Shown one piece after another: positions 1 through 64,000 of a stretch of 64,000 nt of DNA (position 1 is its first letter; every line of letters starts with the position of its first letter). The notes under the pieces are model-generated. The model did no database searches and had not been told where the DNA came from. It saw only the letters and a list, made by a program, of their open reading frames with translations. The stretch spans positions 434,001 to 498,000 of the forward strand of contig NZ_RAQI01000003.1 in assembly GCF_003610465.1 (NCBI RefSeq), given 5' to 3'. Source of the stretch: Xenorhabdus ehlersii (GTDB lineage Bacteria > Pseudomonadota > Gammaproteobacteria > Enterobacterales > Enterobacteriaceae). The translations under genes were made by a program, and so were the position numbers.

Positions 1-396
1 GTTAGGGTTTTTATTGTAAGGTCCTTCGCGAATCGGTAAAGGAGTAATACCTTCGGTTATAACCGCAGCAGGTATGTCTTGCATGTTTTCAAAGAATCGT
101 TCGAACCAGCGTTCTAAATTTAAGCCATTCCAAAGGATAAGGTCTGCACGCTGTGCCTTGATGATATCTTTGGGAGTGGGTTGATAATCATGGATTTCTG
201 CGCCAGGTTTAGTGATTGACTCGACAATTGCTGCGTCTCCTGCGACATTTTGGGCCATATCTTGAATAATAGTAAATGTTGTAACCACTCTGAATTTTTT
301 CTCGGCATGAGCTTGCTGGCTGAATAACGCCATTGTGAATAGAACAAGGATCAGATTGAATATCGGAAAATCAGAAAGAGAATATTTTTTATTCAT
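1..396 (-). CDS. yfeA: Periplasmic Mn/Fe-binding protein of an ABC importer, YfeA/SitA type (5' part, runs off window)
   Basis: The minus strand encodes 132 uninterrupted codons from an ATG at 396 to the window edge, so the C-terminal part is missing. After a hydrophobic signal segment ending near AHA, the mature start reads KFRVVTTFTIIQDMAQNVAG. It is followed by SITKPGAEIHDYQPTPKD, which carries the conserved metal-ligand His, and by LILWNGLNLERWFERFF. These are hallmarks of the cluster A-I substrate-binding proteins YfeA/SitA that deliver manganese and iron to an ABC permease; the remaining yfe/sit genes would lie to the left. A Fur box just upstream supports iron control. The sit and yfe names are used for the same family, so the symbol is a choice. 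The family call is firm. Confidence 0.88.
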   Translation of the reverse strand, partial: MNKKYSLSDFPIFNLILVLFTMALFSQQAHAEKKFRVVTTFTIIQDMAQNVAGDAAIVESITKPGAEIHDYQPTPKDIIKAQRADLILWNGLNLERWFERFFENMQDIPAAVITEGITPLPIREGPYNKNPN

Positions 397-431
397 TATG
401 GTAAACCCTACTTGTTGTACATATAATTATT

Positions 432-450
432 GATAATGATTATCAGTATC
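432..450. promoter_or_regulatory. Fur box upstream of yfeA/sitA
   Basis: GATAATGATTATCAGTATC matches the 19-bp Fur consensus GATAATGATAATCATTATC at 17 positions by direct comparison. It lies about 36 bases upstream of the yfeA start, a suitable place for iron-dependent repression. Binding itself is inferred. Confidence 0.82.
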
Positions 451-690
451 ATTTGTGTAAAGTCAAGGCGATAGAGACAAAATTGACGATAAATTCGATA
501 GATGCTCCTTAAGTTCTTACTGATTGATATGACAACGACACACCTCATGCGAACAAAAAAACAGCATGTTGTCTAGCGTTAACCACGAGCAATAAAGAGA
601 TTTATTTTGATAAGTGATAGAAAAATATTTTTGGTTTATCAGTAAAATTATATATCCTTTATAGGATTAATTTTATTTAGGGGGAGCAGC

Positions 691-1371
691 ATGAAATTAA
701 AACTCCGTTGCATTGCGGTAGTATTATTGTTGTCAGGATGTGCAAGCCAACAAGTATATCAATCAGACAGTAATAGACAAACAACAGTAAAACGTATGCT
801 TGACGGCAATAAGGCTGCTTTTGGTACCCGTAAATTGACAAATAGGTTTAAATCCACCCCATTTGATGGCTTGATTACGCAATCCGCAAAACGTTATGGT
901 GTTGATGAAACGCTCATCAAAGCGATTATTCAGGTGGAATCAGGTTTTCGTCCAGAGGTTGTTAGTAAATCGAATGCAGTTGGGCTAATGCAGATTAAGG
1001 CGTCTACGGCTGGGCGAGATGCTTACAGAGTGAAAGGGAAATCAGGACAACCAACTATGCGTGAATTGAAAGATCCTGAAACTAACATCGACCTTGGTAC
1101 TGCCTACATCAGCATTTTGAAAAAACAGCATCTGGAAGGTATCTCTAATCCAGAAACACTGTACTATGCAACGATAGTTGCTTATGTAAATGGTGCAGGG
1201 GCATTATTGCGAACGTTTGATGCAAACCGAGTTTTGGCAATTAATAAAATTAATCGAATGACTCCGAATGAGTTCTATCAATATGTTCAAAATAATCATC
1301 CTGCACCACAGGCTTCGCGTTATTTATGGAAAGTTAAAAATGCTTATCGTGCTTTAGGTGTAACTTATTAA
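691..1371 (+). CDS. emtA: Membrane-bound endo-type lytic murein transglycosylase EmtA (MltE)
   Basis: A 226-residue lipoprotein: N-terminal hydrophobic stretch with lipobox LSGC, so the mature protein is anchored at Cys17. The SLT domain fills the C-terminal two thirds. The catalytic Glu is in IIQVESGF, followed by SKSNAVGLMQIKAST, NIDLGTAYISIL, AYVNGAGALLRTF and the NHPAPQASRY motif, all matching E. coli EmtA/MltE closely. EmtA cleaves glycan strands internally, giving 1,6-anhydromuropeptides at the outer membrane inner face. It is about 20 residues longer than the E. coli protein, mainly in the linker after the lipobox. GGGGAG at 680-685 supports the ATG at 691. Confidence 0.92.
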   Translation: MKLKLRCIAVVLLLSGCASQQVYQSDSNRQTTVKRMLDGNKAAFGTRKLTNRFKSTPFDGLITQSAKRYGVDETLIKAIIQVESGFRPEVVSKSNAVGLMQIKASTAGRDAYRVKGKSGQPTMRELKDPETNIDLGTAYISILKKQHLEGISNPETLYYATIVAYVNGAGALLRTFDANRVLAINKINRMTPNEFYQYVQNNHPAPQASRYLWKVKNAYRALGVTY

Positions 1372-1903
1372 TTGCAATCGGTGAAATTTAATTAGGATCA
1401 AATAAACTTGATAGCCTGAGTTTTTTATCGGGCAAAACAGTCTTTTGTAAACTATAGATATTACAAATTTGCGATAAACATTTTACAAGCAGTATTGATT
1501 ATTAATCTTTAATTAAAAGCATCCCTGATAATGTATAGTTAAAATTATTTTTCTAATAAAATGGCCTATTCAATAAAAAATAATTATTAGCTGATAACAA
1601 AAAGTAATTTGAATTAATTTAATGGAAGGGGCATTTTATATGGAAACTTATATTTGCTTTTTTATCTAATATTAATAATGTTAATCTTAAACTATTCATC
1701 TTTAAAACTAATACATGCTATGACTATAAATGACAATAATATAAAATCACATGAAATTTATTTAAAGATATTAATGTTTGGCTTAAACTTTTGAATAAAA
1801 AAGTAAGGTGATGATTTTCATGAGTTTTATTGTCAATAAATAAAAAGTCAAGTGATTATGTCCTGAAATTATATATAAAAAACACTCAATTAAGGAGTAA
1901 TTC
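1372..1903. other. AT-rich intergenic region, no gene seen
   Basis: A 532-bp region of strongly AT-rich DNA between emtA and the first Ig-like protein gene. No open frame with a credible ribosome site and no clear terminator was found. It marks the left border of the accessory region. Confidence 0.6.
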
Positions 1904-2920
1904 ATGAAAAGTTTAGAAGATATAATTCTCTCTCCACCTACATTTCCACAGGCTCATGGAACCGATACCATTAACATACACGATCTGCGTATAATGAATA
2001 CTGAATATATATTAATGGAAGTGCCAAGATATGATGATGCTAAGACTGGAGATGAAATAGATGGATATCTTTATTTAAGTAATGATAATAGTGTGGTTAT
2101 AAAAAACAGACCATACTCTGTTAGCCCAAGTACATTACATACATCCCCATATACATTACTGTTTCCTGTGGATGAAATTTCTAAATATGGTGACTATCAA
2201 GCTAAGTATAAGATAATAAGTCATGGTAATGAACGCGAATCACCAACGGTGAATATAAAATTTATATTCTTTGATTCATCTAGATTATCTGATTATATTC
2301 CTAGTGTTCCAGAAGCTACAGGCAAACAAGGCACCTTGCTGACAAAAGATGATTATTATCGGTTAGATCAGTTGAAAGTTATTGTGCCAGTTTATGAGGG
2401 GATGGCTCCTGGGCATACTGTCAGGGTTTTATGGAAAGGACGTCGTAGTGATATTACATACGTATCACCTATTCAGACAGTGAATAATGTAATACCGATG
2501 ACATTCTATATTCCTCGTATGGAGTTTATTGACACTATTGGTGATACTGCTACGTTGCATTTTTCAGTAACAAGAACACCTGGTGATGTTGTTGAGTACT
2601 CAGGAGATTTACAGCTTGAGATTGAAGGGCAAACACTTAATTTACCTGCACCCAATCTTGAATACAATGATGATTCTATTCAAGTCATAATACGTTATCC
2701 TGATATGAGATTAAATCAAACAGTAAACATCCGGTTGGTAGGTCAGACAATGTGGCAAACTAATTATCAAATACTTGATAATGTAGAACGGATAGCAATA
2801 GATATCCCTTATGATTGGGCACAAGAAAATAGCGGAAAACTGGTTCTGATTGACTACGCTGTAGGTGATATATATGGAAGCAGAGATAGTTTCTCCCATA
2901 TATTAAGACGAGTCTTATAA
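1904..2920 (+). CDS. Leaderless protein with three Ig-like beta-sandwich modules, function unknown
   Basis: 338 residues, no signal peptide and no membrane segment. Three modules of roughly 110 residues open with related strands: VPRYDDAKTGD near residue 40, VPVYEGMAPGHTVRVLWKG near 159 and IRYPDMRLNQTVNIRLVG near 263. The pattern V-x-x-Y-(5 to 6)-D/H-x-V followed by hydrophobic alternation is typical of Ig-like modules in proteobacterial surface and adhesin-like proteins. The same opening strand recurs in the four paralogues at 8599-15153 (for example SSYPGGKDTDSLIFF), so this gene probably belongs to the same system. AAGGAG at 1892-1897, six bases before the ATG, supports the start. The product is probably structural or binding rather than enzymatic; no catalytic motif is visible. 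Codons are AT-biased (many ATA and AGA), unlike the backbone genes. Confidence 0.7.
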   Translation: MKSLEDIILSPPTFPQAHGTDTINIHDLRIMNTEYILMEVPRYDDAKTGDEIDGYLYLSNDNSVVIKNRPYSVSPSTLHTSPYTLLFPVDEISKYGDYQAKYKIISHGNERESPTVNIKFIFFDSSRLSDYIPSVPEATGKQGTLLTKDDYYRLDQLKVIVPVYEGMAPGHTVRVLWKGRRSDITYVSPIQTVNNVIPMTFYIPRMEFIDTIGDTATLHFSVTRTPGDVVEYSGDLQLEIEGQTLNLPAPNLEYNDDSIQVIIRYPDMRLNQTVNIRLVGQTMWQTNYQILDNVERIAIDIPYDWAQENSGKLVLIDYAVGDIYGSRDSFSHILRRVL

Positions 2921-2958
2921 CATATTCATCGAAATATAAAATAGTTATTCTAATCTCT

Positions 2959-2996
2959 AACAAACCTCGTTTAACTTAACGAGGTTTGTTATTGTC
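2959..2996 (+). terminator. Hairpin terminator after the Ig-like gene
   Basis: Perfect 13-bp inverted repeat AACAAACCTCGTT (2959-2971) and AACGAGGTTTGTT (2978-2990) with a 6-base loop, followed by a short T-rich stretch. It lies 38 bases after the stop of the preceding gene. The U-tract is weak, so termination is probable but not certain. Confidence 0.6.
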
Positions 2997-3041
2997 TAGG
3001 TAAATATTTAACTCAAATCACCAGCGTCCAGATTGATTGTA

Positions 3042-3081
3042 TTATTTAAAATAGTTATCGCGTGATAACTATTTTAAATAA
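3042..3081. promoter_or_regulatory. Long perfect palindrome upstream of the invasin gene (operator candidate)
   Basis: Two 18-base arms (3042-3059 and 3064-3081) are perfect inverted repeats around a 4-base centre GCGT. The core TAGTTATC (GCGT) GATAACTA at 3052-3071 recurs before the paralogue array at 8391-8410 with centre AGGT. No downstream T-tract makes a terminator unlikely. The repetition of the core before two separate transcription units suggests a shared dimeric repressor or activator site; this is inference. Confidence 0.55.
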
Positions 3082-3199
3082 CGCAAAAATAAAATATGCG
3101 ACTAATATCATATTAGGAGTAGATCCGAGTCATTTTATGGGTAAGTATGAGTGTAACTAAAAATCTGGGTTAATATCATAACTTATAAGGTATTTGTAT

Positions 3200-6100
3200 A
3201 TGTTATCATATATTGGCAAAGGCACTGTCTTATTCTTTTTTCTTTATACATTAGTAGTACCCTATACGATAACGAGCACCTTTGCAGATAGTCATCTAAC
3301 ATCTGAAAAAATATACACGCAAAAAACAGATGACAAAGATAATATAAGTGTTCGAGTTAATGAATCAAGTAAAAAAAATTTGAATTCAAATATCCATAAA
3401 AAAAATAGAGTTAAAAAAAATGATCACACTGCTGATTCTAATACACCAGGTGTTATTGCTAAAAACATCCAGATGGCAGGCAATATCCTGTCATCTTCAC
3501 CTTCAGAACTGGCAGAGCAAGCCAAATCTTACGCGATAGGGCAGTTTAATAACACAGTATCTTCTGGCGCACAAAAATGGTTATCACAGTTTGGTACTGC
3601 CAGAATTAATTTTGGGCTGGATAAAAAGGGAACACTAAAAAACAATTCATTCGATCTGTTACTGCCGCTTTATGATAATAAAGCAGATTGGTTGTTCTTT
3701 TCCCAACTGGGTTATCGTAACAAAGATAGCCGGAATACCATGAATGTAGGATTAGGTGGGCGTTATTTTTCTCAAAACTGGATGTATGGACTGAATACTT
3801 TTTATGATTACGACCTGACGGGTAAAAATCAGCGTCTTGGTCTGGGCGGAGAAATAGGGGGAGACTACATTAAACTTTCCGCTAATACCTATTATCGTTT
3901 AACTAACTGGAAAGACTCACGGAATTTTGTCGGTTATTATGAACGCCCAGCCAACGGTTATGACATTAGTGGGGAGTTTTTCTTACCTGCTTACCCTCAT
4001 CTGGGTGCCAAACTGACCTATGAGCAGTATTTTGGCGATAACGTAACTTTATTCAATCGTGATACGAAACAGAAAAACCCTAACTTGGCTAAATTGGGGC
4101 TGACTTACACCCCGGTTCCGCTATTTACTCTGGGTATGGATTATAAACAAGGGGGAAGCGGGCACAGCGAAACACAGTTTTTGGCGAATTTTAACTATAA
4201 ACTGGGTGTTCCCCTGAGCGTGCAGTTATCGCCAGAAAATGTAGCGGCGGCGAGGACATTAGCGGGCAGCCGTTATGACCTGATAGAAAGAAATAATCAT
4301 ATTGTGCTTGAGCACCAGAAAAAGCCGATTGCGCAATTGTCGTTACCGGAAACCATCATTGGGTACAGTCAGGAGCAACACGATATTACAGTCAAGTTAT
4401 CTTCTAATGACTTTGTTAAGCAGATTCATTGGACAACGAACAAAGATTTTGAACAGCACGGCGGGAAACTTTCTTCCCGCGTTGGCCACACCATAAAAAT
4501 TACCCTGCCAAAATATTTATCCGGCGATAACCAAAATAACAATTATCCCATCTACGCTCTGGCTGAATTGGAAAATGATCAAAAATCAGCGCCTGTTGCG
4601 ATGCGCGTGATTGTCAGGCCCTTTATGCTGAAAAAACAGGAAGGGGCCAACCATACTCCAACAGGGCCATTGCCAGCAACAGGGGATAAAAAAGACGGAT
4701 ATACGTTCAACCCTGTGATTACCTTTGATACGGTCAATGGTGCCCCTATAAAAAATACCATTATTAACCACGTTCTGTGGATAACTGATCCTAAAATCAG
4801 CCCGGATACGGGGTTGCAGTGGATTGATTGGGAATCCTCAGACTCTGCGGCACTTGATGAAAATGGACATTTCAAACACAAGCCGATTTTAATTAGTACC
4901 CGACCCCATAAAGATGTCAAAGTGTATCTGCAACTGGATAGCCAGCCTCCACAATTAGTAGGTGAGGTTAGTTTTGATGAAAATCCGGCTAGTTTCCACA
5001 TTGATAATGTTAAGGTTTCACCGCCAGTACCGTCACGGATAGCCAATGATTCCCAGGCTTACACCTATAGCGCTGTGGTATTAGATAGTGATAACAATCC
5101 GGTGAGAAACCAAAAAATCGCCAATGTGAAGTGGAGCATTAAGCAGGGTAAAAATGATGTCAGTTCTAATCCAAATCTCACGTTTACGACCAGCGGGGAT
5201 ACAACAGGTACTCAGGGGGAATTAATTGCCTACCTGAAAAGTACGAAGGCAATACAAGATGTGCTGGTTTCACTTTCCATTGAAGGCCAAAATCCTGTTC
5301 CTGCACAACGCCCGGTTACCTTTACTGCGGATACGTCGAAGTATCGTATTAAAATGGTGAGTGTTGAGCAGCCAGGGACAGGCTCTTTGGTTGCGAACGG
5401 CAAGGATACTTATACCTATAAGGCTGCCATCATTGATGATCAGAATAATCTAGTGCCGAACCAGAAAATTACCGGCGTGACGTGGCGCGTTACGACAAAG
5501 GATGGTCATGATTTGAGTTCCGATCAGAATCTCAAGTTGACGAATGACGGGGATACCACGGGTAATCAGGGAGAATTAATTGCCTACCTGAAAAGTACGA
5601 AGGCAATACAAGATGTGCTGGTTTCACTTTCCATTGAAGGCCAAAATCCTGTTCCTGCACAACGCCCGGTTACCTTTACTGCGGATACGTCGAAGTATCG
5701 TATTAAAATGGTGAGTGTTGAGCAGCCAGGGACAGGCTCTTTGGTTGCGAACGGCAAGGATACTTATACCTATAAGGCTGCCATCATTGATGATCAGAAT
5801 AATCTAGTGCCGAACCAGAAAATTACCGGCGTGACGTGGCGCGTTACGACAAAGGATGGTCATGATTTGAGTTCCGATCAGAATCTCAAGTTGACGAATG
5901 ACGGGGATACCACGGGTAATCAGGGAGAATTAATTGCCTACCTGAAAAGTACGAAGGCAATACAAGATGTGCTGGTTTCACTTTCCATTGAAGGCCAAAA
6001 TCCTGTTCCTGCGCAACGCCCTGTAACCTTTACTGAGGATACTCAGGATTATCAGGTTAAGGGGGATATTCAGGTCAGTCCGTCAGAGGCGTTAACGGCA

Positions 6101-8134
6101 GATGGTGCCCAAAAATATACCTATACGGCGGCTATCGTAGGTATTGATGGAAAACCTGTTCAAGGAGGAGAAATCATTCATAATGCGACGTGGAAGATAG
6201 AGCATCCAGCTAACCCTAACGCTTATGGACTCATACTCGATCAATCAGATATGACAATAGATGGCAAGGGGCAATTAACGGCAACCTTAACCAGTATTAA
6301 AGCAGTCAATGGTGTTATCGTTTCACTCACGGTGGGAAAACAAAAGCCGATTCAGGCAAAGCCGCCAGTAGATTTCAAACCGGAACAAGTGTCAATAGCA
6401 GTGACACCACCAAGCCCAATATTGGTGGGTAAAAATTATACCCTGACCGTTAACGTTAAAGATGCGACGGGTAATAATTCGGAGCCTAATAAAAAAGTTA
6501 ACTGGACCCTAAAAACGCCCAATCAGACAGGGGTAACACTGAATCCAACAATCAGTACAACTCAGGGGGATGGGAGTGCTTCCACAACATTGACCAGTAC
6601 GCAGGCTCAAACAGTGACGGTAGAGGCTTCTGTCGAAGGCGTTGAAACAGTGAAGTCAGTGGGTGTGGAATTCAAATGGCCAACCATTCAGAAACCAACA
6701 GTTGCCGAAAAAACGGGAACAGTTCCTGCGGATGGAGACAAAAATCCGCAACATGCTTATCACTATACTGCGCATGTGTTTGGTGCTGATGGCACAACAC
6801 CTTATACAGAGCAAGATATTAAGTTTAAGTGGCGGTTAAAATCTGAGAAGGGTGGTGCTCCGAAAAATACCGAGTTATCAGAACCAGGGGAAGTTACCGT
6901 TCAACCTGATGGTACATTAAAAGTTCAACTGCGGAGCAGTCAGAAAAACCCGGTAGTGACAGGTGCAATTGTGTGTCTTGTTGCTGTTAATGAAAAGTCT
7001 GCTGAGATCCCTGCAACAGAACAATGTGCTGAACCTGTGGATTTTGAAGCGGAAAATTTAAAGATAGTCAGCCTTGATGTTACGTTTAATCCTAATCAGC
7101 CCATAAAGGGGGGGAGTGGTGGACATTATACCTATACGGCGAAAGTGGTTAAGGCTGACGGTACAGCGCTATCTGATGGATATAAGGTAGGTGCTAAATG
7201 GGTTCTGGATCCAGCCCCTGAAACCTATAAAGGTCAGGATGAATGGAAAATTGAAAGTGACAATATAGTAAGCAATGGTCAAATTACGGCAACCCTAAGT
7301 AGCCAGGTTGGTATTGGCGATATTAATAATGGTCAAGTCACTGACGGCCTGACTGTAAAATTAGAAGTACCGGCAGGAAGGGAGAAAACGACTTTCAGTG
7401 CAGCAAATCAACAAGTTGCTTTTGACGTAGTATCGCAACCCGCTGGAGTTGCTGTCTATACCAAAGAAGCTGATAATGTAACAATTAAGAAGAGTAAAAT
7501 ATTTGAAGATCAACTCAGACCTAGTAATGTATTTGGAAATATGTATGCACAATTGTATGACTTGTCGATAAAGGAAAAGATTCTGGATAAAGGAGGAGAA
7601 ATAATTTCTACCGAAGGCTTTGGTAGTGGTATTAATGACATTGGGTCCATAGATCTGACTACAGGAGAGATAACTCTGGGCACTTTTCATAAGGCTAAGG
7701 TGGATACATCTATAACGATTAAAAGAACTAATAAGGCTAAATATGCTTATAATTATTCTTTTTTTATTAAAAAATACATACAGCCTGACTCTAGGCACCC
7801 AGAAGTTATGAAACAGGATAGTGAGCAAGGGGATATTTCATGTCAGGATCCGAGGTTACCAAATTCTCGTAATATTAATGAACGTGATGTAGGTATCAAA
7901 GAAACTGATCCTTACTCCTTACAAAATGAATTTCCAGACAGCTATTCTTGGGGGCTTCTTGATTATGTTACATCACCACCTCCAGTGACGCCAAACATCC
8001 TTGGGAAATATTCGAATAACAGTCTGAACAATAGTGGGAATTTTATCTATAATACCCAAGAAAACAAACAGGTGGTTAGTGCTAATGATTCTAAGGGTTA
8101 TGTGCTTTGTGTTGGGAGTTATTTTCCTTATTAG
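3200..8134 (+). CDS. Inverse autotransporter adhesin, intimin/invasin family, with multiple Big_1-type Ig domains
   Basis: 1644 residues from the ATG at 3200. That start is preferred over TTG 3194 because ATAAGG lies nine bases before it. A signal peptide ends near TFADS. The inverse-autotransporter beta-barrel spans about 103-355 (ELAEQAKSYAIGQFN, then alternating beta-strands such as GLGGRYFSQNWMYGLNTFYDYD and FLPAYPHLGAKLTYEQYFG). A linker and a first Ig-like domain (about 387-472) follow, then a chain of Big_1-like modules with recurrent TYTYKAAIIDDQNN and VTWRV signatures. One module has a Cys pair. The C-terminal tip (about 1430-1644) is not Ig-like by eye and has Cys1548 and Cys1637, spaced like the disulfide of the invasin/intimin C-type-lectin-like domain. 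Type Ve secretion predicts that the Ig stalk and tip are displayed outside. The likely role is host or cell adhesion; the receptor is unknown. An exact internal duplication lies at 5219-6012. Confidence 0.88.
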   Translation: MLSYIGKGTVLFFFLYTLVVPYTITSTFADSHLTSEKIYTQKTDDKDNISVRVNESSKKNLNSNIHKKNRVKKNDHTADSNTPGVIAKNIQMAGNILSSSPSELAEQAKSYAIGQFNNTVSSGAQKWLSQFGTARINFGLDKKGTLKNNSFDLLLPLYDNKADWLFFSQLGYRNKDSRNTMNVGLGGRYFSQNWMYGLNTFYDYDLTGKNQRLGLGGEIGGDYIKLSANTYYRLTNWKDSRNFVGYYERPANGYDISGEFFLPAYPHLGAKLTYEQYFGDNVTLFNRDTKQKNPNLAKLGLTYTPVPLFTLGMDYKQGGSGHSETQFLANFNYKLGVPLSVQLSPENVAAARTLAGSRYDLIERNNHIVLEHQKKPIAQLSLPETIIGYSQEQHDITVKLSSNDFVKQIHWTTNKDFEQHGGKLSSRVGHTIKITLPKYLSGDNQNNNYPIYALAELENDQKSAPVAMRVIVRPFMLKKQEGANHTPTGPLPATGDKKDGYTFNPVITFDTVNGAPIKNTIINHVLWITDPKISPDTGLQWIDWESSDSAALDENGHFKHKPILISTRPHKDVKVYLQLDSQPPQLVGEVSFDENPASFHIDNVKVSPPVPSRIANDSQAYTYSAVVLDSDNNPVRNQKIANVKWSIKQGKNDVSSNPNLTFTTSGDTTGTQGELIAYLKSTKAIQDVLVSLSIEGQNPVPAQRPVTFTADTSKYRIKMVSVEQPGTGSLVANGKDTYTYKAAIIDDQNNLVPNQKITGVTWRVTTKDGHDLSSDQNLKLTNDGDTTGNQGELIAYLKSTKAIQDVLVSLSIEGQNPVPAQRPVTFTADTSKYRIKMVSVEQPGTGSLVANGKDTYTYKAAIIDDQNNLVPNQKITGVTWRVTTKDGHDLSSDQNLKLTNDGDTTGNQGELIAYLKSTKAIQDVLVSLSIEGQNPVPAQRPVTFTEDTQDYQVKGDIQVSPSEALTADGAQKYTYTAAIVGIDGKPVQGGEIIHNATWKIEHPANPNAYGLILDQSDMTIDGKGQLTATLTSIKAVNGVIVSLTVGKQKPIQAKPPVDFKPEQVSIAVTPPSPILVGKNYTLTVNVKDATGNNSEPNKKVNWTLKTPNQTGVTLNPTISTTQGDGSASTTLTSTQAQTVTVEASVEGVETVKSVGVEFKWPTIQKPTVAEKTGTVPADGDKNPQHAYHYTAHVFGADGTTPYTEQDIKFKWRLKSEKGGAPKNTELSEPGEVTVQPDGTLKVQLRSSQKNPVVTGAIVCLVAVNEKSAEIPATEQCAEPVDFEAENLKIVSLDVTFNPNQPIKGGSGGHYTYTAKVVKADGTALSDGYKVGAKWVLDPAPETYKGQDEWKIESDNIVSNGQITATLSSQVGIGDINNGQVTDGLTVKLEVPAGREKTTFSAANQQVAFDVVSQPAGVAVYTKEADNVTIKKSKIFEDQLRPSNVFGNMYAQLYDLSIKEKILDKGGEIISTEGFGSGINDIGSIDLTTGEITLGTFHKAKVDTSITIKRTNKAKYAYNYSFFIKKYIQPDSRHPEVMKQDSEQGDISCQDPRLPNSRNINERDVGIKETDPYSLQNEFPDSYSWGLLDYVTSPPPVTPNILGKYSNNSLNNSGNFIYNTQENKQVVSANDSKGYVLCVGSYFPY
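5219..6012 (+). repeat. Exact 354-bp in-frame tandem duplication inside the invasin gene
   Basis: Bases 5219-5572 and 5573-5926 are identical unit repeats of 354 bp (118 codons), and the first 86 bases of a third unit (5927-6012) are also identical. The first difference is at 6013 (G for A at 5305). Thus 440 consecutive bases are the same at offset 354. Each unit encodes one Big_1-like module. Absence of even synonymous changes implies very recent duplication or ongoing gene conversion. Confidence 0.95.
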
Positions 8135-8598
8135 TTTAAAAGTGCAGGAATTCGATATATTCGAAAAATATTTTCCATATTTGTGTCAGGGTATTCTCAG
8201 ATAACGGTATTTTGAATTTTCTGTAAATATAGGTGACCGAAATTTGCAGTTGCGGCTTGGTTATCTTCCTTTTTAATTGTCTTTTTTTATTTTGTGCTAT
8301 TAAAAATGCAATCCCTTCTTTTGTATCGGTTATAAATAATTTCATGAAGAGAAAACTTTTAATCTAAATATTTCTTGAGTAAATATGATTTAGTTATCAG
8401 GTGATAACTATTTTTCATTATCTAAATTTGGATTGATTATTTAATCTGTTTTCGATTATTATTCTATTGTTAATCATAAAACAATATACTTAATTAAAAT
8501 CATTTGGCTGAACTAATTTTAGTTAATATTATCAGTTGTTTTAGTGCTTTATTGAAATAATAACAAAGTATAATAAATTTAATTAATGAGGTGCCAAA
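8135..8598. other. AT-rich intergenic region before the paralogue array
   Basis: 464 bp between the invasin stop and the first array gene. A short minus-strand frame (8136-8345) has no ribosome site and is not supported. The region carries the palindrome at 8391-8410 and presumably the array promoter, which could not be placed with confidence. Confidence 0.55.
8391..8410. promoter_or_regulatory. Palindrome shared with the invasin upstream region (operator candidate)
   Basis: TAGTTATC (8391-8398), centre AGGT, GATAACTA (8403-8410). The arms and the GT at the right of the centre are identical to the core at 3052-3071 before the invasin gene. It lies 189 bases before the first array gene. A common regulator for invasin and array is inferred. 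Confidence 0.5.
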
Positions 8599-10350
8599 AT
8601 GAAAATTGAAGAAGACCTTGTAGTGAAAACTCTTCCTCAGAATGATTATACTGTTACTGCAACAATACCTGACCAATCTGATATTATTGTGGGGCAAACT
8701 AGTTATATATCAATAATTGCATCAGGAGTACCAAACAAAATAAGAAACATTAAAAATGTAACAATAGAACTTGATCGGGATATAGTTAATTTAGTTAAAT
8801 GGAAGACTGAGAGATCATGGTTGTCAGCAGGTAATGTTGGGTATGTAATGATCCGTTTGACGGTTGATAATAATCTAAATGAACAGCAGCATAAAGAAAT
8901 TATTTATACTGTTAATCTTTGGGCTGATGAGAAAGGTACTCAAGCAGTATCGAATTACACACCGCTGAAATTCACATATAATGTAAAGAAAATTAATCCT
9001 AAAGCTGTTATAGTATTAAATACTGATAATGAATATATCCAACCTCCGACAGGAGATAATCCGGTAGGAACAGGAAATGAATATATTACATATTCTGGTT
9101 CTCTTGTTGATAATATAGGTGGTGTTCTTAAGAACACCCAAGTTGTAGTCGCATCTTCATTATTGGATCAAATATATTCTAACAATGCGGATAATGCTCT
9201 TGTTAATATAGGAACAGTGCCAGATTCTGGTAGCAGCAGTATACAGATACCAACGACTAGAGATAATGATATAGACTATTTTGTTATTAATAGTGATGGC
9301 AGTGGTAATATAAAATTTAGAGTGTACCCCAAAAAAAACATATCAGCTAGGATCGATTTCAAGACGGGAATATTAGGCGTAACATCTATTAATTATGCTG
9401 CATCTGTATATATCTTTAGTAACACGAATATGAGTGATGATCCTTTTGGCCCATTATCACCAAATATATATAATGTAGATCAACTTGGAAAACTTCAAAA
9501 AATCCCAGGATCCAATGCTATGCAGGTCGGAATTGCTCCGTATGTTGGACATCAAAAGACGGATGCTTTGATATTCTTTATTAAAGGGTATGAAAAGAAC
9601 GATGAACCAATTCAACTAAAACCTATATATAAACTTGAAAATATAGATAGTCTGGATGGAAACCCTTTTAATTTTACGTATGACCAGCTACCACTTAATA
9701 AGCTTATGCAGCTTTATTACCTGATAGCTCCTGCTAGCCAGGATTCGCTCTATTCTATGACATCAAATTTTATGTATGTTGGTGAGCTATCCGATGGTGA
9801 TAATAATGGTGATGGTGGGATTTATACACCCGTTGAGGTATACTCCAGTTATTCACCATCACCGCTTGACCTCAAAAATACACATGATAATGATCGTATG
9901 TATGACAATCGTCTGGTCACTCTAGATACGATAAATCAATATGTAAAAGAAGGCAGTACTATAACAAAAACGGATCCAATTGGTTTGTATGTCGTGATAA
10001 AAATAGCTAAAAATATGACTGAGCAGGTGAAGGGACTTCCTCCGTTAAATTCTATTTGCACTTTAACAATTAATATCGATTCTGCCACAAGACAGGAGAA
10101 TAAATCCTATCCATCAGTCAAACTGACAGATAATACTAATTACTATCAAGTTGTGAAGATTCCATATTGTGATTTAACTCGGGCTCGGGGATGGGAAGAT
10201 GGTATATTGGCAAAACTATCGTTTGTCTACTCAATCACATACGAAGGAGCAACAAGGAAAAGCAAAGAATGGAAAGCTACAATAGGCACGGCAAATACGG
10301 GTTATGATATAAATGATGATGGTTGCCCCTGCAACGATAAGAGCAATTAA
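8599..10350 (+). CDS. Leaderless multidomain Ig-like protein, array paralogue 1, function unknown
   Basis: 583 residues, no signal peptide or membrane helix. By comparison with its three neighbours it has four parts. An N-terminal beta domain (about 15-130) contains DQSDIIVGQTSYISI. A Big_1-like domain (about 135-275) contains EYIQPPTGDNPVGTG and SDGSGNIKFRVYP. A third module starts near 311 with IAPYVGHQKTDALIFF and includes FTYDQLPLNK. A C-terminal domain ends in KEWKATIG and a Cys-containing tail. Two DxNxDG calcium-loop-like motifs occur (in DGDNNGDGG and YDINDDGC). GAGGTG at 8588-8593 supports the start. The best match within the window is the next gene, with long blocks of conserved sequence. 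Codon use is AT-biased. It is not a recognised enzyme; a binding or structural role is inferred from the fold pattern. Confidence 0.72.
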   Translation: MKIEEDLVVKTLPQNDYTVTATIPDQSDIIVGQTSYISIIASGVPNKIRNIKNVTIELDRDIVNLVKWKTERSWLSAGNVGYVMIRLTVDNNLNEQQHKEIIYTVNLWADEKGTQAVSNYTPLKFTYNVKKINPKAVIVLNTDNEYIQPPTGDNPVGTGNEYITYSGSLVDNIGGVLKNTQVVVASSLLDQIYSNNADNALVNIGTVPDSGSSSIQIPTTRDNDIDYFVINSDGSGNIKFRVYPKKNISARIDFKTGILGVTSINYAASVYIFSNTNMSDDPFGPLSPNIYNVDQLGKLQKIPGSNAMQVGIAPYVGHQKTDALIFFIKGYEKNDEPIQLKPIYKLENIDSLDGNPFNFTYDQLPLNKLMQLYYLIAPASQDSLYSMTSNFMYVGELSDGDNNGDGGIYTPVEVYSSYSPSPLDLKNTHDNDRMYDNRLVTLDTINQYVKEGSTITKTDPIGLYVVIKIAKNMTEQVKGLPPLNSICTLTINIDSATRQENKSYPSVKLTDNTNYYQVVKIPYCDLTRARGWEDGILAKLSFVYSITYEGATRKSKEWKATIGTANTGYDINDDGCPCNDKSN

Positions 10351-10469
10351 AAAGTTAATTATTCCAATATATACTGATCAAAAATATTAATTTAATAGAG
10401 ATATCTACATTATCCATTCATATAGATGATGTAGATATTATCTTTATTTAATATATAGGATGGATAATA
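10351..10469. other. Spacer with hairpin between paralogues 1 and 2
   Basis: The 119-bp gap contains the inverted repeat ATATCTACAT (10401-10410) and ATGTAGATAT (10429-10438) with an 18-base loop. It could be an intercistronic terminator or an RNA stability element. AGGA at 10457-10460 is the ribosome site of paralogue 2. Confidence 0.45.
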
Positions 10470-12173
10470 ATGAGTATAATAAATAATACAGAATTAATAG
10501 ATAATACATGTGCATTTGGTGAACTCTGTGTATCTATACCGAACAGAGCTGATGTTATTATTGGACAAACTTGTTACTTGACCGTATCACTTACTGCTGA
10601 TTCAAATTTAATTTCTAGTATTGATAGTATTTCAATAGAGGCCGACAAAAATTATCTAACTGTAGAGAATAGGAATAATTGGGCAGTATCAGAAAATAAA
10701 AATTTTGGCAGTGCTGTAGTTTTATTGCATATAAATAATAACCTGCCATCAGATACATTAATTAAATATACAGTTCATGCAATGTCAAGTACTGGTTATA
10801 TTAATGGAATTAAATCATTAGAAATAGAGTATACGACTAAGAAAGTGGATCCGACAAGCTTTATTGCATTAACTGCTAATAATGAATACATTGAACCACC
10901 GACAAAAGATAACCCTGTTGGCACTGGTAGTTCATATGTTACATATTCTGGAATATTGTTGGATTATAATAATAATCCACTAAGAAATATACAAGTTTTG
11001 GTATCATCCGAACATCCGGGTAAAATTTTTTCTCATGATCAAAGTAAGACACTTGTGAATATAGGTACAGAACCAGAAGATGGAAAACTGTCCCAAAAAA
11101 TCATGACACACAGCCAGAGTAGTTTTGACTTTTTTGCTATTAATAGTGATACTCATGGAAATATAAAATTTCGCGTTTATCCAGTACGGGATACTTCTGT
11201 CAGGATTGACTTTGATACTCAAATATTGAATGTAACTTCTGTTAATTACTCAGCATCTATATATGTTTTTAATGCTATACGTAGTTCATCATTTGGTCCA
11301 ACTGCCCCAAAAATATCAGGAATACAAAATGGTAAGGTTGAAAAAATACCAGGCGCTAAAGGAATAGAGGTGCATGTATCTTCTTATCCTGGTGGTAAAG
11401 ATACAGATTCTTTAATATTTTTTATGCAAGGATTTAATCAAAAAGATAAACCAATTCAACTTAAACCTATATATAGGCTTGATAACATAACCAGTCTGGA
11501 TACAATTCCTTTGTACTTTACATATGACCAGTTACCACTCAATAAACCTATGAAGTTTTATTATTTGGTTGCTCCTGAAAATCAAGAATACAGCTATTCT
11601 ATGACCGAAATGTTCACATATATTGGTGAACAAAATGACTCATCGAACGAAGATGTCTACGATAAAGTCAAAGTATATACCAGCCGTGCAACACTTCCCA
11701 TTGATGTATATAGTGAAGAAAATGAAACTTTTGAATGGCATGGCATCATCCTGAGTATGATAAATAGTAATAAAAAACCTGGGAAAAATGCTAAGGGTGT
11801 GACAGGGTTATACGTGGTGATTATGGGAACTAATGATCAAAATAATAAAAATCTACCACAACTCGGTAGCAAGGGATATTTGAATGTCTATATCAAAACA
11901 CCAACATCCAGAAATACTCATAAAAGTTATCAGTTTTCGTTATCTACTGCTGATTCGGGAAAACAAACAGGCCATGTTATAGTTAATATCCCATACTGTG
12001 ACATTAACCGAGCTGGGCCTTCATTCTCCAAAGGGTTAGGGACACTTTCTTTTGATTACTATATTGAAAATAGTGATGGCTCTAAAACGTATAGCAAAAA
12101 ATGGACTGCCAAAATTAATACCGTATTACCAAACCAGGCTCATGATAATAATGATGGATGTGATCCTTTATAA
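10470..12173 (+). CDS. Leaderless multidomain Ig-like protein, array paralogue 2, function unknown
   Basis: 567 residues with the same four-part layout as the preceding gene. The N-terminal domain has NRADVIIGQTCYLTV. The Big_1-like domain has NEYIEPPTKDNPVGTG and SDTHGNIKFRVYP. The third module begins near 303 with VSSYPGGKDTDSLIFF and continues PIQLKPIYRLDNI and FTYDQLPLNKPMKFYYLVAP. The C-terminal domain has VNIPYCDINRAG and ends KKWTAKINT plus an Asp-rich tail with one Cys. Blocks of ten or more residues are shared with paralogue 1, showing relatively recent duplication. There is no signal peptide. AGGA at 10457-10460 precedes the ATG. The function is unknown. Confidence 0.72.
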   Translation: MSIINNTELIDNTCAFGELCVSIPNRADVIIGQTCYLTVSLTADSNLISSIDSISIEADKNYLTVENRNNWAVSENKNFGSAVVLLHINNNLPSDTLIKYTVHAMSSTGYINGIKSLEIEYTTKKVDPTSFIALTANNEYIEPPTKDNPVGTGSSYVTYSGILLDYNNNPLRNIQVLVSSEHPGKIFSHDQSKTLVNIGTEPEDGKLSQKIMTHSQSSFDFFAINSDTHGNIKFRVYPVRDTSVRIDFDTQILNVTSVNYSASIYVFNAIRSSSFGPTAPKISGIQNGKVEKIPGAKGIEVHVSSYPGGKDTDSLIFFMQGFNQKDKPIQLKPIYRLDNITSLDTIPLYFTYDQLPLNKPMKFYYLVAPENQEYSYSMTEMFTYIGEQNDSSNEDVYDKVKVYTSRATLPIDVYSEENETFEWHGIILSMINSNKKPGKNAKGVTGLYVVIMGTNDQNNKNLPQLGSKGYLNVYIKTPTSRNTHKSYQFSLSTADSGKQTGHVIVNIPYCDINRAGPSFSKGLGTLSFDYYIENSDGSKTYSKKWTAKINTVLPNQAHDNNDGCDPL

Positions 12174-12230
12174 AAAAATGTCAACTATTGTATTTTGATA
12201 TAATAAAAATACTTGAGATAAGGAAACGAT

Positions 12231-13496
12231 ATGAAAAATAATCTATCAATCGATGAAAGATCCATATCAATATATTTTGAAAAAGAATTCCTGCAAATAT
12301 TGGATTATGATAGCACTCCACCTAATGGTGATTGTATTAAGGCAATTGCATTAGTCAGAAATAAAGAAGGAAAACCATTGCCGAATGTTTCCGTTGATAT
12401 CCTTGAGAAAGAAAATTCTTATTTTGGACTGGTTAGTATTTATCATTCCGATAAAGAAAAACTTGTCGAAATTAAAAACATTTCTTCTGGGCAGAAATAT
12501 TTTTCTATCACTTCAGATAAAAATGGAGAGTTGATTTTTTATATTTATCCTAAAAAATCAACATCAGTGATATTTCAAGTTGATTCTATGGTATTGGATA
12601 TAACAGATCGTATATCTTCAAAAAACAAAGTGTATATTGTAGATAACAATAAAGAAGACTTGAATCTTCCTCCACTTGTCATAAGCGAGGATAATAGCAG
12701 TTTGTTGGTAGATCCTAATTCGAATGTCTTTAACGTTTTAATCCAAAACTATCCTGGTGCTAAGAGAAATGACACAATACTATTTTTTATTAACAAGCAA
12801 TATGCGCAAAAATTGTTTTTTGTTCAAGAGGTTAATAAATTAGGCAATGATAGCTATGTGATATTCCCTTATAATATGTTTAAGGTGAATGAACTTGCTA
12901 ACTTTTCTTATACTGTTGTGGACAAGTTGAGAACAGTACGATCTTCATATCCACAAGGCATAATATATCCTGGAGGAGGGTATAATCAGCCAATTGATAA
13001 TTTAACAAGAATATATGATAGTTGTATAGTTTACAATAGTTATGGTTATCATGATGATAAAAACATTATTTATGATACAATTCATGAAAAAGATGTAGAT
13101 AATAAATGTAATAATTCACATCATGAAGCGTTATTCGTTAAGATAATTGGAACAAGTGATTATAAAGATAAAACAAAAGTTCCACTTGGTGCTGAGGTGA
13201 CATTAAACTTATATGTTAATAATTATCCTAATACCATTTACCAATCTAAAGTAAAGATAATGCCAACTCAACCAGATAGTGATAATAGCAATACAGCAAC
13301 ATTATTGTTTGGTATTCCTTTTAGTTATGTTAGCCATATAGGAAATGGAGATATTTATCTTGATTTTCAAGTTAATTATTATGGAGATATTTCTTACGGC
13401 AAGATTTGGCAAGCCAATGTTTATACAGTACGGCCGGGAGGAGAAGTTACCGGGGATGCTTGCCCTGACGGTAAAACTTGGTCTGGTATATGCTAA
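12231..13496 (+). CDS. Leaderless Ig-like protein, array paralogue 3, lacking the N-terminal domain
   Basis: 421 residues. It aligns with the neighbours only from their second domain on. Residues about 25-145 correspond to the Big_1-like domain (NKEGKPLPNVSVDI, SDKNGELIFYIYPKKSTS). The third module starts near 171 with IQNYPGAKRNDTILFF. The C-terminal domain has LLFGIPFSYV and ends KIWQANVYTVRPGG followed by a tail with two Cys. The VIIGQ-type first domain present in paralogues 1, 2 and 4 is absent. There is no frameshifted remnant between 12174 and 12230, so the short form looks genuine. AAGGA precedes the start, and the gene lies 57 bases after paralogue 2. The function is unknown. Confidence 0.7.
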   Translation: MKNNLSIDERSISIYFEKEFLQILDYDSTPPNGDCIKAIALVRNKEGKPLPNVSVDILEKENSYFGLVSIYHSDKEKLVEIKNISSGQKYFSITSDKNGELIFYIYPKKSTSVIFQVDSMVLDITDRISSKNKVYIVDNNKEDLNLPPLVISEDNSSLLVDPNSNVFNVLIQNYPGAKRNDTILFFINKQYAQKLFFVQEVNKLGNDSYVIFPYNMFKVNELANFSYTVVDKLRTVRSSYPQGIIYPGGGYNQPIDNLTRIYDSCIVYNSYGYHDDKNIIYDTIHEKDVDNKCNNSHHEALFVKIIGTSDYKDKTKVPLGAEVTLNLYVNNYPNTIYQSKVKIMPTQPDSDNSNTATLLFGIPFSYVSHIGNGDIYLDFQVNYYGDISYGKIWQANVYTVRPGGEVTGDACPDGKTWSGIC

Positions 13497-13530
13497 CTTC
13501 ATCAATAAAGAATTATAAAAGAGGTGAAAT

Positions 13531-15153
13531 ATGTTGGAAAGTGATAAAGATCTGATTTTGTCAGATGATGATTTAAATTTATCTGTTAAAAATGGTGCTG
13601 ACATTATTATTGGTCAAAAATTTTACCTTGACATAGAAATACCAAAAGGAAAAATGCCTCAATCCCTTAATATAGGAGTAAAGGATTCTAAGGGTTTTGA
13701 AAGTATAAAGATAATTAAAACAATGAATACCCAACAAGATAGTAAATCATATAATGTGGTTATTTCATGTGCTGTTAAAGGAAGCGATTCAATAACAGCG
13801 GGAGAAGAAATACATTTTATACTCACAGGTATTGATAAGGTAATAAAATATTATGCAAGGGATTTGGTTAAAAGTTCAATTCAATTGAAGAAAAATAAAA
13901 ATATTTGTGCAATACCAAATAACAACGATATAGATGATAATGAGGAACATTATATAAGTTATGATACGACATTATTTGATACTAATGGTCAATTACTGAA
14001 AAATACTCCCGTCAATATTTACTCTGAGATTAATGAGGATATAGAAAGAAACATCATAATTACTTCTGAACCTGATGGAGTAGGTCAAAAACACCAAATT
14101 ATCAAACCAACGAAATATGAGGGTAAAACTCAAATAATTATTAATAGTGATAAGGATGGAAAAGTAAATTTCCGTGTTTATCCAGTTATGGATACACCTG
14201 CTATTATGGATTTAATCAGTCAAGTTGAAGGAGTTGCTGAATATCATTCTGGTAGCATATATATGATTTCTGTTGTCCCACCCAGTAATGAGGACTCACT
14301 TAATCCACCAGATATCCCTGAACTAGAAGGAGATTCATTAGAAGGCGATGGACGTCAATTTTTTGAAGCAGAGATTGATTCCTATCCTAATGCATCCAGG
14401 ACAGATAATATTCTATTTTTCAACAAAAAAAAGAAAGATGGTTCTTTTGATCCAGAAGGATTAATATTTCCAGTCCAAAAAATTTCCGATGTTTTGGGGG
14501 ATATGGATTCAGAAGATTATAATTATACATTTTTGATACGAAGAGATGTTTTCCCATATGGGAAAGACTCAATGCTTTATTATATAATAGCACCAGATTT
14601 TGGTAATAGCATGTATTCAGATGTTAGAGATGTTACATATATAGGAGGTGAACTCACCACGCCTAATGATAGTGTCAAAAGAACATATAATATGCCTATG
14701 ATTTTCTCAAGTTTTGCTGATATAAAGCAAGATGCTAAACTTGAACACTCTGATGAAGAAAAACCAAACCATGAGGATATTACTCAAAGAGATGTATCTA
14801 ATTATGCTGTAAGTGGGTATCAATTATATGTAAAAATTTTATGTACTAATGATGAAGATGATCTCTCTTATCCTCTCTGGGGTAAAGAAATATATTTAAG
14901 AATGTATGTTGAATCAGCGAATCAGAATTTTAATAAGATATTTCCAGTTGTTGCTCCTCATACTCCAGATAAACCAGGAGGAAAATTATCGACGGTCATT
15001 GTTAAAATTGATTCACCAGAACTTAATGATGTGAAAGGATATGTGACTGGAGGGGCAGGAAATATCTACTTTGAATATTATATCATTGATTCAGTTACTC
15101 ATGAAAAAACATATAGTAATTATTGGGAAAATGAAATCATGACAACTGATTAA
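13531..15153 (+). CDS. Leaderless multidomain Ig-like protein, array paralogue 4, function unknown
   Basis: 540 residues, the most diverged complete member. The first domain has NGADIIIGQKFYLDI. The Big_1-like domain has EEHYISYDTTLFDTNGQLLKN and SDKDGKVNFRVYPVMDTPA. The third module starts near 282 with IDSYPNASRTDNILFF. The C-terminal domain ends NYWENEIMTTD, without the Cys tail of the other three. There is no signal peptide or membrane helix. GAGGTG just before the ATG supports the start; the gene follows paralogue 3 after 34 bases, so 12231-15153 is almost certainly one transcript. A terminator follows at 15171. The function is unknown. Confidence 0.7.
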   Translation: MLESDKDLILSDDDLNLSVKNGADIIIGQKFYLDIEIPKGKMPQSLNIGVKDSKGFESIKIIKTMNTQQDSKSYNVVISCAVKGSDSITAGEEIHFILTGIDKVIKYYARDLVKSSIQLKKNKNICAIPNNNDIDDNEEHYISYDTTLFDTNGQLLKNTPVNIYSEINEDIERNIIITSEPDGVGQKHQIIKPTKYEGKTQIIINSDKDGKVNFRVYPVMDTPAIMDLISQVEGVAEYHSGSIYMISVVPPSNEDSLNPPDIPELEGDSLEGDGRQFFEAEIDSYPNASRTDNILFFNKKKKDGSFDPEGLIFPVQKISDVLGDMDSEDYNYTFLIRRDVFPYGKDSMLYYIIAPDFGNSMYSDVRDVTYIGGELTTPNDSVKRTYNMPMIFSSFADIKQDAKLEHSDEEKPNHEDITQRDVSNYAVSGYQLYVKILCTNDEDDLSYPLWGKEIYLRMYVESANQNFNKIFPVVAPHTPDKPGGKLSTVIVKIDSPELNDVKGYVTGGAGNIYFEYYIIDSVTHEKTYSNYWENEIMTTD

Positions 15154-15170
15154 CATCCACAATTATAATT

Positions 15171-15226
15171 AGGCTGTTTCTATATTAAAAACATTTAGCA
15201 TAATATATAGATACAGCCTTTTTATT
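15171..15226 (+). terminator. Rho-independent terminator closing the Ig-like array
   Basis: AGGCTGT followed by a TTCTATAT arm pairs with ATATAGAT and ACAGCCT (to 15219) across a loop, and TTTTTATT follows. It lies 18 bases after the last array stop and ends the accessory region. Confidence 0.75.
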
Positions 15227-15501
15227 AATTATTGCAGTTTCCAATTTACGTTAAGGAATATATTTACATGGAGGTAGTTTAAATATATTCCCACAGAGCT
15301 ATTTTAACACCTACTCTGTGTGTTAGTATGTCGGGCGAGTTAGGGCAAATGTACCAGATGCATTTCGAAAATGTGACCTTAAATCTGTACACATCTTGCG
15401 GAGTGAAGCAAGGGTTTGTTTCTAACGTATTGATTAATAATAAATTTTGTTTAATACACGTGATCTTTCGTGTGGGTCACCACTGTACATAAGGATTTTA
15501 A
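15227..15501 (+). promoter_or_regulatory. thrS leader with tRNA-like operator hairpins
   Basis: In E. coli, ThrRS represses its own translation by binding tRNA-Thr-like hairpins in the thrS leader. Here the hairpin directly before the ribosome site has stem GTGATC (15460-15465) and GGTCAC (15475-15480). Its loop contains CGT at 15469-15471, the threonine anticodon, and it is followed by AAGGA. A second hairpin, CTTGC (15395-15399) with GCAAG (15408-15412), lies further upstream. CACAGAG/CTCTGTG (15292-15320) forms another inverted repeat nearer the probable promoter, which was not placed firmly. The mechanism is transferred from E. coli. Confidence 0.72.
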
Positions 15502-17430
15502 ATGCCTGTAATTACTCTTCCTGACGGTAGTCAACGTCAATTTGAGCATGCTGTTTCCGTAATGGATGTGGCTCGTGATATCGGTGCTGGTTTGGCAAAA
15601 GCGTGTATTGCTGGCCGCATTAATGGTGAATTGGTTGATGCTTGTGAATTAATCGAGGCCGATGCCAATCTTGCTATTATCACCAGCAAGAATGAAGAAG
15701 GTTTGGAAATTATCCGTCATTCATGTGCACATTTGTTGGGCCATGCAATCAAACAGTTGTGGCCTGATACGAAAATGGCTATCGGTCCTGTTATTGACAA
15801 TGGTTTCTACTATGACGTTGATTTAGACCGCTCTTTGACGCAGGAAGATATCGAGCTGCTTGAAAAACGTATGCTGGAACTTGCTAAAAAAGACTACGAT
15901 GTCATCAAGAAAAGGGTTGGCTGGCAGGAAGCGCGTGACACATTTGCGGCTCGTGGTGAAGAGTATAAGATCCAGATTTTGGATGAAAATATTAGTCGTG
16001 ATGATCGCCCAGGTCTGTATCACCATGAAGAATACGTTGATATGTGCCGTGGGCCGCATGTTCCTAACATGCGTTTCTGTCATCACTTTAAACTGCAAAA
16101 AGTTGCAGGGGCATATTGGCGCGGTAACAGTGATAACAAAATGTTGCAGCGTATTTATGGTACTGCATGGGCTGATAAGAAACAGCTTAATGCCTATTTA
16201 CAGCGTTTGGAAGAAGCTGCAAAACGTGATCACCGTAAGATTGGTAAGCAGCTTGACCTGTATCATATGCAGGAAGAGGCACCAGGCATGGCGTTTTGGC
16301 ACAATGATGGTTGGACAATTTTCCGTGAATTAGAAACTTTCGTGCGCACAAAGCTCAAAGAGTACCAATACCAGGAAGTAAAAGGCCCATTCATGATGGA
16401 CCGTATTCTGTGGGAAAAAACAGGGCACTGGGAAAACTATAAAGAAAATATGTTCACAACTTCATCGGAAAACCGCGAATATTGCGTAAAACCGATGAAC
16501 TGCCCAGGCCATGTTCAGATTTTCAACCAAGGGTTGAAATCTTATCGTGACTTACCGTTGCGTATGGCTGAATTTGGTAGCTGTCATCGTAACGAACCAT
16601 CTGGCGCTTTACATGGTTTGATGCGTGTACGCGGTTTTACTCAAGATGATGCGCATATTTTCTGTACTGAAGATCAGATCCTTCAAGAAGTCAGTAGCTG
16701 TATCAACATGATTTACGATGTGTACGGTACATTTGGCTTTGAGAAGATTGTTGTTAAATTATCAACTCGCCCGGAAAAACGTATTGGTACGGAAAAACAG
16801 TGGGATGAAGCAGAAGCGGATCTTGCTGAAGCATTAACCCGAAACGGCATTGAATTTGAATACCAGCCGGGTGAAGGGGCATTTTATGGCCCTAAAATTG
16901 AATTTACTCTATATGATTGTTTGGATCGTGCGTGGCAATGTGGTACTGTGCAACTCGATTTTTCACTGCCAGCACGCCTGAGCGCGTCATATGTAGGTGA
17001 AAATAACGAACGCAAGGTTCCTGTGATGATTCACCGTGCGGTTCTGGGATCACTGGAACGGTTTATTGGTATCCTGACAGAAGAGTATGCTGGGTTTTTC
17101 CCAACATGGTTGGCACCTCAGCAGGTTGTCGTTATGAATATTACTGATGGCCAGTCAGATTATGTACAGGAATTGGTAAAAAAACTTCAAGATGCAGGCA
17201 TTCGTGCAAAAGCAGACTTGAGAAACGAGAAGATTGGTTTTAAAATCCGTGAACACACTCTGCGTCGTGTGCCTTATATGCTTGTATGTGGTGATAAAGA
17301 AGTCGAATCAGGAAAAGTATCTGTTCGTACTCGCCGCGGCAAAGATTTAGGTAGCATTGAGGTCAATGAGTTTACAGATAAACTGCTGACAGAAATACGC
17401 AGTCGTAATCTTCACCAATTGGAGGAATAA
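15502..17430 (+). CDS. thrS: Threonyl-tRNA synthetase
   Basis: 642 residues, the usual length. The order is an N-terminal TGS domain ([20 protein letters not shown]), an editing domain with [10 protein letters not shown] and the later MCRGPHVPN segment, a class II catalytic core and an anticodon-binding C-terminus. Catalytic landmarks include [10 protein letters not shown] (zinc-binding Cys), [31 protein letters not shown], and the motif 3 region ending [15 protein letters not shown]. The enzyme charges tRNA-Thr and hydrolyses Ser-tRNA-Thr. It is the first gene of the thrS-infC-rpmI-rplT block. Leader hairpins upstream predict autogenous translational control. Confidence 0.98.
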
Positions 17431-17973
<543 letters not shown>

Positions 17974-18046
17974 TCAGGCAAACAAGTAATGGACTCCAGT
18001 GAATTCTGGCTGGAGTCTATTCGCCTTACTAGTTCGTTGTAATTAA

Positions 18047-18265
<219 letters not shown>

Positions 18266-18298
18266 GCAATTTTTTAGATTAGAACTCAGAGACGATAG

Positions 18299-18664
<366 letters not shown>

Positions 18665-18671
18665 GTCAGGT

Positions 18672-18706
18672 TAAAAGAGGGAGCTTGCTCCCTCTTTTAC
18701 TTTTTT
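18672..18706 (+). terminator. Rho-independent terminator after rplT
   Basis: A 12-bp perfect stem AAAAGAGGGAGC (18673-18684) and GCTCCCTCTTTT (18687-18698) with a TT loop, followed by ACTTTTTT. It separates the rplT operon from the phe leader. Confidence 0.9.
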
Positions 18707-18797
18707 CCAAAAGATTAGATAATATCTGCGATCAGATAGTATTGTGATTCAGATTGCGATTGGTGAATGCAAGAAGGGTACAGGAGAAAGAACGCAA

Positions 18798-18845
18798 ATG
18801 ATAAAGTTAGCCTTTTTTCGTTTCTTTTTTTACTTTAGCACCTGA
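18798..18845 (+). CDS. pheM: pheST operon leader peptide
   Basis: A 15-codon frame [15 protein letters not shown] ending TGA. It contains six Phe codons, five of them within eight consecutive codons, and ends FFFYFST exactly like E. coli PheM ([14 protein letters not shown]). GGAG occurs before the ATG. Ribosome stalling at Phe codons when Phe-tRNA is scarce would prevent formation of the downstream attenuator and raise pheST expression. The N-terminal four residues differ from E. coli. Confidence 0.93.
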   Translation: [15 protein letters not shown]

Positions 18846-18893
18846 GATCAGGGGGCTTCGCGCGTAAGAAAAGAAACGAAAAATAGCGCTTGA

Positions 18894-18920
18894 GCCTCCA
18901 GTGTGGAGGCTTTTTTATTT
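18894..18920 (+). terminator. pheST transcription attenuator
   Basis: Stem GCCTCCA (18894-18900) and TGGAGGC (18904-18910) with a GTG loop, then TTTTTTATTTTT. It lies about 50 bases after the Phe-rich leader peptide stop and 80 before pheS. Upstream segments 18827-18885 (TTTCTTTTTTTAC, AAGAAAAGAAACG) could form the competing structure. Confidence 0.88.
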
Positions 18921-18955
18921 TTATGGCCTCATTAGTCGATATCATGAGGACATAG

Positions 18956-19984
<1,029 letters not shown>

Positions 19985-19998
19985 GGCGGGTATATCTC

Positions 19999-22386
19999 AT
20001 GAAATTCAGTGAACTCTGGTTACGCGAGTGGGCAAACCCAGCCATTAATAGTGAAGCATTGTCTGATCAAATCACCATGGCTGGTTTGGAAGTTGATGGT
20101 GTCGAAAAAGTGGCAGGTCAATTCCACGGTGTATTTGTTGGTGAAGTTGTTGAATGTGGACAGCATCCAAATGCAGATAAGTTACGTGTCACAAAAGTTA
20201 ATGTCGGCGGCGAACGCCTGTTGGATATTGTCTGTGGTGCACCTAATTGCCGTCAAGGGCTACGTGTCGCTGTTGCTACAGTCGGTGCTGTGCTGCCAGG
20301 TGATTTCAAAATTAAGCCAGCGAAATTGCGTGGTGAGCCGTCAGAAGGCATGCTGTGTTCATTTGCTGAACTAGGTATTGCTGACGATCAGGATGGCATT
20401 ATTGAACTGCCAGCAGATGCTCCGATTGGTGTTGATCTGCGTGATTACATGAAATTGGACGATAATGCGATTGAAATCAGTATTACACCAAACCGTGCTG
20501 ATTGCCTGAGCATCATGGGGGTTGCCCGTGACGTTGCGGTTATCAATAAATTGTCCATGACAGAGCCGAAAATCGAAGCGGTTAAACCAACTACAGATGC
20601 AACATTCCCTATTCGTGTTGATGCTCCTGAAGCTTGTCCGCGCTATTTGGGGCGTGTGATCAAGAATGTGAACGTCAAGGCAATCACCCCATTGTGGATG
20701 CGCGAAAAACTGCGTCGTGGTGGTGTTCGTTCCATTGATCCGGTTGTTGATATTACCAACTATGTTTTGCTCGAATTGGGTCAACCATTACACGCATTCG
20801 ATTTGGAACGTTTGAATGGTTCAATTATTGTTCGTTTGGCTGAGCAAGGTGAAAAACTCACTCTGCTAGATGGTAATGAAGCCGAACTTTCTGCTGAAAC
20901 ACTCATTATTTCTGATGAAAAACAACCGGTTGCCATGGCAGGGATTTTCGGCGGGGAATATTCTGGTGTTAATGCAGAAACGCAGCATATCATGCTAGAA
21001 TGTGCATTCTTTGCACCACTGGCAATTACTGGTCGTGCTCGCCGTTATGGTTTGCACACCGATGCTTCTCACCGTTTTGAACGTGGTGTTGATCCACATC
21101 TTCAGCATAAAGCGATGGAATATGCCACTCAATTGTTGATCGACATTTGTGGGGGAGAAGCAGGCGAACTCGTTGATGTTACCAGCGAATCTCACTTACC
21201 AAAACCAGCAACGATTACGCTTAATCGCAATAAACTGGATCGCTTGATTGGTCATCATATTGCTGATGAACAAGTAACAGATATCCTGATGCGTTTAGGT
21301 TGTCAGGTCACTGTCCAGAATGATAGCTGGCAAGCTGTTGCGCCTAGCTGGCGTTTTGATATGCAAATCGAGGAAGATCTTGTTGAAGAGGTCGCCCGTA
21401 TTTACGGTTATAACAACATCCCTGACGTACCTGTGCGTGCAGATCTGATTATGACTTCACATCGTGAAGCTGATTTGCCACTGAAACGGGTTAAAACCAT
21501 GTTGGTGGACAGAGGTTATCAAGAAGCGATTACTTACAGCTTCGTTGATCCTAAGGTTCAGAAATATCTTCACCCGCAGGAAGAAGCGTTAATTTTGCCT
21601 AATCCAATTTCGGCGGATATGTCTGCAATGCGTTTGTCCTTGTTGACAGGATTATTGACTACTGTCGCCTATAACCAGAACCGTCAGCAAAACCGTGTCC
21701 GTTTATTCGAAACAGGGTTGCGTTTTGTGCCGGATGAAAATGCGGAGCATGGAATTCGTCAGGAATTAATGCTTGGTGGCGTTATTGCAGGAAACCGTTT
21801 CGAAGAGCATTGGTCGATTGAAAAACAAGCAGTTGATTTCTTTGATTTGAAGGGTGATTTAGAATCTGTTTTAGAACTGACAGGTAAACTGTCTAACATT
21901 TCCTTTAAAGCAGAAGAACATCCTGCTTTACATCCTGGACAAAGCGCTGGGATTTATCTGGAAAATAATTACATTGGTTATATCGGTGTTGTTCATCCAG
22001 AACTGGAGCGTAAACTTGACTTAAACGGCCGTACCGTGGTATTCGAGTTATTATGGACTGGTCTGGTAGACCGCGCGATCCCTGAGATGAAGGAAGTTTC
22101 TCGCTTCCCATCTAACCGCCGCGATATCGCCATCGTTGTGCCTGCAAACGTAGCCGCAGAAGATGTTCTGGCTGAATGTAAGAAAGTTGGCGTAAATCAT
22201 ATAGTTGGCATAAACTTATTTGACGTGTATTGTGGTAAAGGTGTCGCGGAAGGCTACAAGAGCCTTGCTATTAGCTTAATCTTGCAGGATACCATGCGTA
22301 CACTGGAAGAAGAAGAAATTGCTGCGACCGTCAACAAATGCGTTGCTGCACTAGAACAGCGATTCCAAGCATCCTTGAGGGACTGA
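19999..22386 (+). CDS. pheT: Phenylalanyl-tRNA synthetase beta subunit
   Basis: 795 residues, as in E. coli. Domain order: N-terminal B1 with EMAP-like tRNA-binding fold ([21 protein letters not shown]), B3/B4 editing domain ([36 protein letters not shown]), B5, the catalytically inactive class II-like core, and a C-terminal ferredoxin-like anticodon-binding domain ([16 protein letters not shown]). It edits Tyr-tRNA-Phe and completes the PheRS tetramer. It lies 14 bases after pheS and four bases before ihfA, so the three genes are co-transcribed. Confidence 0.98.
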
Positions 22387-22390
22387 ACTT

Positions 22391-22687
22391 ATGGCGCTTA
22401 CTAAAGCTGAAATGTCAGAAAATCTGTTTGAGAAACTGGATATTAGCAAGCGTGACGCTAAAGATCTGGTAGAAATGTTCTTTGAAGAAGTTCGTCGTTC
22501 TTTGGAGAATGGGGAGCAAGTGAAATTATCTGGATTTGGCAACTTTGATTTGCGAGATAAAAATCAACGTCCAGGCCGTAATCCAAAAACAGGTGAAGAT
22601 ATTCCGATTACGGCTCGCCGTGTTGTCACTTTTCGCCCTGGTCAAAAATTGAAAAACAGAGTGGAAAAAGCGTTACCCAAAGAATAA
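22391..22687 (+). CDS. ihfA: Integration host factor alpha subunit
   Basis: 98 residues: [33 protein letters not shown] and the DNA-bending arm [22 protein letters not shown] with the intercalating Pro in the PKTG region. It forms a heterodimer with IhfB and bends DNA sharply at specific sites. It follows pheT after four bases, the conserved enteric arrangement. A terminator follows at 22694. Confidence 0.98.
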
Positions 22688-22693
22688 ATACAT

Positions 22694-22722
22694 AAAAAGG
22701 CCGCATCTTGCGGTCTTTTTCT
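22694..22722 (+). terminator. Rho-independent terminator after ihfA
   Basis: An AAAAAGGCCGCA arm pairs with TGCGGTCTTTTT (one G-T pair) around a short TCT loop, and continues in T-rich sequence. It is placed 7 bases after the ihfA stop. Confidence 0.85.
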
Positions 22723-22770
22723 TATCTTCTCTTTCCATTGCACTCAATGGAAAGAGCGCTTATTTTCTAA

Positions 22771-23790
22771 ATGGCCTCACACATGCGTTCTGTTTATGAG
22801 TTGATTACCTATCAGAGAAAACGTAACCATCGAGTGATGGCGGCTTTGTCTGTTTTATTCGTTATTCTGTTTATTTTGTCATTATGTGCCGGTGAAATCT
22901 GGTTTTGGCCTGATCAATGGTTATCGGAGCCTGCCCAGTTGTTTATTTGGCAGTTGAGATTGCCCAGGGCGATTGCCGTTATGGTGGTTGGTGCGAGCTT
23001 AGCCCTGTCAGGAGCAATTATGCAGGCTCTGTTCGAAAACCCGTTGGCGGAGCCTGGATTACTTGGGATCAGTAATGGTGCTGGTGTTGTAGTGGTATGT
23101 TTAATACTTATCTTTCATGGCATTGCGCCATTGTGGTTATTAAGTATTGGAGCGGTATTTGGGGCATTTTTCATGACCGCTATTTTGCTGGGGTTTTCCA
23201 GAAAACATCAAGTGACCAATACCCGCCTGTTATTGATTGGCGTTGCTTTCGGGGTGATCTTTGGCGCCTTGATGACATGGATGGTCTATTTCAGTACCAG
23301 TTTAGATCTCCGGCAATTGATGTATTGGATGATGGGAAGTTTCAGTGGCGTTGATTGGCGTCAAAAATGGCTGATTGTTGCATTGCTTCCCGCCATCTTA
23401 TGGTTAAGCAGCAAAGGTAACATTTTGAATTACCTTTCTCTTGGGGAGTTACAGGCTCGGCAACTGGGTGTGTCTCACCATAAATGGCGTAATGTATTTG
23501 TATCGGTAATCGGGTTATTAGTTGGTTTGAGTGTTGCCCTTGCGGGAGCAATCAGTTTTATCGGTTTGGTTATTCCCCATATCTTGAGATTGATTGGTTT
23601 GACTGATCATAAGGCATTACTTCCGGCCAGTGCATTGGCGGGAGGCAGTGGTTTACTGCTGGCAGATTTAGTTTCCCGTCTGTCATTATCTCACGCAGAA
23701 GTGCCGATAGGCGTTGTCACCGTAACTTTAGGCTCCCCCATTTTTATATGCCTGTTAATGCAAGATAAGGAGATGAGGGGAACAACATGA
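22771..23790 (+). CDS. btuC: Vitamin B12 ABC importer, permease BtuC
   Basis: 339 residues, FecCD family with about ten membrane helices. It shares long blocks with E. coli Btu[69 protein letters not shown], and [27 protein letters not shown]. It forms the BtuC2D2 complex that imports cobalamin delivered by BtuF. The N-terminus is about 13 residues longer than in E. coli; a start at M5 is possible. It overlaps btuD by four bases (ATGA). The btuE gene found between btuC and btuD in E. coli is absent. Confidence 0.95.
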
Positions 23791-24554
23791 TCGGTCAGCC
23801 GATTTTGGAGCTGGATAATGTTACTGTTAACAACAGATTGAGTTCATTGTCTGGGGCTGTTGCAGCAGGAAAACAAATTCATCTGGTAGGACTAAATGGC
23901 TCAGGAAAGAGCACACTACTTTCAGTGATCGCAGGAGTTTTATCCTATAGCGGCACTATTTGTTTGCATGGCCGAAACTTGCAGGATTACCGCCAACATG
24001 AGTTGGCAAAGCACCGGGCCTGGTTCTCTCAATCTTCTTCTGTTCCTATCATGCCGGTTTTTCAGTATTTAGATATGTTCCGCCCTGAATGTGCACCCCT
24101 GGCACAAAGTGAACATGTGTTGTATGAACTTTGCCAGCAAATGAAACTCCTGCCATTGCTTTCTTCATCGATTGGTCAACTTTCCGGCGGGGAGTGGCAG
24201 CGTGTCAGATTGGCGGGCACGTTTTTTCAGATATGGCCGGATCTGAATCCTGATGGGAGTTTACTCTTACTTGATGAGCCGACAAATAATCTTGATATCA
24301 CTCAACAAGCCATTTTAGATAAGTTAACAAAAAGATTTTGTGCATTGGGGGGAACGGTATTATTGAGTAGCCATGATCTTAATCACACATATGAACAAGC
24401 GACAGAAGTATGGCTGCTCTCGCATGGAAAATTGTTAGCATCAGGCATACCACAGAATGTAATGACAGAACGAAATTTATCAGAAATTTTTGAGGTAAAT
24501 ATTGGACATATCAGAAATGCCAGCTATAAATTATGGAGGGTCAGCCACGTGTAA
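23787..24554 (+). CDS. btuD: Vitamin B12 ABC importer, ATPase BtuD
   Basis: 255 residues. Walker A is GLNGSGKST, signature [12 protein letters not shown], Walker [13 protein letters not shown] and the switch His is in [10 protein letters not shown]. It powers BtuC and overlaps it by four bases, indicating translational coupling. In E. coli nlpC follows btuD; here the arn operon intervenes. Confidence 0.95.
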
Positions 24555-24583
24555 TTCCTGTAAGTGAAGTCCACCATAATCAT

Positions 24584-24600
24584 TGTTTGCTATCTGTTTT
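24584..24600 (+). promoter_or_regulatory. PhoP-box-like direct repeat upstream of the arn operon
   Basis: TGTTTG-ctatc-TGTTTT resembles the PhoP box (T/G)GTTTA-N5-(T/G)GTTTA, with one mismatch in each half. It lies 127 bases before arnB in the only long non-coding gap of the arn region. In Photorhabdus and other enterics this operon (pbgPE/pmrHFIJKLM) is PhoPQ-controlled. The site assignment is inferred from the match alone; the -10 could not be fixed. Confidence 0.5.
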
Positions 24601-24710
24601 TGGTGCTTGGTTGACCACAATTTGTTTTTCGTTGATGTTTCGTTAAAAAATCATCATCTAGAATCGATTAATTATAAAACAATTTGGGATAGACAAGGCA
24701 CAAGGCGGTT

Positions 24711-25856
24711 ATGGATAGTTTTTTGCCATTTTCTCGTCCTGCAATTGGCAGCGAAGAGATAGAAGCGATAGAGAAAGTTTTACACTCAGGTTGGATTACT
24801 ACAGGGCCACAAAACCATCAGTTAGAGCAAGATTTTTCTCTCATGTTTGGATGCAAACATGCTATTGCTCTATGTTCCGCGACTGCGGGAATGCATTTGG
24901 CTTTGTTGGCTCTAGGCATAGGCCCAGGTGATGAAGTCATTACTCCTTCCCAAACTTGGGTTTCTACTATCAATATGATTTGTTTGTTGGGTGCTGAGCC
25001 TGTCATGGTGGATGTTGACCGTGATACATTGATGGTCAGCGCAGAAACAATCAAAAAAGCGATCACTCCCAAAACCAAAGCAATTATTCCCGTCCATTAT
25101 GCAGGAGCGCCTTGTGACCTTGACGCTCTGCGCGCTATAGCTCAAAAAGCTAAAATTCCCCTGATTGAAGATGCAGCCCATGCTGTCGGCACCCGTTATA
25201 AAAATGAATGGGTCGGAGAGCAGGGTACTGCAATCTTTTCTTTTCACGCGATTAAAAACATGACCTGCGCCGAAGGTGGCATGTTCGTTACAGATGATGA
25301 TGAACTTGCCCAACGGATCCGTTGTTTAAAATTTCATGGCTTAGCGGTGGATGCTTTTGATAGACAAATTCAGGGCAGGAAACCTCAAGCGGAAGTAATT
25401 GAGCCGGGTTTTAAATACAACCTATCGGATATTCATGCGGCGATGGCAGTTGTGCAACTAGGCAAACTGGCATCGATGAATGCACGTCGTCGGCAATTGG
25501 TGGCTCGCTATTCTGCTGCTCTTATTAATTCACCGTTGCAAATGCTGAGAGCTCCCGAATATGCGCATTTGCATTCCCATCATCTTTTCATGGTACGAGT
25601 TGACAAAAGTATCTGTGGTATTGACCGCGATACTTTTATGGCTCGACTAAAGAATAGAAATATTGGCACGGGTTTACATTTCAGAGCCGCGCATACACAA
25701 AAATATTATCGTGAGCGTTATCCACAACTCTCCCTGCCTGTATCTGAGTGGAATTCGTCAACACTTTGTTCATTACCTCTTTTTCCAGATATGAGCAATG
25801 ACGATGTAGATCGTGTCGTGAATGTGATAACTGAAATTCTTTCGGAGCATAAGTAA
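24711..25856 (+). CDS. arnB: UDP-4-amino-4-deoxy-L-arabinose aminotransferase
   Basis: 381 residues, DegT/DnrJ/EryC1 family of PLP enzymes. The PLP lysine lies in [15 protein letters not shown], and the cofactor-phosphate region is [28 protein letters not shown]. ArnB transaminates UDP-L-Ara4O to UDP-L-Ara4N in the cytoplasm using glutamate. It is the first gene of arnBCADTEF, the pathway that modifies lipid A phosphates and gives resistance to polymyxin and host antimicrobial peptides. The stop is followed directly by the GTG start of arnC. Confidence 0.96.
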
Positions 25857-26834
25857 GTGACATTTGAGAAGATCAAAAAAGTTTCAGTCGTTATTCCTGT
25901 TTACAACGAGGAAGAAAGTTTACCCCAGTTACTGGAAAGAACTCTTACAGCGTGCCAAAAATTAAAACAGAAATACGAATTAATCTTGGTCGATGATGGC
26001 AGCTATGATAGTTCTGCCGAGATCTTAACTCAGGCGGCTGAATCTCCAGAAAATCATGTGATTGCGATTTTGCTTAACCGTAATTACGGGCAACATTCAG
26101 CAATTATGGCCGGTTTCCATCAAGCTGACGGTGATCTGGTTATTACACTTGATGCTGATTTGCAAAATCCGCCAGAAGAAATTCCTCGTTTAGTTAAAAC
26201 GGCGGAAGAGGGATATGACGTTGTGGGTACACGTCGTATCCATCGGCAGGATTCTTGGTTCCGTAAAATCGCTTCTAAAATAATCAATGCAATGATAACC
26301 AAGGCGACGGGGCGTTCAATGGGGGATTATGGTTGCATGTTGCGCGCCTATCGACGTCACATTATACACGCGATGCTTCAATGTCATGAACGCAGTACAT
26401 TTATTCCCATCCTTGCCAATACCTTTGCACGCAGAACAATAGAAATTGACGTAGCCCATGCAGAGCGTGAGTTTGGGGATTCTAAGTACAGTTTTATGAA
26501 ACTGATCAATTTGATGTATGACCTTCTGACGTGCTTAACAACTGCACCATTGCGGTTACTAAGTGTCGCGGGAAGTATCATTGCCATAACAGGTTTCTTG
26601 TTGGCGGTGTTATTGATTGTTCTACGCCTTATATTTGGCTCAATGTGGGCTGCTGAAGGGGTGTTTACCCTGTTTGCTATTCTTTTCATGTTCATTGGAG
26701 CACAGTTCGTTGCCATGGGACTATTGGGTGAATACATTGGTCGAATATATAACGATGTTCGTGCTCGCCCGCGCTATTTTATTCAAAAAGTGGTCGGAGT
26801 TAAGAAGACTAACGACAATCAGGAAGAAAGCTAA
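25857..26834 (+). CDS. arnC: Undecaprenyl-phosphate Ara4FN transferase
   Basis: 325 residues from a GTG start directly after the arnB stop. It is a GT2 glycosyltransferase: [19 protein letters not shown], the nucleotide site [10 protein letters not shown] and [15 protein letters not shown] as the metal-binding segment. Two C-terminal membrane helices follow (about 235-260 and 270-295), as in E. coli ArnC. It transfers formyl-Ara4N from UDP to undecaprenyl phosphate. It overlaps arnA by one base. Confidence 0.96.
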
Positions 26835-28819
26835 TGAAAGCAGTTATTTTTGCCTATCACGATATTGGTTGTGTCGGACTTAATGCATTAGTCAAAGCTG
26901 GTTTTGAAGTTCAGGCTGTATTCACTCACACTGATGATCCAAATGAAAATCACTTTTTCTCTTCTGTTGCACGTATCGGCGCTGATTTGGGTTTACCCGT
27001 GTTTGCGCCAGAAAATGTGAATCACCCGCTTTGGGTTGAACGCATTCGTGAGATGAAACCAGATGTTATTTTCTCTTTTTACTATCGCAACATGCTTGGC
27101 CAAGAAATTCTGTCACTGGCTGAAAAAGGCTCATTTAACCTTCATGGCTCCTTGTTGCCGAAATATCGTGGCCGTGCTCCAGTTAACTGGGCAGTACTCC
27201 ATGGAGAAACCGAAACCGGTGTAACATTACATAAAATGCTGGAGAAGCCGGATGCGGGAGATATTATCGCGCAACAGGTTGTACAGATTGATGAAAATGA
27301 TACTTCGCTGATAATACATGGAAAAATACGCGAAGCGACAGTTGAATTATTGGATCGCATTCTGCCTCAAATAAAATCAGGTCATTATCCATCAATTCCA
27401 CAGGATGAAAGCCAGGCAACTTATTTTGGCCGCCGCACCGCTGAAGATGGTGAAATAGTATGGAATAAGTCTGCCAAAGAGATTAATAACTTAGTTAGGG
27501 CAGTGACAGAACCATACCCAGGGGCATTTACTTTTCTCGGTGAACGTAAGATTACGATTTGGCGTTCACGGCCACTTAATCAGTCCCACGGAAAACGCCC
27601 GGGAATCGTACTCTCGACTGATCCATTTGTGATTGCTTGTGGTGATGGTGCGCTGGAAATTATTAGCGGCCAAGGGGAGTCAGGGCTTTATGTTCAAGGT
27701 AATCGATTAGCTCTTGAGATGGGCATTGTCGCAGGGGTTCATGTTGGTCCTAAAGCAACAGCCCAAGTCAGTCGTCGTAAGCGTGTTCTTATTTTGGGCG
27801 TCAATGGATTCATTGGTAACCATCTGACTGAACGATTGTTGAGTGATGGCAATTATGACATTTACGGGATGGATATTGGTTCTTCTGCGATTGAACGATT
27901 TATTGGTAATCCTCGCTTTCACTTTATTGAAGGTGATATCAGCATTCATACTGAATGGATTGAATATCACATCAAAAAATGTGATGTCATTCTGCCATTG
28001 GTGGCAATTGCAACTCCGATTGAATATACCCGTAATCCTTTGCGAGTCTTTGAACTGGATTTTGAAGAGAACCTTAAAATTGTTCGTTATTGTGTTAAAT
28101 ACAATAAACGGATTATTTTCCCATCAACATCCGAAGTTTATGGTATGTGTGATGATAAAGAATTTGATGAAGATACTTCGCGTCTGATTGTTGGACCTAT
28201 TAATAAACAGCGTTGGATCTATTCAGTTTCAAAACAATTACTTGATCGAGTTATTTGGGCATATGGTACACAAGAGGGCTTGAAATTTACCTTATTTCGT
28301 CCATTTAACTGGATGGGGCCAAGGCTGGATAACCTAAATTCAGCGCGTATTGGTAGTTCAAGGGCCATTACCCAATTGATTTTGAACCTGGTGGAAGGTT
28401 CTCCAATTAAACTGGTGGATGGAGGAGAGCAAAAACGTTGTTTTACGGATATCCATGATGGTATTGAAGCATTGTTCAGGATCATCGAAAACCGGGATGG
28501 GCTATGCGATAGCCAAATAATCAACATCGGTAATCCAACAAATGAAGCGAGCATTCGCCAACTGGCCGAAATGTTATTAGATAGCTTTGAGCAACATGAG
28601 TTGCGAGGGCACTTTCCCCCATTTGCTGGATTCAAGAAGATCGAAAGCAGCAGTTATTATGGGCAAGGCTATCAGGATGTTGCACACCGTAAACCCAGTA
28701 TTAAAAATGCAGAGTGTCTGTTAGGTTGGAAACCCACTATTGATATGAAGCAAACCATTGATGAAACATTGGATTTCTTTCTGCGTGGAGCAGTTGAAGA
28801 ATCTAAAGGGAAAAACTAA
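26834..28819 (+). CDS. arnA: Bifunctional UDP-Ara4N formyltransferase / UDP-glucuronate decarboxylase
   Basis: 661 residues, fusing two enzymes as in E. coli. The N-terminal formyltransferase (about 1-305) has [25 protein letters not shown], containing the formate-site His, and DAGDII. The C-terminal SDR decarboxylase (about 315-661) has the NAD fold [14 protein letters not shown] and the active-site segment [10 protein letters not shown] with [10 protein letters not shown]. It makes UDP-Ara4O from UDP-glucuronate, and later N-formylates UDP-Ara4N. It lies within the tightly packed arn operon. Confidence 0.97.
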
Positions 28820-28860
28820 AAAGCTAATTGGAAAACGAGGAAGAGAGTGGGAATAACGTA

Positions 28861-29754
28861 ATGAAAAAAGTTGGTTTGAGAATTGATGTGGACACTTATC
28901 AAGGCACTAAGGAAGGTGTACCACGGTTGCTTGAAGTTTTACACAAGCACCATATTCAAGCCAGCTTTTTTTTCAGTGTTGGTCCGGACAATATGGGGCG
29001 TCATTTATGGCGCCTGTTGCGTCCGAAGTTTCTCTGGAAGATGCTGAGATCAAATGCGGTGTCTCTTTATGGCCTGGATATTTTATTGGCTGGTACAGCC
29101 TGGCCGGGAAAAAAAATCGCAAAAGATTTAGGGCATTTGATGAAGCAAACAATGGATGCAGGCCATGAAGTGGGTTTACATGCATGGGATCATCAAGGTT
29201 GGCAGGCAAAAGTAGGGTGTTGGTCGGAGAAGGAATTAACAGAACAAGTGAAGTTAGGTGTTGATGCTTTGGAAAAGGCAACAGGAAAAGCCGTTACATG
29301 CTCAGCCGTTGCGGGTTGGCGAGCTGATGAGCGTGTGCTGGCGGTTAAACAACATTTTGGTTTTGATTACAACAGTGATTGCCGCGGAACACATCCATTC
29401 AGGCCACTCTTGCCCGATGGACAAGTGGGAACTGTACAAATTCCTGTCACATTACCTACCTATGATGAAGTTGTTGGAACACAAGTCAGCGATGCAGATT
29501 TTAATCACTTTATCCTTGAAGCGATTAAAAATGATCATGGGGTTTCTGTTTATACGATCCATACCGAAGTCGAAGGTATGGCGAAATCTTCACAATTTGA
29601 GACATTGCTGGACATGCTTCATCAACAAGATATTCAGTTCTGTAAATTAAGCCATTTTTTACCAGAAAATAGGGATACGCTCCCTGTTGGGAAAATTGTT
29701 CGTTCGGATTTTCCTGGTCGTGAAGGCTGGTTAGGTTGCCAACAAGAGGTATAA
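28861..29754 (+). CDS. arnD: 4-deoxy-4-formamido-L-arabinose-phosphoundecaprenol deformylase
   Basis: 297 residues, NodB-type deacetylase. The start at 28861 ([20 protein letters not shown]) matches the E. coli N-terminus; the in-frame start at 28828 adds eleven non-conserved residues. Catalytic and metal segments are [22 protein letters not shown] and GWRADERVL. It removes the formyl group from undecaprenyl-P-Ara4FN at the inner membrane before flipping. It lies 41 bases after arnA and just before arnT. Confidence 0.95.
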
Positions 29755-29759
29755 CACAG

Positions 29760-31421
29760 ATGTTGAACACCCGAACGAGTAAAGCAGGAGCCGTTCTGAT
29801 GGCTCTTTTTTTTGTTCTTACTTACTTATTGCCTCTGGATAGTCGTTTATTATGGCAGCCGGATGAAACTCGGTATGCTGAAATTAGCCGGGAAATGCTG
29901 CAACGTGGGGATTGGATCGTACCTTACTTCTTGGACATTCGCTATTTTGAAAAACCAGTAGCAGGATATTGGATCAACAACATTAGCCAGTGGATTTTTG
30001 GTGACAATAATTTTGCTGTCCGTTTTGGTTCCGTGCTTAGTATCCTAATCAGCGTACTTCTTCTTTATCGTTTAGCAATGATGATGTGGCAATGCCGCCA
30101 GACTGCTTTCGTTTCCAGCCTGATCTACATTTCCATGTTTATTGTTTTTTCCATTGGAACCTACAGTGTCCTTGATCCTATGTTTTCTTTATGGATTACA
30201 GCGGGGATCGTGAGCTGTTATTGGGCGCTTAAGGCGGTGGCGATCCGAGAACGAATTTTGGCATGGTCTGTTCTGGGGCTGACCTGTGGGATGGCTTTTA
30301 TGACAAAAGGATTTCTGGCATTGGCGTTACCCGTGATTGCCATGCTACCCATTACGATATACCAGAAACGCTTTTGGGAAATGGTTCGTTTTGGGCCTCT
30401 TGCCGTGATTTTTGCTATTTTGATCAGCCTACCGTGGGTGATTGCAATTGCTACGCGTGAGCCGGATTACTGGCATTATTTCTTTTGGGTAGAGCATATA
30501 CAGCGTTTTGCTTCTGAGAAAGCTCAGCATATTGCACCTATTTGGTATTATTTACCCATATTGATCTTAGGCGTGATCCCGTGGTTAGGATTACTACCAG
30601 GTGCTTTAATCAAAAGCTGGAAAGAGAAAAAAAGTCACCCAGAAATGTTTTTCTTGTTTTGCTGGTTTGTTGTTCCATTTGTATTTTTCAGCATCGCAAA
30701 AGGAAAACTGCCAACTTACGTTTTACCCTTTATCGGCCCCTTAGCAATGATGATGGCAAAGTATGGTGTTGATTGTGTCAAAAATGGCAACATGAACGTA
30801 TTGAAAATAAACGGATTGGTGAATGTCTTCATTGGATTGCTTGCCATTTTGGTACTTTTTATTCTGGAAACCTTAAAAGATCCCCCACTTTATCAACCCG
30901 ACGAATGGCTAAAATGGATTGTGGGAATTATTTCCTTTGGGGTTTGGGGTGGGATTGGTTATTTTTGTTTTATTCGCGAGGGTAAATATTGGCTATGGGC
31001 TGCCACTTGTTCAATTATGCTCAACTTATCTATAGGTAGTGCTTTGCCCGATAAGACGATAAATTCGAAACTTCCCCAGCATTTCATTCAGCAAAACGAA
31101 AAAGAGTTGGCTGACAGTAAATATATCTTGTCTCAATCTGTTGGAGTGGGGGCAGCGATTGCGTGGGAATTGAAACGCAGTGATATTTATCTGTTTGATC
31201 GTCCTGGGGAGTTAGAATATGGCCTTGCTTACCCTGATAGCCAATATCGATATATCACGGAGCAAGAATTTCCTGCGTGGCTAGCGAAAGCACGTAAAAA
31301 AGGTCAAGTCGCTATTGTTTTTCTATTACCCTCAGAAGGTGAATTGTCTGAATTACCGGAACCGGATTTTGTGCGTCGTAATCATAGATTCGTGCTTATG
31401 ATTTATAAGAAACAGCCATGA
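29760..31421 (+). CDS. arnT: Undecaprenyl phosphate-alpha-Ara4N transferase (lipid A Ara4N transferase)
   Basis: 553 residues from the ATG at 29760, chosen over TTG 29736 because AAGAGG lies ten bases before it. It is a GT-C/PMT family integral membrane protein with about twelve helices. The key N-terminal periplasmic loop LLWQPDETRYAEISREMLQRGDWIVP is intact, followed by YFEKPVAGYWINNISQW, and EPDYWHYFFWVEHIQRF lies further on. It transfers Ara4N from undecaprenyl phosphate to lipid A on the periplasmic face, lowering negative charge. It overlaps arnE by four bases. Confidence 0.95.
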   Translation: MLNTRTSKAGAVLMALFFVLTYLLPLDSRLLWQPDETRYAEISREMLQRGDWIVPYFLDIRYFEKPVAGYWINNISQWIFGDNNFAVRFGSVLSILISVLLLYRLAMMMWQCRQTAFVSSLIYISMFIVFSIGTYSVLDPMFSLWITAGIVSCYWALKAVAIRERILAWSVLGLTCGMAFMTKGFLALALPVIAMLPITIYQKRFWEMVRFGPLAVIFAILISLPWVIAIATREPDYWHYFFWVEHIQRFASEKAQHIAPIWYYLPILILGVIPWLGLLPGALIKSWKEKKSHPEMFFLFCWFVVPFVFFSIAKGKLPTYVLPFIGPLAMMMAKYGVDCVKNGNMNVLKINGLVNVFIGLLAILVLFILETLKDPPLYQPDEWLKWIVGIISFGVWGGIGYFCFIREGKYWLWAATCSIMLNLSIGSALPDKTINSKLPQHFIQQNEKELADSKYILSQSVGVGAAIAWELKRSDIYLFDRPGELEYGLAYPDSQYRYITEQEFPAWLAKARKKGQVAIVFLLPSEGELSELPEPDFVRRNHRFVLMIYKKQP

Positions 31422-31768
31422 GCAGCAATATAATATTATTGATTTTGGTTATCTTGCTTACTTGTGCGGGGCAATTATGCCAGAAGCAGGCAGTTATTTG
31501 TTGGCAGAAAAAAGATACCCCGCATAAAGTGGTATTGATGGTGATATGGCTATCCAGTGCTATTCTTCTGTTGAGTATAGGAATGATATTTTGGTTACGA
31601 TTATTGCAATTTTTTCCACTGAGCATTGCTTACCCTATGCTTAGTATAAATTTTGTCATAGTGACTTTGATTGGGCAATTTTTGTATCAGGAAAAGGTGG
31701 GGTTAAAGCACTGGATGGGGGTTTTTGCCATTATGTTCGGGATCTTATTGATGAGCTTGAGTCAATGA
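31418..31768 (+). CDS. arnE: Ara4N-phosphoundecaprenol flippase subunit ArnE
   Basis: 116 residues with four hydrophobic helices, EamA/SMR-like. Conserved parts are [14 protein letters not shown] and [28 protein letters not shown]. With ArnF it is proposed to flip undecaprenyl-P-Ara4N to the periplasmic side. It overlaps arnT and arnF by four bases each (ATGA junctions). Confidence 0.93.
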
Positions 31769-32151
31769 AAGGTTATCTTTGGGGGATGGCGAGTGTCTTG
31801 TTGATCACTGTAGCACAATTGTTATTGAAGTGGGGAGTTGCTCATCTGCCGGAACTTTCGTTATCAATGCATTGGCTGGATATCAACTGGCTTTGGGCAA
31901 ATCACAATTCTTTGCTGATGATTGTGGCAGGATTGGCGGGATATATAATATCCATGTTATGTTGGTTTTTCACATTGAAATATCTGCCATTGAATAAAGC
32001 GTACCCTATTATTAGCTTGAGTTATGCCTTTGTTTATTTAATGGTGGCTTTATTACCTTGGTTTAGTGAAACTATCTCACTGTTAAAAACGTTGGGCGTT
32101 TTTTTCATCTTATTGGGCGTTTGGTTAATCAGTAGACTGGAAACAAAATAG
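31765..32151 (+). CDS. arnF: Ara4N-phosphoundecaprenol flippase subunit ArnF
   Basis: 128 residues with four predicted helices: [24 protein letters not shown], then [27 protein letters not shown]. It pairs with ArnE. Its four-base overlap with arnE and its position as the last gene match the arnBCADTEF order. Confidence 0.92.
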
Positions 32152-32188
32152 TTAAAGTTTGTCGTTTCTATGTGGTGATTGAGGAAAA

Positions 32189-32695
32189 ATGATGATTGAG
32201 GGAAATCGGATAGTAATAAGAATAAGGCATTTATGCTTGTTATTGAGTTTTTTTCTTATTGGTTGCACCAACCCTGTTTCCAAGCCTAATTCGTTTCCGC
32301 TGAAGACCGCTCTCTCTGATCCGATAATGGTCATTGCTCAGTTAAAAGATCAACTTGAGCAATGGCAGAATACGCCGTATCGCTATGGTGGCATGGATAG
32401 GCATGGTATTGACTGTTCTGGCTTTGTGTACCGGACTTTTTCTGATCGTTTTAATATCCAGCTTCCCCGGACAACAAGTGAACAAACCCAAATAGGCACA
32501 CGGATAAGCCAAGATGATCTGATGCCTGGTGATCTGGTTTTTTTCAAAACCGGCAGTGGAAAAAGTGGGTTGCATGTAGGTATTTACGATACTAACAATG
32601 CGTTTATTCATGCATCCACAAGTAAAGGCGTAATACGTTCTTCTCTTGATAATGTGTATTGGCGTCGTGTTTTTTGGCAAGCTCGTAGGATTTAA
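32189..32695 (+). CDS. nlpC: NlpC/P60 family lipoprotein (cell wall endopeptidase)
   Basis: 168 residues with a signal segment and lipobox FLIGC, giving a lipid-anchored protein at Cys26 or so. The NlpC/P60 domain has the catalytic Cys in HGIDCSGFVYRTF, the His in GLHVGIYDTNNAFIHAST and an upstream NTPYRYGG. The family cleaves gamma-D-Glu-mDAP type peptide bonds; the exact substrate of enteric NlpC is not settled. In E. coli it follows btuD directly, so this gene marks the right end of the arn insertion. Confidence 0.92.
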   Translation: MMIEGNRIVIRIRHLCLLLSFFLIGCTNPVSKPNSFPLKTALSDPIMVIAQLKDQLEQWQNTPYRYGGMDRHGIDCSGFVYRTFSDRFNIQLPRTTSEQTQIGTRISQDDLMPGDLVFFKTGSGKSGLHVGIYDTNNAFIHASTSKGVIRSSLDNVYWRRVFWQARRI

Positions 32696-32721
32696 CATCA
32701 CTTCTATCTCGTTGTTCCGGC

Positions 32722-32756
32722 AGTGCTTTATGATATCTTAAAGCACTATTATTTTT
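32722..32756 (+). terminator. Rho-independent terminator after nlpC
   Basis: AGTGCTTTA (32722-32730) pairs with TAAAGCACT (32739-32747), followed by ATTATTTTT. It lies 27 bases after the nlpC stop and just before lplA. Confidence 0.8.
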
Positions 32757-32769
32757 GCTGGAGTCACAA

Positions 32770-33786
32770 ATGTCCTCATTACGTCTATTGTTTTCAGATT
32801 CTCATGATCCCTGGTTTAACCTTGCTGTTGAAGAATGTATTTTTCGACAAATGCCTCCAAATCAGCGCGTTTTGTTTTTATGGCGTAATGCCGATACTGT
32901 TGTGGTGGGACGGGCGCAGAATCCATGGAAAGAGTGTAACACTCGAAAAATGGAACAAGATGGAATCAAACTGGCTCGGCGTAGCAGTGGAGGTGGCGCG
33001 GTTTTTCATGATATGGGTAATACCTGTTTTACTTTTATGGCAGGTAAACCAGAATATAACAAAATGGTTTCCACACAAATCATCCTGGAAGGTTTGAAAA
33101 AAGCAGGAATTCATGCAACCGCTTCTGGTCGCAATGATTTGGTTCTATCTTCCCCGGAAGGGGAACGTAAAATTTCTGGCTCCGCATATAAGGAAACAAA
33201 AGACAGAGGTTTTCATCACGGAACGTTGTTGATTAATACAGACCTAAATCGGCTTGCTGATTATCTTAATCCGGATCCTAAAAAGTTACAGACGAAGGGT
33301 ATCACTTCAGTTCGTTCCAGGGTTATGAATTTGGCTGAGTTATTGCCTGATATCACGCATGAAAGAGTTTGTCAGGGGATTATTGATGCATTTTTTGCAT
33401 ATTTCGGTGAGACAGTCAAAACGGAAGTGATTTCCCCTCAGGTTTTGCCTGATTTACCCGGTTTTAGTGATATTTTTGCTAAACAAAGTAGTTGGGAATG
33501 GAATTTTGGTCAGGCTCCTGCATTTAGCCATGTATTGGATACTCGATTCCGTTGGGGAGGAATTGAATTACATGTTGATGTTGAACATGGTGTGATTAGC
33601 CGTTGTCAAGTGTTCACTGACAGTTTGGAACCCGCTCCGCTTGAATTATTGTCTGAAAAATTGATTGGAGTACTGTATCAACCAAAAGCGGTTGGGCAAG
33701 TGATCCTGCAAATTAGTGAGCAATATTCCCCTCTGGACAGCGAATTGCAGCAATTATACCACTGGTTGGTTAATGAACTGAAGTAA
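32770..33786 (+). CDS. lplA: Lipoate-protein ligase A
   Basis: 338 residues from the ATG at 32770; GGAG at 32759-32762 and the N-terminus [28 protein letters not shown] match E. coli LplA. The in-frame TTG at 32755 is rejected. It contains [21 protein letters not shown] (lipoyl-AMP site) and [21 protein letters not shown] with the catalytic Lys, then the C-terminal accessory domain. It attaches free lipoate to E2 subunits and GcvH. In E. coli it is elsewhere, beside serB; here it is a single-gene unit between nlpC and the AraC-type regulator. Confidence 0.96.
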
Positions 33787-33904
33787 TTGAATAACGTTCG
33801 ATAAAATGTAAAAAATGGCCAACGACAAGGAAACTGACCATAAAGGGTAATACTTAATACCAATATAATTTTGAAGTATAGGCAGACTATTTTTTATTTC
33901 GTAC

Positions 33905-34300
33905 TTATTCTTCGCAGTATTTATACTTCGGGATATATTCCTCACAATACAAAAATGTTTTGAACTCAGGCAGATGTCCATTTTCCCGGAATTTAGCGGG
34001 CGTAGTATTAAAATGTTTTTTAAATATTCGGGTAAATGTAGCTTGGGAGCTAAAGCCGTATTGAAGAGCAATGTCAAGAATGGGCAAATTACCTTCACGC
34101 AAAGATCTGGCTGCTTCATGGAGGCGACGGAGACGCACATATTGACCTAATGTACAGCCTTTCAACTCCTTAAAAATTCGTTGTAAGTGCCATTTTGAAT
34201 AACCACTTTTATGGGCTATAGCATCTATTTTGATACCTTCAGTTTGTTGAAGTTGGCTTTCTAACCATCTTACAATATCGTTGATAACATTTTCTAACAT
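33905..34300 (-). CDS. AraC-family regulator of the MarA/SoxS/Rob type
   Basis: 131 residues from the ATG at 34300; GGAAGG five bases before it decides this start over 34315. It has two helix-turn-helix motifs: IDAIAHKSGYSKWHLQRIFKELKG and ILDIALQYGFSSQATFTRIFKKHFN, with PAKFRENG after. It has no separate effector domain, as in MarA and SoxS, which are controlled by their own level. The 15-residue C-terminal tail (FLYCEEYIPKYKYCEE) is unusual for the group. Family members activate efflux, redox and membrane genes. It is divergent from the membrane protein at 34605, a plausible target. The exact orthologue is not identified. Confidence 0.85.
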   Translation of the reverse strand: MLENVINDIVRWLESQLQQTEGIKIDAIAHKSGYSKWHLQRIFKELKGCTLGQYVRLRRLHEAARSLREGNLPILDIALQYGFSSQATFTRIFKKHFNTTPAKFRENGHLPEFKTFLYCEEYIPKYKYCEE

Positions 34301-34580
34301 GTTTACCTTCCACATGGGTGGGGTTTTGCTAAAAATATACTGATAAATAATTAGTTATTATTATGTGAGCCATTTTAAGAATTTCTTTTTTATCGTATAC
34401 GCAAAATGTGCGGTTTCAGGTTACTAACTGTTACCTATGATTTATTTTTTTCTCTTATAAAATAAACCAGCGCACCAGATGTTCATCAGATTTTAGTGTA
34501 AGTGGTATTATGCCCCGCGTTATTAATTATAAACGAGGATATAATGCAATCGGATATTATCTATTTAATCAGAAAACTGG

Positions 34581-34596
34581 TTTTTTTTTATTTTTT
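34581..34596 (+). other. T9-A-T6 homopolymer tract at the frameshift of the membrane protein gene
   Basis: Nine T, one A, six T at 34581-34596, inside what would be the first transmembrane helix. A single T loss restores one continuous frame from the ATG at 34544. Such tracts slip during replication and are also prone to assembly error. Confidence 0.7.
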
Positions 34597-34604
34597 ACGC
34601 ATTA

Positions 34605-35177
34605 GTGATAGCGGGAGTCACTGGTTTACTCTTTTTGGATGTTAATTACCTGAAAAACGGTGTACAGGAAGACTCACTGACTGAGATTTTTCAGGAGTTA
34701 ACTTTGCTGATTATTGCTGCTTTACTGTTTTATGAAGTAAAGAAAAATGTAAATCTGCGCCCTGCATTGGTATTAATGGCTGGTTTTTTCAGTTGTCTTC
34801 TGATTAGAGAATTAGATATCTATTTTGATAATCTCTTCTTTCATGGTGCGTGGTCATGGTTTGCCATTCCACTCGCTTTAGTCTGTATTGGGTATGCCTG
34901 CAAAAATGGGTGGCAAACTCTCTCTGGACTCGTCTATTTCACACGTCACCAAAGTTATTCCATGATGGTTTGTGGCCTGTTGTGTGTACTGGTGTTTTCC
35001 CGTTTATTTGGCATGGGGGCGCTATGGCAGGGATTGATGGATGAACATTTTAACCGGACGGTTAAAAATATGGTGGAAGAAGGCTGTGAAATGTTGGGTT
35101 ATGCTCTATGTTTTATTGCCACACTTTGGTATTTGCCTTCAGCCCGCAAACAGCGTATTTATAAAAATATTAATTAA
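34605..35177 (+). CDS. Polytopic membrane protein of unknown function; 5' end apparently frameshifted
   Basis: 190 residues with about five or six hydrophobic helices (TLLIIAALLFYE, PALVLMAGFFSCLLIREL, WFAIPLALVCIGYAC, MMVCGLLCVLVFSRLFG, LGYALCFIATLWYLP). The GTG at 34605 has no ribosome site and begins inside a helix. An ATG at 34544 with ACGAGGA before it is in the next frame: it reads MQSDIIYLIRKLVFF, then meets a T9 run at 34581-34589. Removing one T would continue into IFYALVIAGVTGLLF and join this frame, making a complete first helix. So the gene is probably 34544-35177 with a one-base insertion, either a real mutation, a phase-variable tract or a sequence error. No family name is recognised. 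Confidence 0.7.
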   Translation: MIAGVTGLLFLDVNYLKNGVQEDSLTEIFQELTLLIIAALLFYEVKKNVNLRPALVLMAGFFSCLLIRELDIYFDNLFFHGAWSWFAIPLALVCIGYACKNGWQTLSGLVYFTRHQSYSMMVCGLLCVLVFSRLFGMGALWQGLMDEHFNRTVKNMVEEGCEMLGYALCFIATLWYLPSARKQRIYKNIN

Positions 35178-35212
35178 TTTCAATCTGTTATGAACTTAAT
35201 TTTTACTTATTT

Positions 35213-35254
35213 GAGGCAAATTTCGCCGATCACGGCAAAATTTGCCCTTTTATC
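35213..35254 (+). terminator. Rho-independent terminator after the membrane protein gene
   Basis: GGCAAATTT at 35215-35223 pairs with AAATTTGCC at 35238-35246, with an inner GCC/GGC pair, followed by CTTTTATC. It lies about 37 bases after the stop and separates this gene from the convergent hmu operon; it may work for both strands. Confidence 0.75.
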
Positions 35255-35292
35255 TGCATCTCATTAATTAAAAGGGAATAAACGCTAGCCTT

Positions 35293-36087
35293 TTATTGTC
35301 GGAGATAGATCTGTGGCTGATGAGTTTCAGGATGCTGCATAACGCCCAAATCGGCTTGATACCATTGCTTAAGAATATCGTCACGCAGTACATCTTGTGG
35401 AGTGCCGGAGGCTACTAGTCGGCCTTTGTGCAACAAGATAATCTTATCGGCATAAAGTGACGCCAGATTCAAATCATGCAGTACACAACAGACAGCGATG
35501 GGATGCTTTCGTGTCAGGCGGTGAACCAATCGCAATGTATGTTGCTGGTGATAAAGATCCAATGCTGATGTGGGTTCATCCAAAAACAGACAAGATTCGG
35601 TAGGTTTAGGATGCCAAAGTTGAGCTAAAACTCTTGCCAGTTGAACCCGTTGTTGTTCCCCTCCAGATAATTGCTGATAATTTCTGTTTCTCAGCGCTTC
35701 ACACTCGGTCAATGTAATCGCTTCATCAATAGCGGTTCTGTTGTGGGCACTTTCATGGGGAACACGTCCCATAGCAATAACTTCCTCTACACTAAATGGA
35801 AAGGAGAGGGCGCTATATTGCCGCATGACTGCACGAATGCGAGCCAGTTGCTGAGTTGGCCATCGGGAAATGGGAATTCCTTTTAACAGACAATCTCCTG
35901 AACTGGGTAAGATATAGCCGGTCAATAGACGTAACAGTGTTGATTTCCCCGCCCCGTTTGGGCCAATAATTGCTACAATTTCCCCTTGACGCAGGGAAAG
36001 GGAAACATCCTTGATTATCTGACGCTGCCCGATGAAATAATTTAAATTTTGTGCTTCAAGTAAATTATTTGACATGCTGGGTTCCAT
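35293..36087 (-). CDS. hmuV: Haem ABC importer, ATPase HmuV
   Basis: 264 residues from the ATG at 36087, which overlaps the hmuU stop by one base; MSNN at 36075 is an alternative start. Walker [10 protein letters not shown], the segment [20 protein letters not shown], signature [19 protein letters not shown], Walker [21 protein letters not shown] and [13 protein letters not shown] closely match Yersinia HmuV. It drives haem import through HmuU and is the last gene of the hmuRSTUV cluster. Confidence 0.95.
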
Positions 36088-37088
36088 TATGAACGATTTC
36101 TTGATGGCTTAAGGATAAGCCATAAAAAATAGGGGGCTCCGATCAAACCAGTGATAAGGCCTACTGGCATTTCAGCAGGAGAGACTAATGTTCTGGCTAA
36201 TGTGTCGGCTTTTAACAGAAGACAGGCACCACCCAGGGCAGATATCGGTAGTAGCCAAGTATGATCCCCCCCAAATCGCTGCCTGGCAAGGTGTGGGATA
36301 ACTAACCCAATGAAACCAATGACACCAGTCAAAGCAACGGCACATCCGACTAACAAGGCACTTAACAATAATAATTGATATTTGGTGCGTTGGACATTAA
36401 TGCCTAAATAGTGCGCTTCTTCATCACCCAGTTGCAGCAAATTGAGTTTACGTGACTGACTGATTGTCAGTATACAAACAGGAATAATGAGTGATGCAGC
36501 AATAGCGAGTGTTGGCCATTCTATTTGACTGAGTGAACCCATCATCCAAATGGAAAATTGGCGTAATTGTTGGTCGTTACTGATATAGCTCAATACACCA
36601 ATAAATGACGAACATAGTGCATTAATGGCGATGCCTGCAAGGAGTAGTTTTGACAGGTTGCCGTGGTTATATTTGTTGAGAATGAATATCAGGGACGATA
36701 CCAATAAACTGCCGATAAACGCTGCAATAATATGTCCGTACAACGCAATGCTGGCAGGTAAGGCGAAAGGCAACACAATAAACATTGCGACGGTCAGTGC
36801 TGAACCACTACTGATCCCTAATAATCCGGGATCGGCCAGAGGGTTACGAAATAACCCTTGCATTACGGCCCCAGATATAGCCAGCGCTCCTCCAACGAGG
36901 ATCGCCAGCAAAATACGTGGTAACCGAATATTTAACCAGATTTGCCACTGTGGATCATCCAAAGAGGATTCCCACAGTGTTTTAAAGGAAAGTGGCAATG
37001 CCCCCATATTTGCTGAACTAATTGCCAGCAGGAATAACAATAAGCTCAGTACGATCACACCGAGACTGGGGGAGCGGGAATGACTCAT
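36087..37088 (-). CDS. hmuU: Haem ABC importer, permease HmuU
   Basis: 333 residues, FecCD-type with about ten helices. Landmarks are [59 protein letters not shown] and [27 protein letters not shown]. It forms the inner-membrane channel with HmuV and receives haem from HmuT. It overlaps hmuT by four bases and hmuV by one, indicating one transcript. Confidence 0.95.
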
Positions 37089-37903
37089 TGCACTTTCTCC
37101 GCAGCATCACGGACTTGCTTCATCACAGCAGGCGTTTGCAGACCAAACCCAAGTAGACCCATTTCATCAACAACCACGACCTGTTTTTTCTCTCCTGCCG
37201 GTGTGAAATTTAATCCAGGAAGTTGCCAAATTTTATCCATCCCACCCAACGTCTTTAGCCCTTCGGTACTGACTAGCAGTAAGTCCGGCTTGCTGGCAAT
37301 AACACCTTCTTGTGATAAAGGACGATATCCTTGGAAGCCTTGCATCGCATTTTTTGCACCAATGGCACGAATAATTTGATCGGCTGCGGTTTTCTGACCA
37401 GCCGCCATTGGCATGATACCCCCATGACTCATGACAAAGACGATTTTGGTGGAAATATCTGACGTGGTGATATCTGCGAGTTGCTGCCGATATTGGGCAA
37501 TCAATGCTTCGCCACGTTTTTCCTGGTTGACCGCCTTGGCGACGGTCATGATTTTTGCAGGAACGGCTTCTAACGAGGTTTCGCTGGTCACTTTAATGAC
37601 TTTTACACCGGAATCTTCGACTTGCTTGAGTGCCAGGGAAGGTTGAGCCGACTCACTTGCAATCACCAGTGATGGGCGCATGGATAGAATCCCTTCTGAA
37701 TTCAATACTCTCATATACCCGATATCGGGTAAGGAAAGCAGTTCCTTGGGATTTTGGCTGGTACTGTCCCTTGCGACAACGTGCTGTCCTTCGCCAAGTG
37801 CAAAAACGATTTCAGACACATCGCCACCAATGGTAACAATGCGTTCAGCAGAGAACACATTGAAAGAGATGGCAAGCATAAATGTTAGAAGCCATTTTTT
37901 CAT
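37085..37903 (-). CDS. hmuT: Periplasmic haem-binding protein HmuT
   Basis: 272 residues from the ATG at 37903, which overlaps the hmuS stop as ATGA; the in-frame TTG at 37912 is less likely. A signal peptide (MKKWLLTFMLAISFNVFSA) precedes mature ERIVTIGGDVSEIVFALGEG. Other matches to HmuT are VVARDSTSQNP, LPDIGYMRVLNSEGILSMRPSLVIAS and the FVMSHGGIMPMAAGQKTAAD region. It carries haem from the outer-membrane receptor to HmuUV. Confidence 0.94.
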   Translation of the reverse strand: MKKWLLTFMLAISFNVFSAERIVTIGGDVSEIVFALGEGQHVVARDSTSQNPKELLSLPDIGYMRVLNSEGILSMRPSLVIASESAQPSLALKQVEDSGVKVIKVTSETSLEAVPAKIMTVAKAVNQEKRGEALIAQYRQQLADITTSDISTKIVFVMSHGGIMPMAAGQKTAADQIIRAIGAKNAMQGFQGYRPLSQEGVIASKPDLLLVSTEGLKTLGGMDKIWQLPGLNFTPAGEKKQVVVVDEMGLLGFGLQTPAVMKQVRDAAEKVQ

Positions 37904-38973
37904 GCTACACAAGTTTCCTGTTCTGGTTGCAGTTTAGGTAAAGCAGCAATTTGTTCACGCCATTGAGCTTGTTCAGGAGTACCTTCAGTGCGTTGGCCGT
38001 ATAACTGTGCGATTTGGTTGCCATTGGCATCAAACAACTCAAGGCTGGTGACGAAGCCACAATCGGTTGGTTTACGGGTAACCCAGCTTTCTGCAATGGC
38101 ACTTTCAATCAGGTGCAGAGTGAAATTACGGTTGAAAATGTTGAGCCATTTCTGGGCGGAATTTTCTGCCTGATAAGGCATCAGGCGTTCCAATTTACCC
38201 GTGAAAATCTGGACACAACCACGGTTTCCAACAAAGATCATGATTTCATTTTGATCTTTATAGGCAACTTCCACAATTTGAGTGAGTGCTGAATTATCCA
38301 CACGATAAGCCAAATCATCTTTAACTGCATTGAAAATCTGCTGGCGGCTAAGATTATGACGTTTCATCATGATGAAGAATTGATGAACGTCAGTCATGGC
38401 ACGCCATTCTTCATCTAGCTGCGCTTTCAGTTGTTCCGTAACTTCTGCATATTCAGGCACTTCTTCCGGTTGAATTTCCAGCGTTGGATTTTCACTAGTC
38501 TGATATTTTTCGATCAGTGCATCCCATACAGCCATATCAGTGTTGCTGGTGGCATAGACTTTATGCAACGCATCGCCTTGGCGGTCAAAGAATTGAATGC
38601 TGTGACGCACACCATTTTTGGCGGGTTCAACCAAAGAGAAAACGCTGCTCCAGTGGTCGAAGAATAGACGCAAGTCAAGCTCACGCGGATTAAGGATCAA
38701 ACCAACATGTGGGCTAAATTTGGTATTTTCGTAGCGTCCAATATGCTCATGAACGGCGAAGTCATTACGGGTAATCGCCTTGGTTTCGCCAACTGCTGCC
38801 AGTTCCTGAAGCAGGGTAGGAGCGTCAATATTCAAACGTTTTGCGTCGATACCGACACGGCTATGCAATAATTCTCCTTCGCTGACGTTAAGGTAAGCAG
38901 CCAGATCGCGTGCATATTTAGCTTTGTTTTCTGCCTTGGCTTGTAGGTAACGTTCATAAAGTGACTGATTCAC
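37900..38973 (-). CDS. hmuS: Haem-degrading/haem transport protein HmuS
   Basis: 357 residues, HemS/ChuS family with two structurally repeated halves. The N-half has DFAVHEHIGRYENTKFSPHVGLILNPRELDLRLFFDHW; the C-half has NEIMIFVGNRGCVQIFTGKLERLMPYQ and FNRNFTLHLIESAIAESWVTRKPTDCGFVTSLELFD. It is cytoplasmic and handles incoming haem; family members degrade haem or buffer it. It sits between hmuR and hmuT as in Yersinia and overlaps hmuT by four bases. Confidence 0.95.
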   Translation of the reverse strand: MNQSLYERYLQAKAENKAKYARDLAAYLNVSEGELLHSRVGIDAKRLNIDAPTLLQELAAVGETKAITRNDFAVHEHIGRYENTKFSPHVGLILNPRELDLRLFFDHWSSVFSLVEPAKNGVRHSIQFFDRQGDALHKVYATSNTDMAVWDALIEKYQTSENPTLEIQPEEVPEYAEVTEQLKAQLDEEWRAMTDVHQFFIMMKRHNLSRQQIFNAVKDDLAYRVDNSALTQIVEVAYKDQNEIMIFVGNRGCVQIFTGKLERLMPYQAENSAQKWLNIFNRNFTLHLIESAIAESWVTRKPTDCGFVTSLELFDANGNQIAQLYGQRTEGTPEQAQWREQIAALPKLQPEQETCVA

Positions 38974-39048
38974 AGTTGCTAGCTCCTTAAAAAACGGTGT
39001 TTAAAAACAATTTTGTTCTAAAATCGAGAGAATAGTCTATTTGTTCTT

Positions 39049-41124
39049 TTACCACTGGTAGCTTACAAACAGTTTGGCATTACGACCATGCTGTGGCGCT
39101 CCCAGTGATGAGTAATAGGCTTTATCGAAAGCGTTACCCAGTACAACGGAGGTAGTTAGCCCTTTTAATGTTCCAGTGCCATGATAGCTAACGTAGAAGT
39201 CATTGACGCCATAACCTGCGTATTGAGAAACCTTCCGACCGTATTCATCCCTATTGGTGCCATATACCCCTTTAACTTGGGTATGCTGGGTAAATTTACC
39301 GACCCATCCAATAGAAAAATCGGTGTCAGATAATGGAATATCCAATGTGCTGGTTAGGGTATCAGGGGTCAGTGCTCCAATAGATGCCCCAGTTTCTTCG
39401 TTCTTACCCGTAGTTCGATTGTAAGCAAGGTTCCAGGAGAACCAATCGGAATCATACGTCATAGAAACATCCCAACCCCAAATTTTGGCTTTTGGAATAT
39501 TGAAAGATGTCGTAAACCTCATATCAGGTGTTATAGTGAGAGATATGTAATCTTTCGCTTGAGTATCAAAATAACTGGCTTTAAATTTCAGGCCATCGTT
39601 GTTGGCAAACAGGTCATCGAAACGCAGCCCGAAACCGTATTCCTGAGTTTCATTGCTTTCAGGGCGTAAATTTGGATTTGGTTTCCAATAATTTGTAATT
39701 CCAGGGCCGCCTTTGCCTTTCTTTGGAGGCATATAGAAATGTTCTGAATCGTTATACATTTCACCCATGGTCGGGGAACGGAATGCCTGGGAATAGGAGG
39801 CAAATAGCATTGACCAATCTGTGGGGGTAATACTAATAGCGCCTTTTGATGACCACTTATCGGCACTGATGTCGTCATATTTGCTATTTGTGGCTTTGTA
39901 ATTGTCGTAACGTGTACCCACAATAAATGAAACAGGTAAATCACGCAGGGTCATTTCATCTTGAACCCAGCCAGATGCAAAACGGATATCGGCGTTGGGA
40001 AAACCCTTTACAATACTGCTACTTGGCTTTTGTTTTTGTTTATAAGCTTCACCACCATAGGTAAATTGGTGGGCAGCAAAGGCAGTACTTCCCAAATGGG
40101 AGCGGTTTTCAAGTTTTATACCATAAGTTTCTTGTTTACGGCCTTCAAAGACCTTGTCTTTGCTTCTGTTATTAATATTTATATCGGAATAATAAATATC
40201 AGCTTTGGCGTTTAACCAGCTATATTCTGCAGGATTTAATTGATAAGACAATTTAGCATCACGTTGTGCAGTGGTGCGATCTACCCGTTGACTGTCATCT
40301 TTGTCTGGAAGTTGTGGATTTTTCGGTTCATGTGCTTCATTACGGTAATAACGCAAGTTGCCGCTGAGTTTTTGGTTGTCGTCTATTTTCCAAGAGCCTT
40401 TTACCAACGCGTTACCAATGGTTTCGTCATTATGATCTTTTACGCCATTACCGAAGCGGATATTGCCCACATCACGGGTGCCAAATGCAACTAATCCATC
40501 AAGCTGTTCTGTTTTACCGAATGCAGCTCCCCCAAATCCCAGACTGTGGTCACCGCTCCCTGCGCGGCTAAAGACACGAAAACCAGTATTTTTGCCTTCT
40601 TCCAATAAATCTGCGGCATCGACTGTTTGATAGGCAATAACACCACCCAAGGCACCACTGCCATATAGTAGTGCTGATGGGCCACGGACAACTTCCACCT
40701 GCTTAATCAAAGCGGGATCGAGGAATACACCATTGAGGTGCCCGGTGTCAGTTCCTTGCCGAATACCATCAACAAGAGTCAAAACCCCTTTTTGGGTATA
40801 ACCTCGAATGCTAATATCTTGTCCATTGGCACGGCCAATACCAGCGACATCAACGCCCGGAATATTGTGCAGTAAATCATTTGCGTTGCCAGCAACCTGA
40901 TTGCTGGCTGAATTGCCTTCAATGACTGTCACCATCATAGGGGTTTCAAAGCTGTCACGTTGGTTGCCAGTGGCATAGACAGTTACAGTGTCTTTGGAAG
41001 ATTTCTCTTTCTTGGAATGTACTGTTTCCGAAGGTACTGTTGTGGCATACGCAGAAGATAAACTCGCGAAGATGAGTGCACTTAATGTAGACAGTTTCAA
41101 GTTTGGTGATTTAATTAAAGTCAT
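39049..41124 (-). CDS. hmuR: TonB-dependent outer-membrane haem receptor HmuR
   Basis: 691 residues from the ATG at 41124 (TTG at 41133 is the alternative). A signal peptide ends near SAYA. A TonB box (DTVTVYATG) and plug domain (ISIRGYTQKGVLTLVDGIRQG, VEVVRGPSALLYGSGALGGVIAYQT) precede a 22-strand barrel. The haem-receptor motifs FRSPTMGEMY (FRAP box) and KPNPNLRPESNE (NPNL box) are present. It binds haem or haemoproteins at the surface and imports haem using TonB. A Fur box lies 149 bases upstream, and the gene leads the hmuRSTUV operon. Confidence 0.95.
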   Translation of the reverse strand: MTLIKSPNLKLSTLSALIFASLSSAYATTVPSETVHSKKEKSSKDTVTVYATGNQRDSFETPMMVTVIEGNSASNQVAGNANDLLHNIPGVDVAGIGRANGQDISIRGYTQKGVLTLVDGIRQGTDTGHLNGVFLDPALIKQVEVVRGPSALLYGSGALGGVIAYQTVDAADLLEEGKNTGFRVFSRAGSGDHSLGFGGAAFGKTEQLDGLVAFGTRDVGNIRFGNGVKDHNDETIGNALVKGSWKIDDNQKLSGNLRYYRNEAHEPKNPQLPDKDDSQRVDRTTAQRDAKLSYQLNPAEYSWLNAKADIYYSDININNRSKDKVFEGRKQETYGIKLENRSHLGSTAFAAHQFTYGGEAYKQKQKPSSSIVKGFPNADIRFASGWVQDEMTLRDLPVSFIVGTRYDNYKATNSKYDDISADKWSSKGAISITPTDWSMLFASYSQAFRSPTMGEMYNDSEHFYMPPKKGKGGPGITNYWKPNPNLRPESNETQEYGFGLRFDDLFANNDGLKFKASYFDTQAKDYISLTITPDMRFTTSFNIPKAKIWGWDVSMTYDSDWFSWNLAYNRTTGKNEETGASIGALTPDTLTSTLDIPLSDTDFSIGWVGKFTQHTQVKGVYGTNRDEYGRKVSQYAGYGVNDFYVSYHGTGTLKGLTTSVVLGNAFDKAYYSSLGAPQHGRNAKLFVSYQW

Positions 41125-41272
41125 GCAAGTCAATTTCCATGGTGAAATAGCGTGTTCTTATGAACTCAATTAACTGATATATCACTGTTATTCAGCAGTG
41201 AATTTGTTAGATTTTTTATTGCGTCAGAGTTAACAATCAATGTAGTTTATTTTATTGAACAATAATTATTCT

Positions 41273-41291
41273 GATATTGAGAATAATTATC
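41273..41291. promoter_or_regulatory. Fur box upstream of hmuR
   Basis: GATATTGAGAATAATTATC matches the Fur 19-mer at 16 positions by direct comparison. It is placed in the hmuR-aroH gap, upstream of the haem operon, so iron-repressed expression of hmuRSTUV is expected. No hemP/hmuP frame was seen in the same gap. Confidence 0.72.
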
Positions 41292-41421
41292 GTTTCAATG
41301 GTGGTTAACTTCAAGTTATTTTTTCTATACCTGAAATTTTGAATTAATATTTTGATTTTAAGGTGTTTTTTTCTGATTATTGGCTCCCGATAGTCGGTAG
41401 GAGCCAAAACAAAGAAAGGAT

Positions 41422-42468
41422 TCAGGAACGATTTCTCATCGCTTCGTCAAGAATATTGATAAATTCTTCCGTATCCTGCCAACCAAGGCATGGATCGGTA
41501 ATAGATTGACCGTATGTCAAAGATCCTCCCTTGATAACTTTTTGGGTTCCTTCGACTAAAAAGCTTTCAGCCATAACACCAGCAATCGCTGTTGAGCCAG
41601 ATTGGATCTGTTCACCAATATTTCTTGCTATATCCAATTGACGACGATGAATTTTCTGGCAATTAGCATGGCTGCAATCCACAATCAAACGTTCAGGTAA
41701 GTGAAATTCACGTAATTTATGGCAGGTTGCTGCAATATCTTCAGCACTGTAATTCGGTTTTTTCCCACCACGCATAATAATATGTCCATAGGGATTGCCA
41801 CTGGTTTGATAAATAGTCATCTGACCGTTTTTATCTGGGGACAAAAACATATGCTTGGCTCGTACCGCACGTATTGCATCAATAGCGATAAGCGTATTGC
41901 CATCTGTCCCGTTTTTAAAACCAACTGGGCATGACAAGGCAGAGGCCATTTCCCGGTGAATTTGGCTCTCTGTTGTTCTGGCGCCAATCGCTCCCCAACT
42001 GATTAAATCGGCAATGTATTGACCAGTGACCATATCCAGAAATTCTGTAGCGGTCGGGACGCCTAATTCATTGATATCAATTAACAGCTTACGGGCAAGG
42101 GAGATCCCTTTATTAACCTGGCAAGAGCCGTCTAACATGGGATCTGAAATCAAGCCTTTCCAACCAATAACGGTTCTCGGTTTTTCGAAGTAAGTACGCA
42201 TCACGATTTCTAGATTTTGCTGGTATTTTTTGCGCAGGGTGCGTAAGCGAGAAGCATAATCAAGGGTTGCATCAGTATCATGAATGGAGCAGGGACCAAT
42301 AATGACCAATAGACGTTGATCCTCGCCTGTTAGGATGGATTCAATACGCTTTCGTGACAATGTCACATTTTGTAAGATTTTGTCTGATATAGGATATTGT
42401 TCTGCAAGCGCTTTAGGTGTGATCAGGCTATCAATGCGGTAGGTTCTTAACTCATCTGTTTTGTACAT
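41422..42468 (-). CDS. aroH: 3-deoxy-7-phosphoheptulonate synthase, AroH (Trp-sensitive type)
   Basis: 348 residues, class I DAHP synthase. It contains LLVIIGPCSIHD, MRTYFEKPRTVIGWKGLISDP, the long block EFLDMVTGQYIADLISWGAIGARTTESQIHREMASALSCPVGFKNGTDG and ITDPCLGWQDTEEF. It condenses PEP and erythrose-4-phosphate, the first step of the shikimate pathway. Sequence and position beside ppsR/ppsA match E. coli aroH rather than aroF or aroG. No convincing TrpR operator was seen upstream. Confidence 0.93.
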   Translation of the reverse strand: MYKTDELRTYRIDSLITPKALAEQYPISDKILQNVTLSRKRIESILTGEDQRLLVIIGPCSIHDTDATLDYASRLRTLRKKYQQNLEIVMRTYFEKPRTVIGWKGLISDPMLDGSCQVNKGISLARKLLIDINELGVPTATEFLDMVTGQYIADLISWGAIGARTTESQIHREMASALSCPVGFKNGTDGNTLIAIDAIRAVRAKHMFLSPDKNGQMTIYQTSGNPYGHIIMRGGKKPNYSAEDIAATCHKLREFHLPERLIVDCSHANCQKIHRRQLDIARNIGEQIQSGSTAIAGVMAESFLVEGTQKVIKGGSLTYGQSITDPCLGWQDTEEFINILDEAMRNRS

Positions 42469-42625
42469 ATACTTTCTTTCTCGGATTCTACTTCATATTG
42501 TGACAGAGTCTGGAATAACTGGGGGATCACAATAACTCAACCCCCAGTAAATTCAACAGACAATCATGATATTTGCGCGAGAAAGTGTCGTGAATAAATA
42601 TTGTTAAACATGTTATGTTTTGAAA

Positions 42626-43489
42626 TCAGAACATACGGCGTTTTAATCCCATACTGTCAATAATTTTGGCCGAAATTTCTTCGACAGAATAATTAGTGGT
42701 ATTCAGGTAATTGATCTTATTTTTTCGGAATAAAGCCTCAACTTCAGCAATTTCAACCCGACATTGTCGTAATGAAGCATAACGGCTATTTTCATGCCGT
42801 TCTTCACGGATAGCTGCAAGCCTTTCTGGGCTAATTGTCAGGCCAAATAATTTATGCTGAAAGGATTTTAAAGCGGCGGGTAACTGCAAATTATCCATAT
42901 CATCTGCGGTAAAAGGATAGTTTGCAGCCTGAATACCAAATTGCATGGCAAGATAGAGGCTGGTTGGTGTTTTTCCACACCGAGATACGCCAAGAATAAT
43001 GACTTGAGCCTGATCAAGATTACGTAATGAAATACCATCATCATGGGAGAGAGTGTAATCAATGGCAGCAATGCGTGCATCATATTGCCCCAGATTTTTT
43101 TTCGATAAGCCGTGAGTTCGGTGTAATTCTGGTTTGGGTTTCAGGCCAATTTCTTGCTGTAATGGTGCAACTAATGTTTGAACAATATCCTGACAAAATC
43201 CGTTACTACGGGTAATAATGCTTTTAACTTCATCCGAAATAATGGAATAGAAAACTAATGGCTTGATTTGGGTTTGCTGATATATCGCGTTTATTTGATC
43301 TCTGACTTCCTCTGCTCTGGTTTTGCTCGTCACAAAAGGTAAGGTATAGGAAGTAATAGTAATTGGAAATTGGGATAACACGGCATGACCTAATACTTCT
43401 GCGGTGATTGCCGTTCCATCAGAAATAAAAAATACGCTGCGTTCCAGTATTTCATTTTCAGCTGTTTGGGAAGAATGGATTTCTATCAT
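42626..43489 (-). CDS. ppsR: PEP synthase regulatory protein (bifunctional kinase/pyrophosphorylase)
   Basis: 287 residues, DUF299 family. It shares [26 protein letters not shown], the P-loop [23 protein letters not shown] and [19 protein letters not shown] with E. coli PpsR. It inactivates PEP synthase by ADP-dependent threonine phosphorylation and reactivates it by Pi-dependent pyrophosphorylysis. It is divergent from ppsA, its target, with a 188-bp shared promoter region. The N-terminus is about ten residues longer than in E. coli. Confidence 0.95.
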
Positions 43490-43562
43490 TGTCTCTCTTC
43501 TTTTATCGTTATGCCCTTAGAATTTTTTCCAGATTATACCCGTAAAAAATAATATTGTTGGG

Positions 43563-43576
43563 TTGATCGATTCACC
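43563..43576 (-). promoter_or_regulatory. Cra (FruR) site between ppsR and ppsA
   Basis: On the minus strand GGTGAATCGATCAA fits the Cra consensus RSTGAAWCSNTHHW at every position. In E. coli Cra activates ppsA from a site of very similar sequence. It lies 102 bases before the ppsA start. Function is inferred from this match and the known regulation. Confidence 0.75.
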
Positions 43577-43677
43577 TTTCTATATCTGGCAAGACAATGT
43601 GCTAGGCTATTTCCTGCTGTGAAGAGCAGCTTTAATTTTCCGATTTGTACCTCCGAATGTAAAAAGGATAGTTTCTA

Positions 43678-46056
43678 ATGTCCAATAGTGGCCTCACCTC
43701 AAGCAATGTGCTCTGGTATAACCAATTAGGTATGAACGACGTTAATCGGGTTGGTGGTAAAAACGCCTCGCTTGGCGAGATGATCACCAATCTGGCTGAA
43801 CTTGGTGTGTCTGTTCCCAATGGTTTTGCCACAACTGCACAGGCATTTAATGATTTTCTGGAACAAAGTGGTGTGAACCAGCGTATTTATCAATTGCTGG
43901 ATGAAACCAATGTTGATGATGTCAATCAGTTGGCTAAAACTGGCGCGCAAATCCGTCAGTGGGTGATTGATACGCCATTTACGGCTCAACTTGAAAAAGA
44001 TATTCGTGATGCCTATCTGCAATTGTCTGAAGGCGAGTCTGATGCTTCTTTCGCCGTGCGCTCTTCTGCAACCGCGGAAGATATGCCGGATGCTTCTTTT
44101 GCTGGACAGCAAGAAACTTTCTTGAATGTGCAAGGCATTGATGCGGTGATGGTGGCTATCAAGCATGTCTTTGCATCACTTTTTAATGATCGTGCCATTT
44201 CTTATCGTGTCCATCAGGGTTATGACCACCGCGGTGTTGCACTTTCTGCCGGTATACAGCGTATGGTGCGTTCTGATTTGGCTTCGTCTGGGGTGATGTT
44301 CACAATTGATACTGAATCAGGTTTTGATCAGGTTGTGTTCATTACATCAGCTTATGGTCTGGGGGAGATGGTTGTGCAGGGAGCAGTAAACCCTGATGAA
44401 TTTTATGTCCACAAACCGACGTTGAAGAATAATCGCCCTGCAATAGTGCGCCGTAATCTTGGCTCTAAAAAAATACGTATGGTTTATGCAGATAGCAAAG
44501 AGCATGGAAAGCAAGTGCGTACGGAATCTGTATCAGAGGAATTGCGCAATCGTTTCTCTTTGGCTGATAGTGAAGTGGAAGCGTTAGCCAGACAGGCTTT
44601 GCTGATTGAGAAGCATTATGGTCGTCCGATGGATATCGAGTGGGCGAAAGATGGGCATAATGGTAAGTTATATATTGTTCAAGCCCGTCCTGAAACTGTC
44701 CGATCAAATCAGCAGGTCATGGAACGTTACCAACTCAATGAGCAAGGCAATGTATTGGTGGAAGGTCGAGCAATTGGGCATCGTATCGGCATTGGAACAG
44801 TCAAGGTTATCCACAATCTTAGTGAGATGGATCGCATTCAAGTGGGGGATGTACTGGTCACTGACATGACTGATCCAGATTGGGAACCGATCATGAAAAG
44901 AGCAGCCGCTATTGTCACTAATCGTGGTGGACGTACCTGCCATGCCGCCATTATTGCTCGTGAGCTAGGTATTCCTGCCGTTGTTGGTTGTGGCGATGCG
45001 ACTGAACGTTTACAAGAAGGTCAACAGGTAACGGTTTCTTGTTCGGAAGGTGATACGGGGTACGTTTATCAGCATAAACTAGATTTCAGTGTTCAGAGTT
45101 CCCAAATTGATAAACTGCCGGAGTTGGATGTGAAGATCATGATGAATGTAGGCAATCCTGATCGTGCATTTGATTTTGCCTGTTTACCAAATGAAGGGGT
45201 TGGTCTGGCTCGACTGGAGTTTATTATTAACCGAATGATCGGTGTGCATCCTCGTGCTTTGCTTGAATATTCCAAACAGTCTCCTGAGCTGCAAGAGCAA
45301 ATTAAATCGTTGATGGTTGGTTATGATGATCCTATTGAGTTTTATGTAGGGAAATTGACGGAAGGGATTGCAACGTTAGCGGCAGCATTCTGGCCCAAAC
45401 GTGTGATCGTTCGCTTATCAGATTTTAAATCCAATGAATATGCGAACTTGGTGGGTGGAGGCATGTATGAGCCACAGGAAGAAAACCCAATGTTGGGTTT
45501 CCGTGGGGCAGGGCGCTACGTTTCTGACAGCTTCCGTCAATGTTTTGCTTTGGAGTGCGAGGCGATCAAGCGGGTACGTAATGTGATGGGATTAACTAAC
45601 GTTGAGGTGATGATCCCGTTTGTGCGTACTGTTGCTCAAGCGGAAGCAGTGATAGCGGAATTGGCATCTCAGGATTTGAAACGCGGTGAGAATGGTTTGA
45701 AAGTCATCATGATGTGTGAAATTCCATCGAATGCGTTGTTAGCAGATCAATTCCTCGAATATTTCGATGGCTTCTCAATTGGTTCAAATGATATGACGCA
45801 ATTGGCTCTGGGATTAGATCGCGATTCTGGTGTGGTATCCGAATTATTCGATGAACGTAATGAAGCGGTAAAACAACTGCTTTCCATGGCAATTCAAGCG
45901 GCTAAACGGCAGGGGAAATATGTTGGCATCTGTGGACAAGGGCCTTCGGATCATGAAGATTTTGCTCAGTGGTTAATGAAGGAAGGAATTGACAGTTTAT
46001 CATTGAATCCTGATACAGTTGTGAAAACGTGGATTGCTTTAGCTGAAAATAATTAA
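43678..46056 (+). CDS. ppsA: Phosphoenolpyruvate synthase
   Basis: 792 residues, the usual length. The N-terminal ATP-grasp domain starts [25 protein letters not shown]. The swivelling phosphohistidine domain has [29 protein letters not shown] with catalytic His, next to a conserved Thr that PpsR targets. The C-terminal PEP-binding barrel has [28 protein letters not shown] and [13 protein letters not shown] with catalytic Cys. It converts pyruvate plus ATP to PEP for gluconeogenesis. AAAGGA precedes the ATG. Confidence 0.98.
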
Positions 46057-46088
46057 CTGGAAATAACTAATAGCATTTAATTCAAATA

Positions 46089-46124
46089 TAAAAGCCTGTT
46101 AAGATACTTTCAGGCTTTTATATT
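46089..46124 (+). terminator. Rho-independent terminator after ppsA
   Basis: TAAAAGCCTG (46089-46098) pairs with CAGGCTTTTA (46111-46120), then TATTCTGTG. It lies 32 bases after the ppsA stop and is symmetrical enough to act on either strand. Confidence 0.8.
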
Positions 46125-46156
46125 CTGTGTTACATGATTTTTTGGAATGCCCTCCA

Positions 46157-46265
46157 AAAAAAAAGCCTATCATGGGCTGACAGGCAAAGACTACACACAG
46201 CAATATATATATACTTCATTGAACCCAGCCTATGGCGTTATAAGCTGAGGTGGCAATACTCTGGG
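46157..46265 (-). ncRNA. rprA: RprA small regulatory RNA
   Basis: The minus strand reads ATTGCTGTGTGTAGTCT followed by TTGCC, then a terminator stem GCCTGTCA/TGATAGGC (46165-46172 with 46178-46185) and a run of nine T (46156-46164). The block ATTGCTGTGTGTAGTCTTTG is the same as in the 3' half of E. coli RprA, which also ends in a terminator hairpin. It lies beside ydiK, as rprA does in E. coli. The 5' half is diverged and the 5' end is approximate; TAGTAT at 46289-46294 (minus) could be a -10 giving a slightly longer RNA. RprA is an Hfq-dependent activator of rpoS translation under Rcs control. Confidence 0.85.
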
Positions 46266-46503
46266 AAAAATTTGTTTCGATGGAGTGAATACTAATTTAA
46301 TAGGTGAGTTTATTCATTAAGAATCCTCTTAATAAATAGAGATTAGAAAAGAAACTTTATAAAAATAACTTTTTTGCAACAATTTTCTTGGTGGGTTTTA
46401 TTTTTTACGAAAAATAACTTTATATTTTAGATGCGGTTTTGATGATATATTCACCATTTTTATAATTGCGCGAAAATACTATTTTTTTCGCGCAATGATT
46501 TAA
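46266..46503. other. Non-coding region between rprA and ydiK
   Basis: AT-rich sequence that must hold the rprA promoter (minus strand) and the 3' flank of ydiK. No reading frame with a ribosome site was seen. TTTTTTTCGCGC close to the ydiK stop may contribute to termination. Confidence 0.5.
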
Positions 46504-47613
46504 TTATTTGACGTGCTTTTTCCCGAAATGTTTTTCCATATCTGTCATTTTTCCTTCGGGTTTAGGAACTTCATTCATCCATGCCAATAGTAAACTGTAA
46601 GAAACAGCCAATACAACAGGCCCAATAAATAGCCCAATGACACCTAATGAAAGGATCCCGCCGATGACACCAGTAAGAATTAATACCATCGGCAAGTCAG
46701 CACCAAGACGGATCAGGAAAGGGCGTAGGACACCATCCATGGTGGTTAATACCAGGCTCCAGATAATTAAAATAGTTCCCCAGGTTGTTTCTCCCGTCCA
46801 ATAAAGCCATGCAATAGATGGAACGAGAACAAGCAGAGGACCAAGCTGGGCAACACAGCATACAAACATCAGTACTGTCAATATCATTGGATACGGAATG
46901 CCGGCAATTGCCAACCCAATTCCGCCTGCAATGGCTTGAACCAATGCCGTTACCACCACGCCAAGAGCGACGGCTCGGATGGATCGGGCAGCCAGCAACA
47001 CTACGGCATCACCTCGTTTATCTGCCAGCCGGATAGCAAAATGGCGGATGCTCAGCATAACCTGATCACCCTTCCAATAAAGTAATACGCTGAACATGAC
47101 CATCAGTGCCAGATGGAAAAGAAAGCGTCCTGCATTAGCGGCTTGGGTAAAAAACCATGTTGCTGCTTTACCGATGTAAGGGGGAATTTTGTTGAGAAGC
47201 ATGTTACTGCCGTCAGCAATCAAATCCTGCCATTTAAGATATAAATCTTTGCCAATGACAGGTACTCGATGGAGCCATTCCAGTTGTGGAAGTTGGAAAG
47301 AGGAAGGAGATTTTGCCCATTCAATCAATGGCGCACTGTTTTCTACCAGGCTGTTGACAAGTAACGCAATAGGGATAACAAATAATAAAACTAACAGTAA
47401 CGTCATGATAGAAACCGCAATCCAGCGTTTTCCCCATAATCGTTGTTGTAATTTTTCCAATAATGGCCAAGTTGCGATAACCACCATTCCTGACCAAATA
47501 AATCCTAAAATAAAGGGACTTAAGACCCAAAAGCTGGTGGTAATGAGTAATAAAATGAAGAGTAGAGCGAATAACAACTTAGGTAAATCTTGGTATGATT
47601 GTGATTTTTCCAT
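46504..47613 (-). CDS. ydiK: AI-2E family transporter YdiK
   Basis: 369 residues from the ATG at 47613 (MEKSQSYQDLPKLL); an upstream in-frame TTG at 47655 adds residues not seen in E. coli YdiK. About eight membrane helices. Closely matching blocks are FILGFIWSGMVVIATWPLLEKLQ, LLAARSIRAVALGVVVTALVQAIAGGIGLAIAGIPYP, and LTGVIGGILSLGVIGLFIGPVVLAVSY. The PerM/YdiK family is of uncertain substrate; the name AI-2 exporter comes from TqsA and should not be taken as shown. It is followed on the minus strand by rprA. Confidence 0.92.
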   Translation of the reverse strand: MEKSQSYQDLPKLLFALLFILLLITTSFWVLSPFILGFIWSGMVVIATWPLLEKLQQRLWGKRWIAVSIMTLLLVLLFVIPIALLVNSLVENSAPLIEWAKSPSSFQLPQLEWLHRVPVIGKDLYLKWQDLIADGSNMLLNKIPPYIGKAATWFFTQAANAGRFLFHLALMVMFSVLLYWKGDQVMLSIRHFAIRLADKRGDAVVLLAARSIRAVALGVVVTALVQAIAGGIGLAIAGIPYPMILTVLMFVCCVAQLGPLLVLVPSIAWLYWTGETTWGTILIIWSLVLTTMDGVLRPFLIRLGADLPMVLILTGVIGGILSLGVIGLFIGPVVLAVSYSLLLAWMNEVPKPEGKMTDMEKHFGKKHVK

Positions 47614-47825
47614 GAAATCATTTCTCAGGTAATTAAATAGTGTTGGCAGTAACAACGGTAATTAAATATAACGTTATTTCATTGGTTGCTCAAAATCGAT
47701 AAATATTGTGATATGGTTGAAAGCCTGTCTGCTCAGAAACCAGAAAATTGTCTGAGTTACGTTATCCAAGATAGTATATAGATAAAGCAATGTGGATATT
47801 TATTAGAATAAGGGGCAATTAGCCA

Positions 47826-50800
47826 ATGATCCCACGTATATCACAAGCCCCCTATGTCAGTGAACTGGCACAGAACTATTTGACTGCACTGAAAGAAGCG
47901 GGTTTTACTGGAGACACCGCCAGTAGCTATGCTGATAGGCTGACTATGGCGACAGATAATAGTATTTATCAACTGTTACCACAAGCTGTTGTATTTCCCC
48001 GTTCCAGCGCCGATGTTGTGCTGCTGACAAGAATAGCAGAAGAGGAGCGTTTTAAGGCGCTGACATTTACCCCACGCGGCGGGGGAACTGGTACGAATGG
48101 GCAATCACTTAACAAGGGTATTGTGGTGGACATGTCCCGTTATATGAACCGCATTCTGGAAATCAACACAGAGCAAGGGTGGGTAAGGGTAGAAGCCGGT
48201 GTTATCAAAGATCAGCTTAATCAATATCTAAAACCTTTCGGTTATTTTTTCTCTCCAGAACTTTCAACCAGTAATCGTGCTACGTTAGGCGGCATGATCA
48301 ATACGGATGCTTCCGGTCAGGGATCGCTGGTTTATGGCAAAACCTCGGATCATGTACTGGGTGTACGTGCTGTTTTATTGGGAGGGGAAATGTTAGATAC
48401 CCGTCCTATGAGCACAGCATTGGCGGAATCGATTGCCCAAGAAGAGAGTATCGTTGGTTGTGTTTATAAAACGGTATTGGAACGTTGCCGTGAACAACGG
48501 AAATTAATCATTGAGAAATTCCCTAAACTCAATCGATTCCTGACGGGATATGATTTGCGCCATGTATTCAGCGACGATATGCAGTCTTTTGATCTCACCC
48601 GTATTTTGACGGGTTCTGAAGGTACTCTGGCCTTCATTACTGAGGCGACACTGGATATCACGCCGTTACCTAAAGTCAGACGACTGGTGAATGTCAAATA
48701 TAATTCCTTTGATTCTGCCCTACGTAATGCCCCCTTTATGGTAGAAGCCAAAGCGCTCTCAGTTGAGACGGTAGACTCTAAGGTACTCAATCTGGCGCGT
48801 GAAGATATCATCTGGCACTCAGTGAAAGAATTGATTACTGATGTGCCTGATAAAGATATGCAAGGCCTGAATATTGTCGAATTCAGTGGTAATGATGAAC
48901 AGAGAATTGATCAGCAGTTGCAGGCGCTTTGCTTACGCCTTGATGAATTGATGGAAAAAAATCAGGCGGGCATTATTGGCTATCAGATATGCCATGATTT
49001 GAGGGATATTGAGCGCATTTATGCCATGCGGAAAAAATCCGTCGGACTGTTAGGCAACAGTAAAGGTCCAGCTAAACCCATTCCATTTGTCGAAGATACC
49101 TGTGTTCCTCCTCAACATCTTGCCGATTATATCGCTGAATTTCGCCAGATTTTGGATAATCACAAACTGAATTACGGCATGTTTGGACATGTAGATGCCG
49201 GTGTTTTGCACGTGCGTCCTGCGTTGGATATGTGTGATCCTCAGCAAGAAATCTTGATGAAACAAATTTCTGATGAAGTTGTTCATTTGACGGCCAAATA
49301 TGGCGGTTTGTTATGGGGAGAACATGGAAAGGGTTTTCGGGCAGAATATAGCCCTGCCTTTTTTGGTGAGGTCTTGTATAACGAACTGCGCCGAATAAAA
49401 GCGGCGTTTGATCCTCTCAATCGGCTAAATCCGGGGAAAATCTGTCCACCAATTGAAGTCGATGCCCCAATGATGAAAGTTGATGCAGCCAAGCGTGGGA
49501 CTTACGACCGCATTATTCCTGTCAATGTCAGGAATGCATTCCGCGGAGCGATGGAATGTAATGGTAATGGATTATGCTTCAATTTCGATGTCAGAAGCCC
49601 AATGTGTCCATCAATGAAAATCAGCCAGCATCGCATACATTCCCCTAAAGGCAGGGCGACCTTGGTGAGAGAGTGGTTGCGGCTTTTGACAGAGCAGGGG
49701 GTTGAACCCAAATTGTTGGAGCATGGACTGGAGCAAACGCGCCCCAGTTTGCGGGGATTGATTGAAAAAACCCGTCATAGTTGGCGGGCGTGGCGAGGTG
49801 AATATGATTTTTCACATGAAGTTAAAGAAGCTATGTCAGGTTGTTTAGCCTGTAAAGCCTGTTCAACACAATGTCCGATCAAGATCGACGTTCCTTCGTT
49901 TCGTTCACGCTTCTTAGCGTTGTATCACAGCCGCTACTTGCGCCCATTGCGTGATCATATTGTTGCTAATGTTGAACACAGTACGCCATTGATGGCAAAA
50001 GCACCGCGAGTATTTAATTTTTTCCTGAAACAACTGTGGGTACAAAGAATCAGCCAGCATACCATTGGCATGGCTGATCTGCCGTTACTCTCCTACCCGA
50101 CATTGCAGCAGCAACTTGCTGGTCATTATGCAGCAAGGACAACGCTGGAACAGTTGGAAGGCTTATCATTACTACAGCGTGACCAACATGTGCTTATTGT
50201 CCAAGACCCTTTTACAAGTTATTACGATGCGAAAGTGGTCACTGATTTTGTCTTGCTGGCAGAAAAGCTGGGGTATAAACCGGTCTTATTGCCATTTTCG
50301 CCTAATGGAAAAGCACAGCATGTCAAAGGGTTCTTGAATCGATTTGCTAAAACCGCGGGAAAAACGGCTGACTTCCTTAATCGGATAGCGCGCCTGAATA
50401 TTCCTATGGTAGGTGTCGATTCTGCTTTAGTTCTGTGCTACCGAGATGAATACAACGCTATTCTTGGTGAACGGAGGGGGAATTTTAAAGTTCAGTTGGT
50501 ACATGAATGGCTAACCAGCATTCTGCCGGAAAAAATGTCACAAGAGAAAAACGATAATTCAATATCCAGACATAACTGGTATCTACTTGGCCATTGTACC
50601 GAAGTGACAGCATTGCCTAATAGCGGTAAACAATGGGCTGATATCTTCTGCTATTTTGGTCATCAATTGAATCATGTCAGTGTCGGCTGTTGTGGCATGG
50701 CGGGTACATATGGTCATGAAAAGAAAAATCTGGAGAGATCCATTGGCATCTACAAGCTTTCATGGGCTCCGGCACTGAAAAATCTATCCTTAGAACATTG

Positions 50801-50897
50801 CCTGAGTACAGGGTATTCGTGTCGCAGTCAGGTGAAGCGCATAGAAGGAAAATTACTTAAACATCCATTACAAGCCTTATTGGAGATAATGCCGTGA
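47826..50897 (+). CDS. ydiJ: FAD-binding and [4Fe-4S] oxidoreductase YdiJ (D-2-hydroxyglutarate dehydrogenase type)
   Basis: 1023 residues. The N-terminal FAD_binding_4 domain has FTPRGGGTGTNGQSLNKGIVVDMSRYMN and TLGGMINTDASGQGSLVYGKTSDHV. The C-terminal FAD-oxidase domain has GHVDAGVLHVRPALD and GGLLWGEHGKGFR. An Fe-S segment CLACKACSTQCPIKIDVP and a CCG-type domain (VGCCGMAGTYGHEKKN) follow. E. coli YdiJ is a D-2-hydroxyglutarate dehydrogenase that serves to remove the product of SerA side activity. It overlaps menI by four bases, so the two are one operon. Confidence 0.93.
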   Translation: MIPRISQAPYVSELAQNYLTALKEAGFTGDTASSYADRLTMATDNSIYQLLPQAVVFPRSSADVVLLTRIAEEERFKALTFTPRGGGTGTNGQSLNKGIVVDMSRYMNRILEINTEQGWVRVEAGVIKDQLNQYLKPFGYFFSPELSTSNRATLGGMINTDASGQGSLVYGKTSDHVLGVRAVLLGGEMLDTRPMSTALAESIAQEESIVGCVYKTVLERCREQRKLIIEKFPKLNRFLTGYDLRHVFSDDMQSFDLTRILTGSEGTLAFITEATLDITPLPKVRRLVNVKYNSFDSALRNAPFMVEAKALSVETVDSKVLNLAREDIIWHSVKELITDVPDKDMQGLNIVEFSGNDEQRIDQQLQALCLRLDELMEKNQAGIIGYQICHDLRDIERIYAMRKKSVGLLGNSKGPAKPIPFVEDTCVPPQHLADYIAEFRQILDNHKLNYGMFGHVDAGVLHVRPALDMCDPQQEILMKQISDEVVHLTAKYGGLLWGEHGKGFRAEYSPAFFGEVLYNELRRIKAAFDPLNRLNPGKICPPIEVDAPMMKVDAAKRGTYDRIIPVNVRNAFRGAMECNGNGLCFNFDVRSPMCPSMKISQHRIHSPKGRATLVREWLRLLTEQGVEPKLLEHGLEQTRPSLRGLIEKTRHSWRAWRGEYDFSHEVKEAMSGCLACKACSTQCPIKIDVPSFRSRFLALYHSRYLRPLRDHIVANVEHSTPLMAKAPRVFNFFLKQLWVQRISQHTIGMADLPLLSYPTLQQQLAGHYAARTTLEQLEGLSLLQRDQHVLIVQDPFTSYYDAKVVTDFVLLAEKLGYKPVLLPFSPNGKAQHVKGFLNRFAKTAGKTADFLNRIARLNIPMVGVDSALVLCYRDEYNAILGERRGNFKVQLVHEWLTSILPEKMSQEKNDNSISRHNWYLLGHCTEVTALPNSGKQWADIFCYFGHQLNHVSVGCCGMAGTYGHEKKNLERSIGIYKLSWAPALKNLSLEHCLSTGYSCRSQVKRIEGKLLKHPLQALLEIMP

Positions 50898-51307
50898 TTT
50901 GGAAACGTAATATAGATGTAAATACACTTAATCAATTTAATGGTGAGTGTATGGTAAAACATGTAGGGATCGAATTTACCCAACTTGGCGATGATTTTAT
51001 CGAAGGAACAATGCCAGTCGATCAACGAACTAAACAGCCGTTCGGGATCTTGCATGGCGGAGCATCTGTGGTATTGGCTGAAACACTTGGCTCGATTGCA
51101 GGTTATCTCTGTTCGGAAGGTGAACAGAAAGTGGTGGGAGTAGAGATTAATGCTAACCACCTTAAATCTGTTCGTGAAGGTATGGTTAAAGGGGTTTGTA
51201 AACCTGTCCATCTTGGCCGTTCACACCAGGTCTGGCAGATTGATATCTACAATGATCAGCAACAATTATGTTGCACATCTCGTCTGACAACAGCCATTTT
51301 ATCTTAG
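50894..51307 (+). CDS. menI: 1,4-dihydroxy-2-naphthoyl-CoA hydrolase
   Basis: 137 residues from the GTG at 50894, overlapping the ydiJ stop (GTGA). It is a hotdog thioesterase: QPFGILHGGASVVLAETLGSIAG carries the HGG and catalytic acidic residue, followed by VVGVEINANHLKSVREGMVKG. In E. coli MenI releases DHNA in menaquinone synthesis. Same order ydiJ-menI as in E. coli, but no suf genes follow. Confidence 0.94.
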   Translation: MIWKRNIDVNTLNQFNGECMVKHVGIEFTQLGDDFIEGTMPVDQRTKQPFGILHGGASVVLAETLGSIAGYLCSEGEQKVVGVEINANHLKSVREGMVKGVCKPVHLGRSHQVWQIDIYNDQQQLCCTSRLTTAILS

Positions 51308-51474
51308 CTATCCTACCTGTTTTGTTGTTTTTTGTTCCTGTCAGTATTATAGCTGGCGGGAACAGCCGGATAATATAACCCTCTCTTTGATTACTACGAA
51401 TGAGATAGAATAGTTTTGCAAAGTAGGCTATTAATTAACCACAAACATTCAAGTATCATTTTCAGGAAGCACGT

Positions 51475-52542
51475 ATGAAGCGATTTTTAACTGTTATCGG
51501 CATGTTCTTGATTGGCATGTTGTCGTTAAGTGGATTGACTAATATCGCCCATGCTATCGAGTATCCATTGCCTCCTGCTAATAGCCGTCTGATTGGCAAA
51601 AATTCTACCTATATTGTGCCCGATGACGGGCGCCCGTTAGAATCCATTGCAGCCAAATACCAAATAGGATTACTGGCGATGTTGGAAGCAAATCCTGGTG
51701 TTGACCCTTATTTACCTAAATCTGGCACGGAGTTAATTATTCCATCACAGATGCTGCTTCCAGACACTGTTCGTCAAGGAATTATTATCAATCTGGCCGA
51801 ACTTAGGCTCTATTATTACCCTGAGGGGAAAAATTATGTTGTTGTGTACCCTATTGGAATAGGTCAACTTGGGCGCAACACGCCGACTATGACAACGTCA
51901 GTCAGCCAATTGATTAAGAACCCGACATGGACACCAACCGTTAATATTCGTAAGGATTATGCTAGTCGGGGAATTATTTTGCCTGCCGTAATACCCGCAG
52001 GTCCAGATAATCCAATGGGGGATTTTGCCCTACGTTTGGCCGCTGGGCGTGGCGAATATTTAATCCATGGTACAAATGCAAATTTTGGCATTGGTATGCG
52101 TGTCAGTTCAGGATGTATTCGTTTGCGACCTGATGATATCGAAGCTCTGTTTCAGACTGTTCCACGAGGAACGCGTGTCCAAGTCATTAATGAGCCGGTG
52201 AAATATGCCACAGAGCCAGATGGTAAGCGCTATGTGGAAGTTCATCAGCCGCTTTCTAATAAAGAGACAGATGATCCACAAACAATGCCTATCCCACGTT
52301 CTGAAGGCTTAGTGAAGTTCATTAATAATCGTGAAACAGATGAATTCCGTGTTGATCAAGGCATTATTCGTCGTTCAGGAATGCCAGTACAGGTGAATAC
52401 AGGGCTGGCTACCAATAGCCAAGCGGAAAAGGCGATGTTAAGGCCAATTGAAGATAGGGAAGAAACGGCCGACCCCGAAATTAAACCAGCTAAGATACCG
52501 CCATTACATCAACCTGGGCCAATTTATCAACCTGAAACCTAA
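51475..52542 (+). CDS. ldtE: L,D-transpeptidase LdtE (YnhG)
   Basis: 355 residues: signal peptide ending near AHAIEYPLPP, a LysM domain (TYIVPDDGRPLESIAAKYQ) and a YkuD domain with catalytic HGTNANFGIGMRVSSGCIRL. It shares YPLPPANSRLIGKN and NLAELRLYYYPEGKN with E. coli YnhG. LdtE forms 3-3 mDAP cross-links in peptidoglycan. The C-terminal tail is longer and Pro-rich. It is divergent in function from, but next to, lpp as in E. coli; the genes converge. Confidence 0.93.
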   Translation: MKRFLTVIGMFLIGMLSLSGLTNIAHAIEYPLPPANSRLIGKNSTYIVPDDGRPLESIAAKYQIGLLAMLEANPGVDPYLPKSGTELIIPSQMLLPDTVRQGIIINLAELRLYYYPEGKNYVVVYPIGIGQLGRNTPTMTTSVSQLIKNPTWTPTVNIRKDYASRGIILPAVIPAGPDNPMGDFALRLAAGRGEYLIHGTNANFGIGMRVSSGCIRLRPDDIEALFQTVPRGTRVQVINEPVKYATEPDGKRYVEVHQPLSNKETDDPQTMPIPRSEGLVKFINNRETDEFRVDQGIIRRSGMPVQVNTGLATNSQAEKAMLRPIEDREETADPEIKPAKIPPLHQPGPIYQPET

Positions 52543-52564
52543 GAAATTGAGAAATATAGGGTGG

Positions 52565-52603
52565 TAAGCAAAAATAGAAATGGCGTACCACTGTACGCCA
52601 TTT
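52565..52603 (-). terminator. Rho-independent terminator of lpp
   Basis: AAATGGCGTAC (52578-52588) and GTACGCCATTT (52593-52603) form an 11-bp stem. On the minus strand it is followed by CTATTTTTGC. It lies 30 bases after the lpp stop and may also end ldtE transcription. Confidence 0.85.
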
Positions 52604-52632
52604 GTTATCAACAATTTTACCTACTATAAAGA

Positions 52633-52869
52633 TTATTTCTTGTATGAACGAACTTGGTTATCAAGGCGCTGATTCGCGCGAGCAGCTTCGTCTCTGGCTG
52701 ATTGTACATCAGAACGAATAGAACTGAGATCACTGCTCAACTGGTCAACTTTAGAACCGAGTGTTTGAACCTGAGAGGCGAGTTGTTCAACTTTAGTTGC
52801 GCTTGAGCAACCCGCTAACAGAGTAGAAGCCAGAATTACTGCACCAAATACAACTTTAGTACGATTCAT
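52633..52869 (-). CDS. lpp: Major outer membrane lipoprotein Lpp (Braun lipoprotein)
   Basis: 78 residues from the ATG at 52869, with GAGGG before it; the GTG just upstream is rejected. The signal peptide ends in lipobox LLAGC. The mature protein is a heptad-repeat coiled coil ([30 protein letters not shown]) ending in SYKK, whose terminal Lys is linked to peptidoglycan. It trimerises and ties the outer membrane to the wall. Its length is the same as in E. coli. Confidence 0.98.
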
Positions 52870-52895
52870 CACATTACCCTCTAGATTAAGTTAAT

Positions 52896-52942
52896 CTCCA
52901 AGTAGCCATCTAAGTATTACACAAACTATTTTAGAAAGAGAA
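52896..52942 (-). promoter_or_regulatory. lpp promoter and conserved 5' UTR
   Basis: The minus strand has a -10 TAATACT at 52913-52919 in the context TTGTGTAATACTT. A leader containing TGGAGATTAACTTAATCTAG then runs to GAGGG, almost the same as the E. coli lpp promoter and leader. The -35 lies in AT-rich sequence near 52938 and is less clear. Confidence 0.78.
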
Positions 52943-53189
52943 TAAATTTTTGCTACGAAAAAAATTCAGCATAAACAAAGTGTGACTTATTTGTTTAATT
53001 ATTTTGATAATAAAAGGATAATTGAATCAATATTGTTAAATCAACATGAATTATTGTTATATAAGAGATCAGCAGATATAAACATAATTGAGTGAAAATA
53101 GTAAAATATTCTTGTATTGAACAGCATTTTGAAAGAAGAATATTAATTTGTAAAGTTCACTATGATGATGGTGTGCTATAGAAATATAA
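52943..53189. other. AT-rich intergenic region between lpp and pykF terminator
   Basis: AT-rich DNA with no supported reading frame or RNA. It probably contains upstream AT-rich promoter elements for lpp, which is one of the most strongly transcribed genes. Confidence 0.5.
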
Positions 53190-53222
53190 AAAGCCCAATC
53201 TGCATAATACAAATATGGGCTT
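53186..53222 (-). terminator. Rho-independent terminator of pykF
   Basis: On the minus strand AAGCCCAT (from 53222) pairs with ATTGGGCTT (to 53190), enclosing an AT-rich loop, followed by TTTATAT. It lies 58 bases after the pykF stop. Confidence 0.72.
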
Positions 53223-53279
53223 CTTTATGATCCTGGTACTGCCCAAGTTTAGACAGCGCTGTTGTTTAGCTTATTAAGC

Positions 53280-54689
53280 TTATAGCACGTGAACAGAGGA
53301 AGTGTTTGTGGTGCCACTTGGCACTAATGCACCGGAAACCATGACAACGATATCCCCTTTGTGTGCCATACCACTTGCCAATGCAGCTTCTTTACCAATA
53401 CGATAAAAATCATCGGTAGAGGCGATTTCTTTGACAATCTGAGTGGAAACACCTTTGACCAACAGCAATTGACGAGCAGTGATTTCATTCGTTGTCAACG
53501 CAAGGATTGAGGCATTAGGGAAATATTTGCGGATAGATCTTGCAGACTTACCACCATATGTTGCCACGACAATTAATGGCGCTTCCAATTTTTCTGCAAT
53601 TTCAACCGCACCACGGCACACTGCTTCGGTAACACGCAGCTTCTGAGTTCTGGTATGCTCAATTTTGCTGCCCATAACGCGATCTGTACGTTCACAGATT
53701 GTTGCCATGATGGAAACAGCTTCAACAGGGTATTTTCCTTTCGCACTTTCACCAGAAAGCATTACCGCATCGGTACCATCTAAAATAGCGTTAGCAACGT
53801 CGCCGGCTTCAGCGCGGGTAGGGCGTGGGTTTTTGATCATTGAATCCAGCATCTGGGTGGCAGTGATAACAACCTTACGAGCTGCATTACATTTTTCGAT
53901 CATCATTTTTTGCGCGAAGATAACTTCTTCTACCGGGATTTCAACACCCAGATCGCCACGAGCAACCATGATGCCGTCAGACGCTTCGAGAATTTCATCG
54001 AAGTTATTCAAGCCTTCCTGATTTTCGATTTTGGAAATGATTTGGATGTGTTCGCCACCATGAGCTTTCAGGTGCTCACGGATCTCCAGTACATCTGAAC
54101 GTTTACGGATAAAAGATGCTGCAACGAAATCCACGCCTTGCTCACAACCGAAGATCAAATCCTGTTTATCTTTTTCTGCCAGTGCAGGCAGGTTGATAGA
54201 AACATTTGGCAGGTTAACGCCTTTGTTTTCACCCAAATCACCGTTATTCAATACCTTACAGATGACTTCAGTCGCGGTAGTTTCTTTAACTGTCATGGCG
54301 ATCAAACCATCATCAACCAATATAGTGTTTCCTGGTTTCAGATCTTCTGGCAGACCGACATAAGTCACAGCGACACACTCTCGATTGCCAATAACAGATT
54401 TATCTGTTGTAAAGGTGAAGGTTTGACCCGCTGTAAGGGAGACGTCATTGCCATCTTCCAGCTTCATGGTACGGATTTCAGGACCCTTAGTATCCAATAA
54501 GATGGCGGCTTTTTTGCCAGTTTTTGCTACGACCGCGCGAATGTTTTTAATGCGTTGGCCATGCTCTTCGTAGTCACCGTGAGAAAAGTTCAGGCGCATC
54601 ACATTCATACCAGCATTAAGCAGTTCGGTCAATTTCTCTTCGGATTCTGTTTTTGGCCCGATAGTACAAACAATTTTGGTTTTTTTCAT
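53280..54689 (-). CDS. pykF: Pyruvate kinase I
   Basis: 469 residues. It starts [20 protein letters not shown], with [11 protein letters not shown], the active-site block [17 protein letters not shown], the signature region [17 protein letters not shown] and [45 protein letters not shown], then the C-terminal effector domain. It converts PEP and ADP to pyruvate and ATP; PykF-type enzymes are activated by fructose 1,6-bisphosphate. A Cra site lies upstream. The gene lies beside lpp as in E. coli. Confidence 0.97.
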
Positions 54690-55208
54690 GACAATCTATC
54701 TACTGATTTTAATGGATTAAAAGAGAGAATCGCTGGCCATTCACATTTATGCCCGCATCATCAGGTGTTTTGAGTTGCGCAACATAGTGAAAAACGGATA
54801 GCAATAGAAAGTGAATAGTAGTAAGAGTCAAATGGTTTTTCAGCGTGAAGTTCGGTATGTGCAGATATACGGATTTAGTTCGACTAATCATCTGTAATTT
54901 TTTCTGGATTCGGTAAATTAATTAGCTGAAACCATTCAACTTATGACATAGGCGTATTATAGAGACTAATTTCTGTGAAATGAATCAAAAAATAGCTTTT
55001 GAAAGGATTTCCATACAGAAAAGAGGAGATAGCCATGGTTCATAATGAAAGAAATCAGAGAGTTGTTGCGCAAATAAAATAAAATTGAGTTTTTAATACA
55101 CAAGTAGATTGGACAACAATCTAGTTCATGAGTACAAGAGGATATTGGAATGAAAAAATTGGGAAAAGGTAACTAGTATAAGAAAGGTGTGAAGTGATGA
55201 ATTAGATA
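54690..55208. other. Intergenic region upstream of pykF
   Basis: 519 bp between the pykF start and the first tRNA gene. It holds the Cra site at 54925 and presumably the pykF promoter between it and 54690. A 60-codon minus-strand frame (54709-54891) has no ribosome site and is not supported. A 15-codon plus-strand frame at 55035-55082 has a good AAGAGGAG but no known counterpart. Confidence 0.55.
54925..54938 (+). promoter_or_regulatory. Cra (FruR) site upstream of pykF
   Basis: GCTGAAACCATTCA fits the Cra consensus RSTGAAWCSNTHHW at all positions. E. coli Cra represses pykF through a similar site. It is 236 bases upstream of the start codon, which suggests a long leader or distal promoter. 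Confidence 0.72.
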
Positions 55209-55285
55209 TGGTGCGTCCGAGTGGACTCGAACCACCGACCCCCACCATGTCAAGGTGGTGCTCTAACCAACTGAGCTACGGACGC
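55209..55285 (-). tRNA. valW: tRNA-Val (anticodon GAC)
   Basis: Minus-strand 77-nt tRNA including encoded CCA. Acceptor GCGTCCG pairs with CGGACGC; the D arm has AGCTCAGTTGGTTAGAGC; the anticodon stem-loop CCACCTTGACATGGTGG has GAC; the T arm contains GGTTCGAGTCC. It is identical in sequence to the second copy at 55320. In E. coli the valV-valW pair lies in the same place between pykF and mdtK. Which copy carries which name is arbitrary. Confidence 0.97.
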
Positions 55286-55319
55286 ACATCAAGATTCTAT
55301 TTTCTGTCAACCGGATATT

Positions 55320-55396
55320 TGGTGCGTCCGAGTGGACTCGAACCACCGACCCCCACCATGTCAAGGTGGTGCTCTAACCAACTGAGCTACGGACGC
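55320..55396 (-). tRNA. valV: tRNA-Val (anticodon GAC)
   Basis: Minus-strand 77-nt tRNA including encoded CCA, the same sequence as the copy at 55209-55285 and separated from it by 34 bases. This is the promoter-proximal copy. The two are probably processed from one transcript. Confidence 0.97.
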
Positions 55397-55429
55397 AATC
55401 TAAATTTCTGTGGCTGACAACGGGGACGA

Positions 55430-55458
55430 ATATTAACGAGCACTGAGCCTTCTGGCAA
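55430..55458 (-). promoter_or_regulatory. Promoter of the tRNA-Val pair
   Basis: On the minus strand TTGCCA (55453-55458), a 17-base spacer and TAATAT (55430-55435) form a near-consensus sigma70 promoter. It is followed by the GC-rich discriminator TCGTCCCCG, typical of stringently controlled stable RNA promoters. It lies about 34 bases before the mature 5' end. Confidence 0.75.
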
Positions 55459-55556
55459 GGGGAAAAATGCAAATTCTTGTTCAACTGCTCGCATTTACAT
55501 CTTTTAGCATGAATTCGCAGCTTTTTCCCCTTGTGTTGGTAACTTAATATACTGAA

Positions 55557-56930
55557 TTAACGAGTAGAACGTTTCAGAACATAATGGGCTGGCTGTTTTT
55601 GTGTCCATAAAATACGGTAACCCATCATGAATGCTGATGCGGTTAAACCGATAATAAACCCAATCCAGAAACCCTGTGGTCCCATCGGCTTAGTTACATA
55701 ATCAGTCAATGCCAGAATATAGCCACTAGGTAGTCCTAAGAGCCAATAAGCAATAAAAGTGATAAAGAAAATAGAACGTGTATCCTTGTACCCGCGCAAT
55801 ACTCCTGATCCAATGACCTGAATTGCATCAGAAAGTTGGTAAATAGCAGCAAACAGCATTAAGTGGGAGGCAAGAATAACGACCTCAGGGTTATCGTTGT
55901 ACATAAACGCAATGTGTTTGCTAAACAGTATCGTGAAGGTCGCTGTCATACAGGCAATAATTAAGCCAACAATAATACTCGTATATGCGGATACCTTAGC
56001 ACCTTCTGTTGATTGTTGGCCCAGGTTATAGCCAACGCGAATGGTGGCCGCTATCCCCAATGACAGTGGAAACATAAACATCATGGAGCTGAAGTTGAGT
56101 GATATCTGGTGCCCTGCAACGGCCACGACACCGAGTGGAGAGACCAACAACGAGACGACAGCAAACAGAGTAACCTCAAAAAACATCGCTAAAGCGATAG
56201 GCAGGCCAAGCAGTGCAATACGTTTTTGCGTATGCCATTCAGGTCCCACAAATTTGTTGAATGTTTGGATATCTTTTTGAGAAGGAGAGTGCTTCACATA
56301 GGCAAATAGCAACAGGAACATAACCCAGTAAACGGTTGCCGTTGCAACACCACAACCGATACCACCTAATGCAGGCGCACCAAATTTACCGTAAATAAAA
56401 ATATAGTTAACGGGAATATTGACCAGTAGTCCGGCAAGGCCTATGACCATTGCTGGTTTGGTTTTCGATAACCCTTCACATTGACCACGTAAAACTTGAT
56501 AAAACAAATAACCTGGCGCTCCCCACATGATGGCATGGATAAATTCCGTGGCTTTTTGTGCCAATACAGGATCGACGTTATGTTGTGCTTCTATAACAAA
56601 TCGGCTGTTATACAGTATTGCGATGGTCAAGATAGAGAGGAAAGTTGCAAGCCAAAATCCTTGCTGAATTTGGCCTGCAACATTTTTTCTCTGACCAGAT
56701 CCATTCATGTGTGCCACGATTGGTGTCAAGGCGAGCAATAAACCTTGGCCAAACAGAATGGTTGGCAGCCAGATTGATGTACCAACAGCAACCGCTGACA
56801 TTTCAATAGCACCAGCTTTACCAGCCATGACGGTATCGACGAAACCCATCGCAGTTTGTGAAAACTGTGCGATGACGACAGGGATCCCTAAAGCGAGCAA
56901 ACTACGCGCTTCATTTAAATATTTCTGCAC
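55557..56930 (-). CDS. mdtK: MATE-family multidrug efflux protein MdtK (NorM type)
   Basis: 457 residues with twelve predicted helices. Conserved parts include [73 protein letters not shown] and [34 protein letters not shown]. It exports cationic drugs and fluoroquinolones in exchange for Na+ or H+. It is divergent from ribE across a 287-bp gap, as in E. coli. Confidence 0.96.
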
Positions 56931-57217
56931 GTACTACACCTTTTTTGATTGAAAATTAACGAGAAAAACAAGAAATATTTTTGCGAGCAAACGATGTTAA
57001 TGGAAAATATATCGCTTATAAGCTGTCATATTGTATAGGACTCATTTTATTAATCCAATCATTGCACGATGTTTATACTCAACATGATTGAAGCAACACT
57101 CAACTGAAACTAAACTCAACCAAAATAATGTATTAAACAAAATGGTATTTAAGTAATGTTTAAAAGTGGTGAGTGGGTTAAACTAATCCGCTAGATGAAA
57201 TTATTAAAGAGGTTCCC

Positions 57218-57862
57218 ATGTTTACAGGTATTGTTCAGGGAAAAGCACCGATAGTTGCTATTGATGAAAAAATGCATTTTCGGACCCATGTTGTTAAATT
57301 TCCGGCTGAATTATTACGCGGAATTGAAACGGGGGCTTCTGTTTCCCACAACGGTTGTTGTCTGACTGTAACTAAGATCGACGGTGATTTAATCAGTTTT
57401 GATTTAATGAAAGAAACATTGCGTCTGACCAACCTTGGCGAACTTAGGGTAGGTGATTTAGTTAATTTGGAAAGGGCTGCTAAATTTGGTGATGAAATTG
57501 GTGGGCATTTGATGTCCGGTCATGTTATTACAACAGCAGAAATTGCCAAGATCTTCACTTCTGAAAATAACCATGAAATATGGTTTCGAATTCACGATAA
57601 ACAGTTAATGAAATATATCCTGCATAAAGGATTTGTTGGTATTGACGGAATTAGCCTAACAATTGGAGATGTAGTCAATAATCGCTTCTGTGTTCATTTA
57701 ATTCCAGAAACATTGGAACGTACAACTTTGGGCAAAAAACGTCTCGGTGAAAAGGTTAATATTGAAATTGATCCACAAACCCAAGCGATTGTAGATACCG
57801 TTGAACGGATTCTGTCTCAGAAAGAACAAGAAAAATTATTGTCACAGACTGAAGAGCAATAA
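57218..57862 (+). CDS. ribE: Riboflavin synthase alpha subunit
   Basis: 214 residues with two lumazine-binding repeats: [16 protein letters not shown] with [27 protein letters not shown], and [14 protein letters not shown] with [35 protein letters not shown]. It dismutates two 6,7-dimethyl-8-ribityllumazine molecules to riboflavin. GAGG precedes the ATG. No FMN riboswitch was recognised in the 287 bp upstream, as expected for this copy in enterics. Confidence 0.97.
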
Positions 57863-57884
57863 AAAATCTTTCTAGATTCGATAA

Positions 57885-57922
57885 AACACGAAAGCTACAG
57901 AAATACGATTTCTGTAGCTTCA
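57885..57922 (-). terminator. Terminator between convergent ribE and cfa
   Basis: A 13-bp stem AAGCTACAGAAAT (57892-57904) and ATTTCTGTAGCTT (57908-57920) with an ACG loop. On the minus strand it is followed by TCGTGTTTTATC, so it best serves cfa; it probably also stops ribE. Confidence 0.72.
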
Positions 57923-57941
57923 AGCATTCCGTTATGGGGAG

Positions 57942-59093
57942 CTATCTAGGTACTCTCAATCCTTTTTCAATGCCTCGCGGACTAAAGACTATCTGCCATA
58001 ACTGTATATCTCTTGCACGGAATGCACCTGCACAGGCGTTCAGGTAATAACTGAACATCCGTTTGAAGCGTGGGCTATAGTTATGCTCTATTTCATGCCA
58101 ACTGGCGATAAATCGCTCATACCATGCCATCAATGTCCGGTCATAATCAGCCCCAAAATTGTGCCAATCTTCCATGACAAACTTTCCGGTAGTTGCTTTG
58201 GCAATTTTGGCGATCGATGGTAAGCAGCCATTGGGAAAAATATATTTGCTGATCCATGCATCGGAACCTAATTTATCAATATTGGAACCGATGGTATGGA
58301 GAAGGAACAGACCATCAGGTTTTAAGTTCTTTTTCACTATATTGAAATAATTGTCATAATTTTTAGGGCCTACGTGCTCAAACATGCCGACAGATACAAC
58401 GCGATCAAACTGAAGGTCGAGGTTTCGGTAATCTTCAAGGATAATTTTTACATTTAGATCCTTGCAGTGTTCCTGTGCATACTTCTGTTGCTCGGCTGAA
58501 ATCGTTACCCCTGTAACAGATACACCGTAGTTTTCTGCCGCATAGGCAGCCAAACCTCCCCATCCACAACCGATATCCAATAAAGTCATGCCTGGGGACA
58601 ATTGTAGTTTTTCGCAAATCAGGCGCAGCTTATGGGATTGTGCTTCTTCTAGTGTGTTGGCATCTTTCCAATAACCGCAAGAATATTGCATGTGAGGATC
58701 AAGCATCCGGGTAAACAGGTCATTGCCTAAATTATAATGTTCCTCACCTACAATCCAGGCACGTTTGGGAGATTGTAAATTAAATATACGAGAGATAATT
58801 ATCTTGAAGATATCCTTGACATTTTTAGGAATACGATGTTCTAAACCTGCCCGTAATACTTTGTAAAAGAAAATATCAAGGCGATCACATTCCCACCAGC
58901 CATCCATATAACTCTCACCCAGACCCAAGGAGCCTTTTTTCAATACGCGTTTATAGAAGTCAGGATTTTTAATCCGTATGTCGAAAGGGCGCTTACCATT
59001 GATATCAATATCAGTTTCCTGAAGCAATTCATGGGCGATCCTATGCCAAGGATCAGTGATTATTTTTTTACCTTCAACGAAAGACGAACTCAT
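57942..59093 (-). CDS. cfa: Cyclopropane-fatty-acyl-phospholipid synthase
   Basis: 383 residues. The SAM-binding motif TLLDIGCGWGGLAAYAAENYGVSVTGVTIS, the upstream SCGYWKDANTLEEAQ and the downstream RVVSVGMFEHVGPKNYDNYF and GCLPSIAKI match E. coli Cfa (382 residues). It methylenates unsaturated acyl chains of membrane lipids on entry to stationary phase. Promoter elements in the 317-bp upstream region were not assigned. Confidence 0.97.
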   Translation of the reverse strand: MSSSFVEGKKIITDPWHRIAHELLQETDIDINGKRPFDIRIKNPDFYKRVLKKGSLGLGESYMDGWWECDRLDIFFYKVLRAGLEHRIPKNVKDIFKIIISRIFNLQSPKRAWIVGEEHYNLGNDLFTRMLDPHMQYSCGYWKDANTLEEAQSHKLRLICEKLQLSPGMTLLDIGCGWGGLAAYAAENYGVSVTGVTISAEQQKYAQEHCKDLNVKIILEDYRNLDLQFDRVVSVGMFEHVGPKNYDNYFNIVKKNLKPDGLFLLHTIGSNIDKLGSDAWISKYIFPNGCLPSIAKIAKATTGKFVMEDWHNFGADYDRTLMAWYERFIASWHEIEHNYSPRFKRMFSYYLNACAGAFRARDIQLWQIVFSPRGIEKGLRVPR

Positions 59094-59410
59094 ATACTCT
59101 CCAACATTTGTGTGATGGAATTTTGAGGTGTCACTTTGTAGCTGATTTTTATTATATAAAACCCCGAAGGTTTATTGGAAAATAATATAGAAATTGCATT
59201 GAAAAGCACATATTGCCTATTCATCCTGAAATTAAATAGAGCGTCAATGCTCTGAGAGACCTCAAATTCCGAGTTTTTAGAATAATGAATCCGTATGAGT
59301 ATATGAGTGAAATAGTATTTAAACAATCATCTAAAGGTCACATAATGGTGTAACCTTTAGATAATAATGTTCTTAACTATTATTTTTTTGGAGAATTATT
59401 GTATTCATGT
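59094..59410. other. Intergenic region between cfa and punC
   Basis: 317 bp. It holds the cfa promoter region and, at 59329-59362, a hairpin probably ending punC. A 78-codon minus frame starting at 59326 lacks support. Confidence 0.5.
59320..59362 (-). terminator. Hairpin downstream of punC
   Basis: Perfect 10-bp arms ATCTAAAGGT (59329-59338) and ACCTTTAGAT (59353-59362). On the minus strand GATTGTTTAAA follows. It lies about 50 bases after the punC stop. The T-tract is short, so efficiency is uncertain. Confidence 0.55.
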
Positions 59411-60592
59411 TTAGTGGTTTTTTTCAACACCTTGTTTTTGCAGCCAATAACCGACAGACATTGGAACAACCGTAAGCGCCATTGTTGTTGTCGTCGATAA
59501 AAGAGGGTATTCCATAAATACAGAGACGATCATACTCGCAACAAAACAGAGGCCCAATTGCAGGGCATTTTGTAATGCAGCCGCTTTACCACTATCCTGA
59601 GGATAAACAGACAGAGCATTTGCTACTGCAATTGGATAGGATGCACCATTCATTGCCGCCATCACACAAAAAGGAATAAGAATGGCTATAAATGAAGGTT
59701 CACTTAATATGGAAATCAAGCAAATAATGATCATGCTTACAGCATAGCCCACCAACAGAAATGGGAATACCGTTTCACTTTTTACTTTTTCCAGTAAGAT
59801 ACGGCAACCATACCCGCCAATCATAAATGCCAGAGTTTGGGGAATATAACTTAAGCCAATATCGGTAGGGTCATAACCCATATCTTTCAAAATTGTTGGT
59901 GAACCCGTTAGCCAGGCAAAAAAACCGGCACTGCAAGATGCATAGATCAATACATTTCCGTTAAAAACTGGGGAAGTTAATAACGTAAAGAAAGAAACTG
60001 CCTTTTTATCAGCGTGGGTTTCGATACTAGTACGCTTATTAGTCAGAAAAAATGTTGGTATTAACAGCAATATCGTTACGATCATTAAAACAAGGAAAAT
60101 GACTCTCCAACCATTATGTGTCAATAGCCATGCGCCCAACAAAGGAGCAAGAGCAGGGGAAAGAGCAACCAAAGGCATGATCATGGCAAAAACACGTTTG
60201 GTACGCTCTGCATCATATCTGTCGACGACTAAAGCCTGCCAAGTCACCGCAGCGGAACAAACGCCAACCGCTTGCATAAATCTCAATACCAATAACTGGA
60301 TCGGACCCGTTATCCAAAGCATACCTAAACAACTAATGGAAAACAGGGATAGGCCGATAATAAGAACAGGTTTTCTGCCTAAACGGTCAGACAATTGACC
60401 CCATAAAAGTTGTGCAAAAGCAAATCCGGCAAGAAAAATGCTAAGGCTCGCACTAATAGCATTAGTTGATGTACCTAATTCTGCTTTCATTGTATCAAAA
60501 GCGGGCAGATACATATCAATGGCCAGATAGCCTAACATGCTTAAACCCGCGAGATAAGACATAAATGGAATGGAGTTTTTATTTGTTGTCAT
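59411..60592 (-). CDS. punC: Purine nucleoside MFS transporter PunC (YdhC)
   Basis: 393 residues from the ATG at 60592; an earlier in-frame ATG at 60652 adds twenty residues not in E. coli YdhC, and neither has a strong ribosome site. It is a twelve-helix MFS protein of the Bcr/CflA group: GYLAIDMYLPAFDTMKAELG, LLWGQLSDRLGRKPVLIIGL and LRFMQAVGVCSAAVTWQALVVDRY. In E. coli PunC imports adenosine and related nucleosides and is activated by PunR. It is divergent from punR. Confidence 0.9.
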   Translation of the reverse strand: MTTNKNSIPFMSYLAGLSMLGYLAIDMYLPAFDTMKAELGTSTNAISASLSIFLAGFAFAQLLWGQLSDRLGRKPVLIIGLSLFSISCLGMLWITGPIQLLVLRFMQAVGVCSAAVTWQALVVDRYDAERTKRVFAMIMPLVALSPALAPLLGAWLLTHNGWRVIFLVLMIVTILLLIPTFFLTNKRTSIETHADKKAVSFFTLLTSPVFNGNVLIYASCSAGFFAWLTGSPTILKDMGYDPTDIGLSYIPQTLAFMIGGYGCRILLEKVKSETVFPFLLVGYAVSMIIICLISILSEPSFIAILIPFCVMAAMNGASYPIAVANALSVYPQDSGKAAALQNALQLGLCFVASMIVSVFMEYPLLSTTTTMALTVVPMSVGYWLQKQGVEKNH

Positions 60593-60715
60593 TGTGTTAA
60601 TAATCAGGTTTTGTAGTGGATAAGGAAATATTTGGCTTATTTTATATAGCATGATTTTTACTTGTGAAACGGTAATATTTGCACCATGTTGTGAAAAAAA
60701 TTGAAAGGAAGATAT

Positions 60716-61624
60716 ATGTGGTCTGAATACTCTCTGGAAGTCGTTGATGCTGTTGCCAGAACAGGAAGTTTCAGCGCGGCTGCATCAGAACTTCATCGTG
60801 TGCCTTCTGCTGTCAGCTATACGGTAAAACAGCTTGAAGAATGGCTGGCAGTACCTCTGTTTGAACGTCGTCATCGTGATGTTGATTTAACGGAAGCGGG
60901 GGCAATTTTTGTCAAAGAAGCGCGTTCTGTTATCAAAAAAATGAATCACACTCGGCACCAGTGCCAACAGGTTGCCAATGGTTGGCGGGGACAATTTAGT
61001 ATTGCGGTTGATCAGGTAGTAAAACCAGAGCGAACGCTTCGGCTAATTTTGGATTTTTATCGCCATTTTCCAGATATTGAATTACTTATCTATCCTGAAG
61101 TTTTCAATGGCGTGTGGGATGCTTTGGTGGATGGACGGGTGGATGTCGCCATCGGAGCGACACGTGCTGCCCCTGTTGGTGAGCGATATAGCTTCAGGGA
61201 TATGGGGTTCATGCCTTGGTTGTGTGTAGCCAGTCCTGAACACGAACTGGCAGTAATATCGGGAAAATTGAATGATGACCAAATGCGGCCTTATCCCAGT
61301 TTATGTCTTGAAGACACCTCACGCAGTTTGCCTAAGCGTGATACATGGGCTTTGGATAATCAGCGGAGACTGATTGTCCCTGATTGGGATGTTGGATTAA
61401 GTTGCTTGATGGATGGATTGTGTGTAGGTATGGTGCCTAAACACCGTGCGCAACCGCTGATCCGTAAAGGCAAGTTGATTACACTTGAACTTGAACAACC
61501 ATTGCCTGACAGCCCATGCTGCTTAACATGGTCGCAAAAAAGCCATTCACCGGCATTAAGCTGGTTACTTGATTATCTGGGGGATAGCGAAACGCTTAAT
61601 GCCGAATGGCTGCAAGAAAATTAA
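60716..61624 (+). CDS. punR: LysR-family regulator PunR (YdhB)
   Basis: 302 residues from the ATG at 60716, with AAGGAAG at 60704-60710; the TTG at 60701 is rejected. The N-terminal helix-turn-helix MWSEYSLEVVDAVARTGSFSAAASELHRVPSAVSYTVKQLEEWL is almost the same as E. coli YdhB. The effector domain follows (FNGVWDALVDGRVDVAIGATRAAPVGERYSFRDMG). It activates the divergent punC gene. Its stop is three bases from that of the convergent purR. Confidence 0.93.
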   Translation: MWSEYSLEVVDAVARTGSFSAAASELHRVPSAVSYTVKQLEEWLAVPLFERRHRDVDLTEAGAIFVKEARSVIKKMNHTRHQCQQVANGWRGQFSIAVDQVVKPERTLRLILDFYRHFPDIELLIYPEVFNGVWDALVDGRVDVAIGATRAAPVGERYSFRDMGFMPWLCVASPEHELAVISGKLNDDQMRPYPSLCLEDTSRSLPKRDTWALDNQRRLIVPDWDVGLSCLMDGLCVGMVPKHRAQPLIRKGKLITLELEQPLPDSPCCLTWSQKSHSPALSWLLDYLGDSETLNAEWLQEN

Positions 61625-61627
61625 CCG

Positions 61628-62653
61628 TCAGCGGCGATAATCGATAAAAGGTCCATCTGCAACAGAGCGCCGTTCAACAAGGCGTGGGTGGACTTCGATA
61701 GTTTGTGCATCCTCACGTTTATTGACGATCCTGTCCAGTAACATTGAAAAGGCCATTTGCCCTAAACGCTCTTTGGGTTGGTGGATGGTTGTTAATGCTG
61801 GCGTAAAATAGCGGGCATTGCGAATATTATCATAACCGATGATTGAAATGTCTTGTGGAACGCGTAATCCCAACTCATCGGCTGCACAAATTGCTCCCAT
61901 AGCCATGACATCTCCACCACAAAAAACAGCAGTTGGACGATGTTTTTGATTCAGGATCTTGTACATAGCTTGATAACCGGACTCAGGTTCAAAATCACCT
62001 TGTACAATCCACTCATCCCGAATAGCGATATTGGCTTCTTTTAGTGCTTTAAGGAAACCTTGGTGGCGCCCTCCTCCAGTATTTCTTGCCAATGGCCCAG
62101 GAATAGATGCAATATCACGATGACCACGTTCAATGAGATAACGGCCAGCCAGGTAACCACCATGAAAGGCATTATCAATAATTGCATCGGTAAAATCGCC
62201 TCTGGATTCTCCCCAATCCATGACTACCATAGGAATATTACGATAGCCTTCCAACATGTTCAAAAGTTGCTCAGGATATTCTGAACACATTACCAGCAAA
62301 CCATCTACTCGTTTTTGTGCCAGCATCGCGAGGTAAGCTTTCTGTTTATCAAGGTTGTTATGAGAATTACATAAAATCAATGTATAACCTTTGCTATAGC
62401 AGCTATTTTCAACCGATTCTATAATCTCAGCAAAGTAGGGTGCTTCACTTGATGTTGCCAGCAATCCAATGGATTTGGTGTGGTTAACTTTCAAGCTGCG
62501 GGCAACGGCACTGGGAGAATAGTTCAATTCTTTAATAGCGGCCCAAACTGCGGCCTTTGTATCTTCGGCGACGAAACGGGTTTTATTGATCACATGGGAT
62601 ACGGTTGTAGTCGAAACACCAGCGCGTTTAGCCACATCTTTAATCGTTGCCAT
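61628..62653 (-). CDS. purR: Purine repressor PurR
   Basis: 341 residues, as in E. coli. The LacI-type headpiece is [32 protein letters not shown] with the hinge helix [17 protein letters not shown]. The effector domain contains [36 protein letters not shown] and [17 protein letters not shown]. It binds hypoxanthine or guanine and represses purine synthesis genes. The order purR-punR-punC-cfa matches E. coli. Confidence 0.97.
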
Positions 62654-62723
62654 GAAAAAAGGACTCCTGACCTTCTGGTCTAATTTATATACCCTTTATC
62701 TTTCTTGTCGGGTATAGCTATTT

Positions 62724-62736
62724 GTTAATCGTTTAC
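62724..62736 (-). promoter_or_regulatory. Possible PurR operator upstream of purR
   Basis: The minus strand GTAAACGATTAAC partly matches the PurR core GCAAACGTTTGC (8 of 12 by eye). E. coli purR is autoregulated. The match is weak and no other site supports it. Confidence 0.3.
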
Positions 62737-62943
62737 CAATATATTTATATACAGGGTGATGGTTGGCAATAATTTAGCGGTAAACCTTGAATTTTGTCTG
62801 ATCTAGCTCAAAAGTGAAAGCAATAATCGATGCTATAAAGAGTATGGATTAAATATTGCGGTATGATTTTTAGATAATATGGCAAATAACTGCTTAAAAT
62901 TTAGGATGTTGAAGTGTCTTAATTTTCACATTGAGGATGTTCT

Positions 62944-63030
62944 ATGGATACAGATCTGAAATTGGGATTATTGGCCGCCAGTAGTGCATTAATCATGATT
63001 GTTTTTCTGGGGAGCCTCTGCCTGATCTGA
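62944..63030 (+). CDS. ynhF: Small single-helix membrane protein, YnhF-like
   Basis: 28 codons beginning MDTDLKLGLLAASSALIMI and ending SLCLI, with one hydrophobic helix filling most of the protein. GAGGA at 62933-62937 is six bases before the ATG. E. coli YnhF (29 residues, MSTDLKFSLVTT at its start) lies between purR and sodB as here, so both sequence start and position agree. Its role is not established. ydhP, which lies nearby in E. coli, is absent. Confidence 0.82.
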   Translation: MDTDLKLGLLAASSALIMIVFLGSLCLI

Positions 63031-63157
63031 TCAAGATCTAAAAGAAGAATTTGTAGTCCCACTTACTTTAAAGGGGGGGGTCTCCAGCATACGAAATTCC
63101 GCGCATGAAGGAAAACCTGCCCTTATTATTTCAAGCTAGTATTAAGAACGAATCTTA

Positions 63158-63736
63158 TTAAGCCAGATTTTCTTCAACAAATTTCCAGTTGACCAGAGCC
63201 CAGAAGTGCTCTAAATATTGAGGGCGTGCATTGCGGTAATCAATGTAATATGCGTGCTCCCAAACATCAACGGTCAGTACTGGCTTATCTTCGCCAGTCA
63301 ATGGGGTTGCTGCATTAGAAGAGTTAACAATAGCCAGAGTGCCATCAACTTTCTTGACTAACCAAGTCCAACCAGAACCAAAGTTTTTCAGGGCTGCGTC
63401 AGTGAATTGCTGTTTGAACTCAGCAAAAGAGCCGAAAGCATTGTTGATAGCGTCTGCTACTTTTCCGGTTGGTTCGCCACCACCATTTGGTGACAGGCTA
63501 TGCCAGTAGAAAGTATGGTTCCAAACTTGTGCTGCGTTATTGAAGATACCACCTTCAGATGTTTTGATAATCTCTTCCAGAGATTTTCCGGCAAACTCAG
63601 TATCTTTAATCAGATTATTCAGGTTTACAACATAAGCGTTGTGATGTTTGCCGTAGTGGTATTCCAGGGTTTCTGCAGAAATGTGTGGTTCCAGGGCATC
63701 TTTGGCATAAGGTAATGCTGGTAATTCAAAAGACAT
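63158..63736 (-). CDS. sodB: Superoxide dismutase, iron type
   Basis: 192 residues from the ATG at 63736 (MSFELPALPYAKDALEPHIS), with AGGAG in GAGCATGCA context just before; an upstream start at 63778 adds fourteen foreign residues. Metal ligands are His27 (PHISAETLEYHYGKHH region), His in AAQVWNHTFYW, and Asp and His in DVWEHAYYIDYRN. The Gln/Gly pattern and length are those of Fe-SodB. It destroys superoxide in the cytoplasm. In E. coli the mRNA is a RyhB target; pairing was not examined in detail here. Confidence 0.96.
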   Translation of the reverse strand: MSFELPALPYAKDALEPHISAETLEYHYGKHHNAYVVNLNNLIKDTEFAGKSLEEIIKTSEGGIFNNAAQVWNHTFYWHSLSPNGGGEPTGKVADAINNAFGSFAEFKQQFTDAALKNFGSGWTWLVKKVDGTLAIVNSSNAATPLTGEDKPVLTVDVWEHAYYIDYRNARPQYLEHFWALVNWKFVEENLA

Positions 63737-64000
63737 TGCATGCTCCTTTTTATTAATATCGGGTTTTTGGCTCCGCAAACCATGGCTTAGACACTAACCA
63801 TGGGCAGGGCAAATTTAAGCTTATTATCGTGTTACTATTTTGATAATTATCTTAACAACTTTTCTGCTAAATAACAGGGAAAAAGATGCTATCACGCTGC
63901 GAACTGGTGCAGAACTAAACTTAACATGGATTGAATACAGTCAGTTGGAGTGGAAATATTTAATGATCATTTACTGCAAGTCATGGCAAAAATTTGCCAT
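63737..64000. other. Region upstream of sodB to window end
   Basis: 264 bp with the sodB leader and promoter region and no recognisable gene. GTTACTATTTTGATAATTATC near 63830-63850 is AT-rich and includes a GATAATTATC that is at best half a Fur site. Confidence 0.45.

What the first reader, a model, noticed from the sequence alone, without database searches (positions are those of the whole stretch)
8599..15153. Four-gene array of leaderless, multidomain Ig-like paralogues next to an inverse autotransporter
Seen: four consecutive same-strand genes (583, 567, 421 and 540 residues) share a Big_1-like domain with SDxxGxxxFRVYP and a module opening xxYPxxxxxDxIxFF; three also share an N-terminal domain with the ADVIIGQ motif. 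None has a signal peptide, membrane helix or catalytic motif. Known: Big_1 domains are normally found in exported adhesins such as the neighbouring invasin. Inference: either these proteins act inside the cell, or they leave by a non-Sec route or lysis, or are loaded onto another secretion system. As soluble Ig-like partners of a surface invasin they could be a new adhesin/effector set of an insect-associated bacterium.
Basis: partly seen in the sequence, partly recalled or inferred. Interest (0 to 1): 0.78.

Follow-up and report, generated by a model that had tools for sequence, protein, structure and literature searches.

The report
Leaderless Ig-protein arrays beside an invasin
Beside a surface adhesin gene this insect-pathogenic bacterium carries a row of related proteins that are built like adhesins but lack any export tag; similar pairings recur in other gut-type bacteria and look like an undescribed relative of Salmonella's Zir system.

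The parts
1904..2920 (+).
   Evidence: ORF; AlphaFold2 mean pLDDT 83.9, pTM 0.56; 18 relatives, all those named being Xenorhabdus; same place before the IAT in L015, L016, L046, L048, L055, L058
3200..8134 (+). inverse autotransporter (IAT); ATG at 3200 gives a hydrophobic N-terminus; Big_1/Invasin_D3 passenger and a C-terminal tip of its own type
   Evidence: PF11924 E 1.9e-98, Big_1 E 1.3e-32; sequence; hydropathy 2.48; tip
8599..10350 (+). gene 1, 583 aa, leaderless; four beta-sandwich domains at about 16-130, 132-274, 282-396, 410-565
   Evidence: (mean pLDDT 87.4, pTM 0.68)
10470..12173 (+). gene 2, 567 aa, leaderless paralogue, 42% identical to gene 1
   Evidence: sub-threshold Big_1
12231..13496 (+). 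gene 3, 421 aa, leaderless paralogue without the N-terminal domain; its group spans 8 loci in the tree (support 1.00)
13531..15153 (+). gene 4, 540 aa, leaderless paralogue; its group spans 9 loci in the tree (support 1.00)

Best explanation
The locus (ORF0, IAT, genes 1-4) is a multi-part adhesin of the general Zir kind: an inverse autotransporter in the outer membrane and several separately made Ig/FnIII-like subunits that act with it outside the cell. Shown: the genes are real, conserved, under purifying selection, leaderless by hydropathy, predicted to be chains of beta-sandwich domains, and repeatedly placed beside an IAT. Inferred: the soluble subunits are stored in the cytosol and leave without Sec, most likely by lysis of some cells (the Pantoea cluster encloses a lysis set), then bind the tips of IATs on siblings or a host surface; the paralogue array supplies variable binding subunits. 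No step of export or binding has been tested.
Against: 15 of the 25 clusters have no IAT within 12 kb, and one of the 10 counted is 11.6 kb from an IAT that lacks the array-type tip. The G156 locus has lost the IAT and keeps full-length members. The genome with the chromosome size of X. nematophila has only partial or interrupted members, so the system is dispensable. Array proteins and IAT passengers share no significant sequence module (best E 0.005 in a 34-protein set). No homologue of the Pantoea holin, amidase, lysozyme or Rz was found in the fetched Xenorhabdus and Photorhabdus stretches. The chimaera and the block divergence each rest on one genome.
Confidence: 0.4

Rival explanations
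1. The proteins work inside the cell (for example as a storage, scaffold or inclusion protein), and the IAT is only a frequent neighbour in the same variable islands.
For: No signal peptide; 15 of 25 clusters without an IAT within 12 kb; G156 keeps the genes without the IAT.
Against: Linkage far above random placement and seen in a second and a third genus and on plasmids; the fold is that of extracellular adhesin domains, though a shared fold shows no function; fast, mosaic evolution.
Confidence: 0.22
2. A true Zir-type pathway: the subunits cross the inner membrane by an unrecognised Sec-independent route or internal signal and then pass the outer membrane with the help of the IAT, as ZirS does with ZirT.
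For: Same gene layout as zirTS and the sinH/iatB loci; conserved adjacency.
Against: ZirS has a Sec signal (PMC2270342) and two of the three Ig-type genes read beside an IAT in the Y. enterocolitica ZirU locus have hydrophobic N-termini; these do not. These IATs carry long passengers of their own.
Confidence: 0.15
3. The array is a reservoir of domain cassettes that recombine into the IAT passenger and each other, like silent cassettes in antigenic variation.
For: Chimaera of a member with an IAT-passenger C-half; ORF0-domain fusions in L056 and L061 and, by eye, P0005 and P0015; block divergence in G001; fragments in several loci.
Against: Purifying selection on whole genes, start codons with upstream purine-rich stretches, and little sequence similarity between members and passengers, so ordinary gene conversion into the passenger has little to work on.
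Confidence: 0.12
4. The leaderless proteins derive from, or still serve, a phage particle or phage-like lysis unit.
For: Holin, amidase, phage lysozyme and Rz in the Pantoea cluster; a glycosyltransferase-9-like and an MptE-like gene between IAT and leaderless genes in G118 and Pantoea.
Against: No match for ORF0 or the Pantoea ORF0-type protein in 50,697 phage records; no capsid or tail gene among the 34 listed features around the Pantoea cluster (that gene table is incomplete); only sub-threshold PHROG matches.
Confidence: 0.06

Closest known systems
ZirTSU of Salmonella (ZirT outer-membrane IAT-like protein; ZirS, ZirU exoproteins)
   Same: An IAT-type barrel protein with neighbouring genes for separate Ig-type proteins lacking a barrel (PMC2270342 passages; PMC6714894 passage).
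   Different: ZirS carries a Sec signal and is secreted in a ZirT-dependent way; the proteins here are leaderless, form paralogue arrays, and show no significant sequence match to the ZirU-annotated proteins of Y. enterocolitica (best E 0.035 in a four-protein set).
SinH-SinI (Salmonella) and IatB with its downstream gene (E. coli)
   Same: IAT followed by a gene for a protein without a barrel (PMC6714894 passage).
   Different: One downstream gene rather than arrays; whether SinI or the E. coli protein has a signal peptide was not examined.
Invasin/intimin passenger domains (Big_1, Invasin_D3)
   Different: No barrel and no signal peptide; below Pfam cut-offs.
Type 10 secretion (holin/endolysin/spanin) release of leaderless proteins such as Yersinia entomophaga Tc toxin
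   Same: Leaderless cargo; lysis genes around the Pantoea cluster. PMC10847048: title, abstract start and a term search only.
   Different: No such genes found in the fetched Xenorhabdus or Photorhabdus stretches.

Membership tests
ZirTSU-type system | Outer-membrane inverse-autotransporter barrel with Ig-type passenger | tested here: met
   PF11924 E 1.9e-98, Big_1 and Invasin_D3
ZirTSU-type system | Adjacent genes for Ig-type proteins without a barrel | tested here: met
   Genes 1-4 and ORF0
ZirTSU-type system | Sec signal peptide on the partner proteins | tested here: not met
   Hydropathy 0.53-1.60 against 2.48 for the IAT; 5 of 126 relatives against 32 of 34 IATs above 2.0. SignalP not available
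ZirTSU-type system | Secretion dependent on the IAT | not testable with these tools
   Needs a deletion and supernatant analysis
ZirTSU-type system | Sequence relationship to ZirU | tested here: not met
   Best profile E 0.035 against four proteins of a Y. enterocolitica ZirU locus; no ZirU model hit in NCBIfam. ZirS itself was not compared
Big_1 (PF02369) | Score above Pfam gathering threshold | tested here: not met
   17.6 bits against 34.9 for gene 2, no match for genes 1, 3, 4
Big_1 / intimin-type Ig fold | Fold of the Big domain | tested here: met
Inverse autotransporter | IAT beta-barrel in genes 1-4 | tested here: not met
   No PF11924 match
Type 10 secretion cargo | Leaderless protein encoded with holin, endolysin and spanin | tested here: inconclusive
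   Leaderless in the window, lysis genes only in the Pantoea cluster; the rest of the Xenorhabdus genomes was not searched for lysis sets

The most novel reading that the evidence does not exclude
A dispersed adhesin built from two cells: the IAT is displayed by living cells, while its array of leaderless Ig/FnIII subunits is a shared good released by lysing siblings, which caps or cross-links IAT tips and is diversified by paralogue replacement together with the tip. It would be a Sec-independent, Zir-like multi-part adhesin system spread over several enterobacterial genera and plasmids.
Probability: 0.2. Interest if true: 0.85.

Novelty: new variant of a known kind. Interest (0 to 1): 0.58.

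Why it matters
Ig-type adhesin domains are normally thought of as surface proteins exported through Sec. A genus-wide, multi-copy family of such proteins without signal peptides, repeatedly encoded beside an IAT, poses a clear question: how do adhesin domains get out, or what do they do inside? If they assemble on the IAT outside, adhesins of the invasin family would be multi-subunit and variable in a way not seen in invasin or intimin. My ten full-text searches listed no paper that I recognised as describing the array; most subscription papers are not in that library.

Tried and rejected
Genus restriction: early searches suggested Xenorhabdus only (15 of 15 protein hits, of which 13 carry a Xenorhabdus name and 2 are the window's own, 2 of 149 genomes with the narrow profile A2). 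A broader profile overturned it. Class-wide searches of 369 genomes gave no convincing match outside Xenorhabdus; G461, G223 and G114 matches (E 0.004 to 0.008) were set aside as chance or general Ig similarity.

Pseudomonas origin: I recalled similar YPGM-type repeats in Pseudomonas proteins; the class searches did not show it, though few Pseudomonas species can have been in the sample. Left open.

IAT-specific tip: a profile of array-linked tips matches 32 of 34 linked IATs by construction, and 6 of 15 IATs I had fetched as unlinked, so the tip is commoner beside arrays but not confined to them.

Conserved N-terminal docking domain: within-array identity is highest in the first 30 residues in 4 of 5 Photorhabdus arrays, but not in the Xenorhabdus arrays tested; not used. 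Promoter and terminator scans were near chance (88 against 75.3, sd 7.7; 9 against 8.8). E. coli genomes: no match covering the S. bongori genes beyond short stretches (none over 3% in the rows listed) and none for the Enterobacter ones. Whole-chain PDB matches were multi-domain with TM 0.11-0.21 for gene 1 and not used.

Photorhabdus papers: a P. asymbiotica 'invasin' operon, PAU_02531-37, is up at 37 degrees, and an Ig-like protein, pPAU_0028, is in a secretome (PMC4683029 passages). I could not show that either belongs here: no listed pPAU1 gene is annotated Ig-like (incomplete table) and three protein searches of plasmids did not hit that plasmid. Not used as evidence.

Rows dropped: I left out the 4 weakest of 97 family matches and the matches on contig C2 of G161, and 2 of 47 IAT rows (fragments in G157); two of the dropped matches are extra singletons without a nearby IAT, and the C2 matches form two more clusters on a contig without a listed IAT, so the fuller count is 10 of 29 rather than 10 of 25.

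Full report
What is there. The window holds a lytic transglycosylase-like gene (691-1371), then ORF0 (1904-2920, 338 aa), the inverse autotransporter (3200-8134), genes 1-4 (8599-15153) and thrS. Genes 1-4 are paralogues (42, 22, 26% to gene 1), gene 3 lacking the N-terminal domain. Pfam, NCBIfam and PHROGs give only sub-threshold matches, and PDB sequence searches nothing useful. Their GC is 30.5-34.9% against 43.4% for thrS and 40.6% for the window. The assembly is not held; the closest named relatives are Xenorhabdus sp. BG5 and X. griffiniae, and ORF0 is 95% identical to a X. taiwanensis protein.

No leader. Among 126 relatives of at least 380 aa from the fetched Xenorhabdus stretches, 5 exceed an N-terminal hydropathy of 2.0, against 32 of 34 IATs in the same window. 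In the probable Photorhabdus arrays 3 of 41 exceed 2.0, with start codons not refined. This is a hydropathy scan and not SignalP.

Distribution. A 17-sequence profile matches in 30 of 30 Xenorhabdus genomes, 3-21 matches each. The profile of 75 sequences (A3) matches in 10 of 12 genomes of genus g138, which I take to be Photorhabdus from its size and LuxC matches (LuxC also occurs in 6 other genomes of the 149 in that search). A mixed profile (A7) over 149 genomes of the family matches 5, of which 4 are Xenorhabdus, g138 and G118 and one, G114, is a weak match inside long Ig-type frames. ORF0-type proteins also occur on six Y. enterocolitica plasmids, and on Pantoea, Enterobacter and S. bongori plasmids.

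Linkage to IATs. In seven genomes, five of them single- or two-contig among others, 10 of 25 clusters counted lie within 12 kb of an IAT; random placement gives 1.17 on average and at most 6 in 20,000 trials (with the rows I dropped, 10 of 29). Many fetched stretches were chosen after seeing IAT positions, so their high rate of linkage is not an independent count. The Photorhabdus stretches were chosen without that knowledge: 6 of 10 show the IAT beta-domain upstream, on the same strand, and 4 of 10 only the C-terminal part with the same tip. In L123 three other ORFs lie between. G118 has IAT, two glycosyltransferase-like genes, then two leaderless proteins. S. bongori RM1 has IAT, a 542-aa array-type protein (23% to a Photorhabdus member over 420 aa) and an ORF0-type protein; Enterobacter has a divergent IAT; Pantoea has the IAT after the lysis genes. 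The fetched 19-kb Y. enterocolitica stretch shows no IAT.

Evolution. Between the window, BG5 and griffiniae, dN/dS is 0.15-0.59 for genes 1-4, 0.25-0.29 or so for ORF0 and 0.03-0.07 for thrS, so the genes are kept but change fast. Against BG5, genome G001 is 99, 98 and 100% identical in genes 3, 4 and thrS but 28, 31 and 56% in the IAT tip, gene 1 and gene 2, where it is closer to G157 (61, 56, 78%) and G150 (49, 59, 85%). This looks like one block exchange; genes 1 and 2 and the tip are adjacent, so co-exchange alone does not prove co-adaptation. In the tree gene 3 and gene 4 form position-specific groups over 8 and 9 loci (support 1.00 each). Fusions: ORF0 domain to an array protein in L056 (696 aa) and L061 (809 aa), and in P0005 and P0015 by eye; and one 972-aa frame in L051 whose residues 1-392 are 86% identical to the neighbouring leaderless gene and 390-968 are 52% identical to the window's IAT passenger C-half. 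An assembly error cannot be excluded for that single case. G156 has lost the IAT at the thrS-type locus. G168, whose chromosome length I recall as that of X. nematophila ATCC 19061, has 6 matches, all partial or interrupted.

Comparison with what is known. In Salmonella, ZirT is an outer-membrane IAT-like protein and ZirS an exoprotein with a Sec signal, secreted in a ZirT-dependent way (PMC2270342, passages); ZirU, SinH-SinI and IatB are drawn into the same theme (PMC6714894, one passage). A 2012 structural paper calling it a multiprotein immunoglobulin adhesion system is recalled and was seen only as search terms in other papers' text. Layout and domains here agree; the signal peptide and sequence do not. 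So it works like a Zir-type system at best; it is not shown to be one. Chaston et al. note Xenorhabdus-specific invasins and an X. nematophila supernatant proteome in a supplement (PMC3220699, passages), which I could not open.

Mechanism. Leaderless proteins of this group of bacteria can leave by lysis; the Y. entomophaga Tc toxin does so through a type 10 system (PMC10847048, title, abstract start and term search). In Pantoea the leaderless Ig genes stand between an amidase and a lysozyme/Rz pair, with a holin upstream and the IAT downstream, on one strand. No relative of those lysis proteins was found in the fetched Xenorhabdus or Photorhabdus stretches. I therefore put lysis-type release first at modest odds and keep the intracellular, Zir-type and cassette-reservoir readings open.

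Noticed in passing
L059:17962-19896: A 644-aa leaderless protein joins an ORF0-like N-terminal domain to RCC1-type repeats; neighbours such as L050:5063-6655 join a Big_1-like domain to an unassigned C-terminal half.
   Followed up: partly
L147 (Pantoea ananatis plasmid NZ_CP054911.1), 1018-15591: Holin, amidase, a lipoxygenase gene, phage lysozyme and Rz enclose the leaderless Ig genes next to an IAT.
   Followed up: partly
L048:249-1100, L055:989-1840: A 283-aa protein with a hydrophobic N-terminus and no Pfam family precedes ORF0 in some Xenorhabdus loci.
   Followed up: no
L049, L051, L052, L060, L062-L066, L072: Many arrays share a second chromosomal slot beside a 586-607-aa gene, identified as bipA in L060 by Pfam; 469-aa neighbours may be glnA (recalled length, not tested).
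   Followed up: partly
L109:4681-7829, L110:5921-7429: Divergent 501-503-aa members away from any IAT, which the mixed Photorhabdus-Xenorhabdus profile scores highly.
   Followed up: partly
window 24711-31421: Five consecutive ORFs (381, 325, 661, 308, 561 aa) whose lengths suggest an arn-type lipid A operon; recalled, not tested.
   Followed up: no
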